From NCBI RefSeq assembly GCF_002224645.1, contig NZ_CP022121.1, forward strand, positions 3,130,501-3,194,500: 64,000 nt of DNA, written 5' to 3'. The notes under the pieces are model-generated. The model was not told the DNA's origin. It searched no databases and saw nothing but the letters and a program-made list of their open reading frames with translations. Source of the stretch: Dehalobacterium formicoaceticum. GTDB lineage: Bacteria; Bacillota; Dehalobacteriia; Dehalobacteriales; Dehalobacteriaceae. The translations under genes and the position numbers were made by a program. How positions within the stretch are numbered: position 1 is the first letter of the stretch; the number at the start of each line of letters is the position of its first letter. This document shows, one piece after another, positions 1 to 64,000 of this stretch.

Positions 1-173
1 TAGAAGATAGCATGTGTGTGAAATTACGATTTACTCAGGCTATCGGTATCTCTTTGAAGAACGGCATTTTGATTTCGGGTCAAACAGCAGATTAAAATTC
101 CTATGAAATGTGCAAAAACGGCACATAAATATTCTATGCAGCACAATATTACCGTAAAAACTGCACTATCTCG

Positions 174-210
174 CAGAAAAAAGAATGACCATGATGAAGC
201 ACCATGGTCA
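174..210 (-). terminator. Rho-independent terminator after the small transposon-associated gene
   Basis: Read on the minus strand, an 8-bp inverted repeat (TGACCATG / CATGGTCA, 186-193 and 203-210) is followed by a T-rich run (complement of the A-rich stretch 174-184). It lies about 10 bases downstream of the stop codon at 220, so it probably ends the minus-strand transcript. Nothing coding is seen in 1-173. Confidence 0.6.
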
Positions 211-219
211 GAAGAAAAG

Positions 220-552
220 TTATATAAATTTGTTAGAATTGAGTGTGCGCAGAGCTTCGGCGATAGTTGCAGCATCAACCGGGTTCATGATTGAAGCAAG
301 ACGCTCATTATTCCAGAAATAATCACCATAATCGGCGAGATCAGATCCTACATTAAAGGCAGGAATGCTGATGAAAGCACCGTTTAAATATTCGCCAACA
401 ATAAAGACAAAACCACTGCGGCTGCTGATATAGATTTCATAATGGCTGCCGTGATTAATAAAGCGGGTAATCGCGCCGGACCAATGTTCAAAGTGTTTGC
501 CAATCTTTTGATGACATTCAAATCGAACAGGCGAAAAAGGTTGTTTAGACAT
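220..552 (-). CDS. Small conserved protein of ATPase-linked transposon module, copy A
   Basis: Protein of 110 residues of unknown function. It resembles the 104-residue protein at 3411-3725: both share GSHYEI, then an S-R-S segment, and end in (V/D)AAT(I/V)A(E/S)ALR. Both follow an ExeA/TniB-like ATPase gene, so this is probably the third gene of a transposon that normally has a DDE transposase, an ATPase and this protein (the family may be DUF6618; recalled, not searched). AAGGAGG lies just upstream of the ATG, and the gene begins 12 bases after the ATPase remnant ends. The reading frame is intact although its ATPase partner is broken. No membrane segment is evident. Function unknown. Confidence 0.7.
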   Translation of the reverse strand: MSKQPFSPVRFECHQKIGKHFEHWSGAITRFINHGSHYEIYISSRSGFVFIVGEYLNGAFISIPAFNVGSDLADYGDYFWNNERLASIMNPVDAATIAEALRTLNSNKFI

Positions 553-564
553 GGGGAAACCTCC

Positions 565-1201
565 TTAATGCAGGGCCAGGTTGTTACTGGCCGCGAGAAT
601 AATTTCAGTATCAATGGTATTTTTCTTTAGTTGTGTACCAAGAATCAAAGCATCGGTCATGAGAGGTGTTGATAAGACGCGGAGTGCCTTGACAGAAGTT
701 AGCAACGGCATGAACAGCAGCTTCATCAATAAATGAATGAGCCCCACCGGCAGCTTCGATCCTTGAATAAATGTAATCTTTAGCCTCGTCGGGGGAAAGG
801 CCTTCATAATTGTAGTGAACGACGATGCGCTGTTTGAGGGATTCATGAACCGGCTTTTCGAGGATAGAAGCAAGATAGGGTTGTCCGATAAAGATAAGAG
901 CAAAGCAGTCAAAGCTGTCGAAATGAACATTCATGAGCATTTTAATATCCCGAAAAATTCCGGTGTTTAAATATTGACTTTCATCAATAGCAAGAATAAA
1001 GGTCTTGCGTTTCTCCTTAAAGAGATGCACGAGTCGTTCTTGGATGTTTCTAAACATCAGGGTTTTCTTGGTACTGTAGTCCAAGCCAAGAGCGAAGGAA
1101 AACTGATGATAGAATTCAGAAACACTGACAGTGGAGAGACAGATGTAAGAAAGTTGAAAGAGATTAGGATTTAGGTTTTTAGCGGTTCTGAACATCCTTT
1201 A
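565..1201 (-). pseudogene. ExeA/TniB-like transposition ATPase, 5'-truncated and frameshifted
   Basis: C-terminal two thirds of an AAA ATPase of the type that partners DDE transposases. The Walker B segment FILAIDESQYL, a sensor-like LIFIGQPYLA stretch and the GTPRLIN box are visible. Walker A is absent because the reading frame stops at the end of the IS256-family element at 1202. About position 660-670 the frame shifts by one base: GTPRLIN is followed out of frame, while the other frame continues LMTDALILGTQLKKNT and ends at 565. So the gene is broken twice. The preserved small gene downstream (220-552) was probably its operon partner. Confidence 0.8.
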
Positions 1202-1289
1202 GTGTAAACGGAATAATCATCCAAAAATTTGTTAATACTTTTATTGTAGCATAATCAGGGCAACGCTGAGGAGCGACCCCACGCTTGCT

Positions 1290-1392
1290 ACGGACTTATA
1301 CGGTAAAACGGCGGGCTTATGTTCGCTGTTTTACATTTTACCGGTAAGTCCAATGCGTATAAACCTCGGGGGTTTGGGGGCAGAGCCCCCAT
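1290..1392. other. Structured non-coding tail inside the IS256 element
   Basis: Between the transposase stop and the left inverted repeat lie an imperfect long inverted repeat (GGACTTA at 1292 pairing with TAAGTCC ending at 1351, with GGTAAAAC/GTTTTAC inside) and a perfect small hairpin GGGGGC-AGA-GCCCCC-like (1376-1390). There is no T-run, so these are hairpins and not a typical terminator. They may insulate the transposase from outside reading or stabilise its mRNA end; this is inference. Confidence 0.45.
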
Positions 1393-1399
1393 GCAGCTT

Positions 1400-2626
1400 T
1401 TAAGCCGTAAATCTATCTGCGAAGTAAATCATAATCTGGCTGTATGCCATCGCCCAATTACGAGCTGGCAGCGTCCATTTTTTAGCGATTTCTTTGACCG
1501 ATAGGAAAACAACCTTTCTTATCGAGTCGTCAGTGGGGAAAATCGCCTTTGCTTTCGTGAATTTTCGCACCATTCTGTGGTATGCTTCCACCGCATTCGT
1601 TGTATAAACCAAATGCCGGATTTGCTCAGGATAGTTGAAAAACGTTGTAAGTTCAGCCCAATTTGCGTCCCAGGAACGCATAATAGATGGATACTTCTTA
1701 TCCCATTTTTCCCGAAATTCCTCTTTTGCATACTCCGCATCGTCAAGATTTACCGCGCCGTAAATTTTCTTTAGATCGGCACAGACTTGCTTTCTATCCT
1801 TGTATTGCACAAACTTAGTAGAATTGCGTACTTGGTGCACTATGCATAACTGCTGCTTGGTCTCTGGGAATACCGCGTTTATGGCTTCTCCAAGCCCTTT
1901 TAGGTTATCGTGGCAAGCAATAAAAATGTCCGTAACACCGCGGTTTTTAAGGTCGGAGCAAATGCTTGCGTAAAATGAAGCTCCTTCGTTTTCGCTTATC
2001 CAAATCCCTAAAATATCCTTCTGGCCGTTCATATCAATTCCCAAAACTGAATAGACGCACTTGTTGATAATTTGGCTATCTTTACGGCTTTTGAACACAA
2101 TGCCATCAAAATATATTATCGGATAAATCGCTTCCAACGGGCGGTTTTGCCACTCATTCACTTCCGGCAGAATTTTATCTGTAATCTTAGAAATCAAGGT
2201 TTGAGGGATTTCCGCCCCGTATATCTCGCGCAGATTATCCTCAATGTCTCGCTGCGACATTCCTTTAGAGTACATAGCCATTATCTTTTGCTCAATCTCA
2301 TCAGTTCGAGTTTGCCGCTTTCCAAGGATTCTTGGTTCAAATTCACCATTACGGTCACGGGGTATGGCTATTTCGCTTTCCCCGTAATCGCTTATAATAG
2401 TCTTGCGATTGTAACCATTGCGCGAATTACCACTGTTATTACCCTCTACACAATGTTTTTCATAGCCCAAATGTTCATCCATCTCGGCTTCTAGCATCTG
2501 CTCAATAGAACCAGCAAATAGTCGTTTTAGCTTTGACTGTATATCACCCGTGCTTTGGCAATCTTGCATCAGCAGACTTACCAATTCCATTTCTTTGTCC
2601 GTGAGTTTGTTCTTAGATGTTTTCAT
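1400..2626 (-). CDS. IS256-family (mutator-type) transposase
   Basis: Protein of 408 residues, a full length for this family. It catalyses cut-and-paste or copy-out movement of the surrounding element. The N-terminal segment ends in a NSRNGY-like motif typical of IS256 transposases (about residues 65-72). The DDE core is recognisable: IIYFDGIVFK holds the first Asp (about 174), FIACHDNLKGL the second (about 240), and the CIVHQVRNS and TTNAVEAYHR motifs follow, with the Glu near residue 348. GGAGG lies upstream of the ATG. No frameshift or stop is seen, so it may be active. It is the only transposase gene in the window that looks intact. Confidence 0.95.
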   Translation of the reverse strand: MKTSKNKLTDKEMELVSLLMQDCQSTGDIQSKLKRLFAGSIEQMLEAEMDEHLGYEKHCVEGNNSGNSRNGYNRKTIISDYGESEIAIPRDRNGEFEPRILGKRQTRTDEIEQKIMAMYSKGMSQRDIEDNLREIYGAEIPQTLISKITDKILPEVNEWQNRPLEAIYPIIYFDGIVFKSRKDSQIINKCVYSVLGIDMNGQKDILGIWISENEGASFYASICSDLKNRGVTDIFIACHDNLKGLGEAINAVFPETKQQLCIVHQVRNSTKFVQYKDRKQVCADLKKIYGAVNLDDAEYAKEEFREKWDKKYPSIMRSWDANWAELTTFFNYPEQIRHLVYTTNAVEAYHRMVRKFTKAKAIFPTDDSIRKVVFLSVKEIAKKWTLPARNWAMAYSQIMIYFADRFTA

Positions 2627-2672
2627 ATGATAACCTCCATTTGTTTTATGTGGAGATTATTACCATTTACAC

Positions 2673-2739
2673 GGATTAATATTCAGCCTCTTTTTAGCAA
2701 AACAACGCAAAGCAAAGGTTTTACCTGTTTTATGTGAAG
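2673..2739 (-). pseudogene. Walker A fragment of a second ATPase copy
   Basis: Read on the minus strand, these bases encode SHKTGKTFALRCFAKK and then run into the IS256 end at 2672. This matches the region just before the start of the fragment at 565-1201, but the last ten or so residues (AKKRLNINP here, AKNLNPN there) repeat each other with differences. The two pieces therefore come from different, diverged copies of the gene and not from one gene split by the insertion. Confidence 0.65.
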
Positions 2740-2759
2740 CTTCACATAAAACAGGTAAA
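2720..2759. repeat. Perfect 40-bp palindrome joining two ATPase genes head to head
   Basis: Both 20-base arms are identical in opposite orientation with no spacer; the centre is AAGCTT (2737-2742). Each arm encodes, in its own direction, the P-loop residues SHKTGK. Left of the palindrome the minus-strand copy continues TFALR, and right of it the plus-strand copy continues SSILR. It is an inversion junction, and it should be able to extrude as a cruciform. Confidence 0.9.
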
Positions 2760-3392
2760 TCCTCAATTTTACGCACTCTTGATGCTTCCCTGGATAAATC
2801 ACGGTTTCTTTTTTGCTATATCAATGATGCAGATTTAAAACCAAAAAATCTGTATAGCAAAATTCTTTATTATTTATCTGTACAGCCATCAACCTATCTG
2901 GATCGGATGAAAAAACAGTTTCGTGATGCCGTAGTCAATTTATATGATACTCATGACCGCCTACCCATCATCGTTATTGATAACGCTCAAGATTTACCTA
3001 TCCAGACTATTAAGGAGATACGTTACCTACTAAACTTTGAAATTGATGCCAAAAGTCTACTGTCCCTTATCCTCGTGGGCCATCCTGAATTAAGGGATAC
3101 TTTAAAACTTCGTTCTTTTGAAGCAGTTTCCCAGTGTATTACCGCTCACTACCGTCTCTCACCTCTGGATGAGAAACAAACATACGAATATATTTCGCAT
3201 CATCTCAATCTTTCTCAACTTAAGATGCTATTTCCTGAGGATGTTGTTAACCGTATCCATCAGTTTACTTCCGGGATTCCCAGGGTCATTAATCAGATTT
3301 GCCGACACTGTCTCATTGATATGGAATCCAATCAACTGGAATTGGCAGATCACCAAGTATTAGAACGGGTTCTTTCTGAGTTCCAGTATTAA
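2740..3392 (+). pseudogene. ExeA/TniB-like transposition ATPase, N-terminus replaced by palindrome
   Basis: Open from the palindrome centre. The frame reads ASHKTGKSSILRTLD (Walker A), then a Walker B segment IIVIDNAQDL, LILVGHPELRDTL, and the family box SGIPRVINQICRHCL, ending at 3392. Everything upstream of Walker A is missing and replaced by the mirror-image copy. An internal ATG at 2907 could start a 161-residue protein without the P-loop. In the family such ATPases control target use by a DDE transposase; no such transposase is found next to it. Its small partner gene follows 18 bases later. Confidence 0.75.
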
Positions 3393-3410
3393 TGGAGGGA
3401 GTGGATTTTA

Positions 3411-3725
3411 ATGAATTTTTCATGTTCCTGTTGTTGGGAAAATGGTAAAAAAGAAAATTGGACGGGACGTATTGCTGACATCTACTCTTATGGCAGCCAT
3501 TATGAAATTTCCATCCAAAGTCGTTCCAGCATTCGTATCCTTATTGGCCAAACGTGTTCCGGATTTTTTGCCTGCATCCCTGATTTTCAGGCCGGATGCC
3601 ACTTAGGTTCCTTAGAGGACATCTTTTACAATCAAGAAAAGTTAACGTTCGCTATGGAAAATGTTATTGATGCTGCTACCGTAGCCTCGGCCCTTAGGTA
3701 TTTATCCGATATTTTATCATTTTAA
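3411..3725 (+). CDS. Small conserved protein of ATPase-linked transposon module, copy B
   Basis: Protein of 104 residues, homologue of the product of 220-552. It begins with a Cys-rich stretch (SCSCC), has the shared GSHYEI motif near residue 27 and ends in DAATVASALRYL. GGAGGGAG lies upstream of the ATG. It follows the ATPase remnant directly, as copy A follows its own ATPase. Function unknown; I infer a role in transposition or target choice from the repeated gene pairing alone. Confidence 0.7.
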   Translation: MNFSCSCCWENGKKENWTGRIADIYSYGSHYEISIQSRSSIRILIGQTCSGFFACIPDFQAGCHLGSLEDIFYNQEKLTFAMENVIDAATVASALRYLSDILSF

Positions 3726-3742
3726 TTTCTTTCTATATTTTT

Positions 3743-3874
3743 AAAGCAGATGGGTTTTCCTCTCACGGAGAGGGTAGGGCAATGTCTTGGGGATGACAAC
3801 CTGAGCGCTCTGTGGGAGGCCTGGAGTAATTCCTCCCACCCTTACCGGGTGGGGAAAGCCCATCTGCCTTTTTA
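3743..3874 (+). ncRNA. Candidate multi-branched structured RNA
   Basis: A 15-bp closing stem (3746-3760 with 3853-3867, one G-U pair) surrounds several internal helices: CTCTC-ACG-GAGAG around 3760-3772, GTGGGAGG/CCTCCCAC around 3812-3840 and a near-complementary GGTAGGG/CCCTTACC pair. The closing stem is followed by CTTTTTAT on the plus strand, like a terminator. It lies 18 bases after the small transposon gene. I do not recognise the class; it may be a transposon-borne RNA or an elaborate terminator. Confidence 0.4.
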
Positions 3875-3975
3875 TATTACTCTGGGCCTTTAAAGCGTTA
3901 ATTCCCCCCATCTTTTTCCGTATTTATACGTCAAAAACTATATATCCGTCACTTATCATGGAATTGTCCGCCATT

Positions 3976-4452
3976 TTAGATTGGAGTCAACACCCTGATA
4001 TCACGAATACGTTCTAACAGTTCATCAAAATAATCTTCACCAAACTTTTTAGGATTCTTTAATCTCTCATCATTCATTACAAATCCTTTTTACATATATT
4101 CTTTAAGGATTTTGCTTGTCCAAGTACGAAACTGTACCCCGATATTAGAACGAACATGATAGCCAATGGCAAGGATCATATCAAGGTTGTAGAATTTTGT
4201 ATCTCTTGCAACCTCGCGCCCACCTTCATTTTGAACTAGTAAGTAATTCTTACTTGTTGAACTTTCCTCAAGTTCTCCTTCTTCATAAATATTTTTTATA
4301 TGCATTGTTATATTTTGCGGCGATGTTCCATAAAGTTGTGCAATATTAACACGACTCAGCCACATAGTACCATCTTCCATAGATACATCAATTTTTGTTT
4401 CACCTTTTTCAGTTTGATAGATAAGAATTTCGCCTTTTTGATTTTTATCCAA
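3976..4452 (-). pseudogene. rhuM: RhuM-family protein, interrupted by an in-frame TAA
   Basis: Fragment of a RhuM (virulence RhuM) family protein, normally about 330 residues. A TTG start at 4452-4450 is supported by GGAGGGG seven bases upstream; the next ATG upstream would add non-family residues. Family motifs are visible: IKNIYEEGELEE, NLDMILAIGYHVRS and FRTWTSKILKEYM. An in-frame TAA (4090-4092) then stands where AAA is expected, after which the same frame continues KGFVMNDERLKNPKKFG and FDELLERIRDIR to a second stop at 3976. The C-terminal half is lost. RhuM genes are often found in mobile or defence regions; the function is not settled. Confidence 0.75.
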
Positions 4453-4565
4453 AAGTACCCCTCCAATTTTCTCATAACTCCAATAATTTATTCCGCATAT
4501 TTTAAGGATAAGTTTCCTTACCAGAAATATTTTATAACGTACATGTTTCATATGATGTGACTCTT

Positions 4566-4587
4566 CTCGGCCGCACTGCCTGGCACC
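4566..4587 (-). repeat. Short remnant of a group II intron 5' junction
   Basis: On the minus strand this reads GGTGCCAGGCA followed by GTGCGGCCGAG, nearly identical to the intron start at 5982. It carries the GTGCG that begins group II introns. No intron body follows, so it is an orphan scrap. Confidence 0.45.
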
Positions 4588-4644
4588 GAAGCTTTATTTT
4601 ACTTTTTACTTTTAATGTTATAATAAATTCCAGAGGTGATTATT

Positions 4645-4848
4645 TTGTCAATACCATCACGCTTAAAACTAAAAGTAAGTCCCAAGGGGCAGATAACACT
4701 GCCTAAAAAGATAAGGCAAGATCTCAGAATTTCTGATTATGTCTATCTGGAAATAAACGGTGAAAAAGCCTATTTGAAGCCAACGGGGTTTCTGGATGAT
4801 TTAAATTCCATTATTGCCAAAGAAGTTAAGGCGGAGATAACCATTTAG
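4645..4848 (+). CDS. AbrB/MazE-like swapped-hairpin DNA-binding protein (orphan antitoxin type)
   Basis: About 67 residues. The N-terminal half, KVSPKGQITLPKKIRQDL, is the SpoVT/AbrB-type beta-hairpin DNA-binding fold used by MazE- and VapB-type antitoxins. A TTG start at 4645 is preferred over the GTG at 4636 because AGAGGTGA lies six bases before it, while the GTG falls inside that ribosome binding site. The usual toxin gene (PIN or MazF) should follow; instead the decayed group II intron begins within a few bases of the stop. So it is a toxin-less antitoxin or a small autorepressor. Confidence 0.7.
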   Translation: MSIPSRLKLKVSPKGQITLPKKIRQDLRISDYVYLEINGEKAYLKPTGFLDDLNSIIAKEVKAEITI

Positions 4849-4849
4849 C

Positions 4850-5561
4850 TTAACTGTAAGCTCCTTCATTACATCAGGCGCCGGGGTCAACAAGTTCTTC
4901 CTTAAGCATTCCTTGACTCTCTTCAGACTAGCATTAAATTTCTTCCTGCTAGTTTTTCTTTTGACCACAAATTTTCCACTTCTGCTCTTGCTGCAATAAT
5001 GGGTAAATCCAAGAAAATCGAATGTCTCGGGTTTTCCTTCGCCAGTTTTCTTCCTATCAGACGCTGCGAACCTGCCAAATTTAATAATTTTGTTTATCTT
5101 CTGCCATTTCTAGATTGAAGTTCGCAAGTCTAATCTTGAGCTGTTCGTAAAAGGCCTTTACCTCATGCTCATATTGGAAGCAGAACGCACTGTCGTCGGC
5201 ATATCTTACCATATAGGCATCGCCTTTACAGTGCTTCTTAACTACTTTTTCAAACCACCGATCCAATACGTATTGCAAATAGATATCCCCTAAAATTGGA
5301 GAAATCAGACCTCTCTGCGGGGCGCCGAGAGGGGTTTCGTATGGTCCATGTTATTGAAGAAACCTTTGATATCCGCATCCACAATATAAGGGTTTCCTTG
5401 TTTATTACTCCGGGGAGAGATGTAATTCTAGCCTTTGGTTTTTCCTTAGCTATTCGTGCTATCCTTGTCAGTTTCGTTTCCATTTGCTTTCTACCTCTTT
5501 GTGTAGGAAATGTTTCCTTTTCAAGGGCTATAGTATGTTGTGGCCTTCCCTCCTCAGGCAT
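4850..5561 (-). pseudogene. Group II intron reverse transcriptase/maturase, decayed
   Basis: The N-terminus (RPQHTIALEKETFPTQRGRK) and the later part containing the active-site box YMVRYADDSAF and the C-terminal LGFTHYCSKSRSGK region are recognisable. The gene is broken: a large deletion and frame change lie after the N-terminal segment (around 5380-5410). A further deletion takes the frame from FFNNMDH straight to a GLISPIL segment (around 5330), and one base is missing after MAEDK (about 5083). An intact protein of this family has well over 400 residues. No activity is expected. Confidence 0.85.
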
Positions 5562-5982
5562 TACCCTGATTCATAGGTAGTACGCCACAATCCGACTCCC
5601 TAACGCCTTCCGCTTCCTTGCTTTATTATCGCTTGTTATGCGTACTCCAGGTTTTACCTGAAGAGCTGTTAGGGCCTCCCGAGTTACCGTTTCATAACAA
5701 TGTGTAGCATGCCGAGTTCTCCGACCCCGAGGAAGCTATGGTCTTCTTACCTTAACGTCGACCATAGTATTGCATTCTGCTTCTGACAACAGTATCTGAC
5801 TTCCTATTTAGTATTACGTGGCTCAATCACTTCAGCTTTTCAGCTTTCAGCCTGCTACCTTGTTTGCCTACGCTTAAACTTAACAGTTACCTGATAAGCT
5901 CCAAGGCTAACTACGGATGGTTGGTCAACCTTATCCGGCGGGATTCCCACCCACTATATGATACGACCTTGCTCGGCCGCAC
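4850..5982 (-). mobile_element. Group II intron remnant (5' RNA domains plus broken ORF)
   Basis: On the minus strand the intron begins GTGCGGCCGAG at 5982 and continues through a conserved-looking structured leader (5580-5982), including a GGGTGGGAATCCC segment and a TTGACCAACC box, then the maturase remnant. The usual 3' domains V and VI were not identified, so the 3' end is probably lost. The preceding exon bases are GGTGCCTGACA, as at the orphan junction at 4587. Confidence 0.65.
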
Positions 5983-6014
5983 TGTCAGGCACCCACTCCG
6001 AATCCCCATTTATT

Positions 6015-6440
6015 CTAGTCCGCAGATGTGGCAATCAAAGCGTCCCCCCGGCACTTTAGCCACGCCTCATATGTTTCCAAATCACAACTTACCTGTTTAA
6101 AGACCAGCCCCAATACAAAAGCATCATCAGCCAACCCGATACCTAAAATAGCATCCGGAATTAAGTCAATCGGATTAAGGAAGTATAAAATTGCTACTAT
6201 AATTATTACAATCGATTTAATTGGTACGTCCTTATATTCGCCTGTAGCCCAATCTTTAACCAGGCCAAATAAGAGTTGAATTTTTTCCCAAACATCATCA
6301 ATGGGACCTTTCTTGCCCTTTTCTTGATTGGCCTTTTTCATAGCTTCATAAACTAATTTCTTAGCTTTATTTTTATCATTTGCATATTCTTTGGCTTTGT
6401 CTCCAAACTTCGCCTTAACATCTTCAAAATTAATATTCAT
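6015..6440 (-). CDS. YkvA-type (DUF1232) membrane protein
   Basis: Protein of 141 residues. The first half is charged and soluble. A membrane segment IVIIIVAILYFLNPIDLIP follows, carrying the FLNPIDLIPD signature of the DUF1232/YkvA family, and then a second hydrophobic stretch (ADDAFVLGLVF). Family function is unknown. GGAGGG precedes the ATG at 6440. It lies 15 bases downstream of the UDP-glucuronate epimerase gene and could be read with it, although it has no obvious sugar role. The C-terminus runs to within 35 bases of the intron start, so its last residues may be altered by the insertion. Confidence 0.75.
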   Translation of the reverse strand: MNINFEDVKAKFGDKAKEYANDKNKAKKLVYEAMKKANQEKGKKGPIDDVWEKIQLLFGLVKDWATGEYKDVPIKSIVIIIVAILYFLNPIDLIPDAILGIGLADDAFVLGLVFKQVSCDLETYEAWLKCRGDALIATSAD

Positions 6441-6455
6441 AGCGATTACCCTCCT

Positions 6456-7499
6456 TTATCTCACCCCATAATAATCTACATACCAATCCGTAAACCTCTG
6501 CAGCCCATCCTCTATCATCGTCTCCGGCTTAAATCCCACTGCATCCTGCAATAAATCAGTAGATGCATAGGTAGCCGGTACATCCCCTAGTTTAATCGGT
6601 TCATAGATTTTCTTAAACACCACTTCTCTCCCCAAAGTCTTACTTAAAGCTTTCTCCAAAGCTCCGATAAATGTCATCAGCTTCTCCGGGGCATTGTTTC
6701 CGATATTAAAAACTCTATGGGCGGCAGAACCTTCAATTCCTTCTCTCGCTTCCGGCGGGCTATTCAATAATCTTACGACACCCTCTATAATATCATCGAT
6801 ATATGTAAAGTCTCTATATAGGTCATGCTCAAAGTCTCCATTATTAAAGATCCTTATTGGCTCACCTTTAAAATATTTATCGGTAAATCCAAAGTAAGCC
6901 ATATCCGGTCTGCCCATTGGACCATAAACTGTAAAGAATCTTAAACCGGTAGCCGGTATTTTATATAAATGACTATAGGTATGGGCCATCAATTCATTTG
7001 ATTTTTTGGTAGCTGCATAGAGAGATACCGGGTTGTCCACGAAATCAGACTCCTCAAAAGGCACTTTCCGATTCGTCCCATAAACAGAACTTGAAGAAGC
7101 GTAAATTAAATGATCAACCGGATTATGTCTGCAGGCCTCAAGGATATGATAAAACCCGATAATATTGCTTTCGATATAAGCATCAGGGTTTTCTATCGAA
7201 TACCTGACCCCTGCTTGGGCAGCCAAATTAACAACCACATGAGGCTTGTACTCTGCAAAGGTCTTTAGTACCATTTCCTTGTAAGATATGTCCCCTTTGA
7301 TAAAGGTAAACTTCTCAAAAGGCTCCAGCTTTTCCAATCGGGCATGTTTTAGATTCACATCATAATAATTATTTATGTTATCTATACCAATCACCCGGCA
7401 CCCTTGCTCCAAGAGTCTCTTTGATAAAAAGTACCCAATAAACCCGGCTGCTCCGGTGATAAAATATGTCTTACTTATATCCAGTGATTTGTAACTCAT
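6456..7499 (-). CDS. UDP-glucuronate 4-epimerase-like SDR enzyme
   Basis: Protein of 347 residues, extended short-chain dehydrogenase/reductase. It most likely turns UDP-glucuronate into UDP-galacturonate for surface polysaccharide. The NAD-binding GAAGFIGYFLS lies near residue 17, a SSSSVYG serine motif near 135, and the catalytic YAATK near 160; GLRFFTVYGP is typical of UDP-glucuronate epimerases. Its ATG overlaps the ugd stop by four bases (ATGA), so the two are translationally coupled: Ugd makes the substrate and this enzyme epimerises it. Other sugar-nucleotide epimerase activities cannot be excluded. Confidence 0.85.
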   Translation of the reverse strand: MSYKSLDISKTYFITGAAGFIGYFLSKRLLEQGCRVIGIDNINNYYDVNLKHARLEKLEPFEKFTFIKGDISYKEMVLKTFAEYKPHVVVNLAAQAGVRYSIENPDAYIESNIIGFYHILEACRHNPVDHLIYASSSSVYGTNRKVPFEESDFVDNPVSLYAATKKSNELMAHTYSHLYKIPATGLRFFTVYGPMGRPDMAYFGFTDKYFKGEPIRIFNNGDFEHDLYRDFTYIDDIIEGVVRLLNSPPEAREGIEGSAAHRVFNIGNNAPEKLMTFIGALEKALSKTLGREVVFKKIYEPIKLGDVPATYASTDLLQDAVGFKPETMIEDGLQRFTDWYVDYYGVR

Positions 7500-8902
7500 T
7501 TAGGCCTCCCATTAACATTGACAATTCCACATTTAGTTGCTGCAACCTCAGAAATAGCTATGGAAAAGTCCTTGGACGTTTTGATAAACGGCCTTCCGAT
7601 CGAATAATACTCCACCCCTGCTTCATTCATATCGTCCAACTCATAGATATTTCTTCCGTCATAAACAAGAGGTGTTCTCATCTGTTCTTTGTATGTTCCC
7701 GGTTCTACTGCCTTTATTTCACCCCATTCGGTAAAGATAAAACAGACATTAGCACCATCTAAAGCTTGTTCCGGCTTTTCCACATAAGTTATACTTCCCT
7801 TGCTGTTTTTCCCTGCAGGATATTTTTTCTTGAAGTTGTCTGCCCCTACAGGATCATAGGCATAAATATCGGCACCTTGCTCTAATAACAAAGGTACATT
7901 TTCCAAGGATGGAGCTTCTCTCAGGTCATCTGTGCCCGGTTTAAAAGTAAGTCCGAGAACGGCCACCTTTAAGCCGTTGAAAGTAATAAGTCGCCTGCAA
8001 GCCTTCTTATATAACATAGTTTTTTGATCTTTGTTAACATCAATGGCAGCTTTAATGGTTCTCAGTTCATAACCATTCTGTCTGGCAAGATATTCAAGAG
8101 CCTTGGTATCCTTGGGAAAACAAGATCCGCCATAGCCGATACCGGCATTTAAGAACTTACTGCCAATACGCTCATCAAAACTCATTCCTCTGGCAACATC
8201 TTGAATATCTGCTCCAACGGATTCACAAAGGTTAGCAATATCGTTCATATAGGATATTTTAAGAGCAAGAAAATCATTAGCCGCATATTTAATCATTTCA
8301 GCTGATCTTCTATTTACTGATACAATAGGCAAATTAAAAGGTTGATAAATTTTCATAAGCATATCTTCGGCCCATTTACTTTCTGTACCAATAATAATTC
8401 TGGCAGCATGTAATGTATCATGAACTGCAGAGCCTTGGGCTAAAAATTCAGGATTTGATGCTACCTCTACCTTAACATCATTAACTAAAAAGTCTTTAAT
8501 AAACTGCTCCACCTTATCATTTGTTCCTACCGGGACAGTTGATTTTACCACCACAAGGCAATCGTTTTTTATGGATTCAGCTATCTGTCTTGCCACTGTA
8601 GCTATGTATGAGAGATCCGCAGAACCGTCCGGTTGTTCCGGTGTTCCTACCCCTATAAAAATTGCATCTGCATCCTTATAGGCAGATTTAAAATCAGTAG
8701 TGTAATCAACCCTGCCTGCAGCGTAATTCTTCTGCATTAAATCTTCCAAATCTGTTTCGTATATTGGTGAGATACCTTTTTTTATAAGATTTACTTTATT
8801 CTCATCAATATCAACACAGGTTACTCGATGACCTACATCGGCAAAGCAAACCCCTGCCACTAAGCCGACATAGCCGGTTCCTGCTACTGCTATTTTGTAC
8901 AT
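7496..8902 (-). CDS. ugd: UDP-glucose 6-dehydrogenase
   Basis: Protein of 468 residues. It oxidises UDP-glucose to UDP-glucuronate with two NAD+. The N-terminal Rossmann motif is AGTGYVGLVAG. The catalytic cysteine lies in GYGGSCFPKDTKAL (about residue 259), and the C-terminal UDP-binding domain has GLTFKPGTDDLRE. Length and motifs are complete. It ends in a four-base overlap with the epimerase gene. About 2.5 kb upstream lies a roughly 260-bp dead copy of its own 5' end (11429-11690), which is about 80 percent identical by eye, so two ugd genes once existed here or one was acquired with the neighbouring insert. Confidence 0.95.
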   Translation of the reverse strand: MYKIAVAGTGYVGLVAGVCFADVGHRVTCVDIDENKVNLIKKGISPIYETDLEDLMQKNYAAGRVDYTTDFKSAYKDADAIFIGVGTPEQPDGSADLSYIATVARQIAESIKNDCLVVVKSTVPVGTNDKVEQFIKDFLVNDVKVEVASNPEFLAQGSAVHDTLHAARIIIGTESKWAEDMLMKIYQPFNLPIVSVNRRSAEMIKYAANDFLALKISYMNDIANLCESVGADIQDVARGMSFDERIGSKFLNAGIGYGGSCFPKDTKALEYLARQNGYELRTIKAAIDVNKDQKTMLYKKACRRLITFNGLKVAVLGLTFKPGTDDLREAPSLENVPLLLEQGADIYAYDPVGADNFKKKYPAGKNSKGSITYVEKPEQALDGANVCFIFTEWGEIKAVEPGTYKEQMRTPLVYDGRNIYELDDMNEAGVEYYSIGRPFIKTSKDFSIAISEVAATKCGIVNVNGRPK

Positions 8903-9054
8903 GTAATCATCAATCCTATCTAAATATAAATTCTAAAAAAGCTAACTAAGTTCACACGAAAGTAGAAAATATATATTCTATTTTCATTCTACTTTTGTGC
9001 CGCAAGTCATGAAGGTTGATAAGTTGGTTTCAAGCACCGGCACGTCACCACCCT

Positions 9055-9132
9055 AGGCTAAGTAAAGGCGGTTGGTTAGACCTTACCGAACGGGATTCAC
9101 ACCAGCTGTATCAAATACGCCTCACGGCGCAC
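9055..9132 (-). repeat. Group II intron 5' leader fragment, second copy
   Basis: On the minus strand it starts GTGCGCCGTGAGG at 9132 and follows the leader of the intron at 5982 with many differences, including the same GGTTGGTTAG/GGTTGGTCAA box. It stops near 9055 without maturase sequence. It marks the downstream edge of the ATPase gene at 9152-11314 and may be a scar of mobile DNA. The remainder of the gap (8903-9054) contains a 9-bp inverted repeat AAAGTAGAA/TTCTACTTT (8959-8995) and no gene. Confidence 0.5.
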
Positions 9133-9151
9133 TCCCCCTGCCACCTTATAT

Positions 9152-11314
9152 CTACTGTTTAAGCATAAAATCATCGATTCTCTTAATAACATAATTGGGT
9201 ACAATATCAAATTCATAATAATTTAAACAATGTGTGTAATCATTTTCAATATGGAAACTTTCATTAGCATACTTTTGTAAAACTGGGTTAATCTGTTTCT
9301 TAGTTTTCTTTCCACAAAGTAACAAATATTGCCTAAATAATTGAACTTTATTATATGTATTTTCTTCATTCTTATATAATTCCTTAATGTAAGCTTTATT
9401 AAAGTAATTATTTAAATATGTTTCATAATTAAAGTCTAAAAAGTATTTCCTAATAAAAGTATTAGCATCATTTACTTCATCATATATCAATTTAGTTTGT
9501 CCATCACTTTTTGTTGGCTTATCTCTTCCCTTCATCAATGAAGAGATCATATCGTATGATAAATTATTCTCAAAATCAGCATCATTGTATTCAAGGTATT
9601 TTCTTAATGCAACCATTCTAACGATAGTATTAATTCCTTTTAGGTTATCTGTTGCTTCTGAATGATACAATGCTATTGTTGAAATAATATGCTTTTCAAC
9701 ATCTATCTCTTTCTCCAGTAATTCCTCATCATTATTTGTAAGATAAGAACCAAATGCCCAACTATTTTCAAAATAATGTTTTGTTTTTAAATCAATAATT
9801 GGTTCAAGATCATGTGTTAACAATAAAACGGTATTATCCTTAAAACTATTACTTGTAATTGGTGAAAACAATCTACTCATTATAGCAAACTTTTTATTTT
9901 TATCAAAAGAAGAAATAGGATCATCTAAAATAATCAAATCTGCTCCTTGTTGCTTGGAATAATATAAGAATAAAATTAAAGCCACAACATTCTTTTCTCC
10001 CCAACTCAAACTTTTTCTTATATCGTTTGATTCATATAATTCCTCTTCTGACTTAATATACTTCAATCTACTTATAGATGATTTTTCTGTGATTTGCTCG
10101 ATTTCAAAGTAATAATTAACTCCTGCCGATTTAAGGAAATCATTAATATCTTCTTTTGCCAATGTTATTGACTCAGCTATTGTATTGTTAAGTTCATTAA
10201 TTTCATTATTTAAGCTTTTTATGCTATTTAATAAAACTTCTATTTTTTCATTAACAATGTTAAATACCTTATCAGTCGCTTCCCCGGAAAAGATATCAAA
10301 ATTATCTTTAATTTTTAACTTATTTAATTTTTCTTCTATTATATTTCCATCTACTGTTTTAAATTCAATTGCATCAAATTCAATTATTTCAGTAATCTTT
10401 CTTATTATCTCATTGTATTGAACTTGTAATCTACTAATATTATATGAAAAACTATCTTCATCATCAATTTTCTTTGTAAATCCTTCAAAAAGTTCATATT
10501 CTGATTCTGACATAAACTTTTTCAATTTTAATATAGCATCTTCTAGTTGTTTCTTGTTCTGTATCATAGTTTTATCATAGGTTGTCTCAAAAACTGTTTT
10601 GGTCTTATTATAATCTTCTTTATTCCATCGACTTGCACAGAAAGGACAATTATCTTTATCATCAAAATCTTTTCCTTTAGATTTCCAATCAACCCAAGCA
10701 ACTACCTTGTCACCACTAAAGAAATCATTAAACTCTTTTAGTATTTCTGGCACATTATAAGTTGTATTTTTACTTGCTAAACCTTTTCCAAATCCAGTTT
10801 TACTAAGTTTCCCATCCTTATTAAACTTTAACTTTTCTGCTATCTCAAAAAACGATGTTTTCATATCTTGAAATTCCAAATTTGATGCAATGTCAACTTT
10901 TAAACCTTTTAAACGTATATCAAGTTTTTTTCTATTTTCTTCAAATACAGGATTACTAATAAAAACATCAAATGAGTTGTCTATTGCCTCGTTTTTATTA
11001 AAAATTGTATCACTTACAAAATCATCATTAAACGATATAGCTTTCTTAAAAAAGGGTTTGTTAAAAATCTCTTCTGCTCCTTCTTCTGGAACTTTGATTA
11101 TTACTTCAGGATTAGATTCTTCTCCAAAAGATTTCATTTCTTTGAGTCCGGTCGAATCACCATTAAAATAATATTCCAGTGCATTAGCTATTGTTGACTT
11201 TCCTGTACCATTAAGACCATACTTAACATTCAATTTATTTTTTCTTATTATTACTTCCCCTTTTTTTATATTTCTGCAGTTTTTAATAGAAACTTTAGCA
11301 TAATCAAAATCCAT
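9152..11314 (-). CDS. Zinc-hook AAA/ABC-type ATPase, RloC/PrrC-like defence candidate
   Basis: Protein of 720 residues with SMC/RecF-type layout: Walker A GLNGTGKST at 33-41, a long helical middle, the zinc-hook CPFC at 223-226, a second helical stretch, ABC signature LSWGE at 436-440, Walker B/D-loop ILDDPISSFD at 462-471 and an H-loop LTHD at 499-502. This matches the AAA_13 group that includes the anticodon nucleases RloC and PrrC. In the C-terminal domain R571-x3-E575 has the Arg-Glu spacing of PrrC, but no His follows at the expected distance of about 32; HIENDYTH at 688-695 is the nearest. So nuclease activity is unproven. The gene is very AT-rich compared with ugd and stands alone between a ugd relic and an intron fragment, suggesting transfer. 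Confidence 0.75.
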   Translation of the reverse strand: MDFDYAKVSIKNCRNIKKGEVIIRKNKLNVKYGLNGTGKSTIANALEYYFNGDSTGLKEMKSFGEESNPEVIIKVPEEGAEEIFNKPFFKKAISFNDDFVSDTIFNKNEAIDNSFDVFISNPVFEENRKKLDIRLKGLKVDIASNLEFQDMKTSFFEIAEKLKFNKDGKLSKTGFGKGLASKNTTYNVPEILKEFNDFFSGDKVVAWVDWKSKGKDFDDKDNCPFCASRWNKEDYNKTKTVFETTYDKTMIQNKKQLEDAILKLKKFMSESEYELFEGFTKKIDDEDSFSYNISRLQVQYNEIIRKITEIIEFDAIEFKTVDGNIIEEKLNKLKIKDNFDIFSGEATDKVFNIVNEKIEVLLNSIKSLNNEINELNNTIAESITLAKEDINDFLKSAGVNYYFEIEQITEKSSISRLKYIKSEEELYESNDIRKSLSWGEKNVVALILFLYYSKQQGADLIILDDPISSFDKNKKFAIMSRLFSPITSNSFKDNTVLLLTHDLEPIIDLKTKHYFENSWAFGSYLTNNDEELLEKEIDVEKHIISTIALYHSEATDNLKGINTIVRMVALRKYLEYNDADFENNLSYDMISSLMKGRDKPTKSDGQTKLIYDEVNDANTFIRKYFLDFNYETYLNNYFNKAYIKELYKNEENTYNKVQLFRQYLLLCGKKTKKQINPVLQKYANESFHIENDYTHCLNYYEFDIVPNYVIKRIDDFMLKQ

Positions 11315-11402
11315 TTTATCCTCCCTCTATTATCTTTGATTATCTCTCGTATTCTCGATCAATTTAGGATGTCATTCACCCTCGTTATCAATGCCTAAAG
11401 TT

Positions 11403-11422
11403 GATGTCAGGCACCGTCCCGT
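11403..11422 (-). repeat. GGGACGGTGCCTGAC dispersed motif
   Basis: On the minus strand this reads CGGGACGGTGCCTGACATCA. It shares GGGACGGT with the plus-strand repeats at 33083, 45546, 48999 and 52170, and GGTGCCTGACA with the exon side of the intron at 5982. It sits at the edge of the ugd relic. Confidence 0.4.
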
Positions 11423-11428
11423 TTTACG

Positions 11429-11690
11429 GTGTACCTACTCCCATAAAAATAGTATCTGCATCTTTATATGCAAATTTATAATCTGTAGTATAATCAAGTC
11501 TTCATGCAACATAATTCTTGTGCATTAATTCTTCCAATCCTGCTTCATAAATTGGGGGGATGCCCTTTTTCATTATCTCCACTTTGTTTTCATCAATATT
11601 AACACAGGTTATTTGATGACCGACTTTGGCAAAGCACACCCCTGCTACTAGGCTGACTTAGCCTGTCCCTGCTGTCGCTATTTTGTACAT
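11429..11690 (-). pseudogene. Relic of a ugd 5' end
   Basis: About 262 bp matching codons 1-87 of the intact ugd at 7496-8902, roughly 80 percent identical by eye. It begins ATG TAC AAA ATA as the intact gene does, but has an in-frame TAA in place of the Tyr codon of the GTGYVG motif and a TGA near codon 65. It ends abruptly in the GGGACGGT-type motif. The divergence is too great for a recent duplication. The rest of the gap (11315-11428, 11691-11851) shows no gene. Confidence 0.85.
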
Positions 11691-11851
11691 AAAACACCTT
11701 CCTCGTTGATGTATTCCTCTTTTTAACATTTAAACATTTTAGTCAAATAAATAAAACCCAGATCAGTTGATATCAGACACGTTACCACCGTCACTTTCAG
11801 TATGTTATTTTATAGATTGTACTTTCGTATCATTCCAACTTAAACCTATTC

Positions 11852-13126
11852 TTAATTGTTAATATACAGTGTATTGTAAGGCTTAGGCCAAGTTTCCCCG
11901 TATACTTCCTTTACTTTATCAAAATGACTGTTTGGTGTGCCTTTTTCAATTTCATCGAGATATTTTAAGAATTCTTCCTTTGTATTTAAAGAAAAGACCT
12001 TAGTTTTATAGGATGATATTCTAGTTTTTAAATCTTCTTCTCTCAATAGTGACGCACACTCATTATCTATGAATATTGCATCGCAATACGGCAATAACAT
12101 AGATATAGTTTTAACATCATTAATGAAACTAGCTTTTGGGATACGTTTTTGACCTGCTGCTGCTTTCCGTGCTAGAGCTGTATAAAGAAGTGAACTAATC
12201 TTTAAAAATGGAATCTTGCTTAATGAGGGAGAAGTAAAAAATTCGTCAACTTTTATATGTGCTTCCATTTCATTTAACCCATTTTTTCTGGTAATTTCTT
12301 CTAGAGAGTGCATTATATCAATAATTCTTGTATTCATTAACTTGTCAATATCAGTTGATGATCCAAACCGAACTTTATCGAAAGATTTTATATACTCAAA
12401 ATATTGCTTTTTTATTTCTTTACCATATGACAATAATTCGAAATCCCAGTGTTTTTTAAAATCAAAATTCTTTGTTTGTTGCCAGTAGCTAAATAATTGA
12501 TCCATCTTGCTCTGACTGGTTTGCTTGTTGGTTTTCAATAACTTTGTATCTTCTTCTATGTTTAATGTGTCTACAGTTATTATGAATCTATCATGCCAGC
12601 AATGAACATTACCATATATCACGGATTGAATGTCTATTTCAACATCTTTATCTTTATAGCCTCTAACCCAGTTTTCGGCATATTCGCATAACTGAAACAA
12701 TTCAATAGTATCAAAATGATAAAAGCTTGTACCATAAGATAGTAATTCATACATTCTTTTTAAGGTTTCATAGTGTTCTGTCACTATGGATTCATTCTGA
12801 TGTGTTATTGAATCTGGACAAACAATTAATTGTAACTTGCTTAATTTATCCAGCTTTTCGAACAGTTGAAACCAGAAATTATCAATTTTTTTCTTTTGCT
12901 GTTCGGTAACTCTTGGGTTAAGTATTTTTTCCATGTTGCTTATAACAAATTGGTCCAAATAAATTATTTTCTTATGTATCTTAGGTAGTTCATATTCTTT
13001 AGTATAGCAACATTCCTTACAACTACGCGAATAACAATTCCCGCTTATAAATAGCACACCATAACTGGATTTTGCTTTACATTTTGGACAATCCCAATAA
13101 GGCTCTTTTATAAATATCTCTACCAT
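11852..13126 (-). CDS. Zinc-ribbon plus PIN-like domain protein, defence candidate
   Basis: Protein of 424 residues; I do not recognise a named family. The N-terminus has C13-x2-C16 and a second Cys cluster (C31, C36, C39, C40), consistent with a zinc ribbon. Then KIIYLDQFVIS places Asp58 at the end of a beta strand, as the first acidic residue of PIN-like nucleases. CPDSITHQNE follows (105-112), and the C-terminal part has FINDVK (Asp337) and CDAIFIDNECA (Asp349, Asp354), like the later PIN strands. About 180 mostly helical residues lie between. It could be a metal-dependent RNase with a nucleic-acid-binding ribbon. AT-rich and lacking any polysaccharide feature, it looks like an insertion into the locus. 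Alternative: an uncharacterised regulatory protein. Confidence 0.55.
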   Translation of the reverse strand: MVEIFIKEPYWDCPKCKAKSSYGVLFISGNCYSRSCKECCYTKEYELPKIHKKIIYLDQFVISNMEKILNPRVTEQQKKKIDNFWFQLFEKLDKLSKLQLIVCPDSITHQNESIVTEHYETLKRMYELLSYGTSFYHFDTIELFQLCEYAENWVRGYKDKDVEIDIQSVIYGNVHCWHDRFIITVDTLNIEEDTKLLKTNKQTSQSKMDQLFSYWQQTKNFDFKKHWDFELLSYGKEIKKQYFEYIKSFDKVRFGSSTDIDKLMNTRIIDIMHSLEEITRKNGLNEMEAHIKVDEFFTSPSLSKIPFLKISSLLYTALARKAAAGQKRIPKASFINDVKTISMLLPYCDAIFIDNECASLLREEDLKTRISSYKTKVFSLNTKEEFLKYLDEIEKGTPNSHFDKVKEVYGETWPKPYNTLYINN

Positions 13127-13213
13127 ATTGTTTACCCTTTCAAGAACATATTATCGCAATTCCGTTTTTGGGATCACGATCCAGTATCCCTTATCTTGGT
13201 AACCTATGACTTC

Positions 13214-14695
13214 TTAACCTAATAAGCCTTTAGAGATCTTATTTTTTGGAAATAACCTTCGCATTAAACCAAAAATCTCTTTTCGCATTGAAGGGAACAA
13301 AAATAAAATTCCAAAATAAAATAGTGCACATAAAACAATTGAAACAATACTCCATAATAATCCTTCATTAAGCCGCCGTAACAAAAAGCCGAATAGACCC
13401 ATGCATGTTGCTCCAAATGCTGTTGGAAACACATTTTTGAATATTTTCAATACCGGAAAACCTATTGCAAACTTCATGATTATTAAATGTACTAGAACGA
13501 ACTGCAACCTTATCCATGATCTAGTATATACTAAAGCCCAAAATCCGTATTTAGCGCTTATGACACATGCCGGAACTAAAACAATTAAATGCAGTATTTG
13601 TGCAAGAAAAGATAGTTTTGGCATTCCTTTAGCCCTATATATTTCGCTGCAATAATGACCAAATATGATCATGATAGAGCTTGTAAGAGCCCATATTCCA
13701 ATTACACCACTTGCTTCACTCCATTGACTACCCAATAATATTTGCGTTGCTAAATCGCTATAAAGATACACCCCGATACCCAAAGGAAAGACTAAAACAG
13801 AGACCAGTCTCTGAAATTTAAGATACATATAATAAAAATTGTCCTCATCATGCTGTAAGCGCGATAAGGTTGAAAACAATACAGAAGTTGTTGATCCGGT
13901 TATTAGAGCCATCAGTGCATTAACCATTGTAGTAGACGTTTTATATAGTCCTAAGTAATACCGATTTAATACATTTCCAATAATAAATGCATCTACCCAT
14001 GAAGTCAGCCAAATCGATATCGCTTCGATTAGGGACCATATACTAAATGAAAACATCTCTTTCAATATCTTTACATTATAATATAGCTTTGGCTTCCATT
14101 CAGACTTTGCAGTTAAGATTATAGCATTAGAAAACTGAATAGCAATAGAACCGATAATTAAAGCCCAATATCCTAAGCCAAAAAGTGCAAGGGGTATTGT
14201 AATTGCAAATGGGATGAAAACAGCTATTATGCGAACTACAAATAGTGTTTTATAGTTAAAATCTCTCCTATATAAAGCCATTTGTATGCTTGAAAAAGAT
14301 GTTAGAGGCAACTGCATACAAGATATGGCTATTACGTTACCTAATCCTGGATTCCCTACAAATGCTGCCAGCTGTTCACGGAATATGGTTACAATAATCC
14401 ACAATAAAACAGATATACCAAAGTTCGTCCAAAATGCTACATTAGCATTTTTATATTTTTCATCTTTATCCTTAAACTCATGCTGCACCAAATACTTTTG
14501 AAATCCTGAATCGGTAAACATATCTGCAAAACTAATAATCATAGTAACAGTAGCAACTACACCAAATGCTTCAGGCACAAGTATCCTGGCTAAAATCATG
14601 TTTGTAATTGGACTGACTAATTTTGCAGCTACTTCTGTGATAGTTGACCATTTTGTTGCATGCAAAATTTTATTTTGAAGATTACTTTCTTTCAC
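13214..14695 (-). CDS. Wzx-type polysaccharide flippase (PST family)
   Basis: Protein of 493 residues, almost entirely hydrophobic, with an estimated 12-14 membrane helices. The start has the typical pattern of the polysaccharide transporter family: ATKWSTITEV and then LARILVPEAFGVVATV in the first two helices. It should move undecaprenyl-linked repeat units across the membrane for the Wzy-type polymerase at 16176. The frame is intact. Upstream lies a 349-base gap, so it may have its own promoter. Confidence 0.85.
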   Translation of the reverse strand: MKESNLQNKILHATKWSTITEVAAKLVSPITNMILARILVPEAFGVVATVTMIISFADMFTDSGFQKYLVQHEFKDKDEKYKNANVAFWTNFGISVLLWIIVTIFREQLAAFVGNPGLGNVIAISCMQLPLTSFSSIQMALYRRDFNYKTLFVVRIIAVFIPFAITIPLALFGLGYWALIIGSIAIQFSNAIILTAKSEWKPKLYYNVKILKEMFSFSIWSLIEAISIWLTSWVDAFIIGNVLNRYYLGLYKTSTTMVNALMALITGSTTSVLFSTLSRLQHDEDNFYYMYLKFQRLVSVLVFPLGIGVYLYSDLATQILLGSQWSEASGVIGIWALTSSIMIIFGHYCSEIYRAKGMPKLSFLAQILHLIVLVPACVISAKYGFWALVYTRSWIRLQFVLVHLIIMKFAIGFPVLKIFKNVFPTAFGATCMGLFGFLLRRLNEGLLWSIVSIVLCALFYFGILFLFPSMRKEIFGLMRRLFPKNKISKGLLG

Positions 14696-15044
14696 TTATG
14701 ATTTCTCCTTTTAATCCATCAATCCTAATTCCCTAGTACACTTGCCACCTCAGCTGTCCTGGCTTCATATTCTTTACGCAACTATGAGCTGTGGTGACTT
14801 TTACATATGAACCCATTCCCAGATATTCTGCCATCCGAAACGATAAATTGATGGTAGGAAACTTTTGCTTCATTAGATTTCTGCCCTGATGGCTGTTCTA
14901 GCCATTACTATAGACTGTCTGTAATCAGCACTTTTTACTATATTTTTGTTACATGTATACACAATATTGTTCACCCCCGAAGCAATATAAATGATAATCT
15001 ATTAGGATCCCTGCTTTCCATTATAGTTTAGAAAGTTCCTTGTC
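14696..15044. other. Gap without a recognisable gene
   Basis: AT-rich spacer between the TupA-like gene and the flippase gene. A minus-strand stretch around 14726-14820 stays open for some 30 codons without matching anything I know. It may be decayed coding sequence. No clear hairpin terminator is seen. Confidence 0.4.
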
Positions 15045-15947
15045 TTATTTCGGTAGTTTTATCCACTCGCCCAATTTTTTATCCCACTCTGCAGGTTCAA
15101 ATGGAATCATCCCGCTACAGGGAGAAAAAGTTATTTCGGAAAAGAATACCTTATTATCTACTGAGTAAAAATCAGTACGAACAAAAGGACAATTAATGAT
15201 TTGTGCCAACTCTGCACTAAGTCTTTTCATTTCATCCATATTTGATGGAAACTCAGGCTGTGAGCAAAATTGAGCATAATCAGTTCTGTGGAATTCCATT
15301 TTCTTCCTATCAAAATCATAGAATGAGATTTTAGCCGTGGAGTGATCTTCCATTCCCTCACTAACATAAGTAAACTGAGGCACCCCATTGAAATTGAAGA
15401 ACTTATAGTCGCGCAAACCTTTACTCGAGTTTTCTAGGTACTGCTCCGCTATAATTCTTGGCTTTACATTTTTATACGGCCATTCTCTACCTCCCCAGAA
15501 ATAATTTTTATTTAGGGAAGCATTGATCTTTTTCCTTGCCACCTCTATATCCATTTTTCCTTTTTCTCTGACAATTACTAATCCGCCACTATCATGTGTA
15601 CATTTCATGACAAACTGATTTGGCAGCAAACCAAAATCTATGTCTTCAAACTTATCCCACACGCCAAGAGTAGGAATTATATATTCCCCGCCTATACGCT
15701 CAGCAACATACTTTTTCGCTTCGTATTTATCAACCATCATTGTATACTCTGGACAACGATCATAAAGCTTAAGCCATTGTAATTTTTCGTTGAATGTCTG
15801 TGGATTATTTAGGTTCAGCACCTTACCCATACGAAGCCAATAAATAAGCTTAAGATATGTCCTGTCACTTAGGAAATCAAAATACCCTTTCGCACAAGTA
15901 GCTTTCAAGGCTTCCTTGGGTTGAAACAAATATTTTCTTATACTCAT
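15045..15947 (-). CDS. TupA-like ATP-grasp protein
   Basis: Protein of 300 residues resembling the TupA-like ATP-grasp family found in capsule and teichuronopeptide loci. Typical motifs: NNPQTFNEKLQWLKLYDR near residue 46, VDKYEAKKYV, FVMKCTHDSGG in the nucleotide-binding lobe, RIIAEQYLE, the metal-binding DFYSVDNKVFFSEITF near the end and a final FEPAEWDKKLG. Such proteins are thought to attach an amino acid or similar acid to a sugar by an acyl-phosphate step; the substrate here is unknown. Length and ends are normal for the family. Confidence 0.85.
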   Translation of the reverse strand: MSIRKYLFQPKEALKATCAKGYFDFLSDRTYLKLIYWLRMGKVLNLNNPQTFNEKLQWLKLYDRCPEYTMMVDKYEAKKYVAERIGGEYIIPTLGVWDKFEDIDFGLLPNQFVMKCTHDSGGLVIVREKGKMDIEVARKKINASLNKNYFWGGREWPYKNVKPRIIAEQYLENSSKGLRDYKFFNFNGVPQFTYVSEGMEDHSTAKISFYDFDRKKMEFHRTDYAQFCSQPEFPSNMDEMKRLSAELAQIINCPFVRTDFYSVDNKVFFSEITFSPCSGMIPFEPAEWDKKLGEWIKLPK

Positions 15948-16158
15948 TAGATATTCCCTTCCTTAGCAACCTGTTTTTATAAAAAAAGGCACAACGAACT
16001 TTTTCTTGGTAGAAAAGCATGATTATCACTATTTCAACTACTATAATTATAGTTGCGATCAATAAGCCATCTTTAACCATGTAAGATAAGAGATTTTTTA
16101 GTCCGATTAAATATGTTATTGATAAATATATTGCAAAATAGATGGCTCTATATATCAT
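15877..16158 (-). CDS. Possible small membrane protein, overlapping the TupA-like gene
   Basis: Open frame of 93 codons. The first 50 residues form two hydrophobic stretches (AIYFAIYLSITYLIG, LLIATIIIVVEIVIIMLFY) and the rest is basic. Its last 71 bases overlap the start of the TupA-like gene in another frame. It fills an otherwise empty 228-base space between the polymerase and TupA-like genes. It could be a real small membrane protein or the remnant of one; no family recognised. Confidence 0.3.
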   Translation of the reverse strand: MIYRAIYFAIYLSITYLIGLKNLLSYMVKDGLLIATIIIVVEIVIIMLFYQEKVRCAFFYKNRLLRKGISNEYKKIFVSTQGSLESYLCERVF

Positions 16159-16175
16159 CGAAAAACCTACCTACC

Positions 16176-17639
16176 TTAGTCAATGTTCTGTATTGACGTC
16201 ATTGACGTCGATCTTACAAGTCGAACCTGTTGCAATAGCCACACCATCAGGAGAATTATCAGCACTCCATACACGAACTCTTTAATAACAAGGTATACTG
16301 CAGAACGTGGAAGCCCGGATACAATATTCAATACTGCTATTGACACAAATGCTCCTATCGGGTTTTGCTCCATATCACTCCTATCTCGACATTTTGATAG
16401 TATCCTCCCTATTATAATTCCAATGATGAACACATAGATGAAACCACCATAATAGCCACCATTCACAAAAGCTTCCCCGATCATTGAGAATCCCGTTCCC
16501 CAAGATATACCGAGATATTCTTGAGAAAACCAACTGCCTATAAGAACTTGTTTGATGCCCAGTAAAGATAAAAATCTTGATGAGATAGCACCCAAGATTG
16601 CAGTTACATATGTATTTCCATAGGGATAGATTCCATTTCCTACTATCAGAAAGAACGTTATAATTCCCATCGATCCGCCCATTTCAAAGAATGTATCAAC
16701 AATAGGTGATTCCTCAACGCTCAATCCGTTAATAAAAGTCTCAATGGAAAGCAAATCTAACCCGGTATTACGCACATCTGTAATAACATTCAACATGTAG
16801 AGCCCAAATACACCTAGAATTCCCCAAAACACTATATCTTTTAGCCTTATCTTCTTTCTTTGTGCAAATACCCAAATCAGAATCACTAAACTATAAATCC
16901 ACGACCCTCTATCACCAGACATAGCCCCAAGAGCGGCATAAATCAAGAAAATTATAATCACCGTTCTCGTTACTGTTTTTTTGAAATTGCTTCCTATGAG
17001 CAGGCAAAGAAGTGCTGGGAAAAAGAGATACAACAATATTTGTATGTATCCAGACTGGGTTGCCAAATCACCATAATACAGAGCTTTATAACCGAATGTT
17101 TGAGCAATCAATAATTCTTTAACTCGCTGATATATGGCTATAGGTGCCACTATGGTAGTTACTATGCAACCGCATTTATATAGTAATTCTCTGTCTTTAT
17201 AAGCTTTCTCGGTACTGACTATAGTTTTAGTTTTAACGGAACTTTTACCTGCAAACAGAATAGCTCCATAATGGAAAAGCAACATACAAATACAAGTATA
17301 CCATTTTGCTGTAATCATTTGCGATTCATTTGGAATAATCGATGAACCATAATATAAAATACCTGTTCCTATGCCACGATCTAAGCCAATACCGAGTGCC
17401 CACATTACACATTGGCCATAACTGAATAATAGGAAAAAGGTGAAAAAGATTGTATACATTGAAAAGAAACTTTCTTTCCTTTCCCATTTCCACGTAAATA
17501 TTGCGTATAAATAAACTATAATACCCAACCAATTCAGCATATAGTTAGATTTATCGCCAAGGATAATACAAGTAATCATCAAAGCAACAACGCCCATTGT
17601 TGCAAAAACTGTTTTTATAGTTACCCCTCTTTTTACCAT
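16176..17639 (-). CDS. Wzy-type polysaccharide polymerase (O-antigen polymerase-like)
   Basis: Integral membrane protein of about 487 residues with many helices and a large central loop. The LGAMSGDRGSWIYSLVILIW stretch resembles the conserved region of oligosaccharide repeat unit polymerases. It should join repeat units flipped by the product of 13214-14695. I prefer the ATG at 17639 (MVKRGVTIKTV), because the longer form from 17693 overlaps the preceding glycosyltransferase gene by 37 bases and adds hydrophilic residues. No frame damage. As usual for Wzy, sequence similarity is weak and the call rests on topology and context. Confidence 0.75.
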   Translation of the reverse strand: MVKRGVTIKTVFATMGVVALMITCIILGDKSNYMLNWLGIIVYLYAIFTWKWERKESFFSMYTIFFTFFLLFSYGQCVMWALGIGLDRGIGTGILYYGSSIIPNESQMITAKWYTCICMLLFHYGAILFAGKSSVKTKTIVSTEKAYKDRELLYKCGCIVTTIVAPIAIYQRVKELLIAQTFGYKALYYGDLATQSGYIQILLYLFFPALLCLLIGSNFKKTVTRTVIIIFLIYAALGAMSGDRGSWIYSLVILIWVFAQRKKIRLKDIVFWGILGVFGLYMLNVITDVRNTGLDLLSIETFINGLSVEESPIVDTFFEMGGSMGIITFFLIVGNGIYPYGNTYVTAILGAISSRFLSLLGIKQVLIGSWFSQEYLGISWGTGFSMIGEAFVNGGYYGGFIYVFIIGIIIGRILSKCRDRSDMEQNPIGAFVSIAVLNIVSGLPRSAVYLVIKEFVYGVLIILLMVWLLQQVRLVRSTSMTSIQNID

Positions 17640-17656
17640 ATCATGAGTGCAGCTCC

Positions 17657-18739
17657 TTACTTTACTATTACCTTGTTTATAAAATCCGTCCATTGTGAAA
17701 CAATCTTCTTGGTCGAAATCATTTCTCTAATCTTTGTAGCTTCTTTTCCCATCTCGATTGCTTTGGCTGGGTTTTTAATTACATCAATCATTGCCTTGCT
17801 CATACTATCGACATCCCTGCATGGAATCAAATAACCATTAACTTCATTTATTATATATTGCCTTGCTCCGCCAATGGGACAGTCTGTCGCAATTACGGGT
17901 ATTCCTATTCCCAATGCTTCCAACATGGAATTGGAGATACCTTCAAAATCGGAAGATATTATAAACGCTGTTGCTTTCGCCATCTTTTCATGTATGCTAT
18001 CTGAAAAACCACAGAGGCTAACTCGCTCATCTAGTCCAACACTAGCAATATAGGCTTCAAGCTCTTGCCTCATTGGTCCCTCGCCGTAAATATTAAGGAA
18101 GCATTCATATCCACTATCAATAACCCGTTTTACAGAATTAATCATAAGATGGAGATTCTTCTGTTTGTTCAATCTGCACGCAGTGATAAATTCTACTTTC
18201 GCAGGCCTTGACACATAGAAAGGCAAATCGTCTTTTATTGGGTTCGCTATGATGGTCTGTTTGATTTTATCCGGTACATATTTTTCAAAATAATTTGAGG
18301 CATCCTGCGTCTGATACACCACTCCAGAGGCTTCTTTATACAACGCATCCCTCAACATCCTCATCCATTTTGCATTTGGTGACTTCGTCGGGTCATTCCT
18401 CTCTGACACGATAATCGGCACTTCTTTACCAATCAAAGTTATCAGTGCATGAATGTTCACATCAGTTAAAAAGGAGACCACAATGTCTGGTGATATCTGG
18501 CCGATAATTCGCCTCATTTTCATCATTCTCTCCAGTGGACGGAGAACTTTAATTTTTGAGTTGCACAATATATGGTATAGGGAAACCTTGTCATTTAGCG
18601 GATAAGATTGTAATGTGCCATAAATAGTAATTATTGACACCTTTATATCATCGTGTACAAATTGGTTCGACAAATTAGCAATAACTCGTTCTGCCCCACC
18701 ATTTCCCATAGTCCCTATAACAAAAACAAGACTTTTCAT
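17657..18739 (-). CDS. Family 4 glycosyltransferase
   Basis: Protein of 360 residues, GT-B fold. The N-terminal GTMGNGGAERVIANLS is the acceptor-side motif of GT4 enzymes. The C-terminal half has EFITACRLNKQKNLHLMI and the donor-binding EGISNSMLEALGIGIPVIATD segment with its first Glu as the EX7E-type residue. It probably adds one sugar to the undecaprenyl-linked repeat unit. It precedes the polymerase gene closely. Donor sugar cannot be read from sequence. Confidence 0.9.
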   Translation of the reverse strand: MKSLVFVIGTMGNGGAERVIANLSNQFVHDDIKVSIITIYGTLQSYPLNDKVSLYHILCNSKIKVLRPLERMMKMRRIIGQISPDIVVSFLTDVNIHALITLIGKEVPIIVSERNDPTKSPNAKWMRMLRDALYKEASGVVYQTQDASNYFEKYVPDKIKQTIIANPIKDDLPFYVSRPAKVEFITACRLNKQKNLHLMINSVKRVIDSGYECFLNIYGEGPMRQELEAYIASVGLDERVSLCGFSDSIHEKMAKATAFIISSDFEGISNSMLEALGIGIPVIATDCPIGGARQYIINEVNGYLIPCRDVDSMSKAMIDVIKNPAKAIEMGKEATKIREMISTKKIVSQWTDFINKVIVK

Positions 18740-18782
18740 ATATTTGTGTTACCCCTTTCTACCTAGTATCTTAGAAAACAGG

Positions 18783-19595
18783 TTAACTATTTTCATATGT
18801 ACTTTCTTTCGCACTAAACGAATTTTTTAGTACCCTCTTAACATTTACATAAACGGGAATAAAAATTTTTATGTATTGCCACGGCTTCACCTTGAGCATT
18901 CGGTAGCCTTTGTAACGAAGCACAACCTCATAAAAAGTACTCTTAAATGAGTGCTTTTTTAATGCCGCCTTTGGCGAAAAATAATATTTATATAGGGGCT
19001 TCTGAATATTATATCCATTTAACCCTTGTGCTGACATTCTCATAAAAAGCTCGTAATCCTGTGCCCTTTTTTGGGCATAATACTCTTCACTATACCCACC
19101 TACACCTAATATGGTTTCTCTTCTGAACATAGTAGCCGGGTGAAGATACGGTGAGCCATGTATAATTTGATTCTTTGTCGGTATTTCCGGCTTCTTATTT
19201 ATTCCGACATTGTCATTCCCATCAGTAAACGTAATTGCATTGCATGACACGAAAGCGTATTCCAGGTTCTTCCTCAAAAAATCAATTTCCTCTTCGAAAC
19301 GAGTTGGTAGAGATATGTCGTCATCATCCATTCTGGCAATATATTCACCTGTAGCCTCCTCCAGACAGCGATTTAACGATGCAGCTAATCCCAAATTCGT
19401 CTGGTTTTGTATAATGATAAATCTGGAGTCCTCTTTTTTGTATCTAACTAGTTTTTCATATGTTTTATCAGTTGATGCATCATCACATATAATAAACTCA
19501 TAATCTTGAATTGATTGTCTCAATATACTTTCTACTGATCTATCAAGAAACTTAGCCCCATTATGGACGCTCATAATTATTGAAATTAATGCCAT
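18783..19595 (-). CDS. Family 2 glycosyltransferase
   Basis: Protein of 270 residues, GT-A fold. ISIIMSVHNGAKFLDRSVES at the start, then DDASTDKTYE, and the metal-binding RMDDDDISLP near residue 90 are clear GT2 signs. The LHPATMFRRE segment is common in polysaccharide GT2 enzymes. It lacks a membrane anchor and should act on the cytoplasmic side. Tandem with another GT2 gene 29 bases upstream. Confidence 0.9.
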   Translation of the reverse strand: MALISIIMSVHNGAKFLDRSVESILRQSIQDYEFIICDDASTDKTYEKLVRYKKEDSRFIIIQNQTNLGLAASLNRCLEEATGEYIARMDDDDISLPTRFEEEIDFLRKNLEYAFVSCNAITFTDGNDNVGINKKPEIPTKNQIIHGSPYLHPATMFRRETILGVGGYSEEYYAQKRAQDYELFMRMSAQGLNGYNIQKPLYKYYFSPKAALKKHSFKSTFYEVVLRYKGYRMLKVKPWQYIKIFIPVYVNVKRVLKNSFSAKESTYENS

Positions 19596-19624
19596 ATATA
19601 GTCAGTCCCTCCAGCCAAGTTATT

Positions 19625-20620
19625 TTACTTATATTTTGCATATATTTGAATTAATAAAATCAATCTGTATTTTAGTGCAACTTTCATTATTTGAGCCTTG
19701 AAGGAGTGCTTGAAATGGCATTTCTTCACAGCTTCACTGTATAGTGGCAAGTCAAGATGATATAAAATATCCTTTTTTATTACAGAGTATGGTTCTTTTT
19801 TATAGAACTGCGATACAACCACTGAAAACACTTCATGTGTAATCTTACGATATAGCTGTTCCTGAAAATCGAACTTATGCACATCAATTTGCTTGGCAAG
19901 ATGATTTGCAATAATCTCTGGACCGTCCCACTTGAAGACATTGTGTCCCTTTGTAATAGAGGATATATTATAACGATAATAATACATACAATCTGGCATA
20001 ATATACATTGATCTTGCATGATAAATAGACGGAATTGTGCATGCACCATCTTCGCCTACTGTGACATTAACATCTACTAGTTGTTGTTGTTTATATATAT
20101 TTATTCTGAATGCCTTTGCCCACAAACTTGGTGAAAAATATGTAGCATTCGGTGCTTGAATTAGTTTGGGATAAATTTCATTTTTTAGATTTTCTAAAGT
20201 ATAGTATCCAATACGGTGCCTTGTATGTTTTTCCTCATTAGACTCTTCTGTTGCCAAATAATAACCACAACAAACGATATCCGGATTATACATTTCTATG
20301 ACATCAACCATTCTTTTACAATAGTCAATATCAACCCAATCGTCACCGTCTACACATATTAAATATTCACCTGTGGCGATAGCTACACCAGCTTGTCTAG
20401 CACTAACAATACCACCATTTCTCTTATGCACAACCTTGACTCGTTCATCTATACTAGCATATTTATCGCAGATGCTAGGACAGTTATCCGGTGAGCCATC
20501 ATCTACTAATACTATTTCGATATCTGCATAAGATTGATTAATCAAACTTTCAATACATTGTCTAATATAAGATTCAACTTTATATATTGGTACTATTATA
20601 CTAAACGTCTTATTCGACAT
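19625..20620 (-). CDS. Family 2 glycosyltransferase
   Basis: Protein of 331 residues. FSIIVPIYKVESYIRQCIES, VDDGSPDN, NGGIVSARQAG and the CVDGDDWVD metal motif are classic GT2 features of the EpsH/WcaA type. The C-terminal third (long, basic and aromatic) is typical of capsule GT2 enzymes. Its gene follows a 716-base gap on its upstream side, so transcription may restart there. Confidence 0.9.
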   Translation of the reverse strand: MSNKTFSIIVPIYKVESYIRQCIESLINQSYADIEIVLVDDGSPDNCPSICDKYASIDERVKVVHKRNGGIVSARQAGVAIATGEYLICVDGDDWVDIDYCKRMVDVIEMYNPDIVCCGYYLATEESNEEKHTRHRIGYYTLENLKNEIYPKLIQAPNATYFSPSLWAKAFRINIYKQQQLVDVNVTVGEDGACTIPSIYHARSMYIMPDCMYYYRYNISSITKGHNVFKWDGPEIIANHLAKQIDVHKFDFQEQLYRKITHEVFSVVVSQFYKKEPYSVIKKDILYHLDLPLYSEAVKKCHFKHSFKAQIMKVALKYRLILLIQIYAKYK

Positions 20621-21336
20621 ATTGATCCTCCTGAAATATTAAATATTGCTATTATAAATTAATTTACCTATCTGTCATCTTAATACAATGCTAATAGGCC
20701 TGTGTAGTGCCCCAAAATACAAATCAATGGGAATGGATTGGATACAATTAACCGGACAGATTTTTTAAGTGCATATATTATTAAGCAAAGAAAATAAGGG
20801 AAAGGTTTGGTTTCTAATTGCACAACATCTAAGTTTAACCACACGTTGATACCTGTAATGAATCTAAAGTATCTAATTTAGTAAACCGAAAATTTGGTGG
20901 AACAACCACCGCTGAACGTTTTGGTCAGTGATCTGACATATTTTAGAGTTAGTACGAGATAGAACTATATTTGGTACTTATTGACCTTTATAACAGTTAA
21001 ATTATAGGCAATCAGTCTAGGGAAAAATAAAAATGCCCAGTTTATATCACTGGCTTTTGCTAGCGGTATATGAATTTAAATAAAATCCAAATTGGGAGTG
21101 TTTCACCTAATTGCTTATGATATAGGTGATATATTGATAGTCTTTGAGAAATTTGGACTTTTGCTGGCAAGAACTACCAAACCTTGATTTGCGCGTTCAT
21201 AAATATCATTTTAATTTAAAAGTCAATCTATTTATGATTCAACTGTAAAAAGTACAATTTAGCGATTTCCTACCCAACAACAGCACAATACTATATTTGG
21301 ACTGAATGAGGCAAATTAGGAGTTTCTGCAGTAGAA
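20621..21336. other. 716-base AT-rich gap in the polysaccharide locus
   Basis: No gene, tRNA or clear hairpin is seen on either strand. All frames are closed by frequent stops, and the sequence could be a decayed gene. It may hold a minus-strand promoter for the two GT2 genes downstream. Confidence 0.5.
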
Positions 21337-22452
21337 TCATTTATATATTTTAATTAACCTTGATTTTACATTAACAATATCATATTCCATTACTCGCTTT
21401 TTATTGAACTCACCAAAGCTATTATTTATGTTATTAATATAATTAGAATACAGAACTGATATATATTTTGAAAAGCCATAAACATCATCTGGTTTTACCA
21501 GATAACCACCCTTATCACTTTCTATCAAATCGCTATTTCCTCTTATATCTGAGCAAATTACCGGCAATCCACTTGCCATTGCTTCCATTAATGCCACAGA
21601 TAGTCCTTCTCTGAATGAAGGGAAAACAAAAATATCTGATGCTTTACAAATCTCTACGATATCATTACGCGTACCTAATAATTTAACTTTATTTTCTATC
21701 CCCAATTTCGTTGATAAATTTCTCAAATATTCTTCCAGTATACCTTGTCCACATATTACATAGTATAGATTTGGATTATCCAACTTCGTTATAGCCCTTA
21801 AAACCGTTTCATGATTTTTATTTTTGTTTAGTTCACCAACAGAAAGCAGAACGAAGGATTTATCAGGAATATCTAATTCTTTCCGTTTTTCTTCTTTATC
21901 AACAATTACATCACTAAATTTCCTAGTATCCAAGCCAACTCCGGGAATATATACTATTTTATCTGTTTTTAAAGATTTAAATGATTTTTTAGCTCTTAAA
22001 TAGTCTTCATTATTTATTAAAAGAAGTACTTCTGTATATCTAGCAAGCCACTTTTCTATTGGATAATATATCAACCAATTTTTTAGAGGGGCTCCTTTAT
22101 AAAAATGAAACCCATGTGCTGTATAAAAAACCTTAGTACTCTTAATCTTTCTACAAGCATACCTTACGCATGCTGAGGCCACTGGTGTATGTGTATGAAC
22201 CAAATCATATTTTTCATTTGAAATAATCTGTTTCAATTTCTTATATGCACGATAATTATCCTTATTAAATGGTGAACGTTGAAAAGCTAAATCATAAACC
22301 TTGCATCCCATTTCATATATTTCTGGTCTTACTTCTCTTTCAATTTTAAATGCTACATCTACCCTATGACCTTGTTCTATTAGCATCCTAATATGTGGAA
22401 TCAAAAATGCATTTACAGTATTCGATATTGTAGTAACATATAAAATTTTCAT
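21337..22452 (-). CDS. Family 4 glycosyltransferase
   Basis: Protein of 371 residues, similar to capsule enzymes of the EpsD/CapM type. The start is KILYVTTISNTVNAFLIPHI, with the VHTHTPVASACVRYACRK acceptor motif near residue 86 and YTAHGFHFYKGAP near 111. The C-terminal domain has VLLSVGELNKNKNHE and the donor motif FREGLSVALMEAMASGLPVI. Usually the second enzyme of repeat-unit assembly, acting on the lipid-linked sugar made by a PglC-type transferase, which fits the gene at 26549. Confidence 0.92.
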   Translation of the reverse strand: MKILYVTTISNTVNAFLIPHIRMLIEQGHRVDVAFKIEREVRPEIYEMGCKVYDLAFQRSPFNKDNYRAYKKLKQIISNEKYDLVHTHTPVASACVRYACRKIKSTKVFYTAHGFHFYKGAPLKNWLIYYPIEKWLARYTEVLLLINNEDYLRAKKSFKSLKTDKIVYIPGVGLDTRKFSDVIVDKEEKRKELDIPDKSFVLLSVGELNKNKNHETVLRAITKLDNPNLYYVICGQGILEEYLRNLSTKLGIENKVKLLGTRNDIVEICKASDIFVFPSFREGLSVALMEAMASGLPVICSDIRGNSDLIESDKGGYLVKPDDVYGFSKYISVLYSNYINNINNSFGEFNKKRVMEYDIVNVKSRLIKIYK

Positions 22453-22456
22453 ACAA

Positions 22457-22725
22457 TCACCTATTAATAACTATTTTTACCTCATTAAATTTCATCATAT
22501 AAACAGCTTCTTCATACTCACCAATTACATCTTGATTCACTTTTCCATAAAGATTATTAATAATCATCATCGGTACATTAACCCCACACTCAAAGCGTGC
22601 AGCTAGCCCCCCAAAAACGCGGATTTACTTCAGAAACATAATATTTTCCATTCACCTTAAAGACATCTATATCAATAATGCCTTTAAATCCTGCTATATT
22701 AATAATAAAACTTTATCAATCTTTT
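22457..22725 (-). pseudogene. ATP-grasp (carbamoyl-phosphate-synthase-like) gene, 5'-truncated and frameshifted
   Basis: The first part reads AGFKGIIDIDVFKVNGKYY and then SEVNPRF. At a run of six G bases (about 22609-22614 on the plus strand as C run) the frame shifts to continue GLAARFECGVNVPMMIINN, YGKVNQDVIGEYEEAVYMMK and ends at 22457. The metal-binding EVNPRFGG box is thus the breakpoint. Everything before the GFKG segment is lost. Such ATP-grasp proteins often ligate amino acids to sugars or lipids in these loci. It directly follows the ACP gene. Confidence 0.75.
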
Positions 22726-22728
22726 TCA

Positions 22729-22947
22729 TCATTCCATATAATCCAGAATGTCTTGTATGGTTTTAAATTCTTTAATTTGATTACCAGTTAACTTCTTATT
22801 AAATTCTTCATCCATTAATACAATAAGTGATAATTTAGCCATAGAATCCCACTCCTCTATGTCATTTAACATAGTCTTTTCTGTTAGGGTTCCTTCTTCC
22901 ATTTCAAACATATCTTCTAATAATGCAATTTTTTCTTTATTTGTCAT
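22729..22947 (-). CDS. Acyl carrier protein-like phosphopantetheine protein
   Basis: About 72 residues. The attachment Ser lies in EEWDSMAKLSLI, with Ser within the D-S-(M/L) motif of acyl carrier proteins. The ATG at 22947 is chosen because GGAGG is five bases upstream; a longer frame to 23001 has basic residues foreign to the family. It carries the acyl chain for the two KASIII enzymes and the reductase encoded just upstream. A 4'-phosphopantetheinyl transferase is not seen in the window. Confidence 0.85.
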   Translation of the reverse strand: MTNKEKIALLEDMFEMEEGTLTEKTMLNDIEEWDSMAKLSLIVLMDEEFNKKLTGNQIKEFKTIQDILDYME

Positions 22948-22981
22948 TTTTATTACCTCCATTTTTTGCTTTTTATGTTTG

Positions 22982-23740
22982 CTATGATAAATAACCACCA
23001 TCTACTACAAATCCCGTACCGGTAATGAATTTAGAAGCATCACTGAGCAAATAAGCCATAGCATTCGCTATATCAAGCGGCTCACCCATTCCTTGATATT
23101 GTCTTCCTAGAACGAGCATATCAAATGTTTCTTCTCCAGCATTATCAACATACGCACTATACATATCAGTTTTTACAAATCCACCTACCACAGTATTCAC
23201 TCGTATTTTCTTAGATTCAAGTTCCTTTGCCATACATTTTATTGCTGCATCCATTGCTGCCTTTGAAGCACAATAAGCTATTTTGGATTTATCGCCAGAT
23301 TGACTTCCTACTGATGACATTCCAATAAAGCTTGCACCTTCTACAAATTTTTTCTTTTTTGATGCACATCGTACCACCTCAACAAAGGAGTAAAAATTTA
23401 TCACCATAACATCATGTAGGAAGTCATATTTAGTTGATCCTAATGGTCGCATTGGCGCTATCCCCGCACAATGAACTAAACCATTTAAGGCTCCATTCTC
23501 TTGCACAATTTGATTAATTAGACCTTCTATTTTATCAATTCCTTTTAAGTCAAAAGGATAGACTGCATGTCCCTCTCCTTCCATCATCTTGAGGGTTTCA
23601 TTTAGTTTATCTTCACTCCTTGCCACAAGCACAATCTTTCCACCTAGTTTACTTAACTGAATAGCAGTTGCCCTGCCGATTCCAGACGATGCCCCTGTTA
23701 CAAGAATAAGTTTTTCGGATAAGTCCATCGGATTAATCAT
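22982..23740 (-). CDS. FabG-like 3-oxoacyl-ACP reductase (SDR)
   Basis: Protein of 252 residues, classical SDR. Cofactor motif TGASSGIGRATA near residue 15, HCAGIAP, the catalytic Ser (MSSVGSQSG) and YCASK near 152, then VNTVVGGFVKTD and the C-terminal FITGTGFVVDGGYLS. It should reduce a 3-oxoacyl-ACP to 3-hydroxyacyl-ACP. Its first eight bases overlap the end of the KASIII gene at 23733, indicating tight coupling. The neighbouring ACP gene follows 34 bases later. Confidence 0.85.
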   Translation of the reverse strand: MINPMDLSEKLILVTGASSGIGRATAIQLSKLGGKIVLVARSEDKLNETLKMMEGEGHAVYPFDLKGIDKIEGLINQIVQENGALNGLVHCAGIAPMRPLGSTKYDFLHDVMVINFYSFVEVVRCASKKKKFVEGASFIGMSSVGSQSGDKSKIAYCASKAAMDAAIKCMAKELESKKIRVNTVVGGFVKTDMYSAYVDNAGEETFDMLVLGRQYQGMGEPLDIANAMAYLLSDASKFITGTGFVVDGGYLS

Positions 23741-24821
23741 GGCTTACCCCTCCATCCATATATATTTCTTCAGTTTCAATAATCGGTAAAACATCATCTG
23801 TTTCCAGTACACAAGACACTACTCCCCATGATAATCCTATACCAAATCCGCACATTAATAATTTTAATGCTCCATTGTTTATGCTTCCATATGCATCAGT
23901 TATTGTCAAAGGAATAGATGTTACACTTGTGTTCCCGTACCGATCCATAGATATTGGTGTTTTTTCTTTTGGAAACTTAGTCCGTTTCATAATTTGCTTA
24001 AGTATATATTCATTTGCTTGGTGTAGTATTAAGCCGTCATAATCATCTACATTTGTATTAATTTCCGCCATAAATTCCTTAATTAACATAGGAACCTCTG
24101 ATATCGTGAAATTAAACACATCTGTACCATTCATATATAAGTCAAAATCTGAACGAATATTTCCATCGCCCCATAGTGTCCGCTCTTTTGGTGCATCCAT
24201 ATTTCTATAGGCACCTGCTGGTACAATAATTGCTTTAAATCCATCACCATCCATCCTCAAAGCAGTTTGTATGATTGGGGCATCTTGCCTTTTCTCCAAT
24301 AAAGTTGCCGACCCTGCATCTCCAAACAACATACAAGAGGATTTATCCTCCGGAGCAATAACTTTATTTAATGTGTCACCAACTAGCAATAAACCTCTTT
24401 TTATATTACTGCTATGCATAAGTGAGGAAATTGTTTGCAATCCATATATATAACCGGAGCATCCCAGGTTAATATCAAAGGCTAAACAATCTTTACTAAG
24501 TCCTAATCTGTGATGCAGTATACAAGCTGTGGATGGCATTATATAATCCGGTGTTTGCGTTACGAAAATCAGTACCTCAATTGAAGATGCTTCAATTTGC
24601 TTGTGTTTCATTAGGTTTTTTGCTGCAACAAATGCTAGATCAGACGCAGTTTGTTCTTTGGCGGATATATTGCGCGATACAACTCCCGTCATTTTACTGA
24701 ATTTTAGAACATCTTCTTCGCCAAAAACAGATCCATATTTATCAAGCAATATATCTTTCTTTTTTGGAACAGCACAAGCAATTCCGCTTATTTTTAAATT
24801 TTCAAAGGTAGATAGAATCAA
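23733..24821 (-). CDS. Beta-ketoacyl-ACP synthase III-like enzyme, copy 1
   Basis: Protein of 362 residues, FabH-like thiolase fold. The catalytic triad is intact: Cys in FDINLGCSGYIYG (about 119), His in LILHQANEYIL (about 258) and Asn in DRYGNTSVTSIP (about 289). It condenses an acyl starter with malonyl-ACP. It sits in an operon with a second KASIII, an SDR and an ACP, making a small dedicated fatty-acyl module in a polysaccharide locus. It is some 30 residues longer than copy 2, mainly at the C-terminus. It may prime a short hydroxyacyl group for sugar N- or O-acylation (inference). Confidence 0.85.
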   Translation of the reverse strand: MILSTFENLKISGIACAVPKKKDILLDKYGSVFGEEDVLKFSKMTGVVSRNISAKEQTASDLAFVAAKNLMKHKQIEASSIEVLIFVTQTPDYIMPSTACILHHRLGLSKDCLAFDINLGCSGYIYGLQTISSLMHSSNIKRGLLLVGDTLNKVIAPEDKSSCMLFGDAGSATLLEKRQDAPIIQTALRMDGDGFKAIIVPAGAYRNMDAPKERTLWGDGNIRSDFDLYMNGTDVFNFTISEVPMLIKEFMAEINTNVDDYDGLILHQANEYILKQIMKRTKFPKEKTPISMDRYGNTSVTSIPLTITDAYGSINNGALKLLMCGFGIGLSWGVVSCVLETDDVLPIIETEEIYMDGGVSHD

Positions 24822-24838
24822 GTGTTAATCCCCTTTCC

Positions 24839-25840
24839 CTAGTATGTAATTATGGTACTGCCCCATGACAGTCCAACACCGAAACCGCAGAGTAAAACTC
24901 TATCACCTTTTTGTATACGTCCTTCTATTTGGGCCCGTTTAAATGCAATAGGTATTGTAGATGATACCGTATTTCCCGTATCCTGCATGTTTATGTAAAA
25001 CTTCTCCTTTGGTATTCTTAACTTCTTCCTCAAAAAGTCCAACATAAATTCGTTTGCTTGGTGAAAAACAAACAGATTTATGTCTTCCATACTCAGATTA
25101 TGTTTTCTTAATATATTATTAACACTTTCAGGTACTACCCGTATGGTAAAGCTAAACACCTCTGTTCCATCCATAAAAAGATTATCCTGTGAACGAATTG
25201 AACCATTATCTTCTATCTCTACAGCAGTAGCTTTAGATCGGGGTATTCTAGATCCGCCGGATGGAATAATTAATGCGTCTTTACCACTGCCATCAGTGCC
25301 TAAATCAAAGTTGCCAATTTCATGACCATCTTCGCTAACTAATGTAGCTGCCGCTGCATCGCCAAAAATTGTGCGGGTACTTTTATCTAATGGGTGTATA
25401 TGTTTTGTATAGGTTTCTGACGTTAATAATAAAACATTCTTTGCTATCCCCGTATTAATAAAGCTCTTTGCCATAGCTAGTCCATATATGTAAGCAGAAC
25501 AACCCAAATTAAAATCTAATGCTCCTGCTGATTGAGGTATTCCTAACCGATCTTGTAGTATACAAGCTGTTGTGGGTAATTGATAGTCAGGACTTTGTGT
25601 TGCTAGCAAGATAAAATCAATCTCCTCCGGTGATATAACGCCAGAATTGAATAACTTCTGCGCTGCTTGTTCGGCTAAATCAGATGCACACTCTCCTTCA
25701 GATACAACATGCCGTGATGCTATCCCTGTTTTAGTTAATATTTTTTCGGCTGTCCAATCGCCATATATTTGCTCTAATTCCTTATTTGTCAATACTTTCT
25801 CAGGCAACACATATTCGATTGCTTTAATCCCGATAGCCAT
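24839..25840 (-). CDS. Beta-ketoacyl-ACP synthase III-like enzyme, copy 2
   Basis: Protein of 333 residues, normal FabH length. Triad: Cys in FNLGCSAYIYG, His in FVFHQANEFML, Asn in QDTGNTVSSTIP. It is clearly related to copy 1 (both have LGCS-YIYGL and HQANE) but diverged, so the two may use different starters or act in sequence. Seventeen bases separate the genes. Confidence 0.87.
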   Translation of the reverse strand: MAIGIKAIEYVLPEKVLTNKELEQIYGDWTAEKILTKTGIASRHVVSEGECASDLAEQAAQKLFNSGVISPEEIDFILLATQSPDYQLPTTACILQDRLGIPQSAGALDFNLGCSAYIYGLAMAKSFINTGIAKNVLLLTSETYTKHIHPLDKSTRTIFGDAAAATLVSEDGHEIGNFDLGTDGSGKDALIIPSGGSRIPRSKATAVEIEDNGSIRSQDNLFMDGTEVFSFTIRVVPESVNNILRKHNLSMEDINLFVFHQANEFMLDFLRKKLRIPKEKFYINMQDTGNTVSSTIPIAFKRAQIEGRIQKGDRVLLCGFGVGLSWGSTIITY

Positions 25841-25913
25841 TAATTCACGTCCTTTGTTTCTGAAATTAATCCACTAAATTATCTTTTATTTACTTATTCA
25901 CAGTTTTTCTATA

Positions 25914-26546
25914 TCAAATTAATATTTTCTTAGCCGGATTTCCAATAACTTTGGTATTTGGTTTTACACTCTTTATTACTACACTTCCTGCCCCAACATA
26001 AGCATCATCACCAATTTTTCTACCTGGTACTATTGTGACATGGCTTCCCAAAAAAACTCTCTTCCCTAGCTGAACCCCTCCCGTAATATCGCAATAGGAA
26101 GATATTGTAGAAAAATCGCCCACTATTGCATCATGTCCAATTCCAGACGATAATAATGTTACATAATCACCGACTTCTGTATTTGTCGTTATAACAGAGT
26201 TTGGATAAGCGATTAAGCCTTCTCCAATTTTATTAAACTCTCCTATTACAGCTGATGGATGAATTATTGTCTCAAACGAAGCCCCTTTTGATTTAAGTAA
26301 AGTTACTATTTTTTCCTTTGTTCTTGGGTTTGCAATTGCACATGCAAATACTTCAGTTTCTTTCGGTTCCCAATCTTGTATTCTTCCTATAACAGCATAA
26401 TCACACTTCTTGCCATCTAAGGCATTTAAATTATCATCTATAAAGCCTTTAATCTCCCATTTTGTTTGAATCATATTAATGTCATTAACCCACTGGAGCA
26501 ATTCCCGTCCAAATCCACCAGCTCCAACAATAATTAAATCTTTCAT
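25914..26546 (-). CDS. PglD/NeuD-type sugar acyltransferase
   Basis: Protein of 210 residues. The N-terminal Rossmann-like part has IIVGAGGFGRELLQW (about residues 4-19), and the C-terminal two thirds shows left-handed beta-helix hexapeptides such as IGEGLIAYPNSVITTN and GKRVFLGSHVTIVPG, ending in VKPNTKVIGNPAKKIL. PglD-type enzymes N-acetylate UDP-4-amino-sugars; a longer acyl donor from the nearby KASIII/ACP module is possible. It lies two bases from the sugar transferase gene. Confidence 0.85.
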   Translation of the reverse strand: MKDLIIVGAGGFGRELLQWVNDINMIQTKWEIKGFIDDNLNALDGKKCDYAVIGRIQDWEPKETEVFACAIANPRTKEKIVTLLKSKGASFETIIHPSAVIGEFNKIGEGLIAYPNSVITTNTEVGDYVTLLSSGIGHDAIVGDFSTISSYCDITGGVQLGKRVFLGSHVTIVPGRKIGDDAYVGAGSVVIKSVKPNTKVIGNPAKKILI

Positions 26547-26548
26547 GT

Positions 26549-27259
26549 TTATCCCTTTCCGCTATACACTTCTTTATTACCCTTAAATACCTCCATTGTT
26601 GCCGTTGTATCTGAACTAATCCCTTCTCTTACAAATGCCTTTTTTATCGTAAGAAAAATAATCTTCCAGTCTCCGAAGAAACTCACATTATCTACATACA
26701 CTACATCAAGATCAAACTTGTCTTCCCAGCTAATAGCATTCCGGCCATTCACTTGCGCATGACCAGATAGACCAGGCCTTACCTCATGTCTACGTTTTTG
26801 ATGATTATTATAAAGTGGCAAATACTGAATTAATAAAGGCCTCGGTCCCACAACACTCATATCGCCCTTCAATATATTGAACAGCTCCGGAAGTTCATCT
26901 AATGAGGTTGATCTCAGCATTCTACCAAACTTAGTCAGTCTAACTGAATCTGGCAGCAACTCACCATTCGCGGATTTCTCATCAGTCATTGTCCTAAATT
27001 TATACATATTGAAGATCTTCTCATTAAGTCCAGGTCTTTTCTGTTTAAACAGCACCGGACTGCCCAGCTTCACTCTAACAAGTATCGCCACAATGAAAAG
27101 TACCGGGCTTAAAGCAATAATTGCCATTAACGACAAAATAAAGTCCATCGGCCTCTTAAGAAATCTTCGATAGATGCCTTTTTGGTTGGCCTGTTGGTCA
27201 GTTGGACAGTTGGAAGGGGTAACACCTTCTTTAACTTCAGACTGCATATATATCACCAC
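26549..27259 (-). CDS. PglC-type undecaprenyl-phosphate sugar phosphotransferase
   Basis: Protein of 236 residues, monotopic phosphoglycosyl transferase. After a 30-residue polar leader comes RFLKRPMDFILSLMAIIALSP, the re-entrant membrane helix. MYKFRTM, DELPELFNILKGDMSVVGPR and RPGLSGHAQVNGRNA follow. It transfers the first sugar-phosphate (here probably a di-N-acyl-bacillosamine-type sugar) to undecaprenyl phosphate. The start overlaps the PglE-like stop. GTG at 27259 or ATG at 27247 are both possible. The leader is encoded by a TTGG-rich repeat shared with intergenic repeats (27183-27218). Confidence 0.92.
   Translation of the reverse strand: MVIYMQSEVKEGVTPSNCPTDQQANQKGIYRRFLKRPMDFILSLMAIIALSPVLFIVAILVRVKLGSPVLFKQKRPGLNEKIFNMYKFRTMTDEKSANGELLPDSVRLTKFGRMLRSTSLDELPELFNILKGDMSVVGPRPLLIQYLPLYNNHQKRRHEVRPGLSGHAQVNGRNAISWEDKFDLDVVYVDNVSFFGDWKIIFLTIKKAFVREGISSDTTATMEVFKGNKEVYSGKG
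27183..27218. repeat. TTGGTCAG-type repeat inside the PglC-like coding region
   Basis: Plus-strand bases TTGGTTGGCCTGTTGGTCAG and the following TTGGACAGTTGG match the tandem units found between genes at 28391, 37299 and 39418. It encodes the polar leader SNCPTDQQANQ on the minus strand. Confidence 0.7.
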
Positions 27260-28377
27260 AGTCCCTTAATAATCCCACAAACTCTTTCCAGATCCCCATC
27301 CGTCATCTTGGTATCACTTGTCAAACACACACCGTTCTCAAAGAGCTTCTCACTAATATCTCCACCAATGTAATCATACTTTTCAAAGAAAGGTTGCATG
27401 TGCATAGGCTTCCAAATCGGCCTTGATTCAATATTTTCTTTCTCGAGTGCCTCTATAATATCTAAGGGCCTAACTTTTCCATGTAAAGTGATACAAGATA
27501 ACCAATAATTTGGCTGATTCCAATCATTAATGGGCATGAACCGAACTCCTTCAAGCCCTCCCAACTCACTTTTATAAAACTCAAATATGTATTTTTTCTT
27601 AGCTATTCTTTGATCTAATACTCTTAACTGACCTCTCCCAATCCCGGCAAGAACATTGCTCATTCTGTAGTTGTAACCTAACTCACTATGTTGATAATGT
27701 ATTGCCTTATCCCTGGATTGAGTTGCCCAAAAACGAACTTTGGCAATTCTTTCTTCAATATCAGAAATGAGCATGCCTCCACCGGAGGTAGTAATGATCT
27801 TGTTTCCATTAAAAGAAAAGATGCCATAATCACCAATGATTCCTGTATGTTTACCTTTATAAGTAGTTCCCAATGATTCCGCCGCATCTTCGATTAACGT
27901 TACATTATGCTTCCTGCATAATTCAACAATGGGATCCATATCAGCCGACAAACCATATAAATGCACAACTAAAACAGCCTTTACCCGGTCACCATACTTT
28001 TCAAAGGCTGCTTCCAATGCTTTGGGATCCATATTCCAAGTTTCATAATCACTGTCAATAAAGACAGGAGTAGCATTTTGATAAATTATTGGGTTAGCTG
28101 TGGCAGAAAAAGTAAGGGTTGGGCAGAACACTATATCCCCTTCTTTAATTCCGGCAGCTTTCAGAGCCAGGTGAATGGCAGCAGTGCCGGATACTAAAGC
28201 CGCTGCATGCTTTGCACCAACCTTAGCAGCTAATTCATTCTCAAATTCATTGACGTTCTTTCCCAGGGGAGCAATCCAATTGGTATCGAAGGCCTCTTGT
28301 ATGTATTGCATTTCGTAACCTTCGGCGCTCATGTGGGGGGATGAGAGGTATGTACGGATGTTTTTGTTGTGGGGCAT
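27253..28377 (-). CDS. PglE-type aminotransferase (DegT/DnrJ/EryC1/StrS)
   Basis: Protein of 374 residues. It aminates a UDP-4-keto-6-deoxy-sugar. Typical segments: TNWIAPLGKNVNEFE near the start, SGTAAIHLALKAAGI, the FCPTLTFSATANPIIY block, EDAAESLGTTYKGKHTG and the PLP lysine in SFNGNKIITTSGGG (about residue 185), then GYNYRMSNVLAGIGRGQL. Best match by motif is PglE-like enzymes of bacillosamine synthesis. The required 4,6-dehydratase is not adjacent, but a PglF-like gene lies at 39570. First gene of the long polysaccharide locus. Confidence 0.92.
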   Translation of the reverse strand: MPHNKNIRTYLSSPHMSAEGYEMQYIQEAFDTNWIAPLGKNVNEFENELAAKVGAKHAAALVSGTAAIHLALKAAGIKEGDIVFCPTLTFSATANPIIYQNATPVFIDSDYETWNMDPKALEAAFEKYGDRVKAVLVVHLYGLSADMDPIVELCRKHNVTLIEDAAESLGTTYKGKHTGIIGDYGIFSFNGNKIITTSGGGMLISDIEERIAKVRFWATQSRDKAIHYQHSELGYNYRMSNVLAGIGRGQLRVLDQRIAKKKYIFEFYKSELGGLEGVRFMPINDWNQPNYWLSCITLHGKVRPLDIIEALEKENIESRPIWKPMHMQPFFEKYDYIGGDISEKLFENGVCLTSDTKMTDGDLERVCGIIKGLW

Positions 28378-28949
28378 GGTTTCTCCCTTCGGGTAGTTGG
28401 TTAGTTGGTTAGCAGTCAGTTGGTTAGTAAAACCAAGACATTAGACCAATTAGCCAAATTGTTTAGTATTTAGATTGTTGGTAGAAAAATTAAATGATTA
28501 ACATAATTTATTTATCTCAAACAAAAAGGGAAAAGCCAAAGGGAAAGTAAAATCAAACCCTTTCAACCTTCCCTTTCCCCTTTCCACATAAAAAATCTTT
28601 ATAAGCAAAATAGTTCAACAAATACAAAATACATCCAAAAAAACCAACATACAAACTCTACTACAATTTGACAAATAAATCAAGGAATAAGATGTAAATA
28701 AAGTGTAATTTCTACATTATTTTTATGTTTCGCTCGTTGCTTTCTGCTTTCGACTTTTCCATCTTGACGATTTGCCACCTGATATTATATACTTGTATCA
28801 TTGTATACAATGATATCATATGATCATTCTATACTTCATACAAGATTATCGGATTATCATCTCTATTAATCATCTATCAACTATCATCTATATTAATCCA
28901 ATAATCCTAAAATATCGAAGTAATAAGCTAATCGTGAGGAGGGAGCACA
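28378..28949. other. 572-base divergent intergenic region
   Basis: Lies between the divergent PglE-like gene and the Re-citrate synthase gene, so it must hold promoters for both. It carries a TTGGTTAG tandem repeat (28391-28432) and a purine/pyrimidine inverted pair (AAAGGGAAAAG near 28530 with CCTTTCCCCTTTCC near 28572-28585). An AT-rich stretch (28650-28900) contains ATACTTGTATCATTGTATACAATG near 28788-28812. No gene seen. Confidence 0.5.
28391..28432. repeat. TTGGTTAG/TTGGTCAG tandem repeat
   Basis: Four to five degenerate eight-base units (GGTAGTTGGTTAGTTGGTTA, then CAGTCAGTTGGTTAG). Same unit family as at 27183, 37299 and 39418. Confidence 0.7.
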
Positions 28950-30326
28950 TTGATCGAACCAAACAACCACAGCAATCTGCTGGAACAGGACCCATACAAA
29001 TATAAATTACAGGACGTTAGTGAACCCAATCTATACCGTGAAATTTATCCTTATACCGAGGTACCCAAGATTCCCTTTAACTTCCGGGCGGTACCCATCG
29101 GCATGCCCAAAGAAATCTGGATCACGGATACCACCTTTCGGGACGGGCAGCAATCTCGTGCTCCTTATACCGTAGAACAAATTGTCGATTTATATAAAAT
29201 GCTGCATCGCTTAAGCGGTCCCAAAGGCATCGTCCGCTCGACAGAGTTCTTTATTTACAGCGAAAAAGACCGGGAGGCGGTGCACCAATGCATGGAACTG
29301 GGCTATGAGTTCCCGGAAATCACTTCCTGGATCAGAGCGACCAAAGGTGATTTTCAGCTGGTGAAAGAGATGGGCATCAAGGAAACCGGTATTCTGGTCA
29401 GCTGCTCTGATTATCACATTTTTAATAAACTGGGCAAAACCCGCAAACAAGCGATGGATGGTTATTTATCTGTGGTCAAGCAGGCTTTGGATGTGGGCAT
29501 TCGTCCCCGCTGTCATCTGGAAGATATCACCCGGGCCGACTATTATGGTTTTGTCGTGCCTTTTGTCAACGAATTGATGGCCTTGTCCAAAGAATCCGGG
29601 ATTCCCATCAAGATTCGGGTTTGTGATACCATGGGTTACGGCATTCCTTTACCCGGTGTCGCCATGCCCCGCAGCGTTTCCGGTTTGATTTACGGCTTGC
29701 AGCATTATTCCGACGTTCCTTCGGAGTTGCTAGAATGGCATGGTCATAACGACTTCTACAAGGCGGTGACCAACGCTACCATGGCTTGGCTGTACGGCTG
29801 CTGTGCCGCCAATTGTTCCTTATTGGGCATCGGCGAACGGACCGGCAATGTGCCCTTGGAGGCCATGGTCTTTGAATACGCCTCCCTCAGGGGATCTTTC
29901 GATGGCATGGATCCCACCGTGATTACGGAAATCGCGGAATACTTCGAAAAGGAAATCGGTTATCACATTCCCCCCATGACGCCTTTTGTCGGGAAGAATT
30001 TTAATATCACCCGGGCGGGCATTCATGCCGACGGACTATTAAAAGACGAAGAAATCTATAACATCTTTGACACCAAATTATTATTGAACAAAACCGCTGC
30101 TGTAGCGGTGAGCAACACTTCCGGTCTGGCCGGGATTGCCTTTTGGATCAACGACTATTATCATTTGCAAGATGAATTGGCTTTGAGCAAAAACGATCCC
30201 ATGGTACAACACATAAAAAATTGGGTGGATCAAGCTTATGAAACGGGACGCACCACCAGCATCTCTGATGAGGAGCTGATCGCGGTTATCCAGGACTATG
30301 ATCCTCAATTCGGCAAAACCAAGTAG
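28950..30326 (+). CDS. Re-citrate synthase-like enzyme (homocitrate/isopropylmalate synthase superfamily)
   Basis: Protein of 458 residues. It probably condenses acetyl-CoA with oxaloacetate to citrate with Re-face selectivity, as in anaerobes such as Clostridium kluyveri. Superfamily signs: TDTTFRDGQQSR near residue 55, the HLEDITRADYYGF stretch, the metal-binding HGHNDF near residue 265, LLGIGERTGNVPLE, and AGIHADGLLKDEEIYNIFD. The long N-terminal extension and these segments fit Re-citrate synthase better than LeuA or homocitrate synthase, but the reaction cannot be proven by sequence alone. TTG start with GAGGAGGG upstream. Followed by a GntR regulator, 53 bases on. Confidence 0.78.
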   Translation: MIEPNNHSNLLEQDPYKYKLQDVSEPNLYREIYPYTEVPKIPFNFRAVPIGMPKEIWITDTTFRDGQQSRAPYTVEQIVDLYKMLHRLSGPKGIVRSTEFFIYSEKDREAVHQCMELGYEFPEITSWIRATKGDFQLVKEMGIKETGILVSCSDYHIFNKLGKTRKQAMDGYLSVVKQALDVGIRPRCHLEDITRADYYGFVVPFVNELMALSKESGIPIKIRVCDTMGYGIPLPGVAMPRSVSGLIYGLQHYSDVPSELLEWHGHNDFYKAVTNATMAWLYGCCAANCSLLGIGERTGNVPLEAMVFEYASLRGSFDGMDPTVITEIAEYFEKEIGYHIPPMTPFVGKNFNITRAGIHADGLLKDEEIYNIFDTKLLLNKTAAVAVSNTSGLAGIAFWINDYYHLQDELALSKNDPMVQHIKNWVDQAYETGRTTSISDEELIAVIQDYDPQFGKTK

Positions 30327-30379
30327 AGCGGAAGAGCGGGAGCAAGAACAAATCAGGAGATTGAATTAGGAGACTGATA

Positions 30380-31066
30380 ATGATAATGAATCAAAAACAT
30401 CATCACCCGGACCAGCCTCTTTCCTTAAGCGACCGCGTTTTTGAAGAGCTGGAAGAAAAAATCCTGAACGGAACCATCAAATCCGGCGAGCATCTGATCG
30501 AATTAAAGCTGGCTGCCGAAATGGGCGTGAGCCGTACTCCGGTGCGGGAAGCGATTCGCATGCTGGAACAAAAAGGCTTCGTGCAAATCACACCCAATCG
30601 CACCGCTCAGGTGGTCGGAATCAGTATGCAGGATTTGGATGATATTTATGACATGCGCATGCGCCTGGAGGGTTTGGCCTCCAACCGTGCCGCCCTCCAT
30701 ATCACAGAAGAACAAGTCAAAGAACTTACGGATATTTTGGACTTGCAGGAATTTTATCATATGAAAAATTCCATTGAGCCCATTAACGAACTGGATTCTC
30801 AGTTTCATGCAAAAATTTTTGAGTACAGCAAGAGCCGCACCCTGCAGCATACCCTGACGGATCTGCATCATATGATCCAGCGCTACCGAAATATTTCTTT
30901 TCATACCAGCGGCCGGGCGAAGTTGGCAATCCGGGAACACCGGGAAATCTTGGAGGCAATAGCAAAACATGATCCGGTTCTGGCCGAAGAATTAACGGTC
31001 AAGCACATCGCCAAAGCTAAGGAGAACCTTTTTCAGCTTCCTGATTTTGCTAGCGTAAAAAAATAA
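30380..31066 (+). CDS. GntR-family (FadR/FCD type) transcriptional regulator
   Basis: Protein of 228 residues. The winged helix spans about residues 15-80 with GVSRTPVREAIRMLEQKGFV as recognition helix and wing. The C-terminal FCD domain has the metal-site pattern: D in the DDIYDMRMRLEG helix, LDSQFHAKIF, and later His residues in LAIREHREIL and VKHIAKAK. Metabolite binding there should alter DNA binding. It is likely to control the citrate synthase gene just upstream and itself; ligand unknown. Confidence 0.9.
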   Translation: MIMNQKHHHPDQPLSLSDRVFEELEEKILNGTIKSGEHLIELKLAAEMGVSRTPVREAIRMLEQKGFVQITPNRTAQVVGISMQDLDDIYDMRMRLEGLASNRAALHITEEQVKELTDILDLQEFYHMKNSIEPINELDSQFHAKIFEYSKSRTLQHTLTDLHHMIQRYRNISFHTSGRAKLAIREHREILEAIAKHDPVLAEELTVKHIAKAKENLFQLPDFASVKK

Positions 31067-31107
31067 AAATTACACATGATATGGGCGTAAAGGAGGGTTC
31101 AATAATT

Positions 31108-31569
31108 GTGCAAAAGTTCATCTTGACTTTGCTCATGAGTATTGCACTCAGCTTCGGCTATTGACTGCCCGCTTACGCCGCAGATAATCACCAGGATCTG
31201 CATGATGAACAAACTGTCATGACTTACTTTTCATTAGCCGGGTTTAGCATTGGAGAATCCCTAACGGTCACAGCCACGGCATACGATGCCTGTTTGGAGT
31301 GCTGCAACAAAATTGATGGTATTACCAAGACCGGCGCCAAGGCTTTGCCCGGGCATACCATCGCCGTGGACCCAAAGGTGATCCCCTTAGGCAGCAAGGT
31401 TTTTGTAGAAGGACTGGGTATTTTCACCGCTGACGATATCGGCGGAGCTATCAAAGGAAGGCGTATTGATATCTTTATGAATACCCATCAAGAAGCGATC
31501 CATTTCGGCAAACAAGAGCTGAAAATATATCTGCTTCAGGATCAGGAAGACGAAACACCCCGTGTTTAA
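31108..31569 (+). pseudogene. Secreted 3D-domain protein with an in-frame TGA in its signal peptide
   Basis: From a GTG at 31108, eight bases after AAAGGAGGG, the frame reads a signal peptide (QKFILTLLMSIALSFGY), then TGA at 31162-31164, then LPAYAADNHQD with a signal peptidase-like AYA-AD site. The mature 3D domain follows: TVTATAYDACLECC, LPGHTIAVDPKVIPLGSKV, then AAIKG-like DDIGGAIKGRRIDIFM with its three Asp residues. Trp (TGG) would be natural at the TGA. Without it only a cytoplasmic product from 31219 could be made. 3D proteins cut or bind peptidoglycan. It is a recent pseudogene, a sequence error or a recoded stop. Confidence 0.7.
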
Positions 31570-31588
31570 AACACGAGGTGTTTTTTAA
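31554..31588 (+). terminator. Rho-independent terminator after the 3D-domain gene
   Basis: AACACC-C-CGTGTTT pairs with AACACG-A-GGTGTT, followed by TTTTTT. The hairpin overlaps the last codons and stop of the gene. Confidence 0.85.
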
Positions 31589-31626
31589 TGGATTAATATG
31601 GGGAATGTGAAATAGTATGGAAAATA

Positions 31627-31659
31627 ACAAACCCGGCAGAACAACCTGTCGGGTTTGTT
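31627..31659. terminator. Bidirectional hairpin between the 3D gene and the hem operon
   Basis: Perfect ten-base inverted repeat AACAAACCCG / CGGGTTTGTT with a GCAGAACAACCTGT loop. It separates convergent transcripts and may serve both. Confidence 0.6.
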
Positions 31660-31754
31660 GGTTCAAGGAGGTTTAATGGAGAAGTGAGTGTGTACTTCTA
31701 TTATCCCTCCCATCTTCAAAAATATTCTTGAATAATTTTAATTTGTTTTTGTTT

Positions 31755-33053
31755 TTACACCTGGGCCGCCGTTTGATAAGCAATGCGGGCTGCCTCGATG
31801 GTACGGTTAATATCCTCCTCGGAGTGGGCCAGGGACATAAACCCGGCTTCATACTGGGAAGGGGCAAAATAACTACCCTGCTCCAGCATCTTCCAAAACC
31901 AGGCGGTGAATTTTTTCGTATCAGAGGTGGTGGCTGAGGCATAATCAACCACCGGCACCGATGTAAAGAAGCAGGAGAACATGGCTCCCACCCGGTTAAA
32001 CCAGCAGGATACGCCCGCTTCTTCCGCCGCTTGGGCCAGACCCTCCGCAAGCATGGCGGATTTACTTTCCAGTTCCTCATAGACCCCGGGTGCACTTAGG
32101 ATTTCCAGGTTCGTCATCCCTGCCGTCATGGCCAAAGGATTGCCGGACAAGGTGCCTGCCTGATAGACCGGGCCCAGGGGGGCCACACATTCCATGATAT
32201 CTCTTCTGCCGCCAAAGGCCCCTACGGGTAGTCCGCCCCCGATGACCTTGCCCAAGGTCGTGAGATCCGGGGTAATGTCGTAACGTCCCTGGGCTCCGCC
32301 GTAACCAACCCGGAAACCGGTCATTACTTCATCAAAGATTAAAAGCGTGCCGTATTCTGCGGTTAAGCTGCGCAAATCCTGGAGAAAACCTTCTTTGGGG
32401 GGTACGCAGCCCATATTCCCTACCACCGGCTCGATGATCACGGCGGCAATATTTTCCCCTTGCTCTTGGAAGATCTTGCGAAGGGCATCGATGTTGTTAT
32501 AGGGGGCGACAATGGTATTCCCTGCCACACTCTGGGGTACGCCCAGGCTGTCCGGCACACCCATGGTCAAAGCACCGGAACCGGCCTTGATCAGGAGAAA
32601 ATCCGCATGGCCATGATAACAGCCTTCAAATTTGACAATCTTGTCCCGCTTGGTAAAACCCCGGGCCAAGCGCAGGGCACTCATGGTGGCCTCGGTGCCG
32701 GAATTAACCATGCGCACCAATTCCATGGAGGGCACGGCCTTGGTGACCATTTGGGCCATTTTGATCTCCAGCTCGGTGGGGGCACCAAAACTTGTGCCGA
32801 TCTCTAAACAGTCGGCGAGGGCTGCCATCACCTTGGGGTGACGGTGACCTAAAATCAGCGGTCCCCAGGACTGGACGTAATCGATATATTCGTTGCCGTC
32901 CACATCGTAGATTTTTGATCCTTCACCCCGGGTGATAAAGACCGGATCACCGCCCACGGACTTAAAGGCCCGCACGGGACTGTTGACACCGCCGGGAATA
33001 TACTCCTTGGCCTCTGCAAAAAGCTTCTTCGATTTTTCATATCCTTTATGCAT
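31755..33053 (-). CDS. hemL: Glutamate-1-semialdehyde 2,1-aminomutase
   Basis: Protein of 432 residues. It makes 5-aminolevulinate from glutamate-1-semialdehyde in the C5 pathway. Start [20 protein letters not shown] and [13 protein letters not shown] are typical. The [17 protein letters not shown] motif near 120 and the PLP lysine in [18 protein letters not shown] (about 267) are intact. The last gene of the minus-strand hem operon (hemC, hemB, ahbD, hemL). No hemA is seen in the window. Confidence 0.97.
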
Positions 33054-33082
33054 CTAACATCACTTCTCCTTTCTGGTCAAAC

Positions 33083-33105
33083 AGGGGACGGTTCTTTGTT
33101 TCATT
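33083..33105 (+). repeat. GGGGACGGTTCTTTG dispersed repeat
   Basis: AGGGGACGGTTCTTTGTTTC lies between hemL and the radical SAM gene. Same family as 45535, 48988 and 52162. Confidence 0.7.
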
Positions 33106-33113
33106 CTGGGCTC

Positions 33114-34136
33114 CTACCCCCGATAAAGACACCAGGGATCCTCCGCCATATAATCCCCTTCATGATAGATAGCCGCCCGGGCCCGGCAGCCTCCGCACTT
33201 GACTTTAAAAGCGCAGGTGCCGCAGCCCTCCTTGTATTCCATGGTACGCAGGTTTTGAAAGACTTGGTTTTCCGCCCAGATCTTACTGAAGGGCACCTCC
33301 CGCACATTGCCGATATATTGATCCATATAAGCGCAGGGCTGCACCAATCCTGTGGGGCTGATAATGCAATAATGGGTTCCGGCCAGACAGCCCCGGCTGA
33401 AGCGCAGATCCATGCCCTCCAGCTTGGCGATGCGCATAAATTGAGGAGCGCAGGTGGGTTTTAATTCGATATCAACCTCCTTTTGTTTTTTCATGATTTG
33501 TGAAAGCAAAGACTCATACTGCTCTACCTTTAAGGCTTCATCTTCAATTTCTTTGCCCCGGCCTGTGGGCACCAAAAAGAATTGATGATGGGCCACAGCC
33601 CCCATTTGCACGGCAAAATCCGTGATCGCCAGGACTTCATCCTGATTCCAGTCCATGACCGTGGTATGAATCTGAAAGGGAAGCCCCGCTTCCTTACAGT
33701 TTTTCATCCCTTGCACTGCCCCCGCCCAGGCGCCTTTCATCTGGCGCAGCTCATCATGCTTGGCGGGATCCAGACTATCCAGGGAAATACCCATGCCCAT
33801 AACGCCCAGTTCTTTTAACCGCTTAGCGGTTTCCGGGGTAATCAGGGTTCCATTGGTGCCGAAGACCGTTCTGAGCCCCAAGCCCACCGCATGCTGCACC
33901 AGTTCAAAAATGTCCGGCCGCAGGAGAGGCTCTCCCCCGGAGAAAATCATAATCTTAAAGCCGGCTTTTTTGATCTCATCCAGCAGGGCTTTGCCTTCTG
34001 CCGTCGATAACTCTTCCTCTATCTTGACCCCGGCATTCCGGTAGCAATGACCGCAGTACATATTACATTGATTAGTGGTATTCCATGAAACGATCAATTT
34101 ATTTTTCCCCCATCCAGCGGGCCGCATCCTTGGCAT
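33114..34136 (-). CDS. ahbD: Radical SAM/SPASM heme-pathway protein (AhbD/NirJ2 type)
   Basis: Protein of 340 residues. The radical SAM Cys triad is C24-x3-C28-x2-C31 (CNMYCGHC), with [14 protein letters not shown] the SAM-binding GGE motif. The C-terminal SPASM-like cysteines are in [23 protein letters not shown] and [14 protein letters not shown]. In the siroheme-dependent heme route AhbD decarboxylates Fe-coproporphyrin to heme, while AhbC acts one step before; the relative NirJ2 is named in heme d1 literature. The setting between hemL and hemB supports tetrapyrrole work, though AhbC versus AhbD cannot be told for certain here. Its start overlaps the end of hemB by 38 bases. Confidence 0.8.
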
Positions 34137-35076
34137 GGTAAGTAATAATCAGATCCCCTCCGGCCCGTTTCATGCTGAGGAGCAGCTCCATGACCACCGC
34201 TTTTTCGTCAATCCAGCCCTTTTCGGCCGCAGCCTTGACCATGGAATATTCGCCGCTCACATTATAGACCGCCGTGGGATAATGAAATTCATCTTTTACC
34301 CGGCGCACCAAATCCAAATAGGCTAGGCCCGGCTTTACCATCACCATATCGGCGCCCTCTTCAATATCCAGGGCGGTTTCTCTGATCGCTTCATTGCCGT
34401 TTGCCGGATCCATCTGATAGGTTTTCCGGTCGCCGAACTGCGGGGCAGAATCCGCCACATCCCGGAAAGGTCCGTAAAAAGCGGAAGCATACTTGGCGGA
34501 ATAAGCCATTATGGGAATATGGCCAAAGCCGTGGCTATCCAGCTTCTTGCGGATGGCTCCCACCCGGCCGTCCATCATATCGGAAGGAGCCACCATATCC
34601 GCCCCGGCGGCGGCATGGGATAAGGCGGTTTCCGCCAGATAATGCAGGGTGGGGTCATTCAGCACCCGATCTCCCTGAATCATGCCGCAATGGCCATGGC
34701 TGGTGTATTCACAAAGGCAGACATCGGTAATGATATAAAGCTCGGGGTAAGCTTTTTTGATGGCCATAATAGCTTGCTGGACAATACCGTCGGCATCATA
34801 GGCTCCGGATGCGATTTCGTCCTTTTGCTCCGGAATGCCGAAGAGGAGCACGGCCTTGATGCCTAATTGGACAATTTCCCCACATTCCCTGACCAGATTG
34901 TCCACGGACATTTGATAAACCCCGGGCATGGAGGGCACCGGGTTTTTTACATTTTCCCCGTAGATGGCAAACAAAGGATAAATCAAATCATCTAAAGATA
35001 CACGGTTTTCCCGCACCATGCTGCGCAGGGTTTCCGAACCTCGCAATCTTCTCATTCTCACGATTGGGTATGCCAT
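34099..35076 (-). CDS. hemB: Porphobilinogen synthase (5-aminolevulinate dehydratase)
   Basis: Protein of 325 residues. It joins two 5-aminolevulinates to porphobilinogen. Zinc-binding cysteines occur in [13 protein letters not shown], so it is the zinc-type enzyme. Schiff-base lysines lie in [14 protein letters not shown] (about 195) and [10 protein letters not shown] (about 247). Start [17 protein letters not shown] is typical. It overlaps the next gene, pointing to coupled translation. Confidence 0.97.
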
Positions 35077-35099
35077 TGTTGCTGAAACCTCTCTTTCTT

Positions 35100-35224
35100 A
35101 CTTCATACTTATTTCATACTTACTTCATACTTTTTATTTCTTGTTTCTTGCCCTTTGTCTCGTATCTCTTGATTCTAACTTCTTGCTTCTATCCTCTTGC
35201 CTCTTGCCTCTTGCCTCTTGCTCC
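35100..35224. repeat. Short tandem repeats between hemB and hemC
   Basis: Two runs: TACTTATTTCATACTTACTT-type units (period about 11, 35100-35135) and TTGCCTC units (period 7, three exact copies at about 35196-35219), running up to the hemC stop codon. Confidence 0.75.
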
Positions 35225-36154
35225 CTATTCTAACGCTTCTCGTACGTCGGCGAGAATTTTTTCTGCTCCGGCATCAATCAAGCGGTCGGCCAAAGTGCGC
35301 CCCAGTTGATCGGCTTCACTCCGGAGACCGGTAATCTTATCCCGGAGAATGGTGCTGCCATCCAGGCTGGCCACCAGACCATGCAAGGTCATGCTCTCCT
35401 GTTCCATTTCCCCTAATGCCCCAATGGGAATTTGACAGCCCCCTTCCAGTTTTCGTAAAAAGGCCCGTTCTGCCGTGATCCCGTCAAAAGCATCCTGATC
35501 ATTGATCACCCGGATAATTTTCAATACTTCCAGATCATCCCCCCGGCATTCAATGCCAATGGAACCTTGTCCCACGGCGGGCAGGCAAACATCATAAGAT
35601 AGATAATCCGTGATCTTTTCCGTCCAGCCCAGGCGTTTCACCCCGGCTGCTGCCAGGATAATGCCGTCAAAATCTTCCTTCTCCATTTTGGCGAGACGGG
35701 TATTGAGATTGCCCCTGATATCATAAAGCTGAAAATCAGGCCGATAGCGGAGGAGCTGGGCCCGTCTTCTGAGACTGCTGGTGCCTACCTTGGCTCCCGG
35801 TGGCAAATCAGCCAGCCGGTATCCTTTGTGGGAAACCAGCACATCCCCCGGATCTTCCCGCCTGCACATGGCCCCAATAATCAGGCCTTCCGGCAGCATG
35901 GTGGGCACATCCTTCATGCTGTGCACGGCCAAATCAATTTCTCTATCTAGTATCTTTACTTCCAGTTCTTTGGTAAACAACCCTTTGTCGCCGATTTTGG
36001 CCAGGGCCACATCCAGGATCTTGTCTCCCTTGGTCTTGATATCCACCACCCGGAAGGAATATTCCGGCCAATGCTTCTTTAGTTCCTGTTCCACCCACCG
36101 GGCTTGCCAGAGGGCCAAAGCGCTGTCCCTGGTGCCGATTACGATCTCTCTCAT
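35225..36154 (-). CDS. hemC: Hydroxymethylbilane synthase (porphobilinogen deaminase)
   Basis: About 309 residues. It polymerises four porphobilinogens to hydroxymethylbilane. Start at the ATG at 36154 (MREIVIGTRDSALAL), with GGAGG eleven bases upstream; a frame to 36175 overlaps that site. VHSMKDVPT, GTSSLRRRAQL and GQGSIGIECR are conserved. The cofactor-binding cysteine is in LEGGCQIPIGA near residue 236. First hem gene of the operon. Confidence 0.96.
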   Translation of the reverse strand: MREIVIGTRDSALALWQARWVEQELKKHWPEYSFRVVDIKTKGDKILDVALAKIGDKGLFTKELEVKILDREIDLAVHSMKDVPTMLPEGLIIGAMCRREDPGDVLVSHKGYRLADLPPGAKVGTSSLRRRAQLLRYRPDFQLYDIRGNLNTRLAKMEKEDFDGIILAAAGVKRLGWTEKITDYLSYDVCLPAVGQGSIGIECRGDDLEVLKIIRVINDQDAFDGITAERAFLRKLEGGCQIPIGALGEMEQESMTLHGLVASLDGSTILRDKITGLRSEADQLGRTLADRLIDAGAEKILADVREALE

Positions 36155-36184
36155 AGTTACAGTTACCTCCAACATATATCTAAA

Positions 36185-36302
36185 TATATCAAAATATATT
36201 AAATATCTAAGATCTAAGATCTAAGATTTAAGATTTAAGATTTAAGATTTAAGATTTAAGATCTAAATATCTAAAGATTTAAAAATTTAAATAAAGATTT
36301 AA
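36185..36302. repeat. AAGATTT tandem repeat between hemC and the prenyl synthase gene
   Basis: More than ten degenerate seven-base units (AAGATCT, AAGATTT, AAATATCT) fill nearly the whole gap. A different unit from those in the neighbouring gaps. Confidence 0.8.
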
Positions 36303-36309
36303 AGGAAAG

Positions 36310-37278
36310 TCAGAATGATCTCTCCCCAATAAAACTTGTCAGCTTTTTAAAGGTCTTCTTAGTCTTTACATCCGGTAAACGGTTTAATTCTTTTTTTGCT
36401 TTGTTCAGATAAATATTGGCCATATCAAAGGAATATTTAATAGCACCGGAATCCTTGATCAGACGTATAATTTCCTGCACTTCCTCCTCGGATTTGACCT
36501 GTTTGGTGACCAGCTCCCGGAGGTGTTCTTTTTCCTGGCTGTGTTTCAAAGCATAGATCACCGGCAGGGTAATAATACCCTGTCTCAGATCTCCTCCGAT
36601 GGGTTTGCCCAGTACTTTTTCGTCTGAGATCATATCCAAAATATCATCGGTAATCTGAAAAGCCATGCCCACATGATAGCCATACCTGGTGAGAGCGCGT
36701 ACGATTTTTTCCGGGGCCTCCGTCACCACCGCCCCCAGCTCGCAGCTGGCGGAGATCAGCAGGGCGGTTTTCCGCTTGATACGGTATAAATAATCCCGCA
36801 AATTTTGTTCCGCATCAAATGAAGCGGAGATCTGCTGGATTTCCCCCCGGCACATCTCCACGGTGACCCGGGATAAGACCTTTAATACCCTTTTGTCCTG
36901 ATACTGGGAAATCAGCTTGAGGGCGACGGCGGAAAGATAGTCCCCGGCATGAAGGGACACCCGATTGCCCCATTTCGCCTTCACCGTGGGATGGCCCCGC
37001 CGGGTCATAGAGGCATCCACCACATCATCGTGCACCAAACTGGCCATATGGATGATTTCCAGGGCGACGGCCAAAGGAAGAATTTTCTCAAAATCATAGC
37101 GATAAAACTTACCCGCCAAAAGAGCAAAGGCCGGCCTGATCCTTTTTCCCCCTGCCTTTAATAAATGACCGGCGGCCAGGGTCAGCTCAGGCTCCTGGGT
37201 CAGCACATATTTTTCTAGTTCCTTTTCTACTACCTTGAGGTCACCATTTATTTCATGAAAAATCGATAAAAACTGCAA
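36310..37278 (-). CDS. All-trans polyprenyl diphosphate synthase (heptaprenyl type, component II-like)
   Basis: Protein of 322 residues. It elongates farnesyl diphosphate for the quinone side chain. The first Asp-rich motif is SLVHDDVVDASMTRRG (DDxxD) and the second QITDDILDMISDEK; GKRIRPAFALLAG precedes. The small residue positions before the first motif fit a long-chain enzyme. Menaquinone use would fit the Clostridia context. The gene is read in the same direction as hemC but is separated by a repeat tract. Confidence 0.9.
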   Translation of the reverse strand: MQFLSIFHEINGDLKVVEKELEKYVLTQEPELTLAAGHLLKAGGKRIRPAFALLAGKFYRYDFEKILPLAVALEIIHMASLVHDDVVDASMTRRGHPTVKAKWGNRVSLHAGDYLSAVALKLISQYQDKRVLKVLSRVTVEMCRGEIQQISASFDAEQNLRDYLYRIKRKTALLISASCELGAVVTEAPEKIVRALTRYGYHVGMAFQITDDILDMISDEKVLGKPIGGDLRQGIITLPVIYALKHSQEKEHLRELVTKQVKSEEEVQEIIRLIKDSGAIKYSFDMANIYLNKAKKELNRLPDVKTKKTFKKLTSFIGERSF

Positions 37279-37298
37279 ATATGATCACCTTATCTCTC

Positions 37299-37348
37299 AG
37301 TTGGTCAGTTGGTCAGTTGGTCAGTTGGTCAGTTAGTTAGTTAGTTAG
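37299..37348. repeat. TTGGTCAG tandem repeat
   Basis: Five eight-base TTGGTCAG units (CAGTTGGTCAGTTGGTCAGT) continuing into TTAG four-base units. Same unit as at 27183, 28391 and 39418. Confidence 0.85.
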
Positions 37349-37393
37349 TTAGTTAATCAGCAATCAATTAGTCAGATAGTCAGTTAAGAAATA

Positions 37394-37891
37394 TTAGTCC
37401 ATGGTACAGCCCAGTTCCTCTGCACCCTCATACTGAATCTCATCCACTTCATTTTTTTTGCCCCAACCCTTATACAGCCGATCCGGAAAATTCATGATCA
37501 TGCCTCTTTCCAGCCGGGACACATTCTTATAGCCATGAATCAACCCCGGGGGGATCACAATGCTCATGGGACTGTCCTGTCCGGCATAGAATTCCATCAA
37601 GTGCCCAAGGGTGCTGCTTCCTTTGCGCTGATCCCAGATTCTGATTAAGAAATTACCCGGGCCGGGAAAGGCCAGCACGTCGGTCTTTTCCTCATGCTCA
37701 TGAGGGGTGCGCATGGCGCCGGGCTCCAGATAAGCGATATAACTCATCACAGGATTCAGCCCCTCCGCCAATTCATCCAGACGAAAAGTCTCCATAAAAA
37801 AACCTCTGTCATCCACATGCCTGGTCAATTTTTTGATGATCACGCCGTTAATGGCATCTTTGATCCATTCCATTGCAACATGCTCCTTCAC
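37394..37891 (-). CDS. RmlC-like dTDP-sugar 3,5-epimerase/cupin
   Basis: Protein of 165 residues. The N-terminal VDDRGFFMETFRLDEL is the RmlC signature, with the cupin-type HEHEEKTDVLAF in the middle and IPPGLIHGYKNVS carrying the conserved His. It is close to dTDP-4-dehydrorhamnose 3,5-epimerase, but shorter and atypical at the C-terminus. It is encoded 193 bases from the RmlB gene; RmlA and RmlD are not in the window. It could be a related epimerase for another sugar. Confidence 0.75.
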   Translation of the reverse strand: MKEHVAMEWIKDAINGVIIKKLTRHVDDRGFFMETFRLDELAEGLNPVMSYIAYLEPGAMRTPHEHEEKTDVLAFPGPGNFLIRIWDQRKGSSTLGHLMEFYAGQDSPMSIVIPPGLIHGYKNVSRLERGMIMNFPDRLYKGWGKKNEVDEIQYEGAEELGCTMD

Positions 37892-37902
37892 TTAAAAAAT
37901 TC

Positions 37903-37968
37903 TTGTCTATTATTCTATTAGTCTATTTGCCTATTTGCCTATTAGCTTATTTGCTTATTTGCCAATTT
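37903..37968. repeat. CTATTTGC tandem repeat
   Basis: Degenerate eight-base units: CTATTAGTCTATTTGCCTAT and the following TTGCTTATTTGC. Fills the gap after the RmlC-like gene start. Confidence 0.75.
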
Positions 37969-38083
37969 ATTTATCAAATTCCAAGACTCCCATTTCTATA
38001 AGTGGGAGCTCCTATTTTCACTTCAGGTGGGGTAGATTCCCCATCAGAAGCCCGGATGTTCAGCTTTAACTGAACGAGTTCAC

Positions 38084-39151
38084 TTATTTGATGATCTTTT
38101 CATCATACTGCTGCTTCATCCAATTTTGATAAGCACCGGACTGGACACTTTCCACCCAGGGCCGATGATTGAGGTACCACTGCACCGTCTTTTGCAGGCC
38201 GGTGGTAAAGGTTTCCCTAGGCTGCCAGCCTAACTTCATCATCTTGGAAGAATCAATGGCATAGCGCAGATCATGCCCGGGCCTGTCCCTGGTAAAGACG
38301 ATTAAATCCTTGAATTCCTGGGGATCCCGGTTTAATTCTGCACCTAACAGGTCACAAATAGTATGGACAAGTTCAATATTTTTACGCTCATAATTACCGC
38401 CGATATTATAAGTCTCCCCCAAAATGCCTTTTTCCATAACCGTCCAAATGGCTTCACAATGATCTTCCACATAAAGCCAGTCCCGGACATTTTCTCCTTT
38501 GCCATAAACAGGCAACGGTTTTCCTTCGAGGGCATGTAAAATCATTAAAGGGATCAGCTTTTCCGGAAACTGATAAGGCCCGTAGTTATTGGAACAATTG
38601 GTGATCAGCACCGGGAGACCATAAGTCCGGAAGTAGGAACGCACCAGATGATCACCGGAGGCCTTGGAGGCAGAATAAGGGCTGCTGGGATCATAACGGG
38701 AATCTTCCGTGAACAAACCCTCTGCACCCAAAGAACCGTAAACCTCATCGGTGCTGACATGGTGCAGCAAGGTGCCCTCCCGGAATTTTCCGTTACTCTC
38801 CTGCCAGTTTTTTTTGCAGATCTCCAGCAAATGAAAGGTGCCCAGAATATTGGTATAAATAAAGGCCCCAGGCTCGGAGATGCTGCGGTCGACATGACTC
38901 TCCGCGGCAAAATGAACCATCCGGTCCGGTTGAAAGCGGTCAAAAACTTGATCTAAAAGAGGTCGATCCGTGAGATCGCCCTGGACAAAAGTATAATTGG
39001 GCAGATTCTCGATTTCGGTCAAGTTAAGAAGGTTGGCCGCATAAGTCAGTTTATCCAGATTGATAAAATGATGCTCCGGATACCGTGCCACAAACAGGTT
39101 TAAAAAATTAGAGCCAATAAACCCAGCCCCCCCGGTTACCAATATTCTCAC
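38084..39151 (-). CDS. rfbB: dTDP-glucose 4,6-dehydratase
   Basis: Protein of 355 residues. It makes dTDP-4-keto-6-deoxyglucose. TGGAGFIGSNFLN at the N-terminus, FAAESHVDRSIS, HVSTDEVYGSLG with the catalytic Asp-Glu and SPYSASKASGDHLV with YxxxK are intact. GPYQFPEKLIPL and RDWLYVEDHCEAI are family-specific. It supplies rhamnose-type precursors for the surface polysaccharide. Confidence 0.95.
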   Translation of the reverse strand: MRILVTGGAGFIGSNFLNLFVARYPEHHFINLDKLTYAANLLNLTEIENLPNYTFVQGDLTDRPLLDQVFDRFQPDRMVHFAAESHVDRSISEPGAFIYTNILGTFHLLEICKKNWQESNGKFREGTLLHHVSTDEVYGSLGAEGLFTEDSRYDPSSPYSASKASGDHLVRSYFRTYGLPVLITNCSNNYGPYQFPEKLIPLMILHALEGKPLPVYGKGENVRDWLYVEDHCEAIWTVMEKGILGETYNIGGNYERKNIELVHTICDLLGAELNRDPQEFKDLIVFTRDRPGHDLRYAIDSSKMMKLGWQPRETFTTGLQKTVQWYLNHRPWVESVQSGAYQNWMKQQYDEKIIK

Positions 39152-39569
39152 CTTTGCTCCTCCTTACGGTTGGAAATCCAACTGCACAAGTATCATCATA
39201 AGATAATAACACACAATATGGCAACATAATAACATAGTAACATGATAACATGATAACATAATACCATATTGAAAAATAAGCCGGATAACAATTTAATAAT
39301 ATAGCAAGATATTGAAAGTCAAAAGTCAAACGTTAAAAGTTAAACAACTGAAAATATAAACAATTTATAAACAATTTAATATATTCAACGCAGAATCGGA
39401 ATTTCCTCTAAAAACGGTTGGTTAGTTGGTCAGTTGGTCGGTCGGTTGGGCAGAATTCTGGGAATAAAAAAGACGAGGCTGGTGCCAACCCCGTCCCTGA
39501 AAACTTCCTTAAGACTTCTCTGAAAACTTCTCTGAAAACCTCTTCTATTAACTTACCTCTAACTTACCT
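39152..39569. other. Repeat-rich gap between rfbB and the PglF-like gene
   Basis: It holds three unrelated tandem repeats: GATAACAT units (about 39207-39268), TTGGTCAG units (39418-39452) and ACTTCTCTGAAA/ACTTACCTCTA units (39505-39580, running into the last codons of the next gene). A weak GC hairpin GACGAGG/CCCCGTC (39470-39497) may be the terminator of the minus-strand gene upstream. No gene. Confidence 0.6.
39418..39452. repeat. TTGGTCAG tandem repeat
   Basis: TTGGTTAGTTGGTCAGTTGG followed by TCGGTCGGTTGG. Fourth site of the same unit. Confidence 0.8.
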
Positions 39570-41441
39570 CTAACTTACCTCATTGGCTGTAATCGGTGCC
39601 TCTATTGTGTGGCTTCTGAATGATGGCAGAAATTCCTGAATCATGTGCTGTGTTTCATTTTCATTCTCCGGCAAATTGCCCCGCATAATGCGGCCGATGA
39701 TCTTCTCCTCAATCAGTTCAGACATGATTTCGCCTCTTTTGGCCACAAAGATTCTTTTATGGGTCGTGGCGGTGACGCCTTCTTCAGCTGTCAGGAGCTC
39801 TTCGTATAGTTTTTCCCCGGGACGAGTCCCCGTCACTTTTATTTCAATATCTTTGCCCGGTCTAAACCCGGACAGTTCAATCAGGCTATAGGCCAGATCC
39901 ATGATCCGGACCGGCTCGCCCATATCCAGGATAAAAATTTCCCCGCCTTTTGCCATCGATCCCGCTTGGATCACCAATTGTACCGCTTCGGGAATGGTCA
40001 TAAAATATCTCACCATCTCTTGATGGGTCACCGTCACCGGACCGCCGTTGGCAATCTGTTTCTTGAACAGAGGAATCACACTACCCTTGCTGCCTAATAC
40101 ATTGCCAAAGCGCACCGCAACATAACTGGTTTCGCTGATGGTGTCCAGATATTGGATCACCATTTCCCCCAGCCGCTTGGTGGCGCCCATGATACTGGTG
40201 GGATTTACCGCCTTATCGGTAGAAATAAAGACAAATTTTTTGGCATGGAACATATCGGCGGCCTGGGCCACATTGTAGGTACCCAGAACATTATTTTTGA
40301 TGGCGTCTTCCGGATTGTACTCCATCATGGGCACATGCTTGTGAGCCGCGGCATGAAAGACAATCTGGGGACGATATTTCATAAAGGTGTTGATTAAGGC
40401 TTTGCGATCCCGCACATTCTTAACCATGGGCACGATTTTTAAATGGGGAAAGCTTTTTTTCAGCTCCATGTCAATTTCATAGACGTTGTTCTCACAGGAA
40501 TCAAATATCAATAAAGTCTTCGGCTGATAATGAGCCACCTGGCGGCACAGCTCGGAACCGATGGATCCGCCTCCGCCGGTGATTAACACCACCTGATCTT
40601 TCAGGTAAGCGGTAATATCATCCATATTAACCTGCACCGGTTCCCGGCCTAATAAATCTTCTACTTCCACATCCCGGATCTGGCTGACCTTTACCTTGCC
40701 GTCGATTAGATCATAGACGCCGGGCAAGATTTTCACTTTTACCCCGGCATTTTTGCAAATACCTAAAATTTCTTTTTTGACCTGGATATCTGCGGAGGGC
40801 ATGGCAATAATCACTTCATCCACCTGATGCTTTTTGACTAAGTGTGGGATATCCTCTCTTCCTCCCAAAACGCTGATTTCCTGAATGATCATATTTTTTT
40901 TGCAGTGATCATCATCCACAAAACCAACAATCTCAACGCTGCCATTATAATGACTTTTCAATTCCTTCGCCACCAGCACCCCGGCATCCCCGGCGCCGCA
41001 GATCATAACTTTTTTATCGGCACTTTTTTTCTTGCCGCCCAGATGATTATCACGAATCAATCTCCAGGTAATGCGGGATCCCCCGATAAATACGATGCGC
41101 AGAATGAAGTCCAAAAGATATACTGATCGGGGCAAAGGAAAGGTAGAACCGCTGTAAAGATAAGCTAAAAGAACCGTTAATATACTCCCCAATGTCACGC
41201 CCCGAATCACCGCCATAAGTTCTCCGATACTGGCATATTCCCAGGCACGGCGGTATAGCCCAAAGGCAAAAAATAAAACCATCATGATAATGGTAGAAAA
41301 GGGGGCAATTTGCCAATATGTATTGATATAATTCCCAGGGATCTGTCCGTCAAAGCGGATTAATAATGCGAAAAACAGACTTAAGTGGAGCAGGATGGCA
41401 TCAACCGCCATCAGCACAAGAGAACGCCAGCTGTAGAACAT
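39570..41441 (-). CDS. PglF/CapD-type nucleotide-sugar 4,6-dehydratase
   Basis: Protein of 623 residues. Four N-terminal membrane helices (about residues 10-130) precede a CoA-binding-like Rossmann domain (GAGDAGVLVAKELK near 150) and the catalytic SDR domain: TGGGGSIGSELCRQ near 290, STDKAVNPTSIMGATKR with the catalytic Lys near 400 and FGNVLGSKGSVIPLFKKQI. PglF-type enzymes convert UDP-GlcNAc to the 4-keto-6-deoxy sugar that a PglE aminotransferase uses; the PglE, PglD and PglC genes lie at 25.9-28.4 kb. The C-terminus overlaps a tandem repeat. Confidence 0.92.
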   Translation of the reverse strand: MFYSWRSLVLMAVDAILLHLSLFFALLIRFDGQIPGNYINTYWQIAPFSTIIMMVLFFAFGLYRRAWEYASIGELMAVIRGVTLGSILTVLLAYLYSGSTFPLPRSVYLLDFILRIVFIGGSRITWRLIRDNHLGGKKKSADKKVMICGAGDAGVLVAKELKSHYNGSVEIVGFVDDDHCKKNMIIQEISVLGGREDIPHLVKKHQVDEVIIAMPSADIQVKKEILGICKNAGVKVKILPGVYDLIDGKVKVSQIRDVEVEDLLGREPVQVNMDDITAYLKDQVVLITGGGGSIGSELCRQVAHYQPKTLLIFDSCENNVYEIDMELKKSFPHLKIVPMVKNVRDRKALINTFMKYRPQIVFHAAAHKHVPMMEYNPEDAIKNNVLGTYNVAQAADMFHAKKFVFISTDKAVNPTSIMGATKRLGEMVIQYLDTISETSYVAVRFGNVLGSKGSVIPLFKKQIANGGPVTVTHQEMVRYFMTIPEAVQLVIQAGSMAKGGEIFILDMGEPVRIMDLAYSLIELSGFRPGKDIEIKVTGTRPGEKLYEELLTAEEGVTATTHKRIFVAKRGEIMSELIEEKIIGRIMRGNLPENENETQHMIQEFLPSFRSHTIEAPITANEVS

Positions 41442-41483
41442 TTTAAAAGACTCCTTTAAAAGTGATTTTGATGATTTTAAAAT

Positions 41484-41538
41484 TTAAGGAATTCAGGAAT
41501 TTAGGAATTTAGGAATTTAGGAATTTAGGAATTTAAAA
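41484..41538. repeat. AATTTAGG tandem repeat
   Basis: At least five copies of the eight-base unit GGAATTTA upstream of the PglF-like start. Confidence 0.85.
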
Positions 41539-41708
41539 AAGGCCAACTTAAAAATATATGCTAAAATGTTCCACATAGAACACCAGATTATATATTCTTC
41601 ATTTGTTCCTAATTTCCTGCTAATTCCTTGCTAATTTTTCACTTTTTTAGTAAATCTTCTCGACAATAATCGACATTAAAATCTGATGCGCTGATTAGAC
41701 AAACAGCA

Positions 41709-41737
41709 AGGACCGGGTTTCCAAAAAACCCGGTCCT
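41709..41737. terminator. Hairpin downstream of galE
   Basis: AGGACCGGGTTT pairs perfectly with AAACCCGGTCCT (loop CCAAA). It lies about 100 bases after the galE stop on the minus strand; TAAAAATAT on the plus side makes it look better as a plus-strand terminator, TTGCTGTTT on the minus side is weaker. Between it and galE lies a CTTAATCAAACCTAAT repeat (41765-41830). Confidence 0.65.
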
Positions 41738-41764
41738 AAAAATATAACAGACTTGATCCGATTT

Positions 41765-41833
41765 AATAAACTTAATCAAACCTAATAAACTTAATCAAAC
41801 CTAATCAAACTTCATGTTTTCAATTAGATTTGA
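41765..41833. repeat. CTTAATCAAACCTAATAAA tandem repeat
   Basis: Units of 18-19 bases (AATAAACTTAATCAAACCT) repeated two and a half times, then TTTGATTAGA units running into the galE stop. Confidence 0.7.
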
Positions 41834-42838
41834 TTAGATTTGATCAGACTTTACAGAAAAATACCAGGCGTCCCGGCACATGGCTTCCAGATCCAATTCC
41901 GCCTTCCAGCCCAGCTCCCTTTCTGCTTTGCCCGGATCGGCGTAGCAGGCTGCAATATCACCCGGGCGCCGTTTTCCCACGCGATAAGGAACTTTTTGGC
42001 CGGTGCTTTTCTCGAAGGCGGTGATCATTTCCAAAACACTGGTTCCTTTGCCGGTGCCCAGGTTATAAGTAAAGATCCCCGATCCCAGGGCTAGTTTTTC
42101 TAAGGCTTTGATGTGCCCAATGCTTAGATCCACCACATGAATATAATCACGGATACCGGTACCGTCCCGGGTCTCGTAATCATCGCCGAAGACATTCAAC
42201 TGGGGCAGCTCTCCCTTTGCCGCCTTTACGATATACGGCATCAGGTTATTGGGAATCCCTTTAGGGTTTTCACCGATAAGGCCGCTTTTGTGGGCGCCCA
42301 CGGGATTAAAGTAGCGGAGCAGAGCAATCCGCCATGTTTGGTCTGATATAAATAAATCTCCCAGGATGTTTTCAATCATCAGCTTGGAGCTGCCGTAAGG
42401 ATTGGTGGCGGACAAAGGAAAATCCTCGGTAATGGGCAGGCGGGATGGATTGCCATAGACCGTAGCCGAAGAACTGAAAACGATGCTTTTACAGCCATAG
42501 CGGGCCATGGTTTTGCATAAGACCAAGGTGGACAGAATATTGTTATGGTAATATTTCAAGGGTTCCTGCACAGACTCACCCACGGCTTTAAAGCCCGCAA
42601 AATGAATCACGCCATCAATATGATGGGCTTGAAAGATCTCATCCAGCATTGATTGATCCGTCACATCTCCCTGATAAAAGGAAAAATCACGGTTGGTAAT
42701 GGTTTTAATTCCCCTAAGGGCTGACGGCGCGGAGTTAGAGAAATTGTCGATGACCACAAGATCATATCCAGCCTGAAGCAGCTCCGCCGAGGTATGACTG
42801 CCAATATATCCGGCGCCCCCTGTCACTAGTATTTTCAT
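41834..42838 (-). CDS. galE: UDP-glucose 4-epimerase
   Basis: Protein of 334 residues. It interconverts UDP-glucose and UDP-galactose. TGGAGYIGSHTSAELL at the N-terminus, FAGFKAVGES, SSSATVYG with the catalytic Ser and NPYGSSKLMIE with YxxxK are intact, as is the RYFNPVGAHKSGLIGE block. It shares the repeat-dense nucleotide-sugar region with rfbB and the PglF-like gene, and is probably a supplier for both polysaccharide and housekeeping use. Confidence 0.96.
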   Translation of the reverse strand: MKILVTGGAGYIGSHTSAELLQAGYDLVVIDNFSNSAPSALRGIKTITNRDFSFYQGDVTDQSMLDEIFQAHHIDGVIHFAGFKAVGESVQEPLKYYHNNILSTLVLCKTMARYGCKSIVFSSSATVYGNPSRLPITEDFPLSATNPYGSSKLMIENILGDLFISDQTWRIALLRYFNPVGAHKSGLIGENPKGIPNNLMPYIVKAAKGELPQLNVFGDDYETRDGTGIRDYIHVVDLSIGHIKALEKLALGSGIFTYNLGTGKGTSVLEMITAFEKSTGQKVPYRVGKRRPGDIAACYADPGKAERELGWKAELDLEAMCRDAWYFSVKSDQI

Positions 42839-42882
42839 GAATTTCCCCCATTTGATGATAATTTTTAATGATCAAAAAATAA

Positions 42883-42905
42883 ATCCCAAGGGTTGCCCTT
42901 GGGAT
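42883..42905 (-). terminator. Terminator of tRNA-Val
   Basis: Perfect ten-base stem ATCCCAAGGG / CCCTTGGGAT, followed on the minus strand by TTTATTTTTTG. It lies about 14 bases after the tRNA 3' end. Confidence 0.85.
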
Positions 42906-42918
42906 CATCTGCAAACTT

Positions 42919-42995
42919 TGGTGGGGCTAACGGGATTCGAACCTGTGACCTCTTGCATGTCAAGCAAGCACTCTAACCAACTGAGCTATAGCCCC
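42919..42995 (-). tRNA. tRNA-Val (GAC), CCA encoded
   Basis: 77 nt on the minus strand. Acceptor stem GGGGCTA/TAGCCCC, D-arm AGCTCAGTTGGTTAGAG, anticodon stem CTTGC/GCAAG around the loop TTGACAT (anticodon GAC), and T-arm GGTTCGAATCC. The 3' CCA is genomically encoded. Own terminator follows. Confidence 0.96.
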
Positions 42996-43070
42996 ATATT
43001 TAATTATCCATCAGGGATACAACAAATATAATAAATCAGTACCCGAAAATTGTCAAGTGAAATGTTTTAG

Positions 43071-43112
43071 AATGCACCCTAATCATCCTTTGATAGATGA
43101 CCAGGGTGCATT
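43071..43112 (-). terminator. Hairpin terminator after the MetH-activation-like gene
   Basis: AATGCACCCT and AGGGTGCATT form a ten-base stem with an intervening second small pairing (ATCATC/GATGA). It lies 13 bases after the stop codon of the minus-strand gene at 43125. Confidence 0.65.
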
Positions 43113-43124
43113 TCAGCATGTTTT

Positions 43125-43814
43125 TTAGTCTTTTTTCAGGTATTTCTCTTTGTAGAGATCCTTATCAAAAGGGGCTTTGCGCCCGGGGCAGTTGTCTTCC
43201 CTGGAACAAAGCTGGCAATTATAAAAGGTGCCTTCCTTCGGAAAACGTATGCCGGACTCGGTTTTGATGGGGCTCATCAGGAAACTTGACTTTAATTCAA
43301 CGCCGATTAATCCTTGGACATCGCCTAAAAGCTGAAATAAGGGTTCCTGTTCAGTGAGGGGCCATTCCGGAAGGGAACCGGGATTCATATTAGCCGCATG
43401 ACCTAAATTAAATTCTTCATCGATGCGGGCATAACTTTTCTCCAGGGCGGAACGGAGAACGGCTTCCATCACGCCATCCGCAATATAATTATCAAAGGTA
43501 TCAGGATAACCTTGGGCCCAATCTGCCAATTCTGTGCCGCAGGTTACCACAAAAGGAACGGCTTTAAAGGTGTCCTCCATATTGACACGTAAGATGCGGC
43601 TGGAGAATCGGATGCCTTCGATAACTACAAAGTCATCTCCCTTGTCATCTACGAAAGCCAGTTTATAGGCAATTTTCGGCTTGCCGATCTTCAAGGCCTC
43701 GTCAATCAGCTGATCCACCTTTCCGATGTAGGAGCTGTCAGGTTTGATGTGCAATCGTGCTAAAAGATCTTCCCGGTCAATTGCACAAGGAATTTGATAA
43801 ACTTTAGTATCCAT
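43125..43814 (-). CDS. Stand-alone methionine-synthase-activation-domain-like protein
   Basis: Protein of 229 residues resembling the vitamin B12-dependent methionine synthase (MetH) activation domain family. A central FVVTCGTELADWAQGY and ANMNPGSLPEWPLTEQ are the clearest family parts; the latter (PGS-x-P-x-WP) binds SAM in MetH. A C-terminal cysteine set (NCQLCSREDNCPG) suggests an added metal or Fe-S site not present in MetH. In anaerobes such proteins are found near corrinoid methyltransferases and may reactivate cobalamin; no such partner lies here. Confidence 0.72.
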   Translation of the reverse strand: MDTKVYQIPCAIDREDLLARLHIKPDSSYIGKVDQLIDEALKIGKPKIAYKLAFVDDKGDDFVVIEGIRFSSRILRVNMEDTFKAVPFVVTCGTELADWAQGYPDTFDNYIADGVMEAVLRSALEKSYARIDEEFNLGHAANMNPGSLPEWPLTEQEPLFQLLGDVQGLIGVELKSSFLMSPIKTESGIRFPKEGTFYNCQLCSREDNCPGRKAPFDKDLYKEKYLKKD

Positions 43815-43904
43815 GGTTCGTTATACTCCCCCAATCATTAATTTGCTCTTGACTGTATTATGACACAATGGTTTCTTTTTAACAACAAATTTTCCGGAAT
43901 ATAT

Positions 43905-43990
43905 TTGTTTCAATTCAAATCAATTCCAATTCAACTCAATCCCAATTTGATTCAGTTCCAATTCAATCAGTTCAGTTCAATCAGTTCAGT
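43905..43990. repeat. CAATTC/TCAGTTCAA short repeats
   Basis: Degenerate CAATTCAA units followed by AATCAGTTCAGTTC units (period about 14, two copies) that run into the stop of the yfbR-like gene. Confidence 0.75.
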
Positions 43991-44559
43991 TCATCTAATG
44001 TCAGACTGTAACTGGGGAGAAAATGTTTCATAAAGTAGGCTGCTTCCGGTAAGTCCAATCGATCCAGTTCTACTTTGATAGTTTTTAATGCCTTTGAGAA
44101 CTCCTGATTGCCGCCCTTTAATTCCTCAACGCATTTAAGATATGCGGATATCTTATCGGCGGCCTTGACGAGACGCCAATTTTGCCAATCCTCCTGCTGC
44201 ACAAATAACAGGTTTTCATAATCGTCCTGCAAATCCCGGGGCAGCATATTGATCAGCTTTTTTTTGGCCACCTTTTCAATTTTGTGGTAGGCGTTCTCAA
44301 TTTCCGGGTTGAAGTATTTAATGGGAGTAGCCAGATCACCGGTAATCACCTCGCTGACCTCATGAAATACCGCCAGAGCCATCACCCTCTCCGGATCGAC
44401 CTGACCCCGGAAAAAGCGGTTTTTAATTATGGCCAAAGCATGGGCAATCATGGCCACTTCCAGGCTATGCTCCTGAATATTTTCTGAGCGGGTGTTACGC
44501 ATAAGTCCCCATCGTTGAATGAATTTCATCCTGGACAGGTAGGCAAAAAAATGATGCAT
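43981..44559 (-). CDS. yfbR: 5'-deoxynucleotidase, YfbR-type HD-domain protein
   Basis: Protein of 192 residues, near the Escherichia coli YfbR length. It removes phosphate from deoxyribonucleoside 5'-monophosphates. HHFFAYLSRMKFI and MRNTRSENIQEHSLEVAMIAH are typical; metal ligands are His31 in QEHS and His66. The usual His-Asp pair reads His-Glu here (FHEVSEVITGDLATP), so one HD aspartate is replaced by glutamate. The late Asp in KAADKISAYLKC is present. Most residues around the site are conserved, so activity may remain. Eleven bases upstream lies the GerMN lipoprotein gene. Confidence 0.92.
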   Translation of the reverse strand: MHHFFAYLSRMKFIQRWGLMRNTRSENIQEHSLEVAMIAHALAIIKNRFFRGQVDPERVMALAVFHEVSEVITGDLATPIKYFNPEIENAYHKIEKVAKKKLINMLPRDLQDDYENLLFVQQEDWQNWRLVKAADKISAYLKCVEELKGGNQEFSKALKTIKVELDRLDLPEAAYFMKHFLPSYSLTLDELN

Positions 44560-44570
44560 ACGCTATTCTC

Positions 44571-45500
44571 CTACTCAATCATCTCTTCATTGCGTTCCAC
44601 CGGTTCGTCCAGCACGATGTGTTCGATGGCCAGGGGGCTTTGATCCACGGTGATTTTTACTTTGTTAATAAAATCAAACTCAGTGACGGTATTGACAATG
44701 GAGTTGATGGTCATGGATTCTCCGGCTGCGCCGCCCCAGTGATTAGTGTGCATTTCTTCGGAGAAATCAACATGGAGCAAGCCCTGGTCGATGGTGACGG
44801 ATTGGACCTTGACACCTTCCGGAATAGTGGCAAACACATTATTGCCTTTGGGACCGGCAATGAGAGCGTTCAACACATTTTTAATAAACTCTACCTGATC
44901 TTTCTGGGGTGAGCCGGGTACCATTCTCTTTTCTCCTACCACCTTATCAGCATTTTGATTGCCGAAATAAAGGGTTACTTCCGTTTCATCCTGATTTCCT
45001 GTTTGTCCGTCCGGTTCCGTGGGGAAAGTAGTCATAAAGCCCCGGGGATTGCCGCTTGGTCCGATCAGCTCTTCCCCTTGCACCAGGATTTTGACTCTTT
45101 CAATTCCTTCAAACTGGGTCATGGTATTGACCACCGAACCGACGGCCATGATCTCGGCCATACTCCCGGCAAAGGTATTAAACTCTTTACTGAGATCCAC
45201 AATCAAATCAGATCCCTCTTTGGTGGTACCAAGAACCTTGGTATTTTGATCAATATTGACCATATATGCCTGATTCTCCGGACCCTGGATCAATGCTTCC
45301 AACGCAACCTGATATTTGTCCTGCTCCGGGGTGTAACTGATTTCCCGTGCTTCGGAAACCATCTTTTCATTCTGGGCATCCCCGTAAAATAATTGGATCG
45401 TTTCTTTGGTTGTTTCATCTGCCGGGGGATTATTGCCGCATCCGGGCAATGCCAGGAGCAGCAGCAAAAAAATCATACCTAGTATGCTTATTTTCTTCAT
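44571..45500 (-). CDS. GerMN-domain lipoprotein
   Basis: Protein of 309 residues. The signal peptide MKKISILGMIFLLLLLALPGC ends in a lipobox, with Cys21 as the lipidated residue. Two GerMN repeats follow, about residues 37-170 and 175-300, with parallel segments: IQLFYGDAQNEKMV and VTLYFGNQNADKVV open them, LIVDLSKEFN and LHVDFSEEMH sit in the middle and VNTMTQFEGIERVKI and VNTVTEFDFINKVKI near the end. GerM is a spore and germination protein in Bacillus, which supports a spore-forming host. It lies outside the membrane, next to the amidase gene. Confidence 0.88.
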   Translation of the reverse strand: MKKISILGMIFLLLLLALPGCGNNPPADETTKETIQLFYGDAQNEKMVSEAREISYTPEQDKYQVALEALIQGPENQAYMVNIDQNTKVLGTTKEGSDLIVDLSKEFNTFAGSMAEIMAVGSVVNTMTQFEGIERVKILVQGEELIGPSGNPRGFMTTFPTEPDGQTGNQDETEVTLYFGNQNADKVVGEKRMVPGSPQKDQVEFIKNVLNALIAGPKGNNVFATIPEGVKVQSVTIDQGLLHVDFSEEMHTNHWGGAAGESMTINSIVNTVTEFDFINKVKITVDQSPLAIEHIVLDEPVERNEEMIE

Positions 45501-45534
45501 TTTGATTCTGAACCTCCCATGGTTTGTTAAATGG

Positions 45535-45575
45535 AAAAAGGAAGCAAGGGTACGGTTCTTTTGCTTCCTTTTTAG
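45535..45575. terminator. GGGTACGGTTCTTTTGCTTCC hairpin repeat
   Basis: AAAAAGGAAGCAA pairs with TTGCTTCCTTTTT around a GGGTACGGTTCTT loop. It is one of the GGGACGGTTC-type repeats and here also makes a good bidirectional terminator, upstream of the GerMN lipoprotein gene and downstream of the amidase gene. Confidence 0.75.
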
Positions 45576-45658
45576 TTTGATCTCAATTTTAGTTTGATCT
45601 CAATCATTCCAATCAAACCTATTATACCCCATTAATTACGATTTAATTATTGTTTCGA

Positions 45659-47308
45659 TTATTGATTTAAAAAGAAATTCTCGATTCCCTGGGCAATCCC
45701 CTCGGCTAGGGTTTGCCGGAAATCATCATCAGCCAGTAATTTTTCTTCCGTGGGATTGGAAATAAAAGCTGTTTCCACTAAAATGGAAGGAACATCGGTA
45801 TATTTCAATACGGCAAAGGAAGCCTGTAAGACTCCGATATTCTTTCTTTGAGCTGCATCCACCAAGGATTGCTGCACAGATTGAGCCAGTTTTTTACGCA
45901 CCTCAGCTTGTCCCGCCACACCGGCATAATAGTATGTAGAGGTTCCGTTAATCGAGCTTTTGGTATTGGCGTTGGCATGGATGGAAACAAAGATATCCGC
46001 TCCATTCTTATTCGCCACATCCGCCCGTCCGCCCAAGGTGAGCCTGGTGTCTCCGGTTCGGGTCATCAATACATTAACACCTTTGCTTTCCAAAATATCC
46101 CGCACCTTTTTGGTAATGGATAAAACAACATCCCGTTCATAGAGATTGGAAGGCCCCACCGCCCCGGAATCTGACCATCCGCCCGGTTGGATACTGCCAT
46201 GACCGGCATCCAGAACTACGGTCTTACCCGTGATCGTAGGTTTGGAAATCTGAAAAGTCTTCTCGCGGTCCTTATTTGTAATCAAAGTAAGTCCCGCAGG
46301 TCCTGAAACATCTACGACGATGCGCACTTTGTCAGCTGCAAATTGAGCTAAACGCACGCCCTGCACCCGATCGGTGCTGACATCAAATCTCTGCTCATTT
46401 TCTTCACCGAAATTTCCCAGGGCAGCATCGGAGAAGTCGATCACCAGGCGCTTCGGGTTGTCCAAAGCAAAGGAGGTGTATTTAAGCTTGTCATCACCGG
46501 AAACTGTGATGAACACCTCACCGTTCTCCACATCCACATCCACATCGTCGATATGAACAAGATTGACCGGTTTTTCCGGCTCAACTTTTACCGGGTTCCT
46601 GCTCTCTTCCGGCTCCGGACTTCGGGAAGCCAGATCGCTGCTGCCGCGCAAGGTTAGCAGCCAGCCTGCCACCCAGCCGTCAGCGGCACTGTCCAGGGCG
46701 ATTTGATACCAATCGTTTTTTACGGCCAGGATCTGAAAGGAATCTCCTTTGTTTACTTTTTTGATCACACCATATTCGGTGCCTGGACCCTTCCTGACAT
46801 TGACATTATCTTCCGCAATGAGAGCTACCTGGGTTCTGACTGAAGAATTTCCGGTAACGTCTTTCGTGACCACATTAACGGTATTGCTTGAGCTGTTATA
46901 ATCCACCTTGATACCCAAATTTTCCAGTACAAAACGAATCGGGACCATGGTTCTGCCGCTTCGCGCCACTGCAACGGTATCCATCTGCACTCTCTGACCG
47001 TTGACCAGGGCATCCTTGCTGCCGATGGTCAGCGAGATCAAATTAGTGCCGCCTGTGAAAACCACCTGCTTGGTATTTTCATTCCAAGAAAAACTGTAGC
47101 CCAATTCCTCTCCGATAAACCGCAAAGGAACGATAGTACGGTTTTGGCCGTCAATATAGGGAGATACATCCGATTGTTTGGCCACACCGTCCACTTTGAT
47201 GTTGACCTTTTTTTCTGCGGCAAAAGCGTTAAAGCCAAGCATAACTGTTGCCAAACAGAACGTTAAAAGGATGATGCAAATTTTCTTCGGGAACCAATTT
47301 AATTTCAA
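45659..47308 (-). CDS. N-acetylmuramoyl-L-alanine amidase with copper-amine-oxidase-N, SH3b and AMIN domains
   Basis: Protein of 549 residues, secreted. A signal peptide (about 1-30, ending FNAFAAEKK), a copper amine oxidase N-terminal-like region (about 35-155, with GQNRTIVPLRFIGEELGYSF and a second copy GRTMVPIRFVLENLGI), an SH3b domain (about 160-222, NVNVRKGPGTEYGVI), an AMIN domain (about 245-350) and a zinc amidase_3 domain (about 365-545). The last shows VLDAGHGSIQPGG, ERDVVLSI, VSIHANAN and LVETAFISNP. It cuts the stem peptide from muramic acid; domains before it hold the enzyme to the wall. An added GerMN lipoprotein gene lies next to it. Confidence 0.95.
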   Translation of the reverse strand: MKLNWFPKKICIILLTFCLATVMLGFNAFAAEKKVNIKVDGVAKQSDVSPYIDGQNRTIVPLRFIGEELGYSFSWNENTKQVVFTGGTNLISLTIGSKDALVNGQRVQMDTVAVARSGRTMVPIRFVLENLGIKVDYNSSSNTVNVVTKDVTGNSSVRTQVALIAEDNVNVRKGPGTEYGVIKKVNKGDSFQILAVKNDWYQIALDSAADGWVAGWLLTLRGSSDLASRSPEPEESRNPVKVEPEKPVNLVHIDDVDVDVENGEVFITVSGDDKLKYTSFALDNPKRLVIDFSDAALGNFGEENEQRFDVSTDRVQGVRLAQFAADKVRIVVDVSGPAGLTLITNKDREKTFQISKPTITGKTVVLDAGHGSIQPGGWSDSGAVGPSNLYERDVVLSITKKVRDILESKGVNVLMTRTGDTRLTLGGRADVANKNGADIFVSIHANANTKSSINGTSTYYYAGVAGQAEVRKKLAQSVQQSLVDAAQRKNIGVLQASFAVLKYTDVPSILVETAFISNPTEEKLLADDDFRQTLAEGIAQGIENFFLNQ

Positions 47309-47537
47309 GACATCAACTCCTCACTGTTTTCCTCCACTCGTCAACTTGTTTGCTTGTTCTTAGTTTTCACCCACTTTCAGTAACTGATTTCACCATAAAA
47401 TTACATAAACATCTAACATCAACTACTAATTAGACGTTTCAAGTGCACATTTTGTTTCAACCTTCGACAATAATATAAAAATAAATTTCTGACATAAGTC
47501 ATCTTGACGATAAATAGCTTTTTACATATTTTTTCGT

Positions 47538-47592
47538 TATTTATTTTATTTATTTTATTTATTTTATTTATTTTATTTATTTTATTTTATTT
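47538..47592. repeat. TTATTTTAT tandem repeat
   Basis: Five nine-base units in a row of only A and T, followed by a shortened unit. Confidence 0.85.
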
Positions 47593-47764
47593 CCCTTATT
47601 CTATTTTATCGGATTTTGTCCGGGGAATCAATCCTTGTCCTTTGTCATATAAATATTTTATCATATTTTATCATATACATAGAAATTGACAGCAATTGGC
47701 AGCATCAGCACTTTACATCTTCCATCCCATAAGATATAATGTTTTGCAATGTTTATTTTATATA

Positions 47765-47802
47765 ATAAATTGTGATAATATCATGATAATATCACAATTT
47801 AT
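47765..47802. repeat. 38-bp palindrome upstream of asd
   Basis: ATAAATTGTGATA at the left and TATCACAATTTAT at the right are exact reverse complements; the centre TATCATGATA is itself palindromic. One mismatched pair (47778, 47789) remains. AT-rich, so it may be an operator for a dimeric regulator or a cruciform site; no T-run to make a terminator. Confidence 0.85.
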
Positions 47803-47832
47803 CATATTCATTATTAAATGATCTTTTTAGGA

Positions 47833-47862
47833 AATGATTTGAAATGATTTGAAATGATTGGG
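47833..47862. repeat. GATTTGAAAT tandem repeat
   Basis: Three ten-base units, ending about 15 bases before the asd ribosome binding site. Confidence 0.8.
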
Positions 47863-47891
47863 AGACATTATTTTGTATGGAGGTGTCTTTT

Positions 47892-48980
47892 GTGGATAAA
47901 AGATTGAAGGTAGGAATATTAGGCGGTACGGGTTTTGTTGGGCAGCGGCTGGCCCTATTGCTCAAGGATCATCCTTATTTCAGAATTGCGGTCATTGCCG
48001 CCAGTGAAAATTCGGCAGGTAAAACCTATCGGGAGGCTGTAGCCGGAAGGTGGAAAATGACCCAGGACATTCCTCAAGCTGTACTGGATATGGTAGTAAA
48101 AAACATCAATCAGGTTGACGAAATCAGCCGGGAAGTTGATTTTGTCTTTTGTGCGGTGGATATGCCCAAAGATCAGATTAAAGCAATCGAAGAACAATAT
48201 GCGAAAGCAGAAACCCCGGTGGTTTCCAATAATTCCGCCCATCGGCATACACCGGATGTGCCCATGATTATGCCGGAAATTAACCCTCAGCACCTGGGGA
48301 TTATTGCCAAACAGAAAGAAAGACTGGGCACCAAAAACGGCTTTATTGTGGTAAAACCAAATTGTTCGATCCAAAGCTACGTTCCGGCCATTCATCCTTT
48401 GATGGCTTTTAAACCGACGAAAATTCTTGCCAGCACTTATCAGGCAATCAGCGGAGCGGGAAAAACCTTTGCCGATTGGCCCGAAATGTGTGATAACGTG
48501 ATTCCCTTTATCAGCGGCGAAGAAAGCAAAAGTGAGAATGAGCCCTTAAAAATATGGGGCAGTATTGAGGGCAATGTGATTAAGGATAACCAGGAGATGG
48601 TGATCACCTCACAGTGTATCCGGGTGCCTGTTTCTGAAGGTCATTTGGCCACCGTCTTTATTTCTTTTGAGCAAAAGCCGGATCGGGAAACCATCCTGGA
48701 ACTGTGGAGAAATTTCCAGGGATTACCTCAGATTTTAAATCTCCCCAGTGCCCCTCAGCCGTTTTTAACCTATTTTGAAGAAGATAACAGACCGCAAACC
48801 AAATTAGATCGGGATCTGGGAAACGGTATGGGCGTCTCCATCGGCCGGTTAAGGGAAGATTCTTTGTTTGATTACAAATTTGTCTGCCTCTCCCATAACA
48901 CCTTGCGGGGGGCTGCCGGCGGTTCCGTTTTAAATGCCGAATTATTAACGGCCCAGGATTACCTTAAAGCAAAAAACTAA
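47892..48980 (+). CDS. asd: Aspartate-semialdehyde dehydrogenase
   Basis: About 362 residues. It reduces aspartyl-phosphate to the semialdehyde for lysine, threonine and diaminopimelate. LKVGILGGTGFVGQRL is the NADP motif. The catalytic Cys is in VVKPNCSIQSYVP (about 158), and the His in the SEGHLATVFISF block. The residue pattern resembles the archaeal/fungal-type enzyme more than the E. coli type. GTG at 47892 is chosen because GGAGGTG lies seven bases before it; the upstream ATG at 47877 overlaps that site. It stands alone. Confidence 0.93.
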   Translation: MDKRLKVGILGGTGFVGQRLALLLKDHPYFRIAVIAASENSAGKTYREAVAGRWKMTQDIPQAVLDMVVKNINQVDEISREVDFVFCAVDMPKDQIKAIEEQYAKAETPVVSNNSAHRHTPDVPMIMPEINPQHLGIIAKQKERLGTKNGFIVVKPNCSIQSYVPAIHPLMAFKPTKILASTYQAISGAGKTFADWPEMCDNVIPFISGEESKSENEPLKIWGSIEGNVIKDNQEMVITSQCIRVPVSEGHLATVFISFEQKPDRETILELWRNFQGLPQILNLPSAPQPFLTYFEEDNRPQTKLDRDLGNGMGVSIGRLREDSLFDYKFVCLSHNTLRGAAGGSVLNAELLTAQDYLKAKN

Positions 48981-48987
48981 AAGTACA

Positions 48988-49020
48988 AGGAAGTGCAAGG
49001 GGATGGTTCTTTTGCTTCCT
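48988..49020 (+). repeat. GGGATGGTTCTTTTGCTTCC dispersed repeat
   Basis: AGGAAGTGCAAGGGGATGG and TTCTTTTGCTTCCT flank each other with a short inverted pair (GGAAG.GCAA / TTGCTTCC). Same family as 33083, 45535 and 52162. Confidence 0.7.
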
Positions 49021-49236
49021 GTGTGTATGAAAACAAAACTAAAAGTGATTAAGAGTATGAAAAGAGCCTGATAAGATACAAAGTGTATTTTGTTGTTACA
49101 AAGTTGAAAATTTTGACTCAAATGCCTGGTTCTATTGCCTTTCCATAGTGTCAGATGGTACAATCAAATTGCGTTGAACAACCAACTTTGTTCTCCATTG
49201 AACAGTCCCCTTACTATTTGATAATTTTTTTCTTTC

Positions 49237-49262
49237 GAGCCGCACTGAGGTGCGGTATTTTT
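49237..49262 (+). terminator. Intrinsic terminator downstream of asd
   Basis: CCGCAC-TGAG-GTGCGG stem followed by TATTTTTTTAT. Placed 260 bases after the asd stop, after the dispersed repeat. Confidence 0.75.
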
Positions 49263-49269
49263 TTATGTG

Positions 49270-49345
49270 CTTTCATGTTATTTCATGTTATTTCATGTTA
49301 TTTCATGTTATTTCATTTTCTTTCATGTGCTTTCATGTGCTTTCT
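49270..49345. repeat. CATGTTATTT tandem repeat
   Basis: Four exact ten-base TTTCATGTTA units followed by degenerate TTTCATGTGC units. Confidence 0.85.
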
Positions 49346-49438
49346 GAAAGTGCAAATCCATCATTTTCCTGACATATTTTTTTGAAGAAAAGAGATAATA
49401 TGTTTTAGATACCCGGGAAAAAGGGCGGGTGAAAAATC

Positions 49439-49546
49439 ATGGGAGACAATATTCCTGACTATAAACTAACCTTGAGTAATCCAGGTAAGCAGGTAGGGCA
49501 AGACAAAAGGAATAACTGGGCGGCAAATTCTGTGCTCTATTTTTAG
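49439..49546 (+). CDS. Possible small protein (35 residues)
   Basis: ATG GGA GAC to TAG; the product MGDNIPDYKLTLSNPGKQ is followed by a polar tail with NNWAANSVLYF. GGGCGGGTG lies about eight bases upstream. A second short frame at 49571-49636 (MNWNMLSDDPRSWFHEIKH, about 22 residues) follows. A strong terminator at 49664 ends the unit, suggesting that something is transcribed. It could also be a decayed gene. No family recognised. Confidence 0.3.
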   Translation: MGDNIPDYKLTLSNPGKQVGQDKRNNWAANSVLYF

Positions 49547-49663
49547 AGACTGAAGTGCACCTCATGAATTGGAACATGCTCTCGGATGATCCTCGATCCT
49601 GGTTCCACGAGATTAAACATCTTTTGGAATAGCAGGGAAATAATCAGACCCCGGGTATTGAAA

Positions 49664-49700
49664 AAAAGGATGACCATTGAATAATGGTTATCCTTTTATT
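49664..49700. terminator. Strong hairpin terminator after the small ORFs
   Basis: AAAGGAT-G-ACCATT pairs with AATGGT-T-ATCCTTT, followed by TATTTTTTA and preceded by an A-run, so it can work in both directions: for the small ORFs (plus) and for radC (minus). Confidence 0.8.
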
Positions 49701-49775
49701 TTTTACTTATGATTTTTTGTGATTTGTGTGATTTGTGTGATTTTTGATTACATTCACTATTTCTTTTGCAATTAC

Positions 49776-50471
49776 TTACAGAATGCCTTTTTCCGCAAAA
49801 CTGGTGAAATTTTCTCCAGCAGCAATAATATGATCCACTACCTGAATGGAGATAGATTTTAGCGCCGCGGTAATATTTTGGGTTACCTCAATATCCTGTT
49901 TGGAAGGATTAGAGGAACCTCCCGGATGATTATGGGCCAGGATGACGCTATGGGCTTTATGACGCAGTGCAGTTTCCACGATAATTCTCGGATAGACAGG
50001 AGCTTGATTAATAGTGCCCTCATGGGCTAAAGCAGGAAAAATGACACGGCACTGGGCATCCAGACAGATCACATAAAATACCTCATAATTTTTGCCGGCA
50101 CATAAAGAAGTGACATATTCCCCTGCTTTTGTGGTACTGTTTAAAAGAGGACGTTCCCCCCACCGGTCCTTCATATATCTTCTCGTAACAGAGGGAATCA
50201 GTGAAAGCAACGCAGCACTATGCTCCCCTATTCCATCATTAGTGGCCAAATCACTGGGATCTGCTTCGAAAACTCCGGACAGGGAACCATACCTTTTGAT
50301 CAGCTGGTGAGCAAGCTCATTGGTGTCTTTTAGGGGAACGGAGAAAAAGAGCAAAAGCTCCAGCACTTGATGATCATCAAAAGCATCCAGGCCTTCAACA
50401 AGGAATCTGTTCTTTACTCTTTTCCTATGCTCCTTATGGCTGTTTTCCTTATGGCTGTTTTGCACATTCAT
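49776..50471 (-). CDS. radC: RadC-family JAB-domain protein
   Basis: Protein of 231 residues. An N-terminal helix-hairpin-helix-like region (about 15-95, with LSGVFEADPSDLATNDGIG) precedes the JAB/MPN metallo domain. The zinc motif is intact: Glu in KNYEVFYVICLDAQ region and H-x-H-x10-D in ILAHNHPGGSSNPSKQD. The old link to DNA repair is disputed; many copies are on mobile DNA. This one is in a chromosomal setting next to rubrerythrin. Confidence 0.92.
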   Translation of the reverse strand: MNVQNSHKENSHKEHRKRVKNRFLVEGLDAFDDHQVLELLLFFSVPLKDTNELAHQLIKRYGSLSGVFEADPSDLATNDGIGEHSAALLSLIPSVTRRYMKDRWGERPLLNSTTKAGEYVTSLCAGKNYEVFYVICLDAQCRVIFPALAHEGTINQAPVYPRIIVETALRHKAHSVILAHNHPGGSSNPSKQDIEVTQNITAALKSISIQVVDHIIAAGENFTSFAEKGIL

Positions 50472-50578
50472 ATGGAACCTCGGCGAAATAATTTTACGAA
50501 GATAATAATCTTATTTATTCTTTGATCAGGGGAAAAGTCCTTTATTTTGTCACTGCATTTTTTATATAATTAACATTA

Positions 50579-51073
50579 TTAATATTTTATGAACTTCGAC
50601 CCGGGAACACCGCAAATCCCGCATTTCTCCGGAACGCTCTTTTCGATGTTGCCGCAAATGGGGCAGAGATAGTAGAATACTTCTTCTTCCTGATCAATGT
50701 TATCCAATGCATCCTGATAGAGTCCGGCATGAACCTGTTCTGCTTTCATGGCATAGGTAAAGATTCGGATGGCGTCTTTTTGCCCTTCTTCCTCCGCTTC
50801 TTTGATAAAGCCGGGATACATGCTTTCATATTCATAAGTTTCACCAAGCTTGCCGTCTTTAAGGTTTTCGGCAGTGGAATTAATTTTCCCCGCTATCTCA
50901 AATTCCTTCAGGGCATGGAGGGTTTCCGCATCGGCAGCTGCCCGAAACAATTTGGCAGCATTCTTTTTTCCTTCTGCTTCGGCTTTTTTGGCAAAGGCCA
51001 AGTATTTCCGATTCGCCTGGGATTCTCCGGAAAAAGCATCCATTAAATTTTTCAAGGTTTTTTCGTTGCTCAT
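50579..51073 (-). CDS. Rubrerythrin
   Basis: Protein of 164 residues, normal for the family. The N-terminal four-helix domain carries the di-iron ligands: FSGESQANRKYLAFA with its Glu, DAETLHALKEFE and the later YESMYPGFIKEAEEEGQ and MKAEQVHAGLY. The C-terminal rubredoxin-like Fe site is CPICGNIEKSVPEKCGICG with four Cys. It scavenges peroxide in anaerobes, using electrons from NADH-linked carriers. GGAGG is upstream of the start. No PerR box could be seen. Confidence 0.96.
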   Translation of the reverse strand: MSNEKTLKNLMDAFSGESQANRKYLAFAKKAEAEGKKNAAKLFRAAADAETLHALKEFEIAGKINSTAENLKDGKLGETYEYESMYPGFIKEAEEEGQKDAIRIFTYAMKAEQVHAGLYQDALDNIDQEEEVFYYLCPICGNIEKSVPEKCGICGVPGSKFIKY

Positions 51074-51395
51074 AAAATAAATCCTCCCTTATTTTTCAAT
51101 TCAAAATTTCAATTCCTGATTTCAAGTCATGATTTCAAGTTCTGGTCAAACCTTATTCAACTTTTTATTTTTATATTTTTATATTTTTATTTATTGAATA
51201 AAGATTGCAAACATAAACAGGAATCATTCTTACATAGCTCTACCTATAAATATACCACAAAATACTCTTTTTAGACATAAATTTGGCAACTTTTTTTCTT
51301 TTGAATTAAAGAATGCTGCATGTTTATTGTTCCGTTTTTGTGTGAAATATGCCATAATAGACGTAAGCACCGGTTGTAAGAGGGGGGAGTTTTAG
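51074..51395. other. 322-base divergent gap between rubrerythrin and a DUF456 gene
   Basis: Promoters for both genes must lie here; AT-rich stretches with TATATTTATAG on the minus strand (around 51246) and CATAATAG on the plus strand (around 51352) are -10-like. A TTTTATATTT nine-to-ten base repeat lies at 51163-51195. No gene. Confidence 0.5.
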
Positions 51396-51872
51396 GTGGA
51401 TGTTGCATTAGTGGTGGCGGTGATCTTCTTTGTCGCCGGTCTCCTGGGAACCGTCTTGCCTGTCTTGCCGGGCGCCATCCTTATTTTCGCGGGCATGCTG
51501 ATTTATGGATTCATGACCCGGTTCGCCGCCTTGGATGTCCCTTTCTTTATTCTGCAAGGATTAATTGTTATCATCATTTTTTTAGTGGATTATATTGCTT
51601 CAGCTGCCGGTACCAAACGATACGGAGGCAGCAAACAGGCTGCTTGGGGTTCAGTGATCGGCACCATCCTTGGTGTGATCATTTTGGGGCCGATCGGAAT
51701 TATCATCGGGCCTTTCGTTGGAGCCGTAGTAGTGGAATTGATCCGCGGCATTAAAATGATCCCGGCCGTTCGTGCCGGATTTGGCACCATTATGGGCATC
51801 CTGGGAGGCACCTTGATAAAAATCGGCGCCGAAATCATCATGATTGTTTACTTCTTTATGCGCATTTCCTGA
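51396..51872 (+). CDS. DUF456-family membrane protein
   Basis: Protein of 158 residues, nearly all hydrophobic with four or five membrane helices. The glycine-rich blocks GTVLPVLPGAILIFAGML and the AAGTKRYGGSKQAAWGSVIG segment are typical of DUF456, as is the LGPIGIIIGPFVGAVVVEL block. GTG start with AGGGGGGAG upstream. Function unknown in the family. Followed by another small membrane protein gene. Confidence 0.88.
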   Translation: MDVALVVAVIFFVAGLLGTVLPVLPGAILIFAGMLIYGFMTRFAALDVPFFILQGLIVIIIFLVDYIASAAGTKRYGGSKQAAWGSVIGTILGVIILGPIGIIIGPFVGAVVVELIRGIKMIPAVRAGFGTIMGILGGTLIKIGAEIIMIVYFFMRIS

Positions 51873-51945
51873 ACGAATCCTTCTCTGGGCAAAGAGTTGA
51901 TCTGTTTTTATAATCATAATCATCAATGAAAAGGAGGACTTTTAA

Positions 51946-52158
51946 ATGAATGAATTGGTACAATTTTTCCAAGCCAACCCTGCTTTGCTCTATGTGTTAG
52001 TAACCTGGTCGCTCATATGGAAGGGCATCGCCTTATGGCATGCGGCCCGCAACCGGCAACTACCCTGGTATCTTGTGCTCTTAGTTGTCAATACGGTGGG
52101 CATTCTGGAAATACTCTACCTTATTTTCTTCCGAAAAAAGGACTATTGGAACTTCTAG
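51946..52158 (+). CDS. Small membrane protein, DUF5652-like
   Basis: Protein of 70 residues with two membrane helices (about 16-32 and 42-62). The WKGIALWHAARN and VNTVGILEILYLIFF segments fit the DUF5652 family as I recall it. AAGGAGGA upstream of the ATG. Function unknown; probably read with the DUF456 gene. Confidence 0.65.
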   Translation: MNELVQFFQANPALLYVLVTWSLIWKGIALWHAARNRQLPWYLVLLVVNTVGILEILYLIFFRKKDYWNF

Positions 52159-52161
52159 TGC

Positions 52162-52192
52162 GGAAGTGCAGGGACGGTTCTTTGTTTCATTG
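52162..52192 (+). repeat. GGGACGGTTCTTTG dispersed repeat
   Basis: GGAAGTGCAGGGACGGTTCT and then TTGTTTCATT, nearly the same as at 33083 and 48988. Confidence 0.7.
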
Positions 52193-52273
52193 CTAAGCTT
52201 TATATTTTAATTAGGGAAATTCCTGGATTTCCTGAATTCTTACGAAAGGCTAAGCTCTTTCGAGGAGTTGTTT

Positions 52274-52297
52274 GGGCGGCTGATTGCCGCCCTTTAT
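52274..52297 (+). terminator. Terminator after the two small membrane protein genes
   Basis: GGGCGGC-TGATT-GCCGCCC stem followed by TTTAT. About 115 bases after the last stop codon. The remainder of the gap (52300-52503) has no gene. Confidence 0.75.
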
Positions 52298-52503
52298 AAT
52301 GATACGGAAATTATATTCATGCGATTCCACTCATGATTTCGTTTTTGTCAATCAAAGAAACCAATTAATGCCCAATACGCCTGCTTGCTACAAATCGGGC
52401 ATATGTCTACCGCTAAAAAATTTTCCGGAAACCCTTGCAAAATATTTTCTAAAAGGGTATAATAAATCTTGCTTGATTACACATCAACTCATCAACACCA
52501 TAT

Positions 52504-52585
52504 GCCGAAGTGATGGAATTGGCAGACGTGCTGGACTCAAAATCCAGTGCGTGAAAGCCCCTTTTCGACCGGTCGGCGGCTCTCA
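52504..52585 (+). pseudogene. tRNA-Leu (CAA) remnant lacking a proper 3' half
   Basis: The 5' half is perfect: GCCGAAG acceptor strand, D-arm and an anticodon stem CTGGA/TCCAG around CTCAAAA (anticodon CAA). After TCCAGTG the expected long variable arm, T-arm and CTTCGGC acceptor strand are missing, replaced by GTGAAAGCCCC and TTTTCGACCGGTC. The complete tRNA-Leu (CAA) lies 120 bases downstream. Confidence 0.7.
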
Positions 52586-52704
52586 AACCCGCATGGTTGC
52601 TGGGTTCTTGATAATTGAATAGTCTCTATGGTTTTTAATATCCCTCCACCATATCCCTCCAAATTCCAAAAGCGGATTATGGAGAGGGAAATTGAAATAA
52701 ACTT

Positions 52705-52790
52705 GCCGATGTGGCGGAATTGGCAGACGCACCGCACTCAAAATGCGGCGGATAACCTCCATGCCGGTTCGACTCCGGCCATCGGCACCA
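52705..52790 (+). tRNA. tRNA-Leu (CAA), CCA encoded
   Basis: 86 nt. Acceptor GCCGATG/CATCGGC, anticodon stem CCGCA/TGCGG around CTCAAAA (anticodon CAA), variable arm, T-arm CCGGTTCGACTCCGG and encoded CCA. Its 3' end borders the integrase gene of an integrative element, which probably used this tRNA as attachment site. Confidence 0.96.
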
Positions 52791-52797
52791 GAAACAA

Positions 52798-52845
52798 GCG
52801 CTCTTAAAGCCGCGATACAAGCGGATTTGAGGGCTTTTTTCTTTT
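52798..52845 (+). terminator. Terminator of tRNA-Leu
   Basis: GCTCTTAAAGCCGC pairs with GCGGATTTGAGGGC (two G-U pairs and one mismatch) and is followed by TTTTTTCTTTT. Eight bases from the tRNA 3' end. Confidence 0.75.
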
Positions 52846-52960
52846 CTGGCGACACCTTCTGTTTGCCGCCCGGCATACCGTCACATGAACCATTTTAGCG
52901 CATATTTGCAGTTCTCTCATCGCCCTATTTACCTGGCATTCCGCCCGCTTTGGAGGGATG

Positions 52961-54436
52961 TCAGGAGGGATATACGCCGATGATGGCGTTGGCCGAAGCG
53001 ACCTTGGAGCTGAAATCCAGGTGGGTGTAAATGTTCGAGGTGGTGGAAATATCGCTGTGTCCCAACCACTCCTGGATCTCCTTCAGGCTGACACCGTTGG
53101 CGTACAACAAACTGGCGCAGCTATGTCTTAGGTCATGAAAACGAATTTTTTTTAAGCCGTGATTTTTCAGCGTGAGCGCGAAATTCTGGGTGATATATCC
53201 AGGCTTGACCCGCTCTCCCAATTCGTTCACGTAGATGTAGTCAAGATACTCCCGGCAATAGTCTTTCCCGCATATTTGTTGATTGCGCTCCTGCTCTTCC
53301 TTCAGCCACCGGAGAAGCTTTTCAAAGGGCTCTACCAGCGGCAGGGTGCGGTGGCTGGACTTGGTTTTGGCGCGGTCCTTTTCCACGATGATGGCTTTTC
53401 CGTCCACCCTTACCTCGGTTACAGTGTGCTTGATAGTCAGCGTCTTTTTTCCAAAGTCAATCGCGTCCCATTTCAACCCGACGATTTCACTGCGGCGCAA
53501 GCCATAAAACGCGCCCAGGATAACGGCCAACTCTATCGGCTTGTTTTTCACGACGGCGAACAAGGCTTCCAGTTCCCCGGCATCGTAAATGCTACCCACG
53601 AATTTTGCGGTTTTGGGCCGCTCGATCCGGTCGGCGGGGTTAAAGGCGATCAGGCCCACCTTGTAAGCGTACTGCAACGCCTTGCGAATGTTGGCGTGGC
53701 GGTGGATCACCGTGCAGGCGCTTACGCCTTTCTCGTTCAGCTCGTACTGATAATAGTCCTGGATGTGCTTGGGCGTTACATCCTTCAGCGTAAGCTTGAA
53801 GTCCTTAAAATAAGGAATAATACAACTCTTGATGCACATAGCGTAAGAGGCGTAGGTGGTCATTTCCACATTGTGTTTGATCATCTCCAGCCATTCAAGC
53901 AGGAAGTCGGTAAACAGTATTCGCACTTCGCCGGAGATCGGGTTTACTTGGTCGGCCGGATTGTCCCGGATCAGCTCAAGCTCCACGGCATAGTCCAAGG
54001 CTTCCTTGATGACCTCGTGATATTGGAGCAGGGCGGTTTTTATAGCGTTTTTTTCTGTTCTCTCATACTGATAGTAGCCTTCGATGTCCCCCGGCTTTAT
54101 TTTCGCCACCGTCACGGCGGTATCCTTAAAATAAGGGATAACGAAGGTTTTGGCGTCGTATGCGTAGATGGCGTAGGTGTCGGCCTCTACTCTGTTGATA
54201 ACTTCCTGCAGCCATTTTTTCAGGAAGTCTGCAAACAAGGCGTTTTTATCACTCATTGCCGTGTCGGGATTAAACTCTTGCCTGGTTTTCCAAAGCAGCG
54301 TTTCGGCGCGTTTTTTATTCCCCTTGACGGTAAGTCCCGTGCTGACGGACTTGGTTTGGCGTTTTCCGTCCATATCCTTATAGGTGAGGATCATCTGGAA
54401 ATAGCCGTTTTTTTCTCGCAGGTGTCCTGTTACCAT
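52961..54436 (-). CDS. Tyrosine integrase with two tandem core-binding domains
   Basis: Protein of 491 residues, about 100 longer than usual. After an arm-type N-terminus (1-60) it has two copies of the SAM-like core-binding domain: about 67-163 (FADFLKKWLQEV, PYFKDTAVTVAKIKPGDIEG, YYQYERTEKN, NPAD) and about 174-270 (FTDFLLEWLEMI, PYFKDFKLTLKDVTPKHIQD, YYQYELNEKG, NPAD). The catalytic domain follows with R314 in YGLRRSEIVGLKW, HDLRHSCASLL, WLGHSDISTTSNIYTH with the nucleophile Tyr. All catalytic residues are present. The orientation toward the tRNA-Leu 3' end fits integration there. Confidence 0.93.
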   Translation of the reverse strand: MVTGHLREKNGYFQMILTYKDMDGKRQTKSVSTGLTVKGNKKRAETLLWKTRQEFNPDTAMSDKNALFADFLKKWLQEVINRVEADTYAIYAYDAKTFVIPYFKDTAVTVAKIKPGDIEGYYQYERTEKNAIKTALLQYHEVIKEALDYAVELELIRDNPADQVNPISGEVRILFTDFLLEWLEMIKHNVEMTTYASYAMCIKSCIIPYFKDFKLTLKDVTPKHIQDYYQYELNEKGVSACTVIHRHANIRKALQYAYKVGLIAFNPADRIERPKTAKFVGSIYDAGELEALFAVVKNKPIELAVILGAFYGLRRSEIVGLKWDAIDFGKKTLTIKHTVTEVRVDGKAIIVEKDRAKTKSSHRTLPLVEPFEKLLRWLKEEQERNQQICGKDYCREYLDYIYVNELGERVKPGYITQNFALTLKNHGLKKIRFHDLRHSCASLLYANGVSLKEIQEWLGHSDISTTSNIYTHLDFSSKVASANAIIGVYPS

Positions 54437-54539
54437 GAATTTTTGCCTCCTTTAAATCAGTAACAGTCCATATTCACCTACCATTGACGGCTTTAGTGTA
54501 GCAGGCTGCAAAATATCTTGCAAAGGTGCGAACGATGTT

Positions 54540-54761
54540 TTACGCATCGGATTCCTGCACGACCGCCAGGTATTCGAAAATATGAAGCTTGGGGATTTTA
54601 TACGTCCTGCCTATCTTAAAATGCTTGATCTGATTTTGCCGCAAAAGGCGGTATCCGGTTTTCGTGCTGATACCGCCAAGCATTTCACACATTTGCTCCA
54701 CACTGACCACGTCCGGGTATTCCCGAAAAATCAGCTTATATGCTTCATTGTTTTTCAGCAA
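54540..54761 (-). CDS. Xis-like excisionase with a MerR/HTH_17 fold
   Basis: Protein of 73 residues. DVVSVEQMCEMLGG, STKTGYRLLRQNQIKHFKIG and RTYKIPKLHIFEYL are the helix-turn-helix and wing of excisionase-family proteins. It lies just upstream of the integrase gene, as Xis does in Tn916-type elements, where it directs excision. Intact. Confidence 0.85.
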   Translation of the reverse strand: MLKNNEAYKLIFREYPDVVSVEQMCEMLGGISTKTGYRLLRQNQIKHFKIGRTYKIPKLHIFEYLAVVQESDA

Positions 54762-55351
54762 GGTATCAGCCCCTTTCTTTCAAAATAGAAATGCAGGCAA
54801 CAGGGGCGCGCCCATGATTGGGTATTCATACAGCTTGCACCAAGGTGCGCACCCCTGACCTGCATTTTCTGTTTCAGTTTTATCGTTATGGACTTATCCG
54901 GCGGACGGCGGCTGACCATCCTCATAGGAATTTCACCTCCCCCCATACTGACGGGCCATCCCCATTGCCTGCGACGGTTTTATCACGCTCGGACTGTGGC
55001 TGGACGGAAGTATCATTATCCCTCCGTATGTGTCACCTTAAATGCAACCGACATTTATTGATTGCACGGTATTGATCGCTCGCACCTTACCTTCATCCAA
55101 TCCATAACGGCATGGATACTTCGGTTGTGATCCGACTGATGCCGGACAGGTGGTCTTGGCGTACCTGCAATCTGGCTTCCCTTTTCAGGGCATACGGGGA
55201 ATGTGCCGGAAAGACACCTATTCACTTATCAAAGACCGCAAGGGGGAAGCTTTCTTGCCCTCTCGCCCTATACATTGAAAAAGCCTTGTAAAAATACAGG
55301 GCAAAAAACAAGGCTTACAGAATCTTTTTCTGCAAGCCTTATAGTTGTTTA
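54762..55351. other. 590-base gene-free stretch in the element
   Basis: GC-richer than its surroundings. Contains an inverted pair at TTGCACCAAGGTGCGCACCCC (54836-54856) and, near 55280-55345, two overlapping hairpins (GCCTTGT/ACAAGGC, CAGAATCTTTTTCTG). The latter may be a terminator for the minus-strand genes to the right. No protein family recognised, although a long open stretch around 55110-55240 might be a decayed gene. Confidence 0.4.
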
Positions 55352-55549
55352 TTAGTCAAACCGCTTTAGGTCAAAGTTGTGTACCGCCAATATGAATTCC
55401 AACGTCAAATGCTGCCTGCAATCCTCGTCCAGTTTCCCAAACAGGCAGGATCTTTTGATAATCAACGGCTCAAACTGTCGGATGAGGCTTTCCATCGCAC
55501 GATCGTTACCATTCTGGGCCGCTTCAATTAAATCCAGTATTTCCGGCAT
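55352..55549 (-). CDS. HTH_16-type small regulator of integrative elements
   Basis: About 65 residues. MPEILDLIEAAQNGNDRAMESLIRQFEPLIIKRS is a sigma-70 region-2-like helix-turn-helix typical of small Tn916-type element proteins. The internal ATG at 55549 is preferred, as GGAGGAAAGGG lies right before it; the upstream frame has no family resemblance. It ends DCRQHLTLEFILAVHNF. Probably read with the sigma-like gene just upstream. Confidence 0.75.
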   Translation of the reverse strand: MPEILDLIEAAQNGNDRAMESLIRQFEPLIIKRSCLFGKLDEDCRQHLTLEFILAVHNFDLKRFD

Positions 55550-55626
55550 GCCCTTTCCTCCTTTCCGTAAAAGTGGTAAGCTTTCACGGAAAGGGGGGGG
55601 CACGGATTAGAAAGAAGATGGCTGGT

Positions 55627-56034
55627 TCATATCTGAAACCGATTTCTCAGCTTCTTTAGAATCCGGTTTTTCCGCTCAGTGATGCTCTGTTGCGTCACAC
55701 CGAAAATGAGGGAAAGCTGATAGTCGGTTTTATTCTCGTAATATTTTATGTAGAGCAGTTGTTTGTCCTTTGAATTGAGGGTACTGATAACCGCAGAAAG
55801 GATTTCATTTTCGATGTATTCATCCAGCTTGTCCCCATCGAAAACAGAAATATTGATATCTATGTCTGCTTCGGCGCATAAGTTGCTTTCCTCCACTTCC
55901 TCCAAGGGAATAGTTCTGCTGAAATGCTTGTATTGGGCGCGGAAATATCCCTGTGACGAACGAGTTATGACAATTTTAATGTAGGCGCAAAACGCTTTTT
56001 CTACAGCCTTATAGGTTTCAGCACTCCTTTTCAT
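55627..56034 (-). CDS. Sigma-70-like regulator of integrative element
   Basis: Protein of 135 residues. The C-terminal half has a region-4-like helix-turn-helix: EILSAVISTLNSKDKQLLYI, KYYENKTDYQLSLIFG and TQQSITERKNRILKKL. It resembles the Orf7-type sigma-like proteins of Tn916 elements, which help to start transcription of transfer genes. Those genes are absent here. Intact frame. Confidence 0.85.
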   Translation of the reverse strand: MKRSAETYKAVEKAFCAYIKIVITRSSQGYFRAQYKHFSRTIPLEEVEESNLCAEADIDINISVFDGDKLDEYIENEILSAVISTLNSKDKQLLYIKYYENKTDYQLSLIFGVTQQSITERKNRILKKLRNRFQI

Positions 56035-56407
56035 AGAACTTCCTCTCCTCTCGCTCTATACATTAAAATGAGAAGGATGAAATACAGGGTTTTGGAAAAA
56101 TAATTTTTTAATGCTGTCTTTTTTCGATATTACGGCTTCCTTTTAATAACAAAAGCTGTTGTTTTTCCTTCGTATCCAGCAAAAAGCGACAATGAACAGG
56201 CGTAGGCTGCAAGGTTTTCCTTGCAGCCTACGCCTGTTCGACATAACACTCCATATCATGCAATTATTCGGTTATCTGGCATAAAAGCTAATTGTAGTCC
56301 TGCAAGGACACAGAATTTACCTCCAATTAATTAGCTACTTTATAATTCAACAGTGAGGTTTTTACACCAGCACATCCGAGAAACACGTCAAAGCTTGATC
56401 CACTTGG
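56035..56407. other. 373-base gap at the right side of the element
   Basis: Holds the perfect 21-base hairpin at 56194-56239 and otherwise no gene. Sequence after 56240 is AT-rich and unlike the element. The boundary of the element probably lies here. Confidence 0.45.
56194..56239. repeat. Perfect 21-bp inverted repeat with a TTTT loop
   Basis: GAACAGGCGTAGGCTGCAAG-G and its exact reverse complement flank four T bases. GC-rich, very stable, no T-run after either side, so it is not a classic terminator. It could be the element end or a stabilising RNA hairpin. Confidence 0.9.
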
Positions 56408-57432
56408 CTAAGAAGGTGGATTCATCACAATTTTTTCGACCTCATGCGTGCGTTGACGTAGCATCAGATCCATAACCGCTTCTTTGGTATCTTTTTTATT
56501 AAAGAGGACATTGTATGTTTCCTCGCAGATAGGCATCGCGACCTGATAAACATCCTTCATGCGATAAGCTGCCTGGGTAGCCCTCACACCTTCCACAACC
56601 ATACCCATCCGCTCCAGGACTACATCCAGGGGAACCCCTTGTCCAATCTGGATACCGGCACGATGATTACGGCTGTGCATGCTGGTGCAAGTTACGATTA
56701 AGTCACCCACACCCGTCAGTCCTGCAAAGGTCAGCGGGTTCGCTCCGACCGCCACACCTAAACGGGCGATTTCCGCCAAACCCCTAGTGATCAGTGCCGC
56801 TTTTGAATTATCACCATAGCCCAGACCTTCCGTGATTCCGACAGCCAAGGCGATGATATTTTTCAAAGCTGCACCCAATTCGATTCCCACCAGGTCAGGG
56901 TTTGTATAGACCCGAAAAAGCGGAGACATAAAGAGATCTTGTACTTTTTCAGCTACTTGGCGAGTTTTAGCGCCCACCACTACAGCTGTGGGGACGCCAC
57001 GTCCGACTTCTTCGGCATGACTGGGTCCGGATAAGACAGAAATATGAGTGTTTTTACCGCTGAGTTCTTCTTCAATCACCTGAGACAAGCGCAGTAAGGT
57101 CTCCGTTTCAATCCCCTTGGCTACGTTGATAACGATACAGCCAGGCTCTAAAAAACCGGCAATTTTATGCGTTACTTCCCGTACGATATGAGAGGGCACA
57201 GCCAGTACAACATTTTTTGCTCCGGCAAGGGCTTTCTCCAGATCGTTGGACACTTCTACTTCCTGCGGCAAAATAACGCCGGGAAGGAAACGGGGATTCT
57301 GCCTACTTTCTGCTACCTCATTGATTCCATCCTCTACTCTTCCCCAGAGAGTTACTTTTTTTTGTTGGATGCCAATGAATATGATAAAGCCGTACCCCAA
57401 CTACCGGCCCCGACAATCGTTGTTTTTGTCAC
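56408..57432 (-). pseudogene. gpsA: Glycerol-3-phosphate dehydrogenase (NAD(P)+), split by an A7 frameshift
   Basis: Starting at GTG (57432-57430) with AGGAG eight bases upstream, the frame reads TKTTIVGAGSWGTALSYSLASN and then shifts at the A7 tract (57363-57357). The correct frame continues KKVTLWGRVEDGINEVA. Deleting one A would give an intact enzyme of normal length. The remainder is complete: AVPSHIVREVTHK, VINVAKGIE, LSGPSHAEEVGRGVPTA, the catalytic Lys in LGAALKNIIALAVG, and TCTSMHSRNH. GpsA makes sn-glycerol-3-phosphate for phospholipids and is usually single copy. So a homopolymer error or transcriptional slippage at A7 is more likely than a dead gene. Lies next to pgsA, which uses a product of the same pathway. 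Confidence 0.85.
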
Positions 57433-57572
57433 CAGAATCACTCCTCGCTTTGCGGCGCATGCCGGCCGTGTCACCTAGATAACATGGCCGCATCAAGCAT
57501 CTCTATGGCGATGTAATAGGCTCTGCTCAGACTAGATGGGTATGGATTATTCTACATAAAATATTAGGTAGG

Positions 57573-58214
57573 TTATAAATTTTCGCCTTTTCTTGTACAG
57601 TAGCTGTATATCAATAAACGCCCTATGTTCAGCTTTCCTTTTGCTTTAGTACTGAATATTGGGCTGTTTTTCATGCTTGAACTTTTTTGCTGAAGTAATG
57701 TTTGATTTTTTAGAATATATTCAATTCCTGAATACAAGGTCATGCCTACAGCAAGCCAAAGCAAATAATCTCCAATAGGTAAATCGGTAAAAATTGAAAA
57801 AGGCCAATTGCGCAACAAAATAACCGACAGGGCCAACATTTGCAGTACTGTTTTGATTTTCCCCGATCTTTCTGCAACAATGATTATTCCTTTCGTAGCC
57901 GCAATAGATCTTAAGCTGGTAACAACCAATTCTCGCGCCAGAATTACTATGGCAAGCCATCCCGCAATACTGCCTAGTTGCACTAAACAAATCAAAGCTG
58001 ATGTAATCAAAAGCTTATCAGCCAGGGGATCGATTATCTTGCCGAAATCCGTAATGAGATGGTACTTTCTTGCTAAATATCCATCCAGAGCATCTGTAAT
58101 AGAAGCTACAACAAAGAGGATTCCTGATATGTAATAGTACTCTTTTGTTAAAAAAATAATAAAAACTGGTATTAATATCACTCTTAATATTGTCAATTTG
58201 TTTGGTAAGTTCAT
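57573..58214 (-). CDS. pgsA: CDP-diacylglycerol--glycerol-3-phosphate 3-phosphatidyltransferase
   Basis: About 213 residues. It makes phosphatidylglycerol-phosphate. Start at the ATG at 58214 (MNLPNKLTILRVILIP), the usual N-terminus; the frame open to 58310 is not family-like. The CDP-alcohol motif is complete: DALDGYLARKYH, then DFGKIIDPLADK. Several membrane helices follow. The C-terminus is basic and some 20-30 residues longer than usual. The gene order gpsA-pgsA on the same strand groups phospholipid synthesis. Confidence 0.92.
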   Translation of the reverse strand: MNLPNKLTILRVILIPVFIIFLTKEYYYISGILFVVASITDALDGYLARKYHLITDFGKIIDPLADKLLITSALICLVQLGSIAGWLAIVILARELVVTSLRSIAATKGIIIVAERSGKIKTVLQMLALSVILLRNWPFSIFTDLPIGDYLLWLAVGMTLYSGIEYILKNQTLLQQKSSSMKNSPIFSTKAKGKLNIGRLLIYSYCTRKGENL

Positions 58215-58431
58215 GCTATCTTCCCTTGGGCGTATAGCCCCTCGTTCGTTTAAGAATGACTTTTGTACAAAATGAAACAGAAAAAAGGTACTTCGATCGT
58301 AAATAGGCAATCAGACCTCTTCTGCCTGTATGCGAGATAGTGTTTTTAACAGAAAGGCATAAAACTACGTTCCAAGCAATCAATCTTCCTAATTTTTCAT
58401 GGTTCTAAAGCACATCTATAAACGCAGTTTT

Positions 58432-59211
58432 CTAATTCCTGCTATCAGAGCCTAACAAAATGCTTTTAAGCTTTTGCCATGCATCATCGTAGTTGATGGA
58501 TCGCAAGCCTGGGAACGCCTTAATAATTCTTATACTCTGAAACCGACTTAGACTAATTAAAGCTTTAATACGTTCGTTATAAAATTCACTTTCTTCAAAT
58601 TTGTTCATAATAGACTCTTTAAGTTCTCCGGCCTGTTGTGCGTACTGCTTCAAAAATTGGTTTATTGCCAACTGCATCTTTTTCAGTCTGCTGTTCAGAA
58701 CCAGAAGATGACGCACAGTTATATACAAATCCAGTATGAGAAAAATAAAAATAACGATTGACAAAACAATCTGCCACCAGGCAGGTAGTTGGCCAATCAG
58801 ACCTCCGGCAAATGGATGAATATACTTGATAAGCAGCACCGCGAGAACACCAAAAACTACGGCCCCTATAAGACAGACACGTCCTTGGATATTGAACCGG
58901 TAATTAGAATAATCCCACCATTTCGCATCAAACAGCTTTTCAAGCAAAACCGCGGTAATATATTCAATCGTACAAGCTATAAGCATGCCGGCAAAAAACA
59001 GAATAATAAGATTGTCTGTTCTCATATCCAAAATAAATATGCAAGCTAACGCTCCAAAGCCATATACCGGACATAACGGGCCATTTAAAAATCCACGATT
59101 TACAAGGCTTCGTTCACTTATTGAGCAAATTGCGGATTCATAGGCCCATCCCAAAAAGCTGTATGCAATAAACCATAAAAAGGATTTTGATAAAATAAGC
59201 AATTGATTCAT
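58432..59211 (-). CDS. PF06541-type membrane protein (putative ABC transporter permease)
   Basis: Protein of 259 residues. The first 165 residues have four or five membrane helices with the family markers AYSFLGWAYESAICSI and FLNGPLCPVYGFGAL, and a KWWDYSNYRFNIQGRVCL segment. The last 90 residues are helical and charged. The family is annotated as a putative ABC permease, but transport is not proven. It is encoded just downstream of the DegV gene, on the same strand. Confidence 0.85.
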   Translation of the reverse strand: MNQLLILSKSFLWFIAYSFLGWAYESAICSISERSLVNRGFLNGPLCPVYGFGALACIFILDMRTDNLIILFFAGMLIACTIEYITAVLLEKLFDAKWWDYSNYRFNIQGRVCLIGAVVFGVLAVLLIKYIHPFAGGLIGQLPAWWQIVLSIVIFIFLILDLYITVRHLLVLNSRLKKMQLAINQFLKQYAQQAGELKESIMNKFEESEFYNERIKALISLSRFQSIRIIKAFPGLRSINYDDAWQKLKSILLGSDSRN

Positions 59212-59226
59212 CCTCTTTTATTCAGA

Positions 59227-60102
59227 CTATTTTTCACCGCCCAAGAAGCACAAAACCATCACATCAGGTCCGGTATGCGCTCCAATAATTGGTCCAACAT
59301 AGCTGACAGCTATATTCTTTAGTGCAAATCTTTGCTCAACCATAGATGCAAGGATACCTGCATCATCAATGCAGTCTCCATGGCCGATGAAGATCGTCTG
59401 TTTCTCCGGGCTAACACAGAATTTTTCCATATGGTCGGCAAGCTCTACTAGAGACTTACGGCGTCCTCGTACTTTCCCTCTCAGGATGAGATGACCATCT
59501 TTATCAACATGAAGAATTGGTTTCACTGAAAGCATGGTGCCGACGATAGCTGCTGAAGTACTTAATCTGCCGCCCCGTTTTAAGTAATTCAAGTCATTCA
59601 CCGTAAACCAATGACACAGGTGATCACGATTTTGCACTACCCAATCCTTCAGTTCGTCTATATCTAAACCTTCATGCTTTTTTAGCGCGGCGTGGTACAC
59701 AAGCATACCCTGTCCTACGCTGGCGCAACGTGAGTCAACGCAGTATATTTTTCGTTCAGGATACCTTTCCATCAACTCTTTTGCGGCTATTGCCGAGGAT
59801 TGATAAGTACCACTCAACCCTGAAGAAAGCGATATGTAGAGGATATCCAGACCGCGTTTTAATACAGGTTCAAAATAGCTCAGGTACTCCAAACTGTTAA
59901 CCAGCGATGTTTTGGCCATGATGCCGGAACGAAGCATCTGATAAAATCTGGAATATCCGAGCTCTCTGCCGTCAGGATAATGACGGTAGCTTTTACCGTC
60001 TATTTCAAAATACATAGGTAAAACAGAAATTCCATGGGTTTCAATCAACCCTGTTGGAAGGTCCGATGCGGTATCAGTGAAAATAATAAAATCATTTATC
60101 AT
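59227..60102 (-). CDS. DegV-family fatty-acid-binding protein
   Basis: Protein of 291 residues. IIFTDTASDLPTGLIETHGI, TSLVNSLEYLSYFEPVL, YISLSSGLSGTYQSSAIA and VDSRCASVGQGMLVY are DegV marks, and RGGRLSTSAAIVGTMLSVKPIL closes the fatty-acid pocket. In Gram-positives FakB proteins of this family give fatty acids to the kinase FakA for phosphorylation. No FakA is seen in the window. Together with the radical SAM protein at 60191, read in the same direction 88 bases upstream, it suggests lipid-related work. Confidence 0.93.
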   Translation of the reverse strand: MINDFIIFTDTASDLPTGLIETHGISVLPMYFEIDGKSYRHYPDGRELGYSRFYQMLRSGIMAKTSLVNSLEYLSYFEPVLKRGLDILYISLSSGLSGTYQSSAIAAKELMERYPERKIYCVDSRCASVGQGMLVYHAALKKHEGLDIDELKDWVVQNRDHLCHWFTVNDLNYLKRGGRLSTSAAIVGTMLSVKPILHVDKDGHLILRGKVRGRRKSLVELADHMEKFCVSPEKQTIFIGHGDCIDDAGILASMVEQRFALKNIAVSYVGPIIGAHTGPDVMVLCFLGGEK

Positions 60103-60190
60103 AGTAAGCCCCCTGCGCCACGGCAGCCGTTTTTATGGCAAGCGCACGCCAGAATAAGTTCCCGAGACTTGAGGAAAGCGTCGGTCTCTT

Positions 60191-61573
60191 TCAACCGACG
60201 GCTTTTTGAGCCTTATCACCGCATTGCGCGCAACCGGTGCAGTTGTGTGATTCACCCCACAGCCTTTCCGCAGTCACAGCCCATTTTTCAGCCGTATCCA
60301 CACACTTACCGCTCAATCTGTGCACGTCCTCTGGTTTGACGAAATCCGTCGAGGCCGCACCGGACGCCTCCACCATCGCCGTCAGTCTACCCGGATTGTC
60401 CAGAAGAGGGCAGGGCCGCAAGTGGTTGTCGTTAAAGGGCTGGTTCTTGTGGTACTGTGTGAACAGCGGAGACTGCAGCGCCTTAAGAAGCGTTTTTTCA
60501 CGGATATTGGAGTCCGAATAATGGATGAACGCGCATGGCTCGATATCCCCGTTGGCGTTGATATGCAGATACCTGCGTCCGCCAGCGATGCAGCCCTGCA
60601 CATATTCTCCATCGTTCCAGAAATCCATGGTGAACAGCGGCTTTGTCTGGCGGAAATGGCGGATCTGGCGATACATGAACTCGCGCTGCTCGGCGGTTAC
60701 CATCAGATCGATCGCCGCACCCGCCCCCACCGGCATATAGGTGAAAAACCACGCAAATTTCACCCCTTTGTCGATCAAGAAATCGAAAAATTCTTCGCTG
60801 CCGATCGCCTCGGTGTTATATCGCGTATAGCAGAGAGAAGCGCCGAAGAGGAGTTTTTTTCGTTTAAGGACCTCCATAGCGCGGATAACCGCATGATAAG
60901 TGCCCCGGCCGCGGCGGAAATCCGTCGCGTCTTCAAAACCCTCAATGCTGATGGCGGGTATGAAATTCCTAACGCGTAGCATTTCGTCGGCAAACGTCTC
61001 ATCAATCAGCGTGCCGTTCGTGAACGCAAGAAATTGGCAATCACTGTGCTTTTCACAAAGACGTATAATATCCGTTTTGCGGACAAGAGGCTCTCCGCCG
61101 GAATAGATGAAGAAATATACTCCCAGTTCCTTACCCTGCTGAATGATGCTATCAAGTGCTTCATAGCTCATGGACATCTTATTGCCGTACTCAGCCGCCC
61201 AGCAGCCTGTGCATTTGAGGTTACAGGCCGAGGTGGGGTCCATCAGGATGGCCCATGGTATGTTACAGCTGTACTTTTCCCGGTTTTTCTCCTGTATTGG
61301 CCATCCGATGAAGTTTTCATTCAATATGAAGTTATTGAAAAACGCCTTACGCACCCCGGGATCGACATCCGTCCACATACTGAGAATCAACCTATACCCG
61401 TTGTTGTCCTTATCTTCGATGATCTTGCGGACCGCCTTACGCTGCCCTTCCATTGCGTTATTTATAGCAAGGCGGTCTACCCAATCCATAAGTTTGGGAA
61501 TATTTTTTTCAGGATTTGAATTTAAGTACGCATATGCCAGCTTCATCCCTGTAGAACCGATAATTTTGTTCAT
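60191..61573 (-). CDS. Radical SAM protein with C-terminal Cys-rich region
   Basis: About 460 residues. The radical SAM domain has CNLKCTGC with Cys at 117, 121 and 124 from the ATG at 61573. The GGE motif is FFIYSGGEPLVRK. C-terminal cysteines (VQGCIAGG, EPCAFIHY, RPCPLLDN and CTGCAQCG) may hold further Fe-S clusters, as in SPASM-type proteins. ATG at 61573 (MNKIIGSTG) has GGAGGAGTG before it and is preferred. The N-terminal 95 residues are helical and occur again in the neighbour at 61755. It faces that neighbour across a perfect 25-bp palindrome. Substrate unknown; the DegV gene downstream hints at lipids. Confidence 0.88.
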   Translation of the reverse strand: MNKIIGSTGMKLAYAYLNSNPEKNIPKLMDWVDRLAINNAMEGQRKAVRKIIEDKDNNGYRLILSMWTDVDPGVRKAFFNNFILNENFIGWPIQEKNREKYSCNIPWAILMDPTSACNLKCTGCWAAEYGNKMSMSYEALDSIIQQGKELGVYFFIYSGGEPLVRKTDIIRLCEKHSDCQFLAFTNGTLIDETFADEMLRVRNFIPAISIEGFEDATDFRRGRGTYHAVIRAMEVLKRKKLLFGASLCYTRYNTEAIGSEEFFDFLIDKGVKFAWFFTYMPVGAGAAIDLMVTAEQREFMYRQIRHFRQTKPLFTMDFWNDGEYVQGCIAGGRRYLHINANGDIEPCAFIHYSDSNIREKTLLKALQSPLFTQYHKNQPFNDNHLRPCPLLDNPGRLTAMVEASGAASTDFVKPEDVHRLSGKCVDTAEKWAVTAERLWGESHNCTGCAQCGDKAQKAVG

Positions 61574-61652
61574 GATACCACACTCCTCCAATCAAATTTA
61601 TCTATGGGAAAGTGTAGCATAGAGCATATTTTGAGTAATTAGACAAAAAAAA

Positions 61653-61677
61653 CATGTGTAAAGATTCTTTACACATG
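61653..61677. promoter_or_regulatory. 25-bp perfect palindrome between divergent genes, likely operator
   Basis: CATGTGTAAAGA-T-TCTTTACACATG, exact arms of 12 bases with one central base. It lies 80 bases before the start of the radical SAM gene and 78 bases before the start of its Cys-less neighbour, so it can control both. The TGTAAA/TTTACA core is typical of TetR-like or similar dimer sites. Such a regulator gene is not in the window. Confidence 0.75.
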
Positions 61678-61754
61678 CAGATGTCTGTCAATAGAGCACC
61701 CCCCCGCTTTGGGGTATATTAAATAATGTACTTGATTATGGAAGGGAGTTGTCG

Positions 61755-62792
61755 GTGTTGGAGTTGCAGCATAGGCTGATAAGGCGGACAATCAATATAG
61801 CGGTCAGCAAAGCTATGGAAGATATGAAAAGCAACACAAACCGCAGCATAAGGAATCTGATTGATTTGGGCCTGCTTTTTTCAACAAGTGAAAATCAGAA
61901 ATGGTTTTTTAATGCCGCCAAGAAGGTCATTGCCAATCCAAAGAATCCTTATAATTCGCTGGTTAAAAGAATGATTTCGGATGTTAACAACGATACGATA
62001 AAAAAAGTCGGTCTGAATCTGGGATACAGCAGCCTGGTATATGGGGCCAACAAGCTGAAAAAAAAGCAGGATTATTTGGGGGTTCCTATTCCCTGGCTTC
62101 TGATTTTTGATATCTACGAATCCAATTCAGATTTTTTTCATCAGATGGAGCATTTCATAGGGGAAGGGCGGGAACTGGGCATTCACAGCTATATCGCTTG
62201 TCCGCACGAAAAGAATGATATACCAACCATATGTGAAATCGCCAAACGGTTTGATGAATGCCTGTTCATATTGAAAGTATCTCCCGGCTTAATTTCGGAG
62301 CAAACCGCCAAGTCTCTCGGCAAAATCCATAATATGATGATTTCCGTACAGATAATGGGTACGGATTTTAGCTGTGGAAGTGATAAAACCGCATTCCGGC
62401 TATTAAAACAGAACAACTGCTTATATGGTTTCCATGTAAATTATAACGAGGATACTATGAAGCAATTGACTACTCTGGAATATATCCACTCCGCGATCGG
62501 CCTCGGAAATCTGTTCGGTGTGTATATCGCCGAAAACGGCGTTTCGGATACGTGCAGGGACGCCGTATATACCTTTGCGTGCAATGTCAGGGGGGAAACC
62601 GGCCAGCCTTTGATTACGCTGGAATGGTTCCGGGATATGCGGGTTATCAGTGAAAAAATCCTCTCCGGCGATGGTTACATGGCGATTAACCTGGCGGAAA
62701 GGGTCTATTGTGAATATATCAAAGCAAAAGATGAGCTTACAAAATCGCTTCTTGGAATACTTCAGAACACACGGCCCTGTGCAAGCTTCTGA
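61755..62792 (+). CDS. Radical-SAM-like protein without the cysteine triad
   Basis: About 345 residues. It parallels the protein at 60191: a similar helical N-terminus (TIKKVGLNLGYSSLVYG), then VPIPWLLIFDIYESNSD where the partner has NIPWAILMDPTSACNLKC. The loop with the three cluster cysteines, and the GGE motif, are missing. Later parts run in parallel as well: GEGRELGIHSYIACPH (partner GKELGVYFFIYSGG), FDECLFILKVSPGLISEQTAK (partner DCQFLAFTNGTLI) and so on. So it has kept the barrel and lost the cluster, most likely a pseudo-enzyme that may regulate or scaffold the active one. GTG at 61755 with AGGGAG upstream is preferred over TTG at 61749. Confidence 0.75.
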   Translation: MLELQHRLIRRTINIAVSKAMEDMKSNTNRSIRNLIDLGLLFSTSENQKWFFNAAKKVIANPKNPYNSLVKRMISDVNNDTIKKVGLNLGYSSLVYGANKLKKKQDYLGVPIPWLLIFDIYESNSDFFHQMEHFIGEGRELGIHSYIACPHEKNDIPTICEIAKRFDECLFILKVSPGLISEQTAKSLGKIHNMMISVQIMGTDFSCGSDKTAFRLLKQNNCLYGFHVNYNEDTMKQLTTLEYIHSAIGLGNLFGVYIAENGVSDTCRDAVYTFACNVRGETGQPLITLEWFRDMRVISEKILSGDGYMAINLAERVYCEYIKAKDELTKSLLGILQNTRPCASF

Positions 62793-62794
62793 TC

Positions 62795-63883
62795 ATGTTT
62801 TATGACAATAAAAGTATGACCATAGAAAAGAAAAAAAACTTTATTATTAATTTCATCTACTTTGCCTTGATTATCGCTATTGTATTTATTGTGATAAAGT
62901 ATGTACTTGGCTTATTGATGCCATTTATTATTGGTTTTATAGTAGCTTTGCTTTTGAAGCCGGTAATAAATTTTACATCGGAAAAATTCCATGTTCACAA
63001 AAAGGCTGTTGCGGTTGCCCTGATTCTGCTGTTCTATGGTGTGGCGGGCTTTTTTGTATCCTGGATCGGCATAAGGTTTCTTGCCGAGCTAAAAGATGGT
63101 ATCATCAAGCTCCCAGAAATATATGCGCTGGATATTGAGCCTGCAATTAATGAAGTCTTTGATAATGCAGAAAGAATAACAGCCCAACTTGATCCTATGA
63201 TGGTTCAGGCAATTCAAAATATGGCAGATTCTTTATCTCAATCTGTGGGATCGTTTATTTCCAGTATTTCCTCAAAGACGATTGGGTTGATAGCATCCTC
63301 GGCATCTTTTGTACCAGGGCTGTTCCTATCTATTATATTTGCGGTCATTTCATCCCTGTTTTTTGCTATGGATTACAATAAAATTACAGGGTATATTGCT
63401 AAGTTGTTTCCGTCTCAAAAACAAAACCTTTTAGCTGAGATAAAAGCTTTTGCCACCGGCATCGGCTTAAAGTATATCAAAGCTTATGCGATTTTAATGG
63501 CCGTAACATTTATTGAGCTTGCAGTGGGGCTCTCTATCTTGAAGGTGGTCGGGGCGATTACCATTGCCGCGCTGATTGCCGTTATCGACATACTGCCCGT
63601 GCTTGGCACGGGTGGCGTTGTCGTTCCATGGATCATTATTGAACTTATAAAAGGCAATATACCGCTTGCCATTGGGCTTGCGGTATTATACCTTATCATA
63701 ATTATAGTCCGTAATATATTGGAACCCAAGTTGGTAGGAAAACAAATAGGGCTGCATCCTCTTGTCATGTTAATATGCATATATATCGGATTAAAGGTCT
63801 TCGGATTAATCGGAATACTCGCTCTGCCTGTCGCCGTAGTCATAATAAAACATCTTTATGATAATGATTTTTTCAAGCAATAG
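62795..63883 (+). CDS. AI-2E-family (PF01594) membrane transporter
   Basis: Protein of 362 residues with about eight membrane helices. An N-terminal pair (FALIIAIVFIVIKYVLGL and MPFIIGFIVALLLKPVI) is followed by a long extracytoplasmic stretch, and the C-terminal half has AVIDILPVLGTGGVVVPW, a family mark, and RNILEPKLVGKQIGLHPL. This family exports autoinducer-2 or other small molecules, or acts as sodium/proton antiporters. Its start is two bases after the stop of the Cys-less radical-SAM-like gene, so the two must be co-translated. Confidence 0.92.
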   Translation: MFYDNKSMTIEKKKNFIINFIYFALIIAIVFIVIKYVLGLLMPFIIGFIVALLLKPVINFTSEKFHVHKKAVAVALILLFYGVAGFFVSWIGIRFLAELKDGIIKLPEIYALDIEPAINEVFDNAERITAQLDPMMVQAIQNMADSLSQSVGSFISSISSKTIGLIASSASFVPGLFLSIIFAVISSLFFAMDYNKITGYIAKLFPSQKQNLLAEIKAFATGIGLKYIKAYAILMAVTFIELAVGLSILKVVGAITIAALIAVIDILPVLGTGGVVVPWIIIELIKGNIPLAIGLAVLYLIIIIVRNILEPKLVGKQIGLHPLVMLICIYIGLKVFGLIGILALPVAVVIIKHLYDNDFFKQ

Positions 63884-64000
63884 CTGATAAAAACAGAATA
63901 AGTTTTGGATAATGTCTGGATTAAAAGGAAGAGAAGGGACGAACACAGATAGCATTCAATTTTGTGAGGCTATAATCATATGTATAACGAAATATTTGAT
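63884..64000 (+). other. Right edge of the window
   Basis: No terminator-like hairpin is seen after the AI-2E gene. An ATG at 63980 opens MYNEIFD and runs off the window; with only GTGAGG near 63963 upstream it could be the start of a further gene, but this is uncertain. Confidence 0.25.

Follow-up and report, generated by a model that had tools for sequence, protein, structure and literature searches.

The window analysed here is a stretch of 64,000 nucleotides from Dehalobacterium formicoaceticum (contig NZ_CP022121.1, positions 3,130,501 to 3,194,500). On its minus strand, a run of seven head-to-tail genes extends from 28377 down to 22729, in the order PglE-PglC-PglD-KS1-KS2-SDR-ACP:

27253..28377, minus strand: PglE/LegC-type aminotransferase (UDP-4-keto-sugar to UDP-bacillosamine); DegT family, 326 bits
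26549..27259, minus strand: PglC-like initiating phosphoglycosyltransferase, small form of 236 aa; PF02397, 208 bits
25914..26546, minus strand: PglD/NeuD-type hexapeptide N-acyltransferase; TIGR03570, 188.6 bits, over the curated cut-off of 160.8
24839..25840, minus strand: KASIII-1 (KS1), 333 aa; PRK09352, 302.8 bits, cut-off 249
23733..24821, minus strand: KASIII-2 (KS2), 362 aa, TTG start; PRK09352, 237.1 bits, slightly under the cut-off of 249
22982..23740, minus strand: FabG-like SDR 3-ketoacyl-ACP reductase, 252 aa; PF13561, 176 bits
22729..23001 (open reading frame), or 22729..22947 from an internal ATG (72 aa), minus strand: acyl carrier protein with the serine motif EEWDSMAK

The original prediction had placed two KASIIIs, a reductase and an ACP at this locus, with a PglD-type acyltransferase next to them. 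The open reading frames and family scans bore out the four proteins, and the acyltransferase was found directly upstream, in the same operon. Consecutive genes overlap or are separated by gaps of 2-73 nt, with Shine-Dalgarno-like sequences; since, in addition, the same set recurs in other phyla (see below), the grouping is not due to chance. Promoter-like sites in the sequence were no more frequent than in shuffled sequences.

The KASIII Pfam domains PF08541 and PF08545 were over their cut-offs in both KASIIIs. The ACP was recognised weakly, with an NCBIfam E value of 2e-6, no Pfam match and 2lml, a 'putative acyl carrier protein', as the nearest PDB entry (E 2e-6). Its translation probably begins at an internal ATG (22947), just after the Shine-Dalgarno-like GGAGGTG. 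The aminotransferase scored 382.2 bits against the LegC family TIGR04181, under the curated cut-off of 420, and its best PDB matches were 1o61, 1o62 and 1o69, each described as 'aminotransferase', together with 4ztc. We take 4ztc, and likewise 1o61, to be the PglE of Campylobacter jejuni. The PglD homologue, the one NeuD/PglD member over the family cut-off in the whole genome, is nearest to VioB (7txp) in the PDB, followed by further sugar N-acetyltransferases including PglD.

Other genes of the window place this operon in a wider context:

39570..41441, minus strand: PglF-like UDP-GlcNAc 4,6-dehydratase; PF02719, 412 bits; best PDB match 5bju, WlaL
13214..14695, minus strand: Wzx-type flippase; PF13440, 281 bits
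16176..17693, minus strand: Wzy-type polymerase; PF14296, 112 bits
17657-18739, 18783-19595, 19625-20620 and 21337-22452, minus strand: four glycosyltransferases of Pfam GT families

WlaL (5bju) is presumably the PglF of C. jejuni. Judged by its gene content, the operon is part of a Wzx/Wzy polysaccharide locus with a predicted full set of UDP-bacillosamine enzymes. The pathway can be considered complete because the PglF-like dehydratase lies nearby, alongside the Pgl homologues of the operon, and the presence of PglF, PglE, PglD and PglC homologues allows the acylated sugar to be named as bacillosamine (UDP-D-Qui2NAc4N). Elsewhere, the genome carries a complete housekeeping operon, fapR-plsX-fabH-fabK-fabD-fabG-acpP-fabF (genes named from their translations), and the module is therefore an extra one. 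The layout of that housekeeping operon points to a Bacillota host. The expectation that dehydratase, enoyl reductase and KASI/II would be missing holds for the module and fails for the genome, whose housekeeping type II operon includes fabF and fabK.

We then compared the active sites with those of FabH and the reductase and ACP families. Both KASIIIs have the Cys-His-Asn triad where FabH has it, TGASSGIG and YCASK (Y-x3-K) are found in the SDR, and the ACP has its DS within EEWDSMAK, so that the catalytic residues foreseen for the four proteins were all confirmed by alignment and motifs. Neither KASIII reached the curated cut-off of the FabH subfamily TIGR00747 (292.1 bits), KS1 scoring 262.7 and KS2 202.3 bits, and KS1 is 39% identical to the FabH of its own genome. 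The equivalents of FabH Trp32 and Arg249 are missing in both proteins and Arg151 is replaced by Lys in both; the positions Trp32, Arg36, Arg151 and Arg249, compared for signs of a CoA or an ACP preference, deviate in both KASIII clades. In the absence of the Trp32 and Arg249 equivalents, KS1 and KS2 are not plain copies of a housekeeping FabH. Among solved structures, KS1 is closest in sequence to 3gwa and KS2 to 4efi, and the two proteins belong to different KASIII subfamilies that form separate clades (support 0.93 and 0.98) in a tree whose rooting on a single FabH is a weakness. The module thus resembles the FabH initiation step of type II synthesis in its KASIII, ketoreductase and ACP and in identical active-site residues, but differs from it in having two KASIIIs of other subfamilies and in the lack of dehydratase, enoyl reductase and KASI/II in the operon.

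Relatives of the module were gathered by one scan of genome contigs with KS1, which gave 71 loci, and by KS2 searches in Flavobacteriales, in the genus of genome G310 (which holds the Chryseobacterium locus L014), in a large genus taken as Flavobacterium and in plasmids; pooled, 96 stretches were compared. The 92 loci with a KASIII comprised 57 with KS1 only, 16 with KS2 only, 17 with both and 2 with neither, counts that depend on how the loci were gathered and are not natural frequencies. Loci with both KASIIIs occur in Verrucomicrobia (L007), Actinomycetota (Adlercreutzia, L009), Planctomycetota (a Pirellula-like planctomycete, L069), Bacteroidota (several Flavobacteriales), Alphaproteobacteria (Emcibacteraceae, L054), Gammaproteobacteria (L051) and Oligoflexales (L064), in addition to the Bacillota host of the window. 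In the 16 paired loci compared in detail (17 counted, L127 omitted), Cys-His-Asn was intact in 32/32 KASIIIs and the ACP serine motif was found in 16/16. The survey of KASIII pairs near PglD genes, proposed as a check, showed PglD within 6 kb in 12 of the 17 two-KASIII loci, a sample that is not random; an aminotransferase was within the same distance in 11/17.

Tree distances across the 16 loci were correlated for KS2 and SDR (r 0.66), KS2 and ACP (0.48) and KS1 and KS2 (0.45), with permutation P <= 0.0014, and the value for KS1 and SDR was 0.27. The co-variation between the KASIIIs and PglD was not significant in the 8 loci compared (r 0.27, P ~0.09). Cassettes with a single KASIII were also found, such as PGT-KS1-ACP-SDR-PglD-AMT (L056) and PGT-ACP-KS2-SDR-PglD-AMT (L126), and a KS2-type enzyme stands alone with ACP, SDR and PglD in both L101 and L126. 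These single-KS2 cassettes weaken the idea that KS2 is purely an elongation enzyme. Related KASIII-SDR sets were seen next to pseG and a GNAT on Azospirillum brasilense p3; in a capsule-type locus of Parabacteroides, the neighbours of such a set are an acetyltransferase, two ACPs and an AMP-binding protein. Among 149 genomes, the window's own and 148 relatives of the host, the KS2 query gave a match at E <= 1e-66 in the window's genome only, which fits an accessory, mobile cassette.

The closest precedent is the O-antigen R1 cassette of Flavobacterium psychrophilum, in which wfpC and wfpE encode different ketoacyl-ACP synthases, wfpD an ACP and wfpF a reductase, and whose locus also holds a PglD homologue (wfpG), a PglC homologue (wfpB), pglE and pglF (Cisar 2019, PMC6519341). 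R1, on N-4 of D-Qui2NAc4N, is a 3,5-dihydroxyhexanoyl group of (3S,5S) configuration, as established by NMR and the earlier chemistry cited there; its assignment to the wfp genes is a prediction inferred by those authors, and strains without genes of the cassette differ in LPS antigenicity (PMC6519341). The window has the same features: two different KASIIIs with an ACP and one reductase beside them, and PglD with PglC, PglE and PglF homologues in a Wzx/Wzy locus. It differs in that the gene order appears to be another, the PglF gene lies apart and the hosts are unrelated, and the likeness described here is one of gene content. A 3,5-dihydroxyhexanoyl group on N-4 of bacillosamine also occurs in the Vibrio cholerae O3 O-antigen (reviewed in PMC3210612), the same position and acyl group as proposed for the window, the comparison here being of chemistry only. 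The sugar-forming enzymes PglF, PglE, PglD and PglC are shared with the C. jejuni Pgl pathway to N,N'-diacetylbacillosamine, in which the PglD product is the N-acetyl form (PMC6519341), whereas the window is proposed to use a longer acyl group supplied by the KASIII, SDR and ACP set. Literature searches for further KASIII-linked 3-hydroxybutyryl loci found none.

Taken together, we consider it probable, at roughly 0.8, that the operon is a hydroxyacyl-ACP cassette for the N-acylation of bacillosamine. It would act as a dedicated acyl donor for a Wzx/Wzy-type polysaccharide in which bacillosamine is the first sugar. We assume that the cassette ACP receives its malonyl group through the housekeeping FabD; KS1 would condense an acetyl starter with malonyl-ACP, and the SDR would reduce the product to 3-hydroxybutyryl-ACP. 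KS2 would, most likely, add a second malonyl unit, and a further reduction by the same SDR would give 3,5-dihydroxyhexanoyl-ACP, both hydroxyls being retained in a cassette that has neither dehydratase nor enoyl reductase. The PglF and PglE homologues would supply UDP-D-Qui2NAc4NH2, the PglD homologue would transfer the acyl group to its N-4, and the sugar phosphate would be placed on the lipid carrier by the PglC homologue. The gene content, the intact active sites, the full bacillosamine enzyme set and the recurrence of the cassette across phyla are seen in the sequences, and we infer every catalytic step, the assignment of KS1 and KS2 to the two rounds and the chain length.

For the acyl chain itself, the balance tips somewhat towards 3,5-dihydroxyhexanoyl made in two rounds. 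Two rounds without dehydration are favoured because the gene set equals the one assigned to this acid in F. psychrophilum, and by this analogy the two-round product appears more likely than a one-round 3-hydroxybutyryl group. The original prediction of a short 3-hydroxyacyl group for sugar acylation was right in its direction, given the dedicated ACP, the PglD-type transfer to an amino sugar and the wfpC-G precedent (PMC6519341), and is doubtful in its one-round length: a product stopping at the 3-hydroxy stage is probably too short, as two KASIIIs with one reductase match the 3,5-dihydroxyhexanoyl set. The leading alternative, in which one round yields 3-hydroxybutyryl-ACP for N-4 of bacillosamine and the KASIIIs are redundant, differ in their starters or work as a heterodimer, is rather unlikely in our estimate. 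It draws on N-[(S)-3-hydroxybutyryl]-bacillosamine, a known glycan component in other bacteria (PMC3210612), and on other polysaccharide loci in which a KS1-type (L056) or a KS2-type enzyme (L126) is the sole KASIII beside an ACP and an SDR; as KS2 is the lone KASIII in L101 and L126, a pair of KASIIIs does not by itself imply a second round. Plain redundancy, however, fails to explain a pair with full active sites in both members that is kept in many phyla, and in F. psychrophilum it is a C6 dihydroxy acid that accompanies the two synthases.

The destination of the acyl group could also be another one, by O-acylation, on another sugar, position or amino sugar, or in a lipid or secondary metabolite, the adjacency of PglD being coincidental. 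The sets beside other acyltransferases and sugar pathways in A. brasilense and Parabacteroides are in line with this, as is the non-significant co-variation with PglD; we nevertheless regard it as improbable, since the PglD gene immediately precedes the KASIIIs in an operon that also encodes PglC and PglE, and a PglD is near the KASIIIs in most of the two-KASIII loci. KASIII-like enzymes can, moreover, move acyl groups to sugars, as CerJ does, which has an active-site Asp in place of Asn. KASIIIs acting in this way without condensation, with the SDR and ACP in a different step, are very unlikely here: both proteins keep Cys-His-Asn, including the Asn, the operon already encodes a hexapeptide N-acyltransferase, and the reductase would be left without a role.

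The preferred reading, a hydroxyacyl-ACP cassette for bacillosamine N-acylation, concerns a kind of cassette already known from F. psychrophilum; what is new is the unrelated host and the occurrence of paired KS1/KS2 cassettes across phyla. We suggest, tentatively and at less than even odds, that KASIII-only 'mini polyketide' cassettes build N-acyl groups of surface sugars across phyla, that the number and subfamily of the KASIIIs and extra genes (Rieske oxygenases, AMP-binding enzymes) predict the acyl group, and that KS2 elongates a 3-hydroxyacyl-ACP, which would be unusual for the KASIII family. If this is true, gene content would predict the unusual acyl groups of surface sugars, a determinant of antigen specificity in F. 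psychrophilum, and two KASIIIs with a reductase, an ACP and an acyltransferase would offer a small in vitro system for testing a second elongation round by a KASIII. The paired KASIIIs would then be a general biosynthetic module rather than a quirk of one fish pathogen.

Within the polysaccharide region of the window, an AAA_13-type ATPase is encoded at 9152-11314; it scores 602 bits against PDC-S06, a family of candidate defence proteins. The adjoining 424-aa protein (11852-13126) gave no match in either Pfam or PADLOC. The 153-aa ORF at 4090-4551 matched the N-terminal part of another PADLOC candidate family, PDC-S05, with 162 bits; as several of the profiles matched are about 330-346 positions long, compared with 153 aa, this ORF may be truncated. 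A phage-integrase family protein (PF00589, 100 bits) is encoded at 52961-54436.

In other genomes, KS2-type KASIIIs are found in further arrangements. In the plasmid loci L108 and L109, a KS2-type KASIII and an SDR adjoin other genes: on Azospirillum brasilense p3 the neighbours are pseG and a GNAT gene, and on a Parabacteroides distasonis plasmid they encode ACPs, an acetyltransferase and an AMP-binding protein. A variant of the cassette in L121 (7153-13372), and likewise in L120 and L122, has two genes each for KS2-type KASIIIs, ACPs and SDRs, along with PglD. One KASIII of the pair is short, with a length of 327 aa in both L121 and L122, and L121 also encodes an AMP-binding enzyme.

Several Flavobacteriales versions of the cassette contain a Rieske-type oxygenase (PF00848/PF00355), which is absent from the cassette of the window:

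L098:10204-11286, Rieske-type oxygenase
L103:8641-9729, Rieske-type oxygenase
L106:8808-9881 and 6378-7454, Rieske-type oxygenase and, additionally, a ferredoxin-reductase-like protein

The presence of this oxygenase, together with the ferredoxin-reductase-like protein in L106, suggests that the acyl group of these Flavobacteriales cassettes undergoes an additional oxidation.
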